32,295 nt of DNA, taken from positions 29,011 through 61,305 of IMG/VR virus record IMGVR_UViG_3300030102_004342, one strand, 5' to 3'. The notes beneath the pieces are model-generated. The model was not told the origin of the DNA, ran no database searches, and saw only the letters and a program-made list of their open reading frames with translations. The position numbers were made by a program, and so were the translations under genes. Below, in pieces: positions 1 to 32,295 of the stretch (positions within the stretch are counted from its first letter, which is position 1; every line of letters starts with the position of its first letter). Origin of the DNA: a virus.

Positions 1-320
1 TCGGGAATACTTACTTGCATGCCATAAACTGATAATAGGGTAGACAAGCCAACACAATCAGCGAAGTTAGAATACAATTGACAAGACCGTGCATAGTCAG
101 GGTCAACCTTATACTCATCTCCCATGTAATTCCAGTGATAAGTATCTTCATATACTTCGAGACTATACAATATCCTGCTCACATTGTGACCAAGTTTTTC
201 GGGTGTTACAAACAAGTATCGCTCGTATTTTACGGATTTGACTTCCTCGCCAAAACTCCAATACCTTGATACTGTCTTTATCTCATGTAAATATACTTTT
301 GCTGCTAATTGTTTACTCAT
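1..320 (-). CDS. Hypothetical protein, 3' end cut by window edge
   Basis: This frame is open from an ATG at 320 to the left edge of the window, giving 106 visible residues and no stop. The start is supported by an upstream GGAG (ribosome site) and by its position one base after the stop of the preceding gene (322-324). The visible protein starts MSKQLAAKVYLHEIKTV and is rich in tyrosine and acidic residues, with no signal peptide, membrane helix or catalytic motif that I recognise. It is the last visible member of the seven-gene minus-strand operon beginning at 2407. Its function is unknown. Confidence that it is a real gene is good because of the tight operon spacing and the absence of stops. 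Confidence 0.75.
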   Translation of the reverse strand, partial: MSKQLAAKVYLHEIKTVSRYWSFGEEVKSVKYERYLFVTPEKLGHNVSRILYSLEVYEDTYHWNYMGDEYKVDPDYARSCQLYSNFADCVGLSTLLSVYGMQVSIP

Positions 321-321
321 C

Positions 322-435
322 TTAATCATCTGCTCCTTCAAATATTTTCTTCCAGTGATAGCATTCCCAGCAAGGTCGCTTCCACCACCTGCAGTAAAGA
401 CAACGAGTCTTATCAATCTCATCAAATTGATACAT
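322..435 (-). CDS. 37-residue zinc-ribbon microprotein
   Basis: The ATG at 435 overlaps the stop of the preceding gene as TAATG, so translation is probably coupled. The product begins MYQFDEIDKTRCLYC and carries two knuckles, CLYC (about residues 12-15) and CWEC (about 22-25), separated by a short basic and tryptophan-rich turn. The pattern C-x2-C-x6-C-x2-C fits a compact treble-clef or zinc-ribbon fold binding one zinc ion. A longer reading from 525 in the same frame is possible but would overlap most of the gene before it. The role is unknown; small zinc ribbons in viruses often mediate nucleic-acid or protein contacts. Confidence 0.7.
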   Translation of the reverse strand: MYQFDEIDKTRCLYCRWWKRPCWECYHWKKIFEGADD

Positions 436-665
436 TACGACTCGCCCCCTTCGGAGAAATAGTTTGCAACCCACTCTAAAGTTTTCTGAGCAGATTGCGC
501 CACTACCGGAAGTTTGAAACGCCAAGGCCGTCTGTAAATAGACCTAAACCTTGACTTTGTTGTTTTGACTGCTGTTAGGTAGTCATCTTGTAATCGTGGG
601 TGTCGCTCTACCCACAACAAGACACTTACCATAGCACCCGCAAGACTACGCACTTCATCATTCAT
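435..665 (-). CDS. Small basic hypothetical protein
   Basis: This encodes 76 residues from an ATG at 665 that overlaps the stop of the 658-1404 gene by eight bases; a TTG at 680 is an alternative. GAGG lies a short distance upstream of the ATG. The N-terminal half (NDEVRSLAGAMVSVLLWVERHP) is predicted helical and moderately hydrophobic, the middle is strongly basic (KTTKSRFRSIYRRPWRFK), and the C-terminus is acidic. The basic segment could contact nucleic acid. I recognise no family. Overlaps on both sides place it firmly in the minus-strand operon. Confidence 0.65.
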   Translation of the reverse strand: MNDEVRSLAGAMVSVLLWVERHPRLQDDYLTAVKTTKSRFRSIYRRPWRFKLPVVAQSAQKTLEWVANYFSEGGES

Positions 666-1404
666 ACATAGGCCTCTCAACTGGGGGTGTCATAGGAAGA
701 ATCATAGTTTTGGCAAAGCGGTCTGGGTTAGTGTGCTTCAAGTATTTGTTGCGACCTTTGCACCAATCCTCGGCTGCTTTTATGTTGGGGAAGGTAGTCC
801 AATGCGTTAACTCGTTGGTAGAATACCACCAACCACCTTCTTCTGGCCCTCCATAGTGCTCGTGAACAAAGAACTCGCCAACATAATACATATCTTGCAT
901 TGGTCGATAGTGCTTGGGGTGATGGAAGAAATGATATTGATACTTCATTCTTGCTTCTTCCTCGAGATTGTAGTAATGTCTGCCGTAATCCTTTGAACGG
1001 ACTTCTTCTAATTGTTCCTTGAACTCGTCATGCAATTCATATCTTACATAGTAGTCAGCATATAGAGGTAAGCCCCAGCCTGCTGTGGTTGTAGAGTCAT
1101 AGTCGGGCTTTACCTTGTCATATTTATACCCAAGTTTCTTCCATACCCTCGAGGCTATAAAGTTTTCATACCCAACACCTTCGTAGAAGAACTGATACTG
1201 ATGATAGAGGTCTATATTCCATTTGTAAGGGATAGTGAACCATTCTTTCGCCTGATACCATTTACCCTTAGAGTCGTAGGCACTAAAGCAAAGTTTGCAG
1301 ATATACTTGTCGGGTGGTCTGTGAGTAAAGGTGCGGTTAGCGGCCTTAATCATTTTGCCTCCCTTTTTGACCTCGCCACAACAAAAGCACTTGTTTTCGG
1401 TCAT
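658..1404 (-). CDS. Zinc-knuckle protein with aromatic-rich body
   Basis: The start is set at ATG 1404, which overlaps the stop of the previous gene as ATGA and has GAGGAG upstream; a frame extension to 1500 would read through that gene and is unlikely. The 248-residue product opens with a zinc site: CFCC at about residues 6-9 and CKLC at about 37-40. The rest is unusually rich in Tyr, Trp, His and Phe (for example DLYHQYQFFYEG and HYYNLEEEARMKYQYHFFHH), with a later WTTFPNIKAAEDWCKGR segment resembling small DNA-contacting helices of other viral proteins. I do not recognise a catalytic core. It may be a regulatory or host-interaction protein. Confidence 0.75.
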   Translation of the reverse strand: MTENKCFCCGEVKKGGKMIKAANRTFTHRPPDKYICKLCFSAYDSKGKWYQAKEWFTIPYKWNIDLYHQYQFFYEGVGYENFIASRVWKKLGYKYDKVKPDYDSTTTAGWGLPLYADYYVRYELHDEFKEQLEEVRSKDYGRHYYNLEEEARMKYQYHFFHHPKHYRPMQDMYYVGEFFVHEHYGGPEEGGWWYSTNELTHWTTFPNIKAAEDWCKGRNKYLKHTNPDRFAKTMILPMTPPVERPMYE

Positions 1405-1562
1405 TCTAGCCAACTCCTCATGGATTCCTCTACAACGATTTGAATGTCTCGAGCTAGTCTTACAGATACCTGAAGTCTTACTGCGTCGCATGACTTGCAT
1501 AGTCGGCGCACAACTCCGAATACATCTTTAGAGATAAAGCAATCTTTGCAAGCTTTACGCAT
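1401..1562 (-). CDS. 53-residue zinc-knuckle microprotein
   Basis: The ATG at 1562 directly follows the TAA of the preceding gene (1563-1565), and its own stop overlaps the next start as ATGA. The product begins MRKACKDCFISKDVFG; CKDC (residues 5-8) and CKSC (about 22-25) form a C-x2-C-x13-C-x2-C zinc site, as in many HNH-like or ribbon knuckles (C-x2-C-xxx-F then C-x2-C). The C-terminal half, from about residue 26, is one amphipathic helix (VRLQVSVRLARDIQIVVEE). The overlaps at both ends make this short gene convincing. Its function is unknown; the finger-plus-helix layout suggests nucleic-acid or protein binding. Confidence 0.75.
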   Translation of the reverse strand: MRKACKDCFISKDVFGVVRRLCKSCDAVRLQVSVRLARDIQIVVEESMRSWLE

Positions 1563-1844
1563 TTACTCCGAACCCCCATCTTCTAATCGCGTTGTGAGTG
1601 ATATAACCGTGACTAAGCCTACCTTGTTCATATCTTGGTATGATGTAAGAAAGACATGCGCCCTGCATATTGAACGGTTAAACTTAAATACATTACAACA
1701 AGGATTCTTGCAATACCACCAGCCGGTAGAATCAATCGGTCTCCAGTAAAGATTATTTTCTGGTAGTGGGTGATGCGAGGGCTGGTCACACACAAAACAA
1801 TCTGAAGTACTTAGGCCATCATAGGCAGTGTGTTCTTGACTCAT
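1563..1844 (-). CDS. Zinc-knuckle hypothetical protein
   Basis: This encodes 93 residues from ATG 1844, overlapping the stop of the 1841-2407 gene as ATGA. Cysteines occur as CFVC (about residues 16-19) and as CKNPCC followed by a later C (about 45-61), with HH and H residues between them, consistent with one or two zinc sites. A Trp-Trp-Tyr segment (STGWWYCKN) resembles the GGWWYSTN segment of the 658-1404 protein two genes downstream, so the two may share a small domain. There is no signal peptide or membrane helix. Its function is unknown. Confidence 0.75.
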   Translation of the reverse strand: MSQEHTAYDGLSTSDCFVCDQPSHHPLPENNLYWRPIDSTGWWYCKNPCCNVFKFNRSICRAHVFLTSYQDMNKVGLVTVISLTTRLEDGGSE

Positions 1845-2407
1845 TCTAAATCCTCCAGATACATTTCAAAAAGAGCGTTTTGCACTTTGACTTCGCTAAG
1901 CAACTTTTTGTATATTGCAGCGTGTGCCTTCGCTTGGGCGATAGTTGCCATCTGCACATCGGCTAGGCCATCTGAAGATGTGAACCAATCTACTAAGCTA
2001 GAGTTGATGTTGTATGCTGAATGGAAGGTTCCCATACACCATGCGTCTTGTCCGGCGTGATGCCAGCCCTGTGGGCGCAACTCCGGTTCGGTTGGCTGAC
2101 TGTTATCCCAATAAGCCACACGCTTTTTGACTGTCCAGCCACCCTGCACATACTCCATACCCAAACCTACCTCTACAGCATAGTGGGTGCTATTCTTCTT
2201 CTGTAATATCACCACGCTACTTATTCTTACGCCATCTACCTCGAAGTATTTGACGGTAAGACCGGTAGCACGGCTCGCTTCTTCATCCCGTGTAACCGAG
2301 ACGACATCCTTAAACTCCATGTCTAACATTGTTATACCTTCATATTTTATGAGCCGGTCTTCGGGTTGTCTCGGTAAGTTGTGTTTCGGATTCCCAGCCC
2401 ATGACAA
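1841..2407 (-). CDS. First gene of left minus-strand operon, hypothetical
   Basis: The frame opens at a TTG (2407), 188 residues, 22 nt downstream of a strong TATA box centred near 2428. An internal ATG at 2329 (MLDMEFKDVV) with GAAGG upstream gives a 162-residue alternative that I consider nearly as likely. The centre of the protein looks beta-rich (FEVDGVRISSVVILQKKNSTHYAVEVGLGMEYV in two parts) and is followed by a helical C-terminus containing VDWFTSSDGLADVQMATIAQAK. No known family is recognised. It leads the seven-gene operon and is therefore probably expressed first. Confidence 0.75.
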   Translation of the reverse strand: MSWAGNPKHNLPRQPEDRLIKYEGITMLDMEFKDVVSVTRDEEASRATGLTVKYFEVDGVRISSVVILQKKNSTHYAVEVGLGMEYVQGGWTVKKRVAYWDNSQPTEPELRPQGWHHAGQDAWCMGTFHSAYNINSSLVDWFTSSDGLADVQMATIAQAKAHAAIYKKLLSEVKVQNALFEMYLEDLE

Positions 2408-2423
2408 GACATAATCTTTCTAC

Positions 2424-2432
2424 TATATAAAA
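2424..2432 (-). promoter_or_regulatory. TATA box of left minus-strand operon
   Basis: On the minus strand this reads TTTTATATA, a near-perfect archaeal TATA element, preceded by TTGCGGGTTACGCAC. The same upstream block, with few changes, precedes the TATA box at 3864-3872. Expected transcription start is near 2402-2405, close to the TTG at 2407. Confidence 0.75.
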
Positions 2433-2433
2433 G

Positions 2434-2682
2434 GTGCGTAACCCGCAAGTTGTGACTTCATATTTAACTCGTGACCTTATCATTTTTAGGTGAGGGATAT
2501 GTCTTGTTAGATTTCCTTAATTTTCGTTTGCTTTCTAACTGTTATTTCGTAAGTTTTCTGCAACAATATGAGCTAAAATTATTTTAGGATTTCGGTGCTA
2601 CAAGTCATTTTATGTTTTCGTTCTCCAGCGATAAGCCTACTCCAAGCGTATCGTCACGCACAACTTGTTTTTGATTTTTAAG
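2434..2682. other. Gene-free spacer with inverted repeat
   Basis: I see no credible gene here. It is AT-rich. A perfect 10-bp inverted repeat lies across the left promoter: ACAAGACATA at 2404-2413 and TATGTCTTGT at 2498-2507, with the TATA box between the arms. The remainder holds T-rich tracts (for example TTATTTCGTAAG near 2542) that only loosely resemble the 29-nt elements found further right. Confidence 0.4.
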
Positions 2683-2722
2683 AAAAAAAAGCCCCCCAAG
2701 GTCCCGAAAGACCCTGAGGGGC
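2683..2722 (-). terminator. Intrinsic-type terminator of the 2794-3318 gene
   Basis: Read on the minus strand, a 13-bp stem (GCCCCTCAGGGTC pairing with GACCTTGGGGGGC, two G-T pairs) closes a 6-nt loop and is followed immediately by eight T residues. It lies about 70 bp beyond the stop codon of the minus-strand gene. The form is that of a bacterial factor-independent terminator; the T tract alone would also serve archaeal RNA polymerase. Confidence 0.85.
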
Positions 2723-2793
2723 AGTTATATTCCGCAGAATATATCAGTTCATAAGTGGGGCTCCACGCCCCGAGCCACTTGGACTTGTCTAAC

Positions 2794-3318
2794 TCAGATG
2801 TTTAGACTGTCTTCAAGAAGGTCGGCTTCAGCGAGGGCTTTCAAAGCCGCTTCTCGCTTTGCTGCTGCCTCGGCCTGACGGGCTTCAGCTTCTTCTTTGG
2901 ACATAGCCTTAAGTGTGCCATTGGCAAGTCCCTTAGCACGGGCAATCTGCTTCTGGTATCGACTCTTGAGCTCTATGTTTTTCTTGGCAGTTGGGTCTTT
3001 TACCCAAGCACCAGGCATAGAGAACAAGGTAATTATCGACTCTAGAGTTTTTGCCATTTGCTCCAACTCCGCCACTCGAAGGGTTTGTAGCCCCTCTTTG
3101 CCGTGTGCTAAGGCAGCTTGTTGCTGCCTAAGTTCCTCGTCCATGTTTTTCTTGCAGGCGTCGAGAAAATCACTCGACCTCATTCGCAAAGAACCGACTT
3201 GAGTATCTCTACCGCCCTCGGTCTTCACAAATAAACCTGCAGCCGGCTCGCTTGGAGCCGGACTTTCGTTCGTCTTAGCTGCTTGTTTCTTGTTCTTGCT
3301 ACTTGTTTTTTGTGCCAT
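2794..3318 (-). CDS. Basic, alanine/lysine-rich helical protein (possible third paralogue)
   Basis: The protein has 174 residues from ATG 3318 (a GTG at 3327 is an alternative). The first 35 residues are low-complexity and basic (AQKTSSKNKKQAAKTNESPAPSE), probably disordered. Then comes a short SLRMRSSDFLDA motif, a long helical region and a Lys/Ala/Glu-rich coiled coil at the C-terminus (MSKEEAEARQAEAAAKREAA). The RMR-x2-DF motif and the end region resemble the paralogues at 5599-6015 and 6915-7352, which share RMR-x-RD; I regard this as a likely but distant third member. It is monocistronic, with its own TATA box (3377-3385) and terminator. Function is unknown; nucleic-acid association is possible. 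Confidence 0.8.
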   Translation of the reverse strand: MAQKTSSKNKKQAAKTNESPAPSEPAAGLFVKTEGGRDTQVGSLRMRSSDFLDACKKNMDEELRQQQAALAHGKEGLQTLRVAELEQMAKTLESIITLFSMPGAWVKDPTAKKNIELKSRYQKQIARAKGLANGTLKAMSKEEAEARQAEAAAKREAALKALAEADLLEDSLNI

Positions 3319-3376
3319 AAGTTGCACGCTCCTACCCCCGCTTCGTTCTGGGGCAGTCTGACTTAGACGGTTCGAC

Positions 3377-3385
3377 TATATAAAA
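3377..3385 (-). promoter_or_regulatory. TATA box of the 2794-3318 gene
   Basis: The minus strand reads TTTTATATAGT, identical over 11 bases to the box of the left operon, with CGCGTTGCG upstream. Expected start of transcription is near 3354, leaving a leader of about 35 nt that contains GGGGGTAGGAG before the start codon. Confidence 0.75.
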
Positions 3386-3443
3386 GTATCGCAACGCGAC
3401 TCTTAGCTTATTAAAACAAGTCAACTTGCGCTGGGTCTACTTG

Positions 3444-3472
3444 ACTGTGCGATTTTGCTCAAGCTTTTTTCG
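3444..3472 (+). repeat. 29-nt element, copy 1
   Basis: It begins ACTGTGCGATT, followed by 10 variable bases and TTTTTTCG. The flanking TTGACT (3441) and AGTCAA (3475) form an inverted repeat around it. It is one of six same-orientation copies between 3444 and 6367. Confidence 0.8.
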
Positions 3473-3489
3473 TAAGTCAACTTGGCGGG

Positions 3490-3503
3490 GCGGCTCGAGC
3501 CGC
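3490..3503. repeat. Perfect 14-bp palindrome
   Basis: GCGGCTCGAGCCGC is self-complementary over all 14 bases and lies between copies 1 and 2 of the 29-nt element, in the spacer between the divergent promoters at 3377 and 3611. It could be an operator or a cruciform or hairpin element. Confidence 0.7.
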
Positions 3504-3512
3504 TGGATACTT

Positions 3513-3541
3513 ACTGCACGATTCCGCATGACATTTTTTCG
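3513..3541 (+). repeat. 29-nt element, copy 2
   Basis: It begins ACTGCACGATT, followed by 10 variable bases and TTTTTTCG. CTTAC and GTAAG at its edges (3510-3514 and 3541-3545) are inverted repeats. It lies about 70 bp upstream of the TATA box at 3611. Confidence 0.85.
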
Positions 3542-3610
3542 TAAGGGCTCAGCACCCCCTGCTGTGTGTGTATATCTTAGAAATACAACACAAGAACCGA
3601 AAAGCAACCC

Positions 3611-3619
3611 TATTATATA
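3611..3619 (+). promoter_or_regulatory. TATA box of the 3643-3801 gene
   Basis: The sequence AGCAACCCTATTATATA ends in a TATA box centred about 27 bp before the ATG at 3643, indicating a leaderless transcript. The methyltransferase promoter at 4594 has AGCGACCCTATTATATA, one base different. Confidence 0.8.
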
Positions 3620-3642
3620 CCAAAACCGTCTACCTTAAAGTG

Positions 3643-3801
3643 ATGGTAATAGAAGATGATATACGATGTAGCATGTGCAATAAGGTAATATGTCATAGCC
3701 TAAGCGAAGGTTATGACTATTGGATATATGAAACCGACGAGGGATGGTTAGTTTTTTGTTGGGATTGTGAAACCAAGTACAACCGCAACATCAAGACATG
3801 A
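3643..3801 (+). CDS. 52-residue zinc-knuckle microprotein
   Basis: The start at ATG 3643 is chosen because it lies exactly at the expected transcription start; an in-frame extension to 3568 would begin upstream of the promoter. The protein MVIEDDIRCSMCNKVICHS has CSMC (residues 9-12), C17, H18 and CWDC (about 40-43), with an aromatic acidic segment (YDYWIYETDEGWLVF) between, matching a zinc-ribbon in which two CxxC knuckles bracket a beta hairpin. It is followed by an A-rich stretch and then by a separately promoted set of three more cysteine-rich genes. Its function is unknown. Confidence 0.75.
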   Translation: MVIEDDIRCSMCNKVICHSLSEGYDYWIYETDEGWLVFCWDCETKYNRNIKT

Positions 3802-3840
3802 AATAAAAAAAAGAAAAAAATAAAAATAAGGTAAAAAAAT
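3799..3840. other. A-rich tract after the 3643-3801 gene
   Basis: About 40 bases are almost pure adenine with scattered G and T on the plus strand. It separates the leaderless gene from the next promoter. It may act as a promoter-upstream flexible or bent tract; in the minus direction it would be a T-rich termination tract, but no minus-strand gene ends here. Confidence 0.4.
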
Positions 3841-3863
3841 AGGTAAGTTGCGGGTAACGAACA

Positions 3864-3872
3864 TTATATATA
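3864..3872 (+). promoter_or_regulatory. TATA box of the 3894-4392 operon
   Basis: TTATATATA is centred 26 bp before the ATG at 3894 and is preceded by TTGCGGGTAACGAAC. This upstream block is nearly the same as that of the left operon promoter (2424), suggesting shared regulation. Confidence 0.8.
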
Positions 3873-3893
3873 CCGGAAACGGCTAAGATTACC

Positions 3894-4064
3894 ATGACGA
3901 AAAATCATGATGATGCTGGAAAAAAGTCTCGTGTGGTCACACGCAAGATAGAATTTGAATGTGGGTGTGTAGTGCTTGTTCGCAATCCTACAACTCTATT
4001 TATCGGAACAAATTGTAGCGACACTCGAAAGACTTGTGTTGCTCGTAGGACTAGGTTGGTGTGA
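3894..4064 (+). CDS. 56-residue cysteine-rich microprotein
   Basis: The ATG at 3894 coincides with the expected transcription start, so the mRNA is probably leaderless. The protein is basic: MTKNHDDAGKKSRVVTRK followed by IEFECGCVVLVR and two later cysteines (TNCSDTRKTCVARR). The four cysteines (CGC, then C and C) could bind one metal ion. The FECGC segment resembles the FDCGC segment of the next gene product, so these may be a diverged tandem duplication. The stop lies two bases before the next ATG. Its function is unknown. Confidence 0.7.
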   Translation: MTKNHDDAGKKSRVVTRKIEFECGCVVLVRNPTTLFIGTNCSDTRKTCVARRTRLV

Positions 4065-4066
4065 AT

Positions 4067-4261
4067 ATGACTGGCAAAGACCCAACCGGTAATGACCACA
4101 ATTGCACCTTGGCTTTTGATTGTGGCTGTGAAATACACATACGAACCGTATCTATAAACGGCTCACCCAAACAAAGAATGCTTACAAAAAGACGAGTGCC
4201 TTGCAACCGATGCTGCCTTAGTGGCCTAAACATAACTGGTGATAGAACAACCTACTGGTGA
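4067..4261 (+). CDS. 64-residue cysteine-rich microprotein
   Basis: The ATG at 4067 follows the previous stop by two bases; a GTG at 4061 overlaps that stop and is an alternative. The product contains FDCGCEIHIR and VPCNRCCLSG, giving a likely CxC...CxxCC metal site. Its first half parallels the preceding protein (FECGC-V-x-V-R versus FDCGC-x-I-x-I-R). The C-terminus is polar. Both belong to a three-gene leaderless operon. Its function is unknown. Confidence 0.7.
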   Translation: MTGKDPTGNDHNCTLAFDCGCEIHIRTVSINGSPKQRMLTKRRVPCNRCCLSGLNITGDRTTYW

Positions 4262-4266
4262 ATAAA

Positions 4267-4392
4267 ATGAATGCTGAACTTAAATGGATTGAACATGTCT
4301 TAGACCCAAACTATTGTTGCTGGTATTGCTTCATATTGTATAACTTCGGTGGCACAACAATAGAAGATGCTATGAAAAAGGTACTCGAATAG
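4267..4392 (+). CDS. 41-residue microprotein with CCWYC cluster
   Basis: The ATG at 4267 starts five bases after the preceding stop. The product MNAELKWIEHVLDPNYCC continues WYCFILYNFGGTTIEDAMKKVLE. It has three clustered cysteines (CC-x2-C, residues 17-21), an N-terminal helix and a C-terminal amphipathic helix. With only three cysteines and a nearby histidine (H10), metal binding is possible but unproven. It is the last gene of the small operon; the next 29-nt element begins 100 bp downstream. Confidence 0.6.
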   Translation: MNAELKWIEHVLDPNYCCWYCFILYNFGGTTIEDAMKKVLE

Positions 4393-4495
4393 TTTGACTT
4401 ACCATATCCCCCCTCCGACCTGGGCATGTCCTTAAACTGCCCACCTTTTGCGTAACAAGGCGTATGCTTTGTTTCAACTTGTCAGTCATTAGATT

Positions 4496-4524
4496 ACTGC
4501 ACGATTCCTCGAATAGTTTTTTCG
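4496..4524 (+). repeat. 29-nt element, copy 3
   Basis: It begins ACTGCACGATT, with 10 variable bases and TTTTTTCG. The internal CTCGAA and terminal TTCGAG can form a hairpin closing on the T tract. It lies about 70 bp upstream of the methyltransferase TATA box. Confidence 0.85.
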
Positions 4525-4593
4525 AGAACCCTTGCCAGGCACGGCTCAACTCGCCCTACTTAAAAAATCACCTATTCTTGCACATAGCGACCC

Positions 4594-4602
4594 TATTATA
4601 TA
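4594..4602 (+). promoter_or_regulatory. TATA box of the methyltransferase gene
   Basis: TATTATATA is preceded by AGCGACCC, nearly identical to the 3611 promoter. Expected transcription start is near 4626, leaving a leader of about 22 nt that contains a strong ribosome site (GGGGGTGAT) before ATG 4648, so unlike its neighbours this gene is not leaderless. Confidence 0.8.
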
Positions 4603-4647
4603 GTTAGTAGGTATAGGTTAGATTAACCCGAATGGGGGTGATTTGTT

Positions 4648-5358
4648 ATGAAAGAAGTTGAAACATTATCGGAAATACCATATAGTGTATTCCAAGTTAA
4701 AAGAAATAAACACAATAGGCGAACAAATACCAAGGGGAAACACACACAATTAGAATGTGGCAACTTCCCCTTGAATGTGGTTAATCACATCGGCCAATTA
4801 TATCTAAAGGATTGTCGCCAAGTTGTTGACCCGTTTAGTGGGTGGGGTGAACGCCATGCCGGACTTGCTAAGTTAGGCATTCCCTATTGTGGGTTTGACA
4901 TATCTAGAGTTGCTAATGAATACGCAAGGAAAGAATTAGGGGTATTCAATCACTATGGCGATTCAAGGAAAGTATTTGTGCCAAGACACGACGGGCTAAT
5001 CACATGCCCACCGTATTACAATGTGGAAAAATATGACGACCCAAAGGGATTAGATAAGTTAGATTCGTGGGAATCATTCCTATTGGATTATGAATACATA
5101 TTAAGGCGTTTCGCACTAAAGGCCGAACAAGGAGCCGTATATTGTATCATTACGGGAAATTGGCGTAGCAAGGGGAAATACTATGAATTGACCTACAATA
5201 CGGAAAAGATTATGGAGAAGTTAGGCTTTGTAAAGCACGACATGGTTATACTATCAAGGAAAGGGCATTTCAATCCATGTATTCAATTGCCACAATGTAA
5301 AAAGTTCAAAAGAAGTGTAAAGGTGCATGAAACATTAAATGTATGGATTAAGTCATAA
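4648..5358 (+). CDS. Orphan DNA methyltransferase (amino-methyltransferase type)
   Basis: The 236-residue protein has a class I S-adenosylmethionine fold: motif I DPFSGWG (residues 61-67) for cofactor binding, an acidic FDIS after strand 2 (83-86), and the catalytic TCPPY (119-123), the (D/N/S/T)-PP-(Y/F/W) type motif of enzymes that methylate exocyclic amines of adenine or cytosine. The order motif I then motif IV is kept, and no long target-recognition domain is present, so it is shorter than most type II enzymes. There is no neighbouring restriction nuclease. The likely role is protection of the viral genome from host restriction, or a regulatory mark. It has its own promoter with a 29-nt element upstream and a GGGGGTGAT ribosome site. 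Confidence 0.88.
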   Translation: MKEVETLSEIPYSVFQVKRNKHNRRTNTKGKHTQLECGNFPLNVVNHIGQLYLKDCRQVVDPFSGWGERHAGLAKLGIPYCGFDISRVANEYARKELGVFNHYGDSRKVFVPRHDGLITCPPYYNVEKYDDPKGLDKLDSWESFLLDYEYILRRFALKAEQGAVYCIITGNWRSKGKYYELTYNTEKIMEKLGFVKHDMVILSRKGHFNPCIQLPQCKKFKRSVKVHETLNVWIKS

Positions 5359-5439
5359 TTAAAAAAAAGTAGGATTTTTCTGAAGCGGGTAGTGGAAGGT
5401 AAGTCTTTTTTTTGTAAGTTGTAAAGTCCAGTACAACTT

Positions 5440-5468
5440 ACTGCACGATTTTGCGTAGCATTTTTTCG
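5440..5468 (+). repeat. 29-nt element, copy 4
   Basis: It begins ACTGCACGATT, with 10 variable bases and TTTTTTCG. It lies 80 bp after the methyltransferase stop. A weak TATA-like sequence follows near 5504, but I see no plus-strand gene behind it. Confidence 0.85.
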
Positions 5469-5521
5469 AAGCAAGGTGGTGGTGAGACCACAACTCGTCA
5501 TGTGTATAATGTATTTAAAAA

Positions 5522-5575
5522 AACAAAGCGGGGGGGCGTGCCTATTATTCACCTCCTTGTGGCACGCTACCCCCC
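5522..5575 (-). terminator. Structured RNA and terminator behind the 5599-6015 gene
   Basis: On the minus strand, six G (5575-5570), a UAG bulge and CGUGCC (5566-5561) wait for GGCACG (5542-5537) and C6 across an 18-nt loop that contains AAGGAGGTGA, a perfect ribosome-site-like sequence. The stem is followed by GCTTTGTTTTTTT, so it probably terminates transcription of the minus-strand gene. A structural homologue with compensating stem changes lies at 6829-6877. Confidence 0.8.
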
Positions 5576-5598
5576 TATTTGTTCTAATCATGACCTAA

Positions 5599-6015
5599 TC
5601 ACAACTTTGCTTTGGCCGCCGCCGCCGCCGCTTTCAATGCGGCGATTTGTGCATCCAATTCATCGTCAATGGCTTTGGTTTTGTCGGCTTTTGTCATGTG
5701 GATAGTTTGTAGTTTAGCGATTAGTGCTTTAGTGTCGGCAATCGGTTTCAAATTGAAAGCGTTGCGTTCTAGTTTGTAGGTTGTCATAGTTTGTTCCCAT
5801 AGTGCGATGTTAGCGTTTAGGCATGTGATGATTTTAGTAGTTACAACCTTTGCGGGTGTAATGTCGCCGTCGGTATATGAATTGATAGTTTCACCATCAA
5901 TCGAATTGTTGAAATCACGGATTCGCATCCTAATATTTTGTATTGTTGATTTTTTTCCCATATTATCATCACCCCCTACGCATTGGCCTATGTATAGCAC
6001 GGTTTCGCCGACCAT
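5599..6015 (-). CDS. RMR-RD helical protein, paralogue A
   Basis: I place the start at ATG 6015 (138 residues) because a TATA box centred near 6041 lies 26 bp upstream and because the N-terminus (MVGETVLYIGQCVGGDD) then aligns with that of the 6915-7352 protein; a GTG at 6063 in the same frame lies upstream of the box. The protein shares with its paralogue VGG, IRMR-x-RD, a central helical part and a C-terminus of the type I-x-D-x3-L-AKL followed by a coiled coil. The end is a run of alanine and lysine. An internal ATG at 5961 has GGGGGTGAT upstream and could give a shorter form. The function is unknown. Confidence 0.82.
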   Translation of the reverse strand: MVGETVLYIGQCVGGDDNMGKKSTIQNIRMRIRDFNNSIDGETINSYTDGDITPAKVVTTKIITCLNANIALWEQTMTTYKLERNAFNLKPIADTKALIAKLQTIHMTKADKTKAIDDELDAQIAALKAAAAAAKAKL

Positions 6016-6035
6016 GAGACAACCTACCCTTTCAG

Positions 6036-6044
6036 ATATATAAA
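6036..6044 (-). promoter_or_regulatory. TATA box of paralogue A
   Basis: The minus strand reads TATTTATATATC, centred 26 bp before ATG 6015, implying a leaderless mRNA. A second TATA-like run (6105-6114) lies further upstream. Confidence 0.7.
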
Positions 6045-6104
6045 TACCATAGATTTGACTCACTTAGTCCACGAGATGCAAGCTAAACACAACGAAGGCC
6101 AGAC

Positions 6105-6216
6105 TATATATATAGGGTGGTTTCGGCGAACGAGGCCAGGGTATATATACTAGAAGGTTTCGCATTGCACAAGCGGAACCTTTATATACCCCCTAGCGGC
6201 GGGTCTTTTTTTCGCC
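6105..6216. promoter_or_regulatory. Tandem TATA modules and large imperfect palindrome
   Basis: Two modules of a TATATATA run followed 8-10 bp later by GGTTTCG occur at about 6105 and 6142. The second is part of a large inverted repeat: GGTATATA (6140-6147) and AGGTTTCGC (6155-6163) pair with GCGGAACCT (6173-6181) and TATATACC (6183-6190) around a 9-nt loop. A T tract (6205-6211) follows. This could be a bidirectional promoter, an operator or the gene for a short structured RNA. I see no protein-coding gene in 6064-6420; the rest of that gap holds two copies of the 29-nt element. Confidence 0.55.
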
Positions 6217-6275
6217 CCCCCTTAAGGGATATAACCCAACCCACCCACAGTTAAGAAGTATCTGGGCAAATCCTC

Positions 6276-6304
6276 ACTGCAAGATTTCCAGCAAGTATTT
6301 TTCG
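6276..6304 (+). repeat. 29-nt element, copy 5
   Basis: It begins ACTGCAAGATT, with the same overall length, ending ATTTTTCG. It is the most diverged copy, 34 bp before copy 6. Confidence 0.7.
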
Positions 6305-6338
6305 ATACGGGATGAATTACAAGCAACTCGTCGGGAAT

Positions 6339-6367
6339 ACTGTACGATTTTTTTAGTTATTTTTTCG
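6339..6367 (+). repeat. 29-nt element, copy 6
   Basis: It begins ACTGTACGATT, with 10 variable bases and TTTTTTCG. TAGCGACCC follows at about 6379, the same block that precedes the methyltransferase TATA box, and AT-rich TATA-like sequence at 6403-6419, but no plus-strand gene is seen. Confidence 0.8.
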
Positions 6368-6420
6368 AGGGGTATGTATAGCGACCCGCCTGGCGCACAT
6401 AGTATAATATATAATAATAA

Positions 6421-6440
6421 AGAAAAGGGGGCGAACCCCC
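6421..6440 (-). terminator. Hairpin terminator of the paralogue B operon
   Basis: On the minus strand GGGGG-TTCG-CCCCC is a perfect stem with a stable UUCG tetraloop followed by TTTTCTTTATT. It lies 20 bp after the stop of the 38-residue gene and would end the operon that starts at 7352. Confidence 0.8.
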
Positions 6441-6445
6441 TAATC

Positions 6446-6477
6446 CCTATTATGATAGGTTCAACCGATAGGTTGAA
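6446..6477 (-). other. Two adjacent perfect tetraloop hairpins at a gene end
   Basis: CCTAT-TATG-ATAGG (6446-6459) and TTCAACC-GATA-GGTTGAA (6460-6477) are perfect stems in direct succession, immediately upstream (minus strand) of the terminator hairpin. The larger stem contains the stop codon and last codons of the 6461-6577 gene, so folding could affect translation end or message stability. Confidence 0.65.
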
Positions 6478-6577
6478 TATCACCACAAATAATGCAAACC
6501 CACGCCAAAACGCCTTTGTCTAAATCCAAACCTAAACAATAATCACAATCGCATTTTAATGTAATAGTGATATTCAT
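6461..6577 (-). CDS. 38-residue zinc-ribbon microprotein
   Basis: The ATG at 6577 abuts the TAA of the preceding gene with no gap. The product MNITITLKCDCDYCLGLD ends WVCIICGDIQPIG. Cysteines CDCDYC (residues 9-14) and CIIC (about 29-32) form a minimal zinc ribbon whose second knuckle, CIICG, is typical. The stop codon sits inside a perfect hairpin. It is the last gene of the operon 7352 to 6461. Its function is unknown. Confidence 0.7.
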   Translation of the reverse strand: MNITITLKCDCDYCLGLDLDKGVLAWVCIICGDIQPIG

Positions 6578-6769
6578 TTATTCATCACCCGGCAAATCAT
6601 GCGTTCTAATGTTCATCCATGATAACCCATGTAGTAGGGTGTAGGCAATCATTTGACTATGTTGGATTCCTAATAGGGAAATCATAACATAATCATTCAT
6701 CACGACACGATTTTTATTAATCGCATTATGGTATAACACTATTCTATTGTATGGGATTTTGGTTTCCAT
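6578..6769 (-). CDS. Small hypothetical protein
   Basis: This encodes 63 residues from ATG 6769, which has GGGG at a suitable distance; an ATG at 6790 in the same frame lies inside a perfect inverted repeat (GCCCG and CGGGC at 6783-6797) and lacks a ribosome site. The protein METKIPYNRIVLYHNAINK is followed by a moderately hydrophobic segment (YVMISLLGIQHSQMIAYTLLHGL) that is too polar for a confident membrane helix. It lies downstream of the structured RNA at 6829-6877, which may control it. Its function is unknown. Confidence 0.6.
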   Translation of the reverse strand: METKIPYNRIVLYHNAINKNRVVMNDYVMISLLGIQHSQMIAYTLLHGLSWMNIRTHDLPGDE

Positions 6770-6828
6770 ATTGCCCCGAATCGCCCGCATGACGGGCGTT
6801 AGTCGTTAGGCATTTGACCAAAATGGTC

Positions 6829-6877
6829 GGGGGGGCGGTGATTTAGATAATCACCCCCTTTATCACCGCTACCCCCC
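6829..6877 (-). promoter_or_regulatory. Structured RNA between paralogue B and the next gene
   Basis: On the minus strand G6, a UAG bulge and CGGTGAT (6868-6862) pair with ATCACCG (6842-6836) and C6 across a 19-nt loop containing AAGGGGGTGATTAT. The layout, bulge, 5' flank (GAAC-RAAT) and loop motif match the element at 5530-5575, while the inner stem differs in a pairing-preserving way. There is no T tract; a second small hairpin (GACCA-AAA-TGGTC, 6817-6829) follows, so read-through into the gene at 6769 is likely. Confidence 0.75.
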
Positions 6878-6914
6878 TAAATTCGTTCATAGGCTTTATC
6901 GCAATTACTAGGCA

Positions 6915-7352
6915 TCACTTTTTAGAAATGATAGCGTTGTTGGCGTCAATTTGTTGTTGTAGTAGTTCCATTTGCTTTAGTAGGTCGTCGTTGGCCATTT
7001 TAGCCTTTTGTTGTGGTGTAATGTGTAATTCCTTTAGTTTGGCTAGCATAGCATCGCAATCATGGATAGGTGCTAGGTTGACTTTGTTTTTTGGTTGTTT
7101 GTAGATTTTCATAGCCCCCATGTAAAATGCTTTAGCGGTTTCTAGTAGTTTGATATAGTGCTTTGTCATTTCCTTTGAATGTGGCGTGTTAACCGTGTGC
7201 TTTTTGTGGTTCGGTTCTAGATACGATTCTTTAGTCATGTTCATGATGTCACGAAATCGCATACGAATAACATTATCAAAAGTAGTTGAAATTTTTTCAC
7301 CCCCTACAACGGATGGCATTTCTAAAACCGTGTTGTCGATAGGTTTCACCAT
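6915..7352 (-). CDS. RMR-RD helical protein, paralogue B
   Basis: This protein has 145 residues from ATG 7352, with a TATA box centred 25 bp upstream, so probably leaderless. It is clearly related to the 5599-6015 product: MVKPIDNTVLEMPSVVGGE aligns with its N-terminus, VIRMRFRDI with IRMRIRDF, and NLAPIHDCDAMLAKLKELHI with NLKPIADTKALIAKLQTIHM. The last 30 residues form a Gln/Leu coiled coil (LLKQMELLQQQI), suggesting oligomers. The same type of structured RNA follows each gene, so gene and RNA were duplicated together. The molecular role is unknown; a nucleic-acid-binding or regulatory function is only inferred from the basic, helical character. Confidence 0.82.
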   Translation of the reverse strand: MVKPIDNTVLEMPSVVGGEKISTTFDNVIRMRFRDIMNMTKESYLEPNHKKHTVNTPHSKEMTKHYIKLLETAKAFYMGAMKIYKQPKNKVNLAPIHDCDAMLAKLKELHITPQQKAKMANDDLLKQMELLQQQIDANNAIISKK

Positions 7353-7373
7353 GTATCGTGATTCATGTTCTAG

Positions 7374-7380
7374 TTATAAA
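7374..7380 (-). promoter_or_regulatory. TATA box of paralogue B
   Basis: The minus strand reads CCCTTTATAAC, centred about 25 bp before ATG 7352, consistent with a leaderless start. Confidence 0.65.
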
Positions 7381-7418
7381 GGGCTAGGTTGATGCACGGT
7401 AGATGCACCATAGGGTAG

Positions 7419-7460
7419 CATATATATAGTATAACTAAACGCGTGCCAAAAACCGGCACG
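7419..7460 (+). promoter_or_regulatory. TATA-like run and CGTGCC hairpin
   Basis: TATATATAG (7421-7429) is followed by a perfect hairpin, CGTGCC (7442-7447) and GGCACG (7455-7460) with a 7-nt loop. The stem bases equal the inner stem at 5537-5566. No gene starts within reach, so this may be an operator or a short RNA. An imperfect direct repeat (GATGCAC, 7391 and 7402) lies just upstream. Confidence 0.45.
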
Positions 7461-7522
7461 GCCTACAAGTTGGCATCGCCCACCACTCCTCGAAATTTTT
7501 CTGAAAATTTTAGTAAATGGTC

Positions 7523-7531
7523 TTTATAAAA
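7523..7531 (+). promoter_or_regulatory. TATA box of the 7579-7749 gene
   Basis: TTTATAAAA lies about 52 bp before ATG 7579, giving an expected leader of roughly 25 nt. It is the only strong TATA element near this gene. Confidence 0.55.
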
Positions 7532-7578
7532 AGCATTTTTACCTCTTTTCTAAATAACTACACTATCTATGGTTAATC

Positions 7579-7749
7579 ATGCTCCAATGCTCGGTATGTG
7601 GTTACAAGGGGGAAAGATGGGGTGTTCACAATGCATTGTTCGAGTTAGAAACATTAGCCCTATACTACGAGTTTCAATGCCCCGAATGTGATTCATTAGA
7701 TATAGAAATACTAATTTCCAAAAATGATGAACCTTCCGCTCCCCGATGA
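7579..7749 (+). CDS. 56-residue zinc-ribbon microprotein overlapping terL end
   Basis: The product MLQCSVCGYKGERWGVHNA has CSVCG (residues 4-8) and CPECDS (about 34-39) with an aromatic helix between, a standard zinc ribbon. The last 39 bases run antisense over the 3' end of the convergent terminase gene. No good ribosome site is visible at 7579, so start assignment rests on the position just before the first knuckle. An overlapping frame from ATG 7569 lacks the knuckles and is less convincing. Its function is unknown. Confidence 0.65.
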   Translation: MLQCSVCGYKGERWGVHNALFELETLALYYEFQCPECDSLDIEILISKNDEPSAPR

Positions 7750-9186
7750 CTTTGAGTTACCCCATGATGTGCTATTGGCGGTTTGTGTAGCCATTGGTAG
7801 AGCATTGGAATCCGCATGAGTCATTTGGTCTATGGCATGTGCAAAGGCCATGACTGTATCGTTATGTTTACCCACATCAATTATATTACCGGCTTTCCAT
7901 ACATGGGTGTCTAGTTCATCTAATAGTATATTTACCATGCGTCGGGTTTCATCGTTACCATAAGGGAATATTACTTTCTTTTGTTCAAACCACACACGCA
8001 GTCTATTCATCAAAGCCTGTTTCAAAGCACGATTAGATACTTTGCTTTGGCGGTAGTCTACCGTTATTCCCTTTTGAACCAATAATGACTCATACAATCT
8101 TTGAAATCCTACATCTTCCGCAGATATGGGTGCATTAAAAGTTTTAGACCATTGGCCTAGCATATCGGCTTGTTTATCGGGCGCAAAGTCATTCCTACGC
8201 CACATATTAACAAAGTGAACAAAGCCTTCGTTGTCTTGTCTAAGGACAATCATAACCGAGTAGTCTTTTCCTAAACCTTGTGACGGGTCAAAGCCTATCA
8301 TGTATTTACCCGGTGTTTTACTATCCCACTCGATGACGGCGTTTGTGTTCATGTTTGCACGAGTATGTTCACGCTTGAATGCTTGCGCTTCATCATCCAC
8401 CACTTTACACAAATATTCTTGCGTAAATGCTAATTCACCTATCGCTTGCTTTTGTTCTAACAAAAATGCTATCGGTCTTTGTTCTTCCCATAAAGCAATA
8501 GGGTCTATCGACGGGTCGGCTTTATGTTCATCCCAATTAGGGATTGCCGATGTTGTAGTTGTTTTCCACACATCATTTGATAACATTTCCGTATGATATA
8601 GGTCTGTCATAGCCATAGGTGTTCCAACAACGAATATTGATGTTCCTGGCGAAAGCATAGGTGTTATTTTCTTTCTAAACCAATGTTGTAGGTTAGTAGG
8701 GGATTGTTCGCCCACATCATCTAATACATCGTCAAACACAATACGGGCTGGGTGTTCACCACGAATAGCAGCACCTACACCGGTTGCACGAATCCATGAG
8801 CCGTTAGTAAAGTGTATAGAGTGTTTTGTTCCTCGCTTTGGGTCTATTAGATTCCTAAGTTGGGGATGCCTACGCATATCCTCCCTAATTTCTTCTAACC
8901 TACGCATAGCAAGGTCTTTGCTTGCACTAAACAACCAAGTAGTAAATGGTTTGTCACGCCATCTTTCAAATAGACAAGACCACAATACCGCTACCCTTAG
9001 TGTTGTGGATTTAGAGTGGTCACGAGGTGCTATGATACATACACGGTGAACATTTGCGTCACCACGATTAAAATATAGGTTCATCCATTCTTCGATATGG
9101 TCTCCCCACGAATAACCCAACCATTGATAAAAATACTTTGGGTCTTTGGCACTACGCTTTAGGGATAATGCTTGTGTTACACTCAT
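7711..9186 (-). CDS. terL: Terminase large subunit
   Basis: This 491-residue motor and nuclease packages DNA into the procapsid. The ATPase part has a Walker A variant PRDHSKST (residues 54-61), Walker B IVFDD (149-153) and the coupling motif VVGTP (186-190). The RNase H-like nuclease part has FDPSQGLGKDYS (D300 and D308) and a late acidic residue in KHNDTVMAFAHA near 458, supplying the metal-binding triad. The start overlaps the preceding zinc-protein stop as ATGA. The gene is last in a three-gene minus-strand operon with a phosphoesterase. Both domains look intact and the length is typical. Confidence 0.96.
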   Translation of the reverse strand: MSVTQALSLKRSAKDPKYFYQWLGYSWGDHIEEWMNLYFNRGDANVHRVCIIAPRDHSKSTTLRVAVLWSCLFERWRDKPFTTWLFSASKDLAMRRLEEIREDMRRHPQLRNLIDPKRGTKHSIHFTNGSWIRATGVGAAIRGEHPARIVFDDVLDDVGEQSPTNLQHWFRKKITPMLSPGTSIFVVGTPMAMTDLYHTEMLSNDVWKTTTTSAIPNWDEHKADPSIDPIALWEEQRPIAFLLEQKQAIGELAFTQEYLCKVVDDEAQAFKREHTRANMNTNAVIEWDSKTPGKYMIGFDPSQGLGKDYSVMIVLRQDNEGFVHFVNMWRRNDFAPDKQADMLGQWSKTFNAPISAEDVGFQRLYESLLVQKGITVDYRQSKVSNRALKQALMNRLRVWFEQKKVIFPYGNDETRRMVNILLDELDTHVWKAGNIIDVGKHNDTVMAFAHAIDQMTHADSNALPMATQTANSTSWGNSKSSGSGRFIIFGN

Positions 9187-9350
9187 CTTTCATCACCATA
9201 CCTAATAACTCGCATCGTTCCACAATACATCATACGCTTTTCTTTTTTGCACCATTTTTTACAAGATGTGTAGCGACAATACTTTTCATAACCGCATTCA
9301 TTACATTTACGGTGTTTATAATATAACACCCCTCCGCCCCTTCTACTCAT
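9183..9350 (-). CDS. 55-residue zinc protein between phosphoesterase and terminase
   Basis: The ATG at 9350 overlaps the end of the phosphoesterase gene by eight bases and the stop overlaps the terminase start as ATGA, so all three are probably translated together. The product begins MSRRGGGVLYYKHRKCNEC and contains C16, C19, C25, C30, C34 and C43 among many lysines, giving one or two metal sites in a very basic protein (CNECGYEKYC, then SCKKWC). A role as a packaging co-factor or DNA-contacting partner of the terminase is an inference from position only. Confidence 0.8.
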   Translation of the reverse strand: MSRRGGGVLYYKHRKCNECGYEKYCRYTSCKKWCKKEKRMMYCGTMRVIRYGDER

Positions 9351-10779
9351 GCTTTCTCACCGGACTAAATAAACTTCCTATCAAGCCTAATTCCTTATCT
9401 ATAATATGAGCCGCTAAACCAGCCTTTGCCGTTGTATATCCAGCTCGGTAATGGTATCTATCGTGGCCTGCTAATGAAGGTAATTGTATGACTAATCCAC
9501 CATCTAATTCGTGTAATACTTGGTGGTGCAAATGTCCTGTAAACCATATATGGGATTCCGTTTGACCCCACAATTCTCTTTTTTCTTTAGACATTAGCGT
9601 TGGTAGTTTTGACTTCTTTATGTTATCACCATGATTAAATCCTAATAGTGTATTACCATAGGTAGTATAATGTCTAACTTGCGGGTTTAGATTCACGCTA
9701 ACATCATCAACCCCTTCGTATGCGGCTGATAAATATAACATCAAAGCCAATGTGCTATGTCTATCATGATTACCAGCCATAAACACAACCTCTATGGGTG
9801 CTACCTGTCGTAGAAGGTCTATGTGTTCTCGTGCTAGTTGACAGCCACTAATTAATATTTCAGCCGGTGAACCACACATATCTTGTTGTGTGCCACGAGT
9901 TGTTTGCCCTAAATCGTTATCTACATGAAACCAATCACTACCAGATGCTAAAATTATTTTGTCTGGCTTTGCAGGTAGCCATGATATTATTTCTTGTGTT
10001 CTATCCATTAGTCTGCTTCGTGCTTCCTCAAAGTTATATGATTCACCTACCTCATCAACCCAACCATATTTACCCCAATGAAAGTCTGTTGGAGACATTA
10101 CTACCGCAAAGGGGGATTTAGATTCCGGTATTCGTAGTTTGGGGACACTTTTAGGGGCTTTTGTTAGCCCATTTAGCATTCCTTTATATGTATCTTCAAA
10201 GTGAAACCACTTTTCAGCCGCTTCTTGTATGTCTTTCCACTTTTTCTTTTCATACTTTTTGTGTATCTCCCTACGATTTCTAAGAACAAGGTCTTCAACA
10301 AGTTCATCATTGTCGGTTTCCATTACCTCTTCGTCGGTATATGGTAACATATCGTGAGTCCAACCATGTTTTCTTCGGTATTCATCAAACCAAAGACGGG
10401 GAAAGTTAAACTCGCGTGCAATTTGGTTTAGTGTTGCGCCTTTGCTTGTCATATTAGAGTATGATGATTTCATGGCTCGGTGCATATCACCGGATATTAC
10501 TATGTTTTCACCCGCACACTTTATGAAAGTAATGTATGTATCGGTTTCTTTGTTGTAGTGGTATGGTGCTTTATCGTATTCTATTGGGCTAGATTCGGTT
10601 TGTATAGCCCCATCCACATATCTTAGATAGTTGTAAATCATTTTTTCCCACCCTTTATGTGAACGATAGGGATAATTACGATTCAAATCTGCCGCTAATT
10701 TAGTTTTCATACCCCTAACATTAATCGGGTAGTCGCTAATCATGCCTTCTATCTTTTCAAAGTCGTCGTGTCTTTCCAT
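9343..10779 (-). CDS. Metallophosphoesterase with N-terminal DNA-binding-like region
   Basis: I use ATG 10779 (478 residues), 28 bp after a TATA box, over a GTG at 10800. The C-terminal half is a calcineurin-like two-metal phosphoesterase: D-x-H in PTDFHWG (about D232, H234), SGSDW (D282), GNHD (336-339), NHGD (H383) and GHLHH (415-419). Substrates in this family range from nucleic acids to nucleotides and phosphoproteins; no choice is possible here. The N-terminal half has a probable helix-turn-helix (about residues 112-140, with ATLNQIAREFNFPRLWF) and a long charged helix. It leads the packaging operon, so a DNA-processing or small-terminase-like role is an attractive inference. Confidence 0.9.
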   Translation of the reverse strand: MERHDDFEKIEGMISDYPINVRGMKTKLAADLNRNYPYRSHKGWEKMIYNYLRYVDGAIQTESSPIEYDKAPYHYNKETDTYITFIKCAGENIVISGDMHRAMKSSYSNMTSKGATLNQIAREFNFPRLWFDEYRRKHGWTHDMLPYTDEEVMETDNDELVEDLVLRNRREIHKKYEKKKWKDIQEAAEKWFHFEDTYKGMLNGLTKAPKSVPKLRIPESKSPFAVVMSPTDFHWGKYGWVDEVGESYNFEEARSRLMDRTQEIISWLPAKPDKIILASGSDWFHVDNDLGQTTRGTQQDMCGSPAEILISGCQLAREHIDLLRQVAPIEVVFMAGNHDRHSTLALMLYLSAAYEGVDDVSVNLNPQVRHYTTYGNTLLGFNHGDNIKKSKLPTLMSKEKRELWGQTESHIWFTGHLHHQVLHELDGGLVIQLPSLAGHDRYHYRAGYTTAKAGLAAHIIDKELGLIGSLFSPVRKHE

Positions 10780-11049
10780 TGATACGCTGTTAGCACACAC
10801 CCACTATAAACATATCCTGAATTATTTTTATTGTTTTGTTAGCCCAACAAAAAAATAAATATCTTTCAGTAGCCCTTTTTTGTAAATTCTTTATTAATGC
10901 TTATAATATGTAAAAACTATTATTACAGTAAGTAATATTACCTACCCCTATAAGAAGAAAAAATAAAAAATTACACATACCTTCGCAGCATAGCGTTTTA
11001 TTTATTTGTATATAAACAAAAGAATTAATCCAATTCATTCAAATAGACG
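10780..11049. promoter_or_regulatory. Divergent promoter region between packaging and late operons
   Basis: About 270 bp of AT-rich DNA without a gene. The minus-strand TATA box is TTTATA (10805-10810) and the plus-strand box is TATATAAA (11009-11016). The middle holds T and A tracts but no repeat that I can define. This is the switch point between leftward packaging and rightward morphogenesis transcription. Confidence 0.75.
11009..11016 (+). promoter_or_regulatory. TATA box of the late operon
   Basis: TATATAAA is centred 37 bp before the portal ATG, predicting a leader of about 10 nt. It is the main candidate promoter for the long plus-strand block to the window end. Confidence 0.7.
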
Positions 11050-12480
11050 ATGGCTTATTTGAACATCATGGCAAAGGAGTCCAGGCTACGCAGGTTGTTT
11101 AGGAGAAAGCCGGTGGTGGCTACGGAAGTGCCTACCGGAATTAGCGGTAGAAAGGCAGCACCAACCGAATTATTTGCCGGTTTGTCCGATGTATTGAAAC
11201 AAACCGATGATTTGGGGCGTTCATCCCGTTCTCGTTCACAATACGATAATTATGACCAAACATTTGATTTGTTTGATAGTATGGTTAGATTAGACCCCGA
11301 ATTGAACGGTGCTGTGCGTTCTGTTTCGCTAACGGCTAATAACTATCACATAGACTACAAAGTTGCTAAGAATGCCCGTATTCGCAACGCTATCAAAAAA
11401 CTAATTCACGATTTAGACTTTGACGACATTCTAATATCGGCTTTACGAAACCTAATGGTATATGGTAACGACATAAACAAATTAGTAGGTAAAGCAGGCG
11501 TAGGTATCACCGGCATACAATCCCTACCGGCTAAACAAATAACAATAATGGACAGACGGGTAGATATTAGAGAATTATCATCATCGGGCTATACCGGACA
11601 TATTACCGAAGATAATCCGGTTATGAGTGCCGAATACTATTTGTTTCGTGAAAACAAAGTAGATACACAGGTCTTTTCAAAAGATGAAATACTACACATA
11701 AAGATTGACTACCGTTCTAATTGGTTTAGGGATAGATTAGGCCGTTACACATACGGTATATGGGGTGCATCACGATTTACCGCACTAAAACAACCTATCC
11801 GTGCAAAGTATAATAGTATCAACAATAGGGTAGCATTAGAGGATAGTCTAACAAAGCAATTCATTAGTATTGATATGAAAGCGGTTGAACATATACAAGA
11901 CCCCGCCGAACAAAAGGAAAGACTAAAGACCATAATGAATGATGTCGCCAAACTATTAGAAACACTAGAAGGTGACCAAATACCAATCTTACCCGACTAC
12001 ATTAGAATAAACCATGTAGATTTACAAAATGCAATCCCTGACTCGTCATCATTTTTAGACTCGGTAAATGCGGATATTGCGGCAGTTCTAAATGTGCCTC
12101 GTGTAGCCGCCGGACAAGAAAAGGGCTCAACCTTTGCGGCAACATACAATGCTAACATTTGGGCGGTATCGGCAATAACAAGACTACAAGGTATATTAGA
12201 AGAATCAATACACAAACTATTTGGCAAGCATTTAGAATTATTAGGAATCCCATACAAGCATGATGACCTACCAGTTCTAAAATTTAAACCAATAGATGAG
12301 GAAACACCACTAAATAGAATGCGTAGAGCACAAATAGGATATGATAGTGGTATGCTATCAATAGACCAAGCACTACACATTGTTGGATTATTAGATGATA
12401 AAAAGCCCAAAAAGCAAGGCAAAGCAAACACGGGGCGACTACCACGAGAAAACGAAGTAGAGAACAATTCTAAACCCTAA
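11050..12480 (+). CDS. Portal protein
   Basis: This 476-residue protein forms the ring at the capsid vertex through which DNA is packaged. Family signs are the N-terminal basic leader (RLRRLFRRKPV), the conserved YDQTFDLFDSMVRLDPELNGAVRSV helix pair (in two parts, about residues 75-100), and the stem and crown region with DSVNADIAAVLNVPRVAAG (about 335-355), which is characteristic of portals, followed by the helix AISRLQ-type segment and SIHKLFG. An alternative start at the second ATG (MAKESRL) is possible. It opens the late operon directly after the TATA box. Length is typical. Confidence 0.92.
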   Translation: MAYLNIMAKESRLRRLFRRKPVVATEVPTGISGRKAAPTELFAGLSDVLKQTDDLGRSSRSRSQYDNYDQTFDLFDSMVRLDPELNGAVRSVSLTANNYHIDYKVAKNARIRNAIKKLIHDLDFDDILISALRNLMVYGNDINKLVGKAGVGITGIQSLPAKQITIMDRRVDIRELSSSGYTGHITEDNPVMSAEYYLFRENKVDTQVFSKDEILHIKIDYRSNWFRDRLGRYTYGIWGASRFTALKQPIRAKYNSINNRVALEDSLTKQFISIDMKAVEHIQDPAEQKERLKTIMNDVAKLLETLEGDQIPILPDYIRINHVDLQNAIPDSSSFLDSVNADIAAVLNVPRVAAGQEKGSTFAATYNANIWAVSAITRLQGILEESIHKLFGKHLELLGIPYKHDDLPVLKFKPIDEETPLNRMRRAQIGYDSGMLSIDQALHIVGLLDDKKPKKQGKANTGRLPRENEVENNSKP

Positions 12481-12524
12481 GTTAAAACAAGCCATTAGAC
12501 ACAGACGACATCGGAGACGGCATT

Positions 12525-12932
12525 ATGCGTGGCACACCTAACAAATCCTTTAATGACAAAATGGTTTCATCAACCGTGAAACCAGCAATTTACCTTTGGC
12601 TTCTTGCATGTGGCGCAGTAGTCGGTATGGGTATATTATATCCCGATGTAGTATTGGCTAACCTTGACGGCTTTATCGCTCTAATCGCTATTATTGGCGG
12701 AACAGCAGCACCCGCACTACAAACCGTTTTGCGTATGTGGGAGGCCGAACAACAAATAGAGGTTGACAATATCCCTATTGAATTAAAACACCAAAGGGAA
12801 TTACAAGATAAAAATGTTCTACATAAAATCGAATTAGAAAAGGTTGCACAAGCTCATGAAAACATCATGAAAACATCAGACCAAAAGCACCAACAAGAAT
12901 TAGATAAGATAATCTATGAAAAAAAGGAGTGA
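12525..12932 (+). CDS. Two-helix membrane protein with coiled coil, holin-like
   Basis: The protein has 135 residues. Hydrophobic helices lie at about 20-38 (AIYLWLLACGAVVGMGILY) and 48-69 (LDGFIALIAIIGGTAAPALQTV), joined by a short loop, followed by a charged coiled coil (residues 75-135, KHQRELQDKNVLHKIELEK). This layout fits small holins, which make holes in the membrane for lysis, but also fits virion membrane anchors. GGAG lies upstream of the ATG. Its position between portal and protease is unusual for a lysis gene, so the function stays open. Confidence 0.75.
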   Translation: MRGTPNKSFNDKMVSSTVKPAIYLWLLACGAVVGMGILYPDVVLANLDGFIALIAIIGGTAAPALQTVLRMWEAEQQIEVDNIPIELKHQRELQDKNVLHKIELEKVAQAHENIMKTSDQKHQQELDKIIYEKKE

Positions 12933-12936
12933 TTAG

Positions 12937-14193
12937 ATGCCTTTAGTTAGCCCAAAAGATGATGAAAAAAGAAGCAACTTTATGGCTAGGTGTATGGCCG
13001 ATACAAAAATGAATGATGAGTATAGTGCGGTAAAACAAAGATTTGCCGTATGTGCTAACATTTACGAAGACAAAAACAAAAAGAACAAAGAAGCGGCTGA
13101 AAAAAGAATCCCACAAATGCGAAGGGATGGCACAAAAAGACCCGATAGTGAACATTCTGATTTATATACTGATGAAAACCCGAAAGGAACAATAAAGGGA
13201 CTTAGTTTCAAAGATGAAACCAGCGCAAGGAAAAGTGTGAACATAATTAAAAAATCATCTGCGCCACACAAACAAAAGGTTCAGGCAACATTGGTTATGA
13301 AACAAAGGTCGGAGGTTGCCGCAAAGCGAGCAAAAGACCCATCAAAGAAAAGTGCATTGAAAAAAGCAAATGCAGTATTTAGTGCATTTTTAGAGGTATT
13401 GAAAAAGAAAACTCAAGAAAAGAAAGCCCAATATGAAATATATGAGGTAGAGGCTTTACAGTATGGGCGACCAGGTAAAAATGACCCACGAAAGACACCT
13501 GCTAAACCAAGCGAGCGTCGTAAAGGTTCAAAGAAAAACAAACCAGGCTCCGCAAAGAAACCTAACAAATCAATTAGCATGAGCAAAGAAACCGAATCAA
13601 AGATTCGTGCTTTGATGACAAAACACAATGCGAAAGGCAAAGGTAGCAAAGCATCTATGGGCGCATTGAAATCAGTATTCCGTAGGGGTGCGGGGGCATT
13701 TAGTAGCACGCACGCACCTAATATGTCAAGAACCGGGTGGGGAATAGCCCGTGTTAAAGCATTCCTTTACCTATTGCGAAACGGTAGGCCTTCCAATCCT
13801 AACTATAAACAAGATAATGACCTATTACCTTCATCCCATCCACGAGCCTCGGAGGAAGCAATAGAAGATGATAGGATTCTTAGTGTCATTGCAAGTACGG
13901 AAACACTAGAAGCGGCTATGTATGGTGGCAAAAAAGTTACTATCAACAAACCATTTAGAACACCTGGCCAAAGAAAAAAGTTTGCGGTATATGTTAAAAA
14001 TCCAGCCGGTAGAGTGGTAGTGGTGCGCTTTGGCGACCCTAACATGGAAATCAAAAGAGATGACCCCGATAGGAGACGCAACTTCCGTTCACGACATCAA
14101 TGCGATACAAATCCTGGCCCAAAAACAAAAGCTCGTTATTGGTCATGCAAAATGTGGGAAAGTGGCAAGTCTGTAAGTGACTATACGAAGTAA
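12937..14193 (+). CDS. Conserved head-associated protein of multidomain type
   Basis: This 418-residue, very basic protein has an N-terminal SNFMARCMADTKM and later CAN segment, a region KGTIKGLSFKDETSARKSV (about 83-101) with QATLVMKQRS, a Lys/Pro-rich linker (KKNKPGSAKKPNK), a domain containing VFRRGAGAFSSTHAPNMSR (about 247-265), and a C-terminal RFGDPNMEIKRDDPDRRRNF block ending SKARYWSCKMWE-like. I recall similar blocks in uncharacterised head-region proteins of marine phages but cannot name a family. It starts after a GGAGTGAT ribosome site. A scaffold, internal head protein or protease partner are plausible roles. Confidence 0.8.
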   Translation: MPLVSPKDDEKRSNFMARCMADTKMNDEYSAVKQRFAVCANIYEDKNKKNKEAAEKRIPQMRRDGTKRPDSEHSDLYTDENPKGTIKGLSFKDETSARKSVNIIKKSSAPHKQKVQATLVMKQRSEVAAKRAKDPSKKSALKKANAVFSAFLEVLKKKTQEKKAQYEIYEVEALQYGRPGKNDPRKTPAKPSERRKGSKKNKPGSAKKPNKSISMSKETESKIRALMTKHNAKGKGSKASMGALKSVFRRGAGAFSSTHAPNMSRTGWGIARVKAFLYLLRNGRPSNPNYKQDNDLLPSSHPRASEEAIEDDRILSVIASTETLEAAMYGGKKVTINKPFRTPGQRKKFAVYVKNPAGRVVVVRFGDPNMEIKRDDPDRRRNFRSRHQCDTNPGPKTKARYWSCKMWESGKSVSDYTK

Positions 14194-14227
14194 GGCTTTA
14201 TTTAATCTCCGGTTCATGGATTGAACC
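14194..14227 (+). promoter_or_regulatory. Internal leaderless promoter with operator-like inverted repeat
   Basis: CTTTATTTAA is centred 28 bp before the protease ATG at 14228, the usual leaderless geometry, and no ribosome site is visible. GGTTCA (14211-14216) and TGAACC (14222-14227) form a perfect inverted repeat that ends at the start codon and could bind a regulator or fold at the 5' end of the mRNA. Confidence 0.6.
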
Positions 14228-15643
14228 ATGACAGATGTTGAAGCTGGTTATGGTATGGATAAAAAGAAAGATGAGGAAACCGTCAAAGGCGCAGTTCCTA
14301 AACCATCATCAAATGAAACACACGATGAATTCATGGCTCGTTGTATAAAGATGGGTAATAGTGAATCGGTGTGTATGATGGCTCACAAAGGACACAAATT
14401 CAAAGACTCCGATGAAAAGGAGGCTGGCTACGGCATGAAAAAGAAAATTGCCGAAAGACCAGACTATCTCGACTTTGACAAAGACGGTAACAGAAAAGAA
14501 TCTATGAAAAAGGCTTTACAAGATAAAAAGAAAGCCAGAGCATCATACGAGTATGTTACTATGGAGACCGAAGTTAGTGAGGCCGTTGCTATAATTATGG
14601 CTAACGGTGAAACGGTTATCAAAATTAGCGGTGTAGCATTCCACGAAGGAACAAACAAAAACCGTTGGCAAATAACCCGTGCCGGTGCTGATGAGGTAGT
14701 AAAACAAATGATTGGTGCAGATTTAACATTGAATCATCCCCCAACCAAACAAAAGGGTGTTGGTTTTACACGAAACATGAACGGCGATGTTAATGATGCC
14801 GTAGTAGGCATTGTTACAGAAGCAAAGGTCGTTGATTTAGAAGGTGGTCAATACGAAGTCCACTATGTTGCTGAAGTAAGAAGAAAAGAATTGTTCCCGG
14901 CATTAGAGTCTGGTCTATGGACTCGTGGGGCATACGGAGTATCTATTGGTGGGTATGGAATCCCTATTGCACAGGCTGCCGATGGCACTATGACCTTCGA
15001 ATCTGATTTTACCTTTGACCATTTGGCAATTGTGCATAAACCGGCTTACGAAAGGGCAGATATTAACAAAGTCGAAAGGTTAGAGGCTTCAAAAGAGTTC
15101 ATATACCAGACCGATACTAACGAAAACCAAGCGAAGGAAGCGAATATCATGAGCGACGAAATAGATTATGTTGCCGAAATCGAAGACCTAAAGTCTCAAC
15201 TCGTTTTGGCAAATGCAATTATTGACGAAAATGAAGCAAAAGAAGCAGCGGCTGCCGAAGAAGCAAGACTAGAACTTGTAAAGAAAGCATCCGACTTAGG
15301 ACTAAAGGGACACGAAGACTTGTCATCGGAAACAATCACAAATTTGATTGCATCTTGGGAATCATCCCGACCATCCGAAGAAGTTGTAATGGCCGAGGCA
15401 ACACCTGCCCCAGACAATATGGTCTCCGAAGTCGTTGAAGCATCAAGCACCACAAATGTAGTAGCAAACTACCTAAATGGTGAAATGGTAACAACCGATT
15501 CAAATATCTATGCCCGTGTTTGGAACAGCATAGCAGCATCATACAACACCGGTAACTTTACAATAAACGGTGATGGAAACGCATACACATTCGAGGAAGC
15601 TGTTGACAAAGGCTTCCTTAAGATTACACAAAGAGGTGAATAA
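14228..15643 (+). CDS. Capsid maturation protease fused to scaffold region
   Basis: The protein has 471 residues. The N-terminus repeats EAGYGM (5-10 and 65-70), has HDEFMARCIKMG (32-43) like the preceding protein, and a DxDxDG loop (82-87) like an EF-hand. The middle is the protease: LTLNHPP with H170, GAYGVSIGG with S239, and FTFDHLAIVHKPAYERADI (H265), consistent with a His/Ser prohead protease of the phage capsid assembly type. A coiled-coil, Ala/Glu-rich scaffold region follows (310-390). A folded C-terminus ends in VARVWNSIAASYN-like residues. It cleaves scaffold and possibly the capsid N-terminus during maturation. Exact catalytic residues are an inference. Confidence 0.85.
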   Translation: MTDVEAGYGMDKKKDEETVKGAVPKPSSNETHDEFMARCIKMGNSESVCMMAHKGHKFKDSDEKEAGYGMKKKIAERPDYLDFDKDGNRKESMKKALQDKKKARASYEYVTMETEVSEAVAIIMANGETVIKISGVAFHEGTNKNRWQITRAGADEVVKQMIGADLTLNHPPTKQKGVGFTRNMNGDVNDAVVGIVTEAKVVDLEGGQYEVHYVAEVRRKELFPALESGLWTRGAYGVSIGGYGIPIAQAADGTMTFESDFTFDHLAIVHKPAYERADINKVERLEASKEFIYQTDTNENQAKEANIMSDEIDYVAEIEDLKSQLVLANAIIDENEAKEAAAAEEARLELVKKASDLGLKGHEDLSSETITNLIASWESSRPSEEVVMAEATPAPDNMVSEVVEASSTTNVVANYLNGEMVTTDSNIYARVWNSIAASYNTGNFTINGDGNAYTFEEAVDKGFLKITQRGE

Positions 15644-15645
15644 AT

Positions 15646-16101
15646 ATGGTAGCATTCGGAGCAGCAGACCCAAGAAACGCAACACTAAAAGATAACGAAG
15701 TCGTTAGAGGACTTGGCAGACTTTTGGTTAATGATGGAACAACAAACAAACTTGAAACAACCGATGCAGGAGACATTTGTATTGGTGTGTCCGCTGGTGA
15801 ATCCAGTCGTGATGCAGACCACGCATTCGAGACTGCCGGTGCAACCGTTTCATATTTCCCACTTGGCGGAGTGCTAATGGTGCAATCCGCTGCAAGCCAA
15901 ACCTACACTACCGGTCTTACCGTATATGTAGGTGCTGATGGTCTTGCAACAGACAGCGACAGTGGTTCTGACAAGAAACTTGGAATATATGTCGGTGAAG
16001 GACAAACTACATCTGGCACACTTTTAACTCCTGCAAATGAATCTTCCGCAACAGAAGGTGAATTAATCGCAGTTATGACTGCAGGAGCAGCAATCGCTTG
16101 A
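15646..16101 (+). CDS. Capsid decoration protein
   Basis: This encodes 151 residues immediately upstream of the major capsid gene, with the ribosome site GAGGTGA. The sequence is Gly/Ala/Thr-rich and beta-type with GDICIGVSAGESSRDADHA and LGIYVGEGQTTSGTL, the pattern seen in small phage capsid cement proteins (DUF2190-like). These bind the outer capsid surface to stabilise expanded heads. It lacks a membrane segment or signal peptide. The assignment rests on sequence style and position; high expression is expected because the ribosome-site leader is the same as that of the capsid gene. Confidence 0.78.
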   Translation: MVAFGAADPRNATLKDNEVVRGLGRLLVNDGTTNKLETTDAGDICIGVSAGESSRDADHAFETAGATVSYFPLGGVLMVQSAASQTYTTGLTVYVGADGLATDSDSGSDKKLGIYVGEGQTTSGTLLTPANESSATEGELIAVMTAGAAIA

Positions 16102-16112
16102 GGTGAATAAAT

Positions 16113-17009
16113 ATGGCAAACGAAACATTAGAAGATATATTGAACATAAGTGCAGCATCTGGCCCATTCGGAACTGGAGACGCTGTTATACAACAAGTTA
16201 TGCGTGATTTCATTCAATTGGAATCCCTAAGACTTTCAATCGGAACAAACCTTGTCGGTGTTAGAAGTGTCCCTTGGCTTGAATACAAGTGGTATACAGC
16301 CGGAACAGGCACATTTTCCTATCCAATTGATGATGCAGCCGTAGTTGACCCAACAAAGGTCGGCACTGAGTCCTATACCGTTAAGTTGGAAAAAGGACAA
16401 GGCCGAACAACCTTCCTAGACACCGTGAAACTTCGTGGTGAATCTTTCGAGAACATGGATAGGCAACAACTAGCAATCGCTAAAGGTCGTGCCGATGTTA
16501 TTGACGAGCACATTCTTGACAAACTACTTGCTGGTGCTGGCCAAACTTTGGCTGCTACCGGTGGCGGTTTCAAGGCTGCTGATGGTGACGCCGAACTCGA
16601 CATTCTAAAGGGTGTTGACCTAATCTTCCAAAATGCCCGTGTCAATGGCAACGAGGCTTTGGCTTTGGTTCTACCAGCAACCCACAAGTCGGCTATGAAC
16701 TCCACTACCCTTTACGGAAATGTTGTTCAATCCCTTGCAGAAAGATTGTCCGGTCAAATCAACCTAACTGTTTACTACACTAGAGATTCTGACTTTGCAT
16801 CTACCGCACTATTGATGGTTCCTGGAGCACAAACCGCTGAGCTCTTTACCTACAATGGCCCAGGTGTAACCGAAACCGAGATTACACGAATGCCTGGTGT
16901 TGGATTTGATTACCTACTAACTTCCTACATGGGTGTTGTTATCCATCAAAGCCAAGATGGTTCTGGTGCTGGTGTAACCAACAGAATTGTAAAGATTACA
17001 GGAATTTGA
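16113..17009 (+). CDS. Major capsid protein, HK97 fold
   Basis: This 298-residue protein is expected to form the capsid shell. It starts MANETLEDILNISAASG and has the features of HK97-type capsids: a helical N-terminal arm, an E-loop-like beta region (YKWYTAGTGTFSYPIDDA, about 54-71), a spine helix (NMDRQQLAIAKGRADVIDEHI region) and a beta A-domain (ALALVLPATHKSAMNS, VPGAQTAELFTYNGP, MPGVGFDYLLTSYMGVVIHQ). Size and position right after the protease and decoration genes fit. The GAGGTGAATAAATATGG leader is strong. No long N-terminal delta domain is present, so scaffolding is probably supplied by the protease gene. Confidence 0.9.
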   Translation: MANETLEDILNISAASGPFGTGDAVIQQVMRDFIQLESLRLSIGTNLVGVRSVPWLEYKWYTAGTGTFSYPIDDAAVVDPTKVGTESYTVKLEKGQGRTTFLDTVKLRGESFENMDRQQLAIAKGRADVIDEHILDKLLAGAGQTLAATGGGFKAADGDAELDILKGVDLIFQNARVNGNEALALVLPATHKSAMNSTTLYGNVVQSLAERLSGQINLTVYYTRDSDFASTALLMVPGAQTAELFTYNGPGVTETEITRMPGVGFDYLLTSYMGVVIHQSQDGSGAGVTNRIVKITGI

Positions 17010-17019
17010 GGTGGTTTAA

Positions 17020-17232
17020 TTGCCTACCCAAGTAGCCCGAAGAGAGGTTGCTTCCCTAATCATAGCCAAAGCGGAAGAGCTTGGTGTAGAGTTAGGAGAT
17101 GCAGACCTTTCTTTGTGTGAACCCTTTATGGAAAGCATAGAGGAGTTTGTTTTGAATCTAAAGCCTAAGAAGAGTGTGAGTAAGAATGGCAATAAGCAAA
17201 AAGACAAGTCTAATAAAAAAGCTGAAGAGTAA
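17020..17232 (+). CDS. Small hypothetical head protein
   Basis: This encodes 70 residues from a TTG with GAGGTGG at good spacing, ten bases after the capsid stop. It begins MPTQVARREVASLIIAKAEELGVELGD, a predicted helix pair with an acidic face (DADLSLCEPFMESIEEFVLN), and ends in a lysine/asparagine-rich tail. It overlaps the next gene by 47 bp. No family is recognised; the slot after the capsid gene usually holds head-completion or linker proteins. Confidence 0.7.
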   Translation: MPTQVARREVASLIIAKAEELGVELGDADLSLCEPFMESIEEFVLNLKPKKSVSKNGNKQKDKSNKKAEE

Positions 17233-17485
17233 AGGCATACCTACATTTGGAAACCCAAGTGTTGCCGAACTCGAAAACAGATTAAACAATTGGCTCCCAG
17301 GTCGTGGTTGGTTAGTTAGAAAACTACACCAAAAGAAACTACCCGAAGGTTTAGAATTACCACAGGCCGATGCCGTTTGGATTCCCAATAGTGAATTAGC
17401 CCATAAATTAATGTGTACTGGTGTTATAGTATTACTTGCAAGAACACTCGAACCTCCTAAAGGTGCGGTGGTTTTGGGGGTATAA
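17186..17485 (+). CDS. SAP-like small head protein
   Basis: The protein has 99 residues. The N-terminal 35 residues (KTSLIKKLKSKGIPTFGNPSV, then AELENRLNNW) have the helix-extended loop-helix pattern of SAP or HeH domains, which bind DNA or proteins. The C-terminal part contains GRGWLVRKLHQKK and LPQADAVWIPNSELAHKLMCTG. The long overlap with the previous gene indicates tight coupling. Between capsid and connector genes it could be a head-completion or portal-adjacent protein. Confidence 0.72.
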   Translation: MAISKKTSLIKKLKSKGIPTFGNPSVAELENRLNNWLPGRGWLVRKLHQKKLPEGLELPQADAVWIPNSELAHKLMCTGVIVLLARTLEPPKGAVVLGV

Positions 17486-17486
17486 T

Positions 17487-17936
17487 ATGGCAGTGACTAC
17501 CGATAACATTAGGGATTTACTAAATAGACCTCGTGGGCTAAACAATGCTACCATTAGTGAATATATTTCTATGCGAACCGAAGAAATAAACAAAAAGGCT
17601 CGAGCGGAAGAATATCTAGCATCGGGCTCGGCAAACGCAGTTACAACGGCACAAAAAGAATCAGCAATCAAAGCATTGGTTTGCTTGGATTGTCTTTCGG
17701 TGCTAATCAACACAATTCCCACATATCACCCCGTAGGAGACCAAAAGGCGGTTGACCAACGATTTAGAGAACAGATAAAAGCATTTGAAAAGAGAAGCAA
17801 AGATTTAGTGGATATGGTAGTAGGTAAAGGTGGAACGGCTTTTGCACTTGATTCAACCAATACAAGACTACCAACGGCAACAAATGAAACCGATGTTATT
17901 CGTAATTCGCTTCGTGAAACAAGCCCTTACGAGTGA
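17487..17936 (+). CDS. Putative head-tail connector protein
   Basis: The ATG at 17487 is preferred over an in-frame start at 17436 because GGGGGT lies just upstream and the previous gene stops at 17485. The 149-residue protein is mainly helical: MAVTTDNIRDLLNRPRGLNN, a helix with EYISMRTEEINKKARAEEY, then QKESAIKALVCLDCLSVLIN and a long helix REQIKAFEKRSKDLVDMVVG. This resembles small helical adaptor proteins that bind below the portal. The assignment is based on composition and gene order only. Confidence 0.7.
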   Translation: MAVTTDNIRDLLNRPRGLNNATISEYISMRTEEINKKARAEEYLASGSANAVTTAQKESAIKALVCLDCLSVLINTIPTYHPVGDQKAVDQRFREQIKAFEKRSKDLVDMVVGKGGTAFALDSTNTRLPTATNETDVIRNSLRETSPYE

Positions 17937-17942
17937 TGAAGC

Positions 17943-20186
17943 ATGGCAGTATTAGAATTTACTAATGCCGTTGTTGGTAATAATGATTGGTCTAATGTTG
18001 GTAATTGGATTGATGTTTCAACGGGTAGTCCTCCGTCATCATTAGGTGCTGGAGATACATATTATGTGGTAATAGGAGGGCTTTTGTCGCAACCAATAAA
18101 TCTAAATGCAACTAATTTAGGCCATTTATTTTTAAGCACTAGCGGGGCAGCAATCAATGTATCATTGGCTTCATACAATGCTAAATCAATCATATTTGAT
18201 AATAAATTTGGTGGTTGTCCTTTAAATTTAACACAATCCGCAACCGTTATCGCTATGGATGGAACACATAGTGCGGCGGGGGTATCACCTAACTATGGTT
18301 ACTCAATACAACTAAATGGCTCTTTGTCATCAACAAGTGTTAATGGCATCGAAACATTAGAATTTACATTAGGTGGTAGCACAGACCATCATCTCCCTAG
18401 TAGTGGGCAGTTAGATTGCCAAGTAACAGTTTTGTCTGGTTCACAAGCAAGCATGATGCCTAGTGGTGCAGAATCACAAATTTGGGCTAATACATACAGT
18501 GTAGGGGGTAGCCCAACTCCTATATCTAACACACAAAGACAACATAATAGCCTAAGGTTACATTCTTTAAATCTACCAACAAATTCAGCAATCCCCACAC
18601 AAGGCGGAAACCAGCAAGTTGGTATGCACAACGGCGAGGGTGTAGAGTTTGACCAATATGTTTTAGAGGTAGGTAGGGGAAACACAACTAATTGTGGCAT
18701 AGTATCTACAAATAATCCCATTCTAAATTTTATGGGTATAAAACTAATATTTCTTATAGACAGCGACGGTTTAACACTACCTTGTGATAACTATATAGTC
18801 GGAGGCACATCAACACCAGTGCAAAACACAAACCCCGATTCATGTATAACAGTTTTATTGGAAGATGTAGAGTTGCAGTTAGATAGTGGGGTTACAAAAG
18901 CAATATGCGCTGTGCCAACAAATATGATATTTAGAGCCGTATCTTTAAGAATAGGCGGTGGTGTTTTCGTGTTTGGCGAGTCCGGTAGCCAAATAGAATT
19001 AATACAAAAACCAACTATTAGAGGAACATGGAATTTTGAAGAACAAACCGATGGTTTTTATAAAGCAATGGATTCCTATGTTTCTACATCAACCGTTCAC
19101 GCAACACATTGTGATGCACGCATTCTAAAGGAATTACGAGTAGACGGCTACATTAAAGTAAAAGAAAGGGCAACAGCCCCAAATAGCGTAACCGGTTTCG
19201 GTATGTTTTGGGTAGATGACGCATCCCCCAATACACCTATGTTTACCGATGATACCGGGACAACACACAACCTATTATCCGGTAGTGGGGGTGGTGGTTC
19301 AACATTAACATTCAAGACAATAGCCGTAGCCGGACAAAGTGATGTAGTAGCCGATAGCACTACCGATACACTAACATTAGCGGCTGGTTCTAACATGACA
19401 ATCACAACAAATGCCTCGACAGATACAATCACATTTGCATCGGCAAGTAGTGCTGGTATTACAATACAAGATGAAGGTGTAGCACTAAGCACAGCGGCTA
19501 CCACTCTAAACTTTGTAGGTGCTGGTGTTATAGCATCGGGAACGGGAGCCACAAAGACTATTACTATTGCCGGTGGTGGTGGTGGCGTTAGCGGTGGTTA
19601 TCCATTGTTTAAACATGACCAGAACCCAACCACAAACAACTTTTCACCATTTAGATTATTAGTTGATGGAGATACAATAGAATTAGGAGTATCAAGTGGT
19701 GGCACTGATAATAGCGATGTATCAGTCTTTACTCCGATAAATGATGAAAATAATCCTATTGTTGTTGATATTGTAGACATTGGTTCACATGCTACTAATA
19801 CAGGTCGTGAGTATATGTTTTTTGGTCAAGACTCAAGAGCGGGGATAACTGAATATCAAACATTTAATGGCGGTTCTGCTAATACCCCAATACCAATATT
19901 CTTTGTTGAAAGTATGAGAGATGTTTCCGGAGGGATTTTTGGTTTTATGGGTAGCACAAGACTAAGAATTTATCCTTCAACAAGAGATACAAGACTAAAC
20001 AATGTTAGAGTAATGGATGCAGGGAAACATGAGGTATTGCTTATGGGAGATTTTCCCATTGACCCCGAAAATCCCGACCCCGACCCTTCCGAACCTGTGC
20101 CTGTAAGAATACTTCTTATTGTTGATGGTCAAAAATTGTTTGAAAGAGGAAGATTTATAATGAATAATTATGAATTAAGGAGTTGA
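17943..20186 (+). CDS. Large beta-rich fibre or adhesin protein
   Basis: The protein has 747 residues. The N-terminal 400 residues are Ser/Asn/Gly-rich and beta-type, like parallel-beta surface proteins. Around residue 420 comes TGFGMFWVDDASPNTPMFTD, a segment common in phage fibres, followed by glycine hinges (SGSGGGGS, about 448-455; AGGGGGVSGG, about 543-552) that bound short beta repeats (VVADSTTDTLTLAAGSNMTI; STAATTLNFVGAGVIASGTG). The last 200 residues form another compact domain. It is probably a receptor-binding or head fibre. Its location between head connectors, rather than after the tape measure, is unusual. Confidence 0.82.
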   Translation: MAVLEFTNAVVGNNDWSNVGNWIDVSTGSPPSSLGAGDTYYVVIGGLLSQPINLNATNLGHLFLSTSGAAINVSLASYNAKSIIFDNKFGGCPLNLTQSATVIAMDGTHSAAGVSPNYGYSIQLNGSLSSTSVNGIETLEFTLGGSTDHHLPSSGQLDCQVTVLSGSQASMMPSGAESQIWANTYSVGGSPTPISNTQRQHNSLRLHSLNLPTNSAIPTQGGNQQVGMHNGEGVEFDQYVLEVGRGNTTNCGIVSTNNPILNFMGIKLIFLIDSDGLTLPCDNYIVGGTSTPVQNTNPDSCITVLLEDVELQLDSGVTKAICAVPTNMIFRAVSLRIGGGVFVFGESGSQIELIQKPTIRGTWNFEEQTDGFYKAMDSYVSTSTVHATHCDARILKELRVDGYIKVKERATAPNSVTGFGMFWVDDASPNTPMFTDDTGTTHNLLSGSGGGGSTLTFKTIAVAGQSDVVADSTTDTLTLAAGSNMTITTNASTDTITFASASSAGITIQDEGVALSTAATTLNFVGAGVIASGTGATKTITIAGGGGGVSGGYPLFKHDQNPTTNNFSPFRLLVDGDTIELGVSSGGTDNSDVSVFTPINDENNPIVVDIVDIGSHATNTGREYMFFGQDSRAGITEYQTFNGGSANTPIPIFFVESMRDVSGGIFGFMGSTRLRIYPSTRDTRLNNVRVMDAGKHEVLLMGDFPIDPENPDPDPSEPVPVRILLIVDGQKLFERGRFIMNNYELRS

Positions 20187-20190
20187 TAGA

Positions 20191-20355
20191 ATGAAAAGAC
20201 ACGGAAAAATAGTTTTTGTTCCGGCGGAACGATGTTATGCGAATATACTAATAGAAGAAACCCAATATGGCTACAAGCTTTATAGGAGCGATAGTCCTAC
20301 GCACTTTACAGTGATACCTCACTCTATGGTGAGGTCTATTGAATATAAAGATTAG
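20191..20355 (+). CDS. 54-residue hypothetical protein
   Basis: The ATG at 20191 follows the fibre stop by four bases, with AAGGAG 12 nt upstream inside that gene. The product MKRHGKIVFVPAERCYANIL continues with EETQYGYKLYRSDSPTHFTVIPHSMVRSIEYKD, an alternating pattern typical of a small beta barrel. No family is recognised. It ends nine bases before the next start. Confidence 0.7.
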   Translation: MKRHGKIVFVPAERCYANILIEETQYGYKLYRSDSPTHFTVIPHSMVRSIEYKD

Positions 20356-20363
20356 GTGATAGA

Positions 20364-20654
20364 ATGGAGATAGAGATGATAGTATTATATATTTGTATAG
20401 CGGCTGGATTAGGTTTAGGAGCATACAAATATTACAAAAAACTAATGGCTGATGGAAAAATTACACTTGATGAAGTGCTAGACCTTGTTGATGATGTCCA
20501 AGATGTTGTAGAAAAACTACCTTCTATTAGCAAAATCAAGAAAATGAAAAAAGATGAATTAATAGCACTTTGTAAAGACAATGGGTTAGAAGTTAGTGGC
20601 ACAAAAGCCGATTTGATTTCACGGTTAGAAGAAATACAAAAGGTTGTTGAATAG
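20364..20654 (+). CDS. Membrane-anchored SAP-domain protein
   Basis: This encodes 96 residues: an N-terminal hydrophobic helix (IEMIVLYICIAAGLGLGAY, residues 3-21), a charged middle (DEVLDLVDDVQDVVEKLPSI) and a clear C-terminal SAP motif (KKMKKDELIALCKDNGLEVS then GTKADLISRLEEI, about 58-92). SAP domains bind DNA, so the protein could tether DNA to a membrane or virion. GTGAT lies upstream of the ATG. It is followed by a coiled-coil/membrane gene, and the pair may form a membrane-active unit. Confidence 0.85.
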   Translation: MEIEMIVLYICIAAGLGLGAYKYYKKLMADGKITLDEVLDLVDDVQDVVEKLPSISKIKKMKKDELIALCKDNGLEVSGTKADLISRLEEIQKVVE

Positions 20655-20656
20655 TA

Positions 20657-20809
20657 ATGGTAGATGAAGAAACATTTAGGTCTTTAGACGAAAGGGTTAG
20701 GCTTTTAGAACAAGCCGTTATTGAATTATCCACTATGGCTAAATATCTAAAATACGCCGCTATCGCCCTGTTTGCATCCTTTGGTGTTGATGTGCAGGGG
20801 GCTATGTGA
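20657..20809 (+). CDS. Coiled-coil plus membrane-helix protein, XhlA-like
   Basis: The product MVDEETFRSLDERVRLLEQA continues VIELSTMAKYLKYAAIALFASFGVDVQGAM, 50 residues. A heptad coiled coil (5-30) leads into one hydrophobic helix (about 29-44), the layout of XhlA-type haemolysin or holin accessory proteins. It starts two bases after the SAP gene and its stop overlaps the next start by one base. A lysis or membrane-anchoring role is likely but not proven. Confidence 0.75.
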   Translation: MVDEETFRSLDERVRLLEQAVIELSTMAKYLKYAAIALFASFGVDVQGAM

Positions 20810-21351
20810 TGGCATATTATTGTTCCGTAGCCGATGTAGGTTCACGATTAGGTTTAGATTCGGCACAACGCACCCGTGCATCATCCCGCTTGACTAATGC
20901 TATTCGTAGAGCATCTATTGATATAGACCAAGAATTTCTATCGTATGGTAGGGCTACACCTAGTAGAGAAATAGCCGAAACTACACTAAATGGGGCTATA
21001 TCGGCAGGTGCAACAACAATCACACTAACAAGCGGAACATCATTTTCAAGTGCTGGTAATGGTAACATTGATGGTGATTCTTTTGCTTGGTCGGGTAAAT
21101 CCACTAACGATTTAACCGGAGTTACGGGAATATCATTTGACCACCTATCAGGAGTATCAGTACAAGAAGGCGAGTTTGCTCATGTTTTGCGTGAGATTTG
21201 TGGTGATTTATCGGCTGCCTATTATTTAGAGGACGAGTCGGTGTTTCAAGAAGGTATGGCATTTGAAAATGGCGGTATGCGTTCAAATGTGCTTCGTGAG
21301 CGTGGATTAACAAACTTGCGTCGTGTTGCACATTTGGGAAGTGTTGATTGA
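20809..21351 (+). CDS. Head-tail connector protein
   Basis: The ATG at 20809 overlaps the previous TGA; a GTG three bases earlier is an alternative. The 180-residue protein has an N-terminal four-helix part (MAYYCSVADVGSRLGL; TNAIRRASIDIDQEFLSYG), a beta insertion (about 58-115, GATTITLTSGTSFSSAG) and C-terminal helices (HVLREICGDLSAAYYLEDES). Helical connector proteins below the portal have this start (Y-x3-VG-x-RLG) and a similar size. The beta insert resembles small surface domains. Its position before neck and tail genes agrees. Confidence 0.8.
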   Translation: MAYYCSVADVGSRLGLDSAQRTRASSRLTNAIRRASIDIDQEFLSYGRATPSREIAETTLNGAISAGATTITLTSGTSFSSAGNGNIDGDSFAWSGKSTNDLTGVTGISFDHLSGVSVQEGEFAHVLREICGDLSAAYYLEDESVFQEGMAFENGGMRSNVLRERGLTNLRRVAHLGSVD

Positions 21352-21848
21352 TGAATTCTATTTACGGTAACTTTAGAATAGAATTGTTGTTTAAACATAG
21401 CGAGTTAGAAGATGCTTGGGGTTCACCACTACCTACGGCAAGCGAAAAGGGCTACCCAAAAATATTCAATAGAATGGTTCATTGGGTATTGTTTGCTGAC
21501 GATGTAGCCATAGCATATACATGCTCCCTACTAATGCCCGATAAATCCTATGCTTTGGTAGGAAACACCTATGTTCGTAAAGAATGGCGCAGTAAAGGAT
21601 TACACGCACATTTACTAAAAGAAAGAAATGCGTCTGAACATTTGTATGGTGTTCCACTAATTACAATACTAAACCCAATAGAGTCAACCGATGTAGATAA
21701 TCTTGTAAAGGTTGTATCTAAGTTAGGCTACGAAAAGATTGATAACTACATAGATGTAGCCGACATAATGCCACTAACTTCATATACTAAATTAGATTTG
21801 AAAGAGCATCAACAAATGTGGAGGTTAGATTATGGCTCGCGAGTTTAG
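21351..21848 (+). CDS. GNAT-family acetyltransferase
   Basis: The 165-residue protein shows the acetyl-CoA-binding motif A region: YALVGNTYVRKEWRSKGLHA (67-86), with the R-x-x-G core at R80-G83; the usual final G/A is H85-A86, so the pyrophosphate loop is slightly degenerate. A late LGYEKIDNYI segment matches the usual GFE-type strand. GNAT enzymes transfer acetyl groups to amines of proteins or small molecules. It starts by overlap with the connector stop and runs 17 bp into the neck gene, so it is co-expressed with virion genes and may modify a virion or host protein. Confidence 0.82.
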   Translation: MNSIYGNFRIELLFKHSELEDAWGSPLPTASEKGYPKIFNRMVHWVLFADDVAIAYTCSLLMPDKSYALVGNTYVRKEWRSKGLHAHLLKERNASEHLYGVPLITILNPIESTDVDNLVKVVSKLGYEKIDNYIDVADIMPLTSYTKLDLKEHQQMWRLDYGSRV

Positions 21849-22518
21849 GTTTGGTGGTGCTGGTGGATGGAATGTTCTCGGTAGCGTTAACACAAAGCCC
21901 GGAACAGTAGGATTTGGATTTACCGCTCGTATGAGTGATGTCAATCTTAGGGCTTTTATGAAGGACATGAAAGAACGATTCCCACAAGAAATGCAACAAA
22001 TCATTACACAATCTTTGGGTATGGGTATGCGTTGGGCTCGTGAAGATGGTGATGACTTTTTCAAAGAAACGGGTGCAAGGCCATATAGAATTATAGCCGA
22101 CTCTTTGCGTATGAAAGTATTAGATGATGGTGATGCGGGTGGCCGAGTGTTTACCTCACCCGAAGGAACTGGGCCAAAAGGAAGTAGGGGCGTAAAGTTA
22201 GCTCATCTATTTTCACAAGATATCCCACCTTGGGATTACGGTTTTGATTTCAATAAACAAAACAAACCACTTATTGTTGATTCGTCTAACTTCAAAGGGG
22301 CTAAACCTGGTCTTTTCTTACTATCACCACCGGACAAAAAGTTTCCGGGTATTGGATTTGGAAAGGCATCTTATGGTAATCTAAAAAAATACAATTGGCC
22401 TGACCGTATGCAACCATATACCGAGTATATATTAGAAAGAAAACTTCGTGAATGGATTAACAGCACATTTAAAGTAAAAGGAACAGTCCCTATGCGTGAT
22501 ATTGGAAGTGGTTATTAA
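21832..22518 (+). CDS. Neck or head-closure/tail-completion protein
   Basis: The protein has 228 residues. The N-terminal part (GFGFTARMSDVNLRAFMKDM; ERFPQEMQQIITQSLGMGMR) resembles HK97 gp10-type proteins, in which a beta strand precedes a helix and a helical pair contacts the tail terminator. The remainder contains a GARPYRIIADSLRMKV segment, a probable insertion (GPKGSRGVKLAHLFSQD) and a basic C-terminus. It overlaps the acetyltransferase upstream and shares a single base with the tail terminator start. It is probably the tail-completion protein that joins head and tail. Confidence 0.75.
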   Translation: MAREFRFGGAGGWNVLGSVNTKPGTVGFGFTARMSDVNLRAFMKDMKERFPQEMQQIITQSLGMGMRWAREDGDDFFKETGARPYRIIADSLRMKVLDDGDAGGRVFTSPEGTGPKGSRGVKLAHLFSQDIPPWDYGFDFNKQNKPLIVDSSNFKGAKPGLFLLSPPDKKFPGIGFGKASYGNLKKYNWPDRMQPYTEYILERKLREWINSTFKVKGTVPMRDIGSGY

Positions 22519-23570
22519 TGGGTATTGCAGATAAAACTATATATTGGAAACTAAAATCAGATGGTTCAGGCGACCCATCGGTGAATACTAATCCCGAATT
22601 GTATGCATGGACTTTGACCGGCGCAGGTGGTTCATCGGTAAATGATGAATGGGTAGTTACGAATCAAACCATTAGTTACACACCGACAACAACAGCATAC
22701 ACTATATGGGCGGTAATCAAATACAACACTACACCCGTTGCAGACACCGTTCTTTTGCGCCTACACAATGGTTCACACCATGTTAGTGTAGTATCAAAGG
22801 GTAATGACACATCGCTAGGTCTTGATGGTGATAGCGACGATACATTTAGTGGGTTAGATTTAAAGAACGAACATACGATAGTTAGACTATCATTAGACAG
22901 TTCGGGTAATGCTAAAATGTATGTTCATGACATAATCGAGGATGATGATGCGGCTACAACATTTTTAAGTGTGGTTGGTGTTTCTAATGTGGGAACAAAG
23001 ACCATACAATTTAGTAATGATTCGGGCTCGGTTAGTTTTGCTAATGTATTAGGTTGTGACCAAGGGGCTTTTTCACCCGATGAATTATCGCCTAGTCAAT
23101 TCATAAATGACTCTTTTCATAGGGTTGGGCTAAAGGTTGTAGAATCACTACGAAACTCCCCACGACCATTCCTAAAGAATGTTGTAGATAACTCGGCAAT
23201 AATCTATGGGTATGATATAAGCCAAAGCATGATTGCACGACTTCCCGCACCATCAATCTATGTTCTACAAAGACAAGTGGCATCGGAGGCAATAGATGTG
23301 TTAGGTGGTCATGGTTTAACAACGGTGGCTAATGTTCAGGTATTCATACTAACTCGTGGAACAAATTATAGAAATGCGTATCGTTCATGTCTTGATATTA
23401 CCGGTGATGTATTTGATGAGGTCATGACTAATTTGGGATTAGATTCAAACCAAGATGCCATACTAGGATATGAATTAGTGCTAGATAATAAGATGGATGA
23501 GGGTGAAACTGTATGTGTTCATAAATTATCTTTTGATACAATGCGACGACATCATCTTCAAAGGAGATGA
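22518..23570 (+). CDS. Lectin-like domain fused to tail terminator
   Basis: The protein has 350 residues. The first ~190 residues form a jelly-roll of concanavalin or LamG type: TAYTIWAVIKYNTTPVADTV, RLHNGSHHVSVVSKGND, HTIVRLSLDSSGNAKMYVHD, and TIQFSNDSGSVSFANVLGCD, the last a classical terminal strand. The C-terminal ~150 residues (SFHRVGLKVVESLRNSPRPF; PSIYVLQRQVASEAID; NVQVFILTRGTNYRNAYRSC; ETVCVHKLSFDT) look like a tail terminator, the ring that stops tail-tube growth and binds the neck. Such a fusion would display a carbohydrate-binding domain at the neck. Domain borders are approximate. Confidence 0.75.
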   Translation: MGIADKTIYWKLKSDGSGDPSVNTNPELYAWTLTGAGGSSVNDEWVVTNQTISYTPTTTAYTIWAVIKYNTTPVADTVLLRLHNGSHHVSVVSKGNDTSLGLDGDSDDTFSGLDLKNEHTIVRLSLDSSGNAKMYVHDIIEDDDAATTFLSVVGVSNVGTKTIQFSNDSGSVSFANVLGCDQGAFSPDELSPSQFINDSFHRVGLKVVESLRNSPRPFLKNVVDNSAIIYGYDISQSMIARLPAPSIYVLQRQVASEAIDVLGGHGLTTVANVQVFILTRGTNYRNAYRSCLDITGDVFDEVMTNLGLDSNQDAILGYELVLDNKMDEGETVCVHKLSFDTMRRHHLQRR

Positions 23571-23618
23571 GTTCATATAGTCGCCCAATAATAGGAGACA
23601 TCAAAGGGGTCATTATTT

Positions 23619-24656
23619 ATGTCTTTTACAATCGGTACAGCAAATAGAGGAATACTTATACGACAACAAACATCATTCGGCACTGTTGGCAGCTCACCTG
23701 TTCATTTTGGTGCAATAGATGATGAGTCACTACAAACCACCTTTGATGTTAACACTAGAGGCGACATGACTCGCTACGGTGCATCAAAGACAAAGACCGG
23801 TAAAAGATATTCTGAAGGCGGAATAAATATGGCACTTGATGATTCACAGTTTACTGCAATGATTCTAAAGGGCATTTTCCCATCGGTTTCAACAAGCGGT
23901 AGCGGAGACCCATACACCCACGCTATGACAGAAATAGACCATGATAACGGCAAATCTGGGGCAATAGGATTCCCCGTATATCAATTACAAGTTATCCGTG
24001 ATGAAAAGCAACATTCCTATACATCTATGAGTGTTAACCGTGTATCTATTTCTGGTTCAGTTGGTGAATATGTAATGATGTCTGCCGACTTTGTAGGAAA
24101 GTGCGAGGGCGAAGATTCTGTTTCTTCCCCAGCAGCAATTGACACCGAATCAAACATGGGTATATTAGCAACCGAGCCCGTGCATTTCCAAAGTGCAACT
24201 GTAGCATTTAAAAATTCTTCCGTAAGTCTACAAGTAAAGTCGGTTGATATTGAGTTTAACCTAAACCGTGACATTGATGCAGCGTATGCACTAGGCGGAG
24301 ATAGTTTTGTTAGAGAAGCACCACCACAACTTAGAGAAATAACAGGAAGTGTAGAATTTATCAAGCCTATTCACAGCACATCACTAAACGAGCCTATCTT
24401 TGGTGACATTATTGACGGTGGCTCAAACAGCATTTACCAACCCGGTTCAAGCAACCCGGCAATCACACTAACATTTACCTCTACCGCCGACCACGATATT
24501 ACAATAAAAGTATATCATGTCCAGTGGGATGCACCTTCAATGAATGTTTCCGGTAGAGATACACAAACAATGTCACTAGGATTCACAGCACTATTTGATG
24601 AAACAAAGAAGGCTATGGCGACTTGTGATGTTAGAAACGCCGCATCGTCATTGTGA
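23619..24656 (+). CDS. Major tail tube protein
   Basis: The protein has 345 residues. The N-terminus (SFTIGTANRGILIRQQTSFG) and the middle (YQLQVIRDEKQHSYTSMSVN, then RVSISGSVGEYVMMSADFVG) match the beta-sandwich tube protein of long-tailed phages, including the loop with G-x-V between paired strands and the late MSLGFTALFDETKK strand. It lies between terminator and chaperone genes as expected. AAAGGGG precedes the ATG. The protein is somewhat longer than the usual 150-250 residues, suggesting an added surface domain (roughly 180-260). Confidence 0.87.
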   Translation: MSFTIGTANRGILIRQQTSFGTVGSSPVHFGAIDDESLQTTFDVNTRGDMTRYGASKTKTGKRYSEGGINMALDDSQFTAMILKGIFPSVSTSGSGDPYTHAMTEIDHDNGKSGAIGFPVYQLQVIRDEKQHSYTSMSVNRVSISGSVGEYVMMSADFVGKCEGEDSVSSPAAIDTESNMGILATEPVHFQSATVAFKNSSVSLQVKSVDIEFNLNRDIDAAYALGGDSFVREAPPQLREITGSVEFIKPIHSTSLNEPIFGDIIDGGSNSIYQPGSSNPAITLTFTSTADHDITIKVYHVQWDAPSMNVSGRDTQTMSLGFTALFDETKKAMATCDVRNAASSL

Positions 24657-24665
24657 GGTGGTTAA

Positions 24666-24863
24666 ATGAGTCACACCATTACCGACAAATCCAAACTAAC
24701 AGTTGTTCAAGTAGATGGTGATTTAGCGACTATTGATGCTTCAATTCAAACCGCACTTCGTGGTAGCGATTTCGCTAACGGCGATAAAATTATTGACATT
24801 AGCATTTTAAGAAACAAGCACAATAACAAAGTTGTGGCTTACATAACATTTGAAGACCAATGA
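24666..24863 (+). CDS. 65-residue hypothetical virion-region protein
   Basis: The start is ATG 24666 with GAGGTGG upstream. The product MSHTITDKSKLTVVQVDGDL continues into TIDASIQTALRGSDFANGDK and IIDISILRNKHNNKVVAYITF, a beta-alpha-beta-beta pattern without metal or catalytic motifs. It follows the tail tube gene by nine bases and precedes a small virion protein. No family is recognised. Confidence 0.7.
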   Translation: MSHTITDKSKLTVVQVDGDLATIDASIQTALRGSDFANGDKIIDISILRNKHNNKVVAYITFEDQ

Positions 24864-24911
24864 TTTCATATACTCCAGCACAAGTAAGGACAATTAAAGG
24901 GGAAAGATAAC

Positions 24912-25346
24912 ATGCCATTCAACCGATACTTAAACGGCGTAATACGCAGCGAACACCACGCACACGGACTATCACGAGAAATAACTGTAGAGTATGACTT
25001 TGCAGACCTTGCAGGTGATGTGGGTGCGGTCACTCTAACCGATGTAAATAACAATGCGGTCACAATTCCCGACAATGCTATTATTACAAGCGTTGTTTAC
25101 GAAGAAATTACCGCTATGACCTCCGGTGGTTCAGCAACCGTTGCTTTGGGTATTACCGGAAACACCGACGCATTTATCGCTGCAACCGCTTTTGATAACG
25201 CAGCATTTACCGCCGCTGTTAGCACAAAAGAAAATGAAGTCCCACTAAAGACAACATCTGCCGTATCGGTTTTAGCAACAATCGCCACAGCCGCATTGAC
25301 CGCAGGCAAATTTAGATTACACATATCATACATTAACGGAGCTTGA
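24912..25346 (+). CDS. Probable small virion or decoration protein
   Basis: This encodes 144 residues. It is beta-rich, Ala/Thr-rich and acidic, with SREITVEYDFADLAGDVGAV, SVVYEEITAMTSGGSATVAL and GITGNTDAFIAATAFDNAAF; similar GSATVxLGxTGNxDAF repeats are common in abundant structural proteins of marine phages. AAAGGGG lies upstream of the ATG. It may decorate tail or capsid. It is not a tail sheath, since it is too short. Confidence 0.72.
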   Translation: MPFNRYLNGVIRSEHHAHGLSREITVEYDFADLAGDVGAVTLTDVNNNAVTIPDNAIITSVVYEEITAMTSGGSATVALGITGNTDAFIAATAFDNAAFTAAVSTKENEVPLKTTSAVSVLATIATAALTAGKFRLHISYINGA

Positions 25347-25351
25347 GCCTA

Positions 25352-25507
25352 ATGTGCGACGAGTTCACTGATGCACACGGAGTTTGGCGAGTAGCAGAAG
25401 TATTGCCAAACGGTGCAAAAAGATATGTTTTGGCCGAGCCAGTAGTAAAAGAAAAGAAAAGTAAAGGAAAAGTGAAGAAGAATGCCAGTGCTAAAAAAGG
25501 AAATTGA
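25352..25507 (+). CDS. 51-residue lysine-rich hypothetical protein
   Basis: The ATG at 25352 follows the previous stop by five bases. The product MCDEFTDAHGVWRVAEVLPN leads into GAKRYVLAEP and a strongly basic tail (KEKKSKGKVKKNASAKKGN). The gene overlaps the next by 26 bp. The short beta part may fold; the tail is probably disordered. No family is recognised; it lies just before the tail chaperones. Confidence 0.65.
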   Translation: MCDEFTDAHGVWRVAEVLPNGAKRYVLAEPVVKEKKSKGKVKKNASAKKGN

Positions 25508-25838
25508 ATTAAACGATGGAACAAAAATCTGGGTGCGACAAGCATCTGGGATAGAAAAAATCCGAATAGAAAGCATACAGGCGAAAGCCGTTAGAAGATG
25601 CCGTGATTTTGGAGACCCTAATGATTGGACTATCGAACAAAATGAAAAGTTTTTAGAAATTATCGAAGAACTTGGTGGTTCACTAGCAGACCAAATGAAC
25701 GAGTGGATTCCAAAGTGCATACTAACCGATGATTTTGATTACAATATGTTAACATCAGAAGAAGCTCGTGATATTCTCGCATTTGTTCGAGGGGATACAG
25801 GTGAGGGTGCTATCCCTTTGGGGCATTCAGTAGAGTAG
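25482..25838 (+). CDS. Tail assembly chaperone
   Basis: The protein has 118 residues. It starts MPVLKKEIELNDGTKIWVRQ with a basic helix region (KIRIESIQAKAVRRC), a conserved-looking acidic C-half (KFLEIIEELGGSLADQMNEW) and a late LTSEEARDILAFV helix. Size and position just before the tape measure match lambda gpG-type chaperones, which coat the tape measure before tube assembly. The final codons overlap an open -1 frame that continues to 26110 (see slippery site at 25814), so a longer 209-residue fusion is predicted. Confidence 0.82.
   Translation: MPVLKKEIELNDGTKIWVRQASGIEKIRIESIQAKAVRRCRDFGDPNDWTIEQNEKFLEIIEELGGSLADQMNEWIPKCILTDDFDYNMLTSEEARDILAFVRGDTGEGAIPLGHSVE
25814..25820 (+). promoter_or_regulatory. 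Slippery site for -1 ribosomal frameshift
   Basis: The heptamer C-CCT-TTG fits X-XXY-YYZ: in the zero frame codons CCT and TTG slip to CCC and TTT. The -1 frame is blocked upstream by TGA at 25802-25804 and is open from 25805 to 26107, while the zero frame ends at 25836-25838, so the shift must occur in this 30-nt window. Confidence 0.8.
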
Positions 25839-25870
25839 CCCCACTTTTAAGTAGTGCATTTAAAGGAACC

Positions 25871-26110
25871 TTGCCCTCCGACCTATACGAGAAGTATCAC
25901 GGTATCGGGGGTCTCGCACGAATGGAATTTGATATGGAAGTTGCAACGGAAATATCTAAGCAGATTGCCGATGCACAAGGCAAAGGTAAAAACGCCCCTC
26001 GTGGTGGAATAAAGGGTGTAGTAGCCCGTAGAAATCAACTACGCAAACAAGCACAACAAAACGCTATCTCGGATGAGCAAGCGGTAAATATGCTTATGGG
26101 TATAGAATGA
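25871..26110 (+). CDS. Tail assembly chaperone C-terminal partner (frameshift extension)
   Basis: This frame is 79 residues from a TTG at 25871 with AAAGGA upstream, but it is open without a stop back to 25805, encoding GCYPFGAFSRVAPLLSSAFK before the TTG. That continuous reading, together with the slippery site, suggests it is mainly made as the tail of the preceding chaperone (209 residues in total), like lambda gpGT. The body is helical, with DLYEKYHGIGGLARMEFDME and a basic C-terminal helix pair (GIKGVVARRNQLRKQAQQNA). The T part recruits tail tube protein. Independent initiation cannot be excluded. Confidence 0.78.
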   Translation: MPSDLYEKYHGIGGLARMEFDMEVATEISKQIADAQGKGKNAPRGGIKGVVARRNQLRKQAQQNAISDEQAVNMLMGIE

Positions 26111-26127
26111 GTATAGGGGGTGTATGA

Positions 26128-29100
26128 GTGGCAAAGGTAGGTGGCCCCCGAGTTTTCTTCGACATTGTTGGTATCTTCAATGCTACTAACATGATTAAAA
26201 ATATGGATGCCAAAATGACCGTTGTAGAGTCTATCGTTTTAGATTCTATGGATGCTATTATGGGGTCTTTTGCGGGTATATCGGAGACTATAACACAAAT
26301 AACCGAAACAACAATCCCACTAGCACAAGCACTTTCGGAAGCAACTATCGAGTTTGAAAAATTCGCAGGTGTAAATAAAGAATTAGCCGCTGGTATTATT
26401 GAAACTGGTATGGGCTTTGGATTTACCGCCGAGGAATCCCTATCTGCGGGTGCAAAGATGGCGCAGTTGACCGCTTTGATTGGTGAATCATCGGTTCAGG
26501 CTGCTACCGAAATGGGTCAGACTTTTGCATTGATTTCCGGTATGGGAACAACCGAGGCTATGACCCGTATGATTAACATGCATCAACAAACCGGGTTTAT
26601 GTATGGTGATTTAACAAAGGCACAATTTGATTTACTCACCGCCGAGGAACAGGCTAACCATGTTCGTCTAAATACAATAGAAATATTAGACCAACTTAAC
26701 ACCGTTGAAAACAGGTCTGCTTCTAACATGAAGCAAATAACCTTTGTTATGAATCAGTTTGCGGCGCAGGCTCACCAAACCGGTGAATCTATTGCTAATA
26801 TGGCTGCTATGTCGGCGGTTCTAATTGAATCCGGTGAAGAACAGGGTAAAGCGGGTAGGGCTTTGCGTATGATTTATGCACGATTAGGTGCTGATACTAG
26901 CGGAGCACAACAGGCCATACAAGAATTAGGTATAGCAACACACGATGCTAATACCGGTGCTTTGCGCCCATTGTCGTCTATTGTAGAAGAATTAGCGGTC
27001 AAATTCAAACATATAAGTGCGGAAGAAAGACAGCGTATTGTGCAGACCGTTGCCGGAAATGACCACTATGTTAGATTCATAAAATTGATTGAAAACCAAG
27101 CCCGTATGACGGAATTAGCAACGGATGCTGTTGTAAATCAATCTACCGCCGAGGAAGAATTGAACCGTGTTATAAGTGACCAATCTACTAAACTACGAGA
27201 AGCACAAGCCGAATTACAACACAACCAAGCACTATTGGGTCAAGCACTTGTTCCCGCATACACATCTGCTACGGAGGTTCAAGCACGATTCACTTTAGGT
27301 TTAGCACAACTTGCTGAAACAGGAATAGGTAAAACATTTAGTGAAGGAATTATAATATTACAAAGATACGGACAAATATTAGGTGGTGTATTTGACACCT
27401 ATCTAAACATAAAGTCGGTTAATATTGCTATGAAAACACACATGGCTATTTTACGGGCTTTAAATGGCGAAGAATTGGTTAGAACCGATACACATAGGAT
27501 GCGTAACACTTTGGCTACGCATACCATATCTTTAGACGAAAAAATAGCAAGAATACAAAATGAAATACTATCGGTAAAACTAGCAATTTCTAATCTTGAT
27601 GCTTTAGGGTTTGCCGAGGCTAGAACACAACACAAGGTTAGATTAGAACAACAACTTAAATTTGAAATAGAGCAAACAGGCAGGTTAATTGAAGAAAGAA
27701 ACAATCTTTTCCGAACCGAGGCGGCGGTGCGAATGCAAACTGCACAAATCGGTGAAGCTGCGTTTTTAAATGAACAGAATCATCATACGAGTATAAAACA
27801 TAGTATAATGGCTAAGGGTGCGGCACAAACACAAATCACGGAGGCCGAAATAGCAAGTATGCTTGCCACTAACACTTTATTAGAACAAGAAGCCATACAA
27901 TTAGCAAGAATAGTGCATGAAAAGAAAATAGCGCATGCTTTAGACCAAAAGAATTCTAAAGAATATATTGTATTGGCACGGGCAAGGATTGCTATATTAG
28001 AGGCTGATATGGAACAAGACCGTATTCGTAACCGTGTATCAAAGATGGGTATAAGGGAAATAAGAGCCGAGATACAACATCTAACGGGACAAATAGAACA
28101 CCAAATAGCGGCACAAGAAAAAGCAAATAGGGAACTTGTTACAGGAAATGCAGCACATGAACAAACTATTGCTCATAATGCTATGCTGATAGCGCAAAAT
28201 GAAAATTTAGTTGACCTACAAGTAATTTTGACAAGCCAAGCGGAAAGCGAAGCCGCTCGTAAAAGTAGGATAGCCGCTATTGATAACGAGTTAATTATGA
28301 CAATGCAACAACAGGGCATACTAAAAGAGGATTTGAATATGTTGTCGCAAAACGAAATAACGCACTTAACTATGTTGGCAGGTCTAAAGGATAGGGATTC
28401 ACAACTAACATTAGAGCAAAACTTGGCTATGGCACAACAAAACATTGAACGACGAAAAGCCATGATGGGGATGAAAGAGATGGAGCCCTTGATGAGTAGT
28501 GCATCAATGGCTATGACACGATTTTCTATGGCTGCCGGACTAGCATCTATGTCGGTTCACATGCTATCTGATGTTTTCGGATTAAATGATGAAACTTCTA
28601 TGCGTGTATCTATGATTTTGATGACTATGAGTATGATTCCCGCTATGGCTCAAATGGCTATGATGACTACACAAATGACACAACTTGGGGTTGCTACTGC
28701 TAATGCAACAAAACAACTTACTGTATTTAGTGCCGTATCAAAAACTCTTGTGTTTGGTTTAGTTTTAGCCGGTGTTGCCCTTGCATTTGACGCAATAATT
28801 GGTGGTGCAGGTGATGCAACCGATGAAATTGACTCTATGAATGATTCTTTACTCGTAACTACACAATTGTTAGATAAAATGACTAGCGAGGAGGCATCAT
28901 CTTTAGAGGTTCCAAAGAATATTGCCGATGAAATAGGTAATACCTTTGATTTGACCGCTACAAGCGTCGATGAATTAAATGATGTAATCGCAAAAACCGA
29001 AAGGGAGATGCGGAAAATAGATTCACATATTGAAACATTGGGTTCAGATAATCCACTTGTCCCATCTTTATTAGATGACAAAGGCGAATTGCAAGATTTT

Positions 29101-29787
29101 GCTAATCTTTTAGACCAAGCACTAGCGGTTGAGTTATCTATGCGATACCAAGGAGTAAACGCAAATAGCAATGCTGCCCGAAGGATGGTTCTCCAGGACA
29201 TAGAGGATGGACTTTTACCTACTGATGGTGCTCCAGCTTCCTTTGCGGTTGCAATAGAGCCGGTAGAAAAATTCATATTGCAAGATATGCCAGACACAAG
29301 CCGCACTACATATACATCATATATGGTTCCAGGTAGAGTTGGTAAAGATATAGAGGAAACAATAGAGCTCATTAATAATGGCACGCTAACAATGAACGAC
29401 CTTACCGAAGAAGGAAAACAATTTTTAACCGACCTTGCCGATGCAGGTAGGTATCTAGCCGACAACTTTGGGTTTGCAGACCCCGCAGTAAACGACCTTG
29501 GCACAAGTATTGGGGGCGTTTCCCAAGAATTTACGGATGCCGAGGAAAAAATGCGGTCTTTTGCTAATGCACGCGAAGAATTATTCTTTGGTGGCCGTTC
29601 CCAATATATGAGCGGCGAGATGATGAAACAAGTAGTGAACAAAGGGGTAGAAAATTTATATTCAAATGTCGAGTTGTTGATGACTAACAACTTTTATGGA
29701 CTAACATTTGATGAAGCAGTGAGTGAGATTAGTAATAGGATAACCGACCAATTAATTAGTCAAGGAGTTCCTATTAGAAGTACATAG
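26128..29787 (+). CDS. Tail tape measure protein
   Basis: This 1219-residue protein sets tail length. The start is GTG 26128 with GGGGGTG upstream. The N-terminal 60-400 region is the TP901-type domain: FEKFAGVNKELAAGIIETG, GFTAEESLSAGAKMAQLT, MKQITFVMNQFAAQAHQTGE, GKAGRALRMIYARLGADTSG and a KFKHISAEERQRIVQTVAGN segment. A long coiled coil (about 440-790) follows, then two hydrophobic helices (about 824-855 and 871-893), and an acidic C-terminus that would be near the tail tip. At roughly 0.15 nm per residue the tail would be about 180 nm long. Confidence 0.95.
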   Translation: MAKVGGPRVFFDIVGIFNATNMIKNMDAKMTVVESIVLDSMDAIMGSFAGISETITQITETTIPLAQALSEATIEFEKFAGVNKELAAGIIETGMGFGFTAEESLSAGAKMAQLTALIGESSVQAATEMGQTFALISGMGTTEAMTRMINMHQQTGFMYGDLTKAQFDLLTAEEQANHVRLNTIEILDQLNTVENRSASNMKQITFVMNQFAAQAHQTGESIANMAAMSAVLIESGEEQGKAGRALRMIYARLGADTSGAQQAIQELGIATHDANTGALRPLSSIVEELAVKFKHISAEERQRIVQTVAGNDHYVRFIKLIENQARMTELATDAVVNQSTAEEELNRVISDQSTKLREAQAELQHNQALLGQALVPAYTSATEVQARFTLGLAQLAETGIGKTFSEGIIILQRYGQILGGVFDTYLNIKSVNIAMKTHMAILRALNGEELVRTDTHRMRNTLATHTISLDEKIARIQNEILSVKLAISNLDALGFAEARTQHKVRLEQQLKFEIEQTGRLIEERNNLFRTEAAVRMQTAQIGEAAFLNEQNHHTSIKHSIMAKGAAQTQITEAEIASMLATNTLLEQEAIQLARIVHEKKIAHALDQKNSKEYIVLARARIAILEADMEQDRIRNRVSKMGIREIRAEIQHLTGQIEHQIAAQEKANRELVTGNAAHEQTIAHNAMLIAQNENLVDLQVILTSQAESEAARKSRIAAIDNELIMTMQQQGILKEDLNMLSQNEITHLTMLAGLKDRDSQLTLEQNLAMAQQNIERRKAMMGMKEMEPLMSSASMAMTRFSMAAGLASMSVHMLSDVFGLNDETSMRVSMILMTMSMIPAMAQMAMMTTQMTQLGVATANATKQLTVFSAVSKTLVFGLVLAGVALAFDAIIGGAGDATDEIDSMNDSLLVTTQLLDKMTSEEASSLEVPKNIADEIGNTFDLTATSVDELNDVIAKTEREMRKIDSHIETLGSDNPLVPSLLDDKGELQDFANLLDQALAVELSMRYQGVNANSNAARRMVLQDIEDGLLPTDGAPASFAVAIEPVEKFILQDMPDTSRTTYTSYMVPGRVGKDIEETIELINNGTLTMNDLTEEGKQFLTDLADAGRYLADNFGFADPAVNDLGTSIGGVSQEFTDAEEKMRSFANAREELFFGGRSQYMSGEMMKQVVNKGVENLYSNVELLMTNNFYGLTFDEAVSEISNRITDQLISQGVPIRST

Positions 29788-29795
29788 GTGAGTAG

Positions 29796-32295
29796 ATGAC
29801 AAGAAGTTTAGAAAATAGCAAATATTCCGCATGGTTAGTAGGATATTATGATGATTGGTTGGGGACACAATGTATAGCCGATGATTCTAATACATTTTCA
29901 ACCGACCACAACCATGCCAATACCCATGCCGGTAATCCGTGTAATGGTGAAGCACCCTTGAATCCCACATATAGATTTTGCACCATAGAAAGGCAAGAGG
30001 CTTTATCATTTGCGGCTGGTGGTGGTAGTATTCCGGAGGCCTTTCCTGTTAGAAGTTTTGATGGTAGTTTTTCTACCAACCAACAATTTTCTATTAGCCA
30101 CAATCAAGGAATACATGAATATATTACTAAAGACACTAATAGATTATTAGGTGGTTGCTTTTACGAAGGTAAGGCCACACCACGAGCACCACAAACATTT
30201 TTTCATCAAAATAGAATAAACTTGGGTGCAACCGTTACCTATACCTTTAATGATGATACCGACATAAGAAACGCTACAACAATATCAAATGGTGTTGGTT
30301 TTATGTGGATTAATAATTCACGAAGCACAACCGGTAAATATTGGATTTCCGCAGACAATGATGGTTCATATATTAGAAAATCCACAAAGGATGTATCGGC
30401 AACCGAGACGGGTTATCATGGAAACACTATAACACATAGCGAGGCCGGTAGCCATAATAATTTTACTATAACAAGTGCCGGTAGAATAGGAAGGCATGCA
30501 TATATGACAGGTATGTTTCAATGGCAAGCCATGCACCAAGATTCTAGTGCAAACGATAAAAGAGATGCGGTAGGCCAAGAAATAACATCTTTAGGCGGCA
30601 AGCCATTTATGGTATTTGACATAAAACGGTATGCACGAGATAGAGCTAACTTTCCTACGGCCACACACTCTATTGTTTCATACGAGGGAACATTAAATGG
30701 GAGTGGCGATGATGATGTTTTTCACATTAGAATGTGCGAGCAATCTTTGTTTGGTGGTAGATTTGGTCTTGGTGCAACGACAACAGGGGCTACACTAAAT
30801 CAGACCTATGCCCCAAAGTTAAACTTGAACATAGGTTTTCTACAATCCGATACTACATACACATCGTTAGGCATAACTGCTACAAATCCCGCTATCACCG
30901 TTGTAATAGATAGAAATGCTATGGGATTGGGTGATACATACGCCCATTATAGCCATATAGCAACGGGGCTACCTAATAATGATGGTGTAGTCCCTAAAGG
31001 TTCAGAATATCATTTCTGCGTCAATAAAATAGGCACACTATCCGGCACTACTAAAGAAGATAAAATGAACAATCTTTGGGTTGATATTGATGTAAAGTGT
31101 GACTTTACTAACCAACAATACCAAGTCTTTGTGAATGGTGTTGCCTATGGTGGGGCAACCTCGTTTCAATCTAAACCAGGTGGTGGGGTATGGGCAGCAA
31201 CTGACTTTTATGGTTGGGAATTAGAACAAACTGCGGTTAGCCACAGCCCATTGACCACCGAAATGCTTGGCACTGAGGGTTGTTATTGGAATCATTTTGT
31301 GCTGATAGATAGAGTTGCTTTTGGTAAATATATCAATCATCCATTAACCGGAACAAAACCTCTACTACATAAACTATCAACTATTATGACTAGCAACTCC
31401 CTATCGTCAATGAGGTGTGATATTCTTGATGATGATAATGTCCTAAACCTCTACCCATTAGTAACGGGTGTAGCAAATAGTGACTATCACTTTTTACTAT
31501 TTAGAAACGGTGAGGATAGACCGATACTAAATGGCATTTTGAATACAATAAATATAAAACAAAGCTCAAAACAAAATACAAGACTGATAGAATTAGGTAT
31601 TACCGACCCGGCAAAGTTGTTAGACAAAAATTTGCCTGTATTTGATTTAGGGCAAACAACACTATCCAGTGATTTAGATGTAGCAGTGGGTCTTAGAGGT
31701 GCGGCAGAATCGTTGCAGGATGCGCTTTATTTTGGTACAGCAAAACTATTGGTTCGTGATGACAATATAGGCGGTGAAGAAGATGCTAATGCAACTCTAG
31801 CATTTATGCCAACAAAAGACCAAAGGACATGCCTAAACTCGGCACACCCAATACAGTTATACAATAACCATGAAGATAGAGGGCCAAACTATCCTGAATA
31901 TCAATGGCACGGGATAAAGGGAAAGGTGGTTCATCCTCTAAAACACAATCCAGGTAGTGGTGTAGTTATATCAACAACGGTTACGGCTATCGCCGCCGAT
32001 TCTACCGATGGCACACCAATATGGGGATTATCGGGCGTATCTGCACCCGAAGGTTTGCAGACCGGTGATACAGTAAACATTTTCGGTGGTAGTGCATTTG
32101 CAGCAACACTAACTAATGAGCCAGTAACTCAACACAACGGACAAGCTGCAGCAGATACCGCAGCAAATAATTTTTGTATTACCACAACACCTCCGACACA
32201 CAACGCTGAGGTCGATAAAGTAGTGCAATATACCAATGGAACGGATTTACTTACCCAGATACGCCTAAAAGCGGGAACATTTACCGGATTACCAC
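29796..32295 (+). CDS. Distal-tail or receptor-binding protein, 3' end cut by window edge
   Basis: An ATG at 29796, nine bases after the tape measure stop, opens a frame with no stop through the window end (833 codons). It begins MTRSLENSKYSAWLVGYYDD and is beta-rich and aromatic. A region with VDIDVKCDFTNQQYQVFVNG (near residue 440) and WNHFVLIDRVAFGKYI looks like a carbohydrate-binding jelly-roll domain. Later FLLFRNGEDRPILNGILNTI and KLLDKNLPVFDLG-type segments are like hub or baseplate parts. Its position immediately after the tape measure is that of distal tail or hub proteins, and the size suggests a large multi-domain tail tip. Function is inferred from position. Confidence 0.8.
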   Translation, partial: MTRSLENSKYSAWLVGYYDDWLGTQCIADDSNTFSTDHNHANTHAGNPCNGEAPLNPTYRFCTIERQEALSFAAGGGSIPEAFPVRSFDGSFSTNQQFSISHNQGIHEYITKDTNRLLGGCFYEGKATPRAPQTFFHQNRINLGATVTYTFNDDTDIRNATTISNGVGFMWINNSRSTTGKYWISADNDGSYIRKSTKDVSATETGYHGNTITHSEAGSHNNFTITSAGRIGRHAYMTGMFQWQAMHQDSSANDKRDAVGQEITSLGGKPFMVFDIKRYARDRANFPTATHSIVSYEGTLNGSGDDDVFHIRMCEQSLFGGRFGLGATTTGATLNQTYAPKLNLNIGFLQSDTTYTSLGITATNPAITVVIDRNAMGLGDTYAHYSHIATGLPNNDGVVPKGSEYHFCVNKIGTLSGTTKEDKMNNLWVDIDVKCDFTNQQYQVFVNGVAYGGATSFQSKPGGGVWAATDFYGWELEQTAVSHSPLTTEMLGTEGCYWNHFVLIDRVAFGKYINHPLTGTKPLLHKLSTIMTSNSLSSMRCDILDDDNVLNLYPLVTGVANSDYHFLLFRNGEDRPILNGILNTINIKQSSKQNTRLIELGITDPAKLLDKNLPVFDLGQTTLSSDLDVAVGLRGAAESLQDALYFGTAKLLVRDDNIGGEEDANATLAFMPTKDQRTCLNSAHPIQLYNNHEDRGPNYPEYQWHGIKGKVVHPLKHNPGSGVVISTTVTAIAADSTDGTPIWGLSGVSAPEGLQTGDTVNIFGGSAFAATLTNEPVTQHNGQAAADTAANNFCITTTPPTHNAEVDKVVQYTNGTDLLTQIRLKAGTFTGLP

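Follow-up and report, generated by a model that had tools for sequence, protein, structure and literature searches.

Strong stem-loops behind two RMR-RD genes of a probably archaeal tailed virus: candidate 3'-untranslated elements with ribosome-site-like loops

The window, i.e., the whole stretch of 32,295 nucleotides analyzed here, corresponds to bases 29011-61305 of a 61,305-base IMG/VR virus record (IMGVR_UViG_3300030102_004342). Tailed-virus genes encoding the large terminase (7711-9186, minus strand), the portal (11050-12480, plus strand), and a tail tape-measure-like protein (26128-29787) were identified in it, and the other half of the record codes for a family-B DNA polymerase, an ERCC4/HHH nuclease, and an AAA clamp-loader-like protein. 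Since the best listed of the named matches of the polymerase are haloarchaeal tailed viruses (22-23% identity), and since TATA-like boxes can be read upstream of genes, the sequence makes an archaeal host likely. The source is probably a marine, tailed, archaeal virus, and our guess as to the host is a marine archaeon of the Poseidoniales; a TerL search of genome contigs yielded no relative. With the terminase as the query, 80 related IMG/VR loci were obtained, among which L002-L007 show 91-96% identity, and the region syntenic to the one described below is reached by L003, L006, and L007.

Two paralogous RMR-RD genes, P1 and P2, lie on the minus strand, and each is followed by a hairpin. In the order in which the minus strand is read, the features are as follows:

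6915-7322, minus strand: P2, RMR-RD paralogue; start codon uncertain, no ATG where the conserved start of the relatives lies
6829-6877, minus strand: element 2 (copy 2), hairpin behind P2; G6, UA bulge, 8-bp inner stem, 19-nt loop, C6; no T tract
6851-6858, minus strand: Shine-Dalgarno-like motif GGGGGTGA in loop 2; predicted unpaired 0.3-1.0
6782-6798, minus strand: second hairpin, CGCCCGTCATGCGGGCG, 12 nt ahead of the P3 start; counterparts in L003 and L006
6578-6769, minus strand: P3, small conserved gene after element 2
6461-6577, minus strand: Cys-rich ORF of 38 aa immediately following the stop codon of P3; L003 and L007 have it as well
6426-6441, minus strand: plain GGGGG-UUCG-type hairpin with a T-rich tail, at the end of the P2-P3-Cys ORF group
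5599-5961, minus strand: P1, RMR-RD paralogue, 120 aa; all-helical model, no family
5530-5575, minus strand: element 1 (copy 1), hairpin behind P1; G6, UA bulge, 7-bp inner stem, 18-nt loop, C6
5549-5556, minus strand: Shine-Dalgarno-like motif GGAGGTGA in loop 1; predicted unpaired 0.87-1.0
5517-5527, minus strand: terminator-like T tract TTTGTTTTTTT after element 1

The RMR-RD profile, run over 21 full records of relatives, was found in a narrow clade only. The single-protein search of IMG/VR with P2 confirmed no relative, and the searches with the RMR-RD family and P3 alignments yielded no contigs beyond those already found. Neither P1 nor P2 matched any known RNA-binding family, and the predicted RMR-RD fold, an all-helical bundle, gave no significant match in the PDB. 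At 7290-7310 (minus strand), P2 has a perfect Shine-Dalgarno-like GTAGGGGGTGA and no ATG at the place where the L003, L006, and L007 genes start; it would need AUU or another start codon, or the gene is altered. The hairpin ahead of P3 occurs at a similar place but with a different sequence in several relatives (about 6828-6848 in L003 and 12431-12450 in L006). The ORF at 5283-5591, which runs through element 1, was rejected as a mechanical frame: its end lies antisense to the methylase gene, and reading the L003 and L007 sequences at the homologous place showed no equivalent frame.

A preliminary description of this DNA had reported a pair of minus-strand elements, one behind each RMR-RD paralogue, and both were found in these positions, 23 nt after the stop codon of P1 and 37 nt after that of P2. 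Copy 1 (5575-5530) reads GGGGGG-UA-GCGUGCC-[18 nt ACAAGGAGGUGAAUAAUA]-GGCACGC-CCCCCC, and copy 2 (6877-6829) reads GGGGGG-UA-GCGGUGAU-[19 nt AAAGGGGGUGAUUAUCUAA]-AUCACCGC-CCCCCC. The overall form proposed (G6, bulge, inner stem, loop of 18-19 nt, C6) is therefore correct, but the bulge is UA and not UAG, since the G pairs with a seventh C. As had also been described, the inner stems differ between the copies and both remain fully paired, according to the sequence and to RNA folding. The predicted folding energies are -26.3 kcal/mol for copy 1 and -27.4 kcal/mol for copy 2 (z -3.5 and -3.9 versus dinucleotide shuffles), which makes these elements the second and third most stable 50-nt windows on either strand of the whole 61,305-base record. 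Stems of 13 and 14 bp place both copies above the GC-rich stem of at least 7-8 bp expected of intrinsic terminators, whereas the T tract directly after the stem is present, as previously noticed, in copy 1 only (TTTGTTTTTTT at 5527-5517). No same-strand gene lies close downstream of copy 1. The two copies are alike over about 32 nt alone (75% identity), plus a short GAAC-RAAT flank. The window gave zero matches above the gathering score in Rfam (4227 families), and the matches obtained at relaxed thresholds were weak, sub-threshold, and not credible.

A covariance model built from copy 2 alone and searched over 883 kb recovered copy 1 (E 3e-5 over 883 kb). Its best match outside the window was a hairpin at 12354-12397 of L006, with an E value of 0.83 over all 883 kb and of 4e-4 within its own 425 bases. 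This hairpin is syntenic to copy 2, lying behind the L006 RMR-RD gene and ahead of the L006 P3 gene with an equal stop-to-stem gap of 37 nt; its loop also contains GGGGGUGAU, and its UA is paired, not bulged (GGGGUAGGGUGC / GCACCCUAUCCC). In the structure-fitted alignment, five base pairs are changed on both sides and 96% of the cells pair, while shifting the 3' arm by 1-3 columns reduces pairing to 51-67%; one of the four rows represents copy 2 read on the opposite strand and carries no evidence of its own, and the five doubly changed pairs stand without that row. The compensating stem changes first noticed between the two copies thus support a structured RNA, and the covariance search in related contigs, which had been proposed as a check, returned a homologue with kept pairing in L006. 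The first IMG/VR pattern scan (GGGGGGTAGCG...AAGGRGGTGA) gave no match, and a looser one combining the 5' arm and the loop motif gave seven, among which only the L006 contig folds into this hairpin.

Hairpins at the corresponding gene ends of the other relatives were then compared with these three. Both RMR-RD genes are retained in L003 and L007, as is P3, and a GGGGGG(G)/CCCCCC(C)-type stem is present 54-57 nt past the stop codon of each RMR-RD gene; of these four stems, three have a UUCG loop and one has UUAG; the hairpin of the second gene is followed by a T8-type tail, CCCTTTTTTTT. Other strong stems occur at the corresponding gene ends of L008, L010, and L012. The hairpins of L003, L007, and L012 are unrelated in sequence, most of them with UUCG loops and often with U tracts. 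The 110 nt after the stop codon fold at -26 to -44 kcal/mol (z -1.3 to -4.2) at all 14 of the RMR-RD-like or neighboring gene ends considered, which came from the window, L003, L006, L007, L008, L010, and L012; at 39 other gene ends of the record, used as a control, z was above -1.5 in 36 cases and below it in three. Since the relatives keep the position but carry plain, unrelated hairpins, what is conserved is the presence of a strong stem-loop behind the gene, the stem and loop sequences of which turn over. A distinct class of ribosome-binding RNA is not supported, as L003, L007, and L012 carry plain strong hairpins at the same places instead of the element with the Shine-Dalgarno loop.

Of sites combining a hairpin and a T tract, 24 were counted in window positions 1-16000 (13.3 expected by shuffling), 22 in L007 (9.9 expected), and 15 in part of L013 (9.6 expected), overlapping variants of one site being counted separately in each case. 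Long examples with 14-17 bp are found at 2691-2722 of the window, at 11663 of L007, and at 14196, 13269, and 19281 of L013.

The position of the elements, their stability, their compensating changes, and the recurrence of strong hairpins behind homologous genes are direct observations, and it seems fairly probable to us that each element forms a stem-loop in the 3'-untranslated part of its RMR-RD gene, copy 1 at the end of a message and copy 2 between cistrons. From these observations we infer that the hairpins are transcribed, that they act in the formation or the stability of RNA 3' ends, and that each copy has its own role. Copy 1 and the hairpin at 6426-6441 are both located at the ends of same-strand gene groups and resemble 3' ends consisting of a hairpin plus a U tract: in copy 1, the strong stem and the U3-G-U7 tract would end the P1 message. 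Copy 2, being inside a gene group and devoid of a U tract, is read as an intercistronic barrier, and would probably block exonucleases or mark a processing point between P2 and P3, in which case the P2 and P3 messages would be expected to differ in level. Selection would maintain a strong GC stem at the gene end while the letters of the stem and loop drift, and the ribosome-site loop would be a lineage-specific feature of the source virus and L006.

The arms of these hairpins are perfectly matched, and the compensation apparent in two copies and one relative could come from template-switch mutation matching the arms of an inverted repeat, since quasi-palindrome switching produces this pattern in one step. 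The elements might accordingly be inverted repeats acting in the DNA, as a protein site or a feature of replication or packaging, with no role in RNA, and other repeated DNA motifs exist in the same region. However, the hairpins always occur behind the same genes and in the same orientation, several have U tracts on the sense strand, and the stop-to-stem gap is equal in copy 2 and L006, all of which makes a purely DNA-level role unlikely.

What the 3'-end interpretation leaves unexplained is the loop motif, as copy 1, copy 2, and L006 all show UAG, then 10 nt, then GGRGGTGA. The exact matches to AGGGGGGTAGCG in the window are the two loops only. GGRGGTGA itself occurs at seven sites of the record, both strands included: before the methylase gene, P1, and P2, in the two loops, and at two places elsewhere. 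With only seven occurrences, about 6e-4 would be expected by chance per 18-nt loop (arithmetic from the record count). As had been stated, the motif is not followed by a start codon, here meaning one that opens a reading frame, in either copy. The predicted duplex energies with a generic anti-Shine-Dalgarno sequence (GGAUCACCUCCU), which may not be that of the host, range from -15.7 to -17.7 kcal/mol, and this pairing is as strong as that of the Shine-Dalgarno sequences of P1, P2, and the methylase gene. The complementarity to the 16S rRNA 3' end claimed for the loops is consistent with these energies. The predicted accessibility is uneven across the three hairpins, being high in copy 1 and intermediate in copy 2, while the last four motif bases are largely closed in the L006 loop (0.01-0.04).

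The Shine-Dalgarno loop is, as far as the contigs can be read, a rare embellishment present in three hairpins of two viruses only, and belongs to one sub-lineage or module comprising the source virus and L006. The P3 protein of L006 is closer to that of the window than the L003 protein (76 versus 58% identity) although the terminases of both relatives are at 91% identity to that of the window, which suggests that this hairpin and P3 may have travelled together. A scan of related contigs for further GGRGGTG sites within hairpins returned mostly noise. The heavy turnover around GGRGGTGA leans slightly toward selection rather than shared ancestry, in a sample of three homologous copies.

One alternative is that the loops serve as ribosome-binding decoys, or as STAB-SD-like sites at which a non-initiating 30S subunit protects the message or titrates ribosomes. 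None of the three loops has lost GGRGGUGA although the adjacent letters change, its predicted pairing equals that of the local initiation sites, and a non-initiating Shine-Dalgarno sequence has a precedent in the STAB-SD, the 5' stabilizer of the Bacillus thuringiensis cry3A message (PMC4113751). Like the STAB-SD, the loops carry a Shine-Dalgarno-like sequence with no start codon after it; they differ in being 3' of genes, in the loop of a hairpin, and in a virus that probably belongs to another domain, whereas the STAB-SD works at the 5' end and not behind a last gene. Since, in addition, the closest other relatives lack the motif, which is predicted to be half paired in L006 and partly paired in copy 2, and only three homologous copies are known, this explanation is improbable, and so, in our estimation, is ribosome binding by the loops as such. 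The translational switch or ribosome binding envisaged in the preliminary description is a minor, unsupported possibility. A 3'-untranslated hairpin class of tailed archaeal viruses, in which the loop would capture the 30S subunit and thereby protect the message or couple termination to translation, appears to us decidedly doubtful.

The RMR-RD proteins might also regulate themselves by binding the ribosome sites of their own genes (AGGGGGUGA, ahead of P1 and P2) together with the 3' hairpin loops, and strong Shine-Dalgarno sequences are indeed rare in the record, clustering at the two loops and ahead of P1, P2, and the methylase gene; but the all-helical bundle has no significant structural match and belongs to no known RNA-binding family, and the relatives with UUCG hairpins retain the protein, so that autoregulation is very unlikely. 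Chance stem-loops without function are scarcely credible, for although G/C runs form stable stems by themselves, the elements rank second and third for stability in the record, pairing is conserved in the L006 homologue, and strong hairpins stand behind all the family members.

Returning to the 3'-end interpretation, the elements resemble intrinsic terminators in having a strong GC stem soon after the stop codon and, in copy 1 and several relatives, a U tract after it; they differ from them in that copy 2 has no U tract and that the loops of 18-19 nt carry a ribosome-site motif instead of being tetraloops. In enterobacteria, REP-type stem-loops stabilize messages between cotranscribed genes, and copy 2, which lacks a U tract and has a gene of the same strand on either side, can be likened to them by position. 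The archaeal 3' ends mapped so far have U tracts and do not require a hairpin (PMC8716108), and given the probable archaeal host, a bacterial-type terminator cannot be taken for granted here. If the 3'-end interpretation is correct, tailed viruses of probably archaeal hosts would use bacterial-looking ends made of a hairpin plus a U tract, despite the hairpin-free termination of archaea; their recurrence in a virus group would be of some interest by itself if the host is archaeal. Should the loop bind ribosomes as well, it would represent a novel type of 3' control element, for which a single RNA would suffice in vitro.

Other features of the same region were recorded. A motif of about 30 bp, [TA]CGAAAAAA-N8/9-AAATCGTGCAGTA, starts at 6368, 5469, 4525, and 3542 on the minus strand of the window and is present six times each in L003 and L007 and three times in L010 and L013; every copy has the orientation of the terminase strand and lies between gene groups, and many copies form pairs with a spacing of about 67-70 bp. 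The motif is a candidate operator, unusual promoter, or iteron. The non-coding segment at 4386-4647 shows 88-89% identity to L003 and L007, which is above that of the terminase region (about 84%), and the plus-strand gene behind it differs, being a DNA methylase in the window and other genes in L003 and L007; it may be a control region that is conserved while its cargo is exchanged, or else a minus-strand non-coding RNA. A G7/C-rich foldable segment (6186-6235, minus strand), which abuts TATA-like boxes upstream of P1, also occurs in L003 and L007. Lastly, a very stable fold (z -5.2 to -6.1) is predicted at 17010-17120 on the plus strand, just past the gene end at 17009 and overlapping the next frame.
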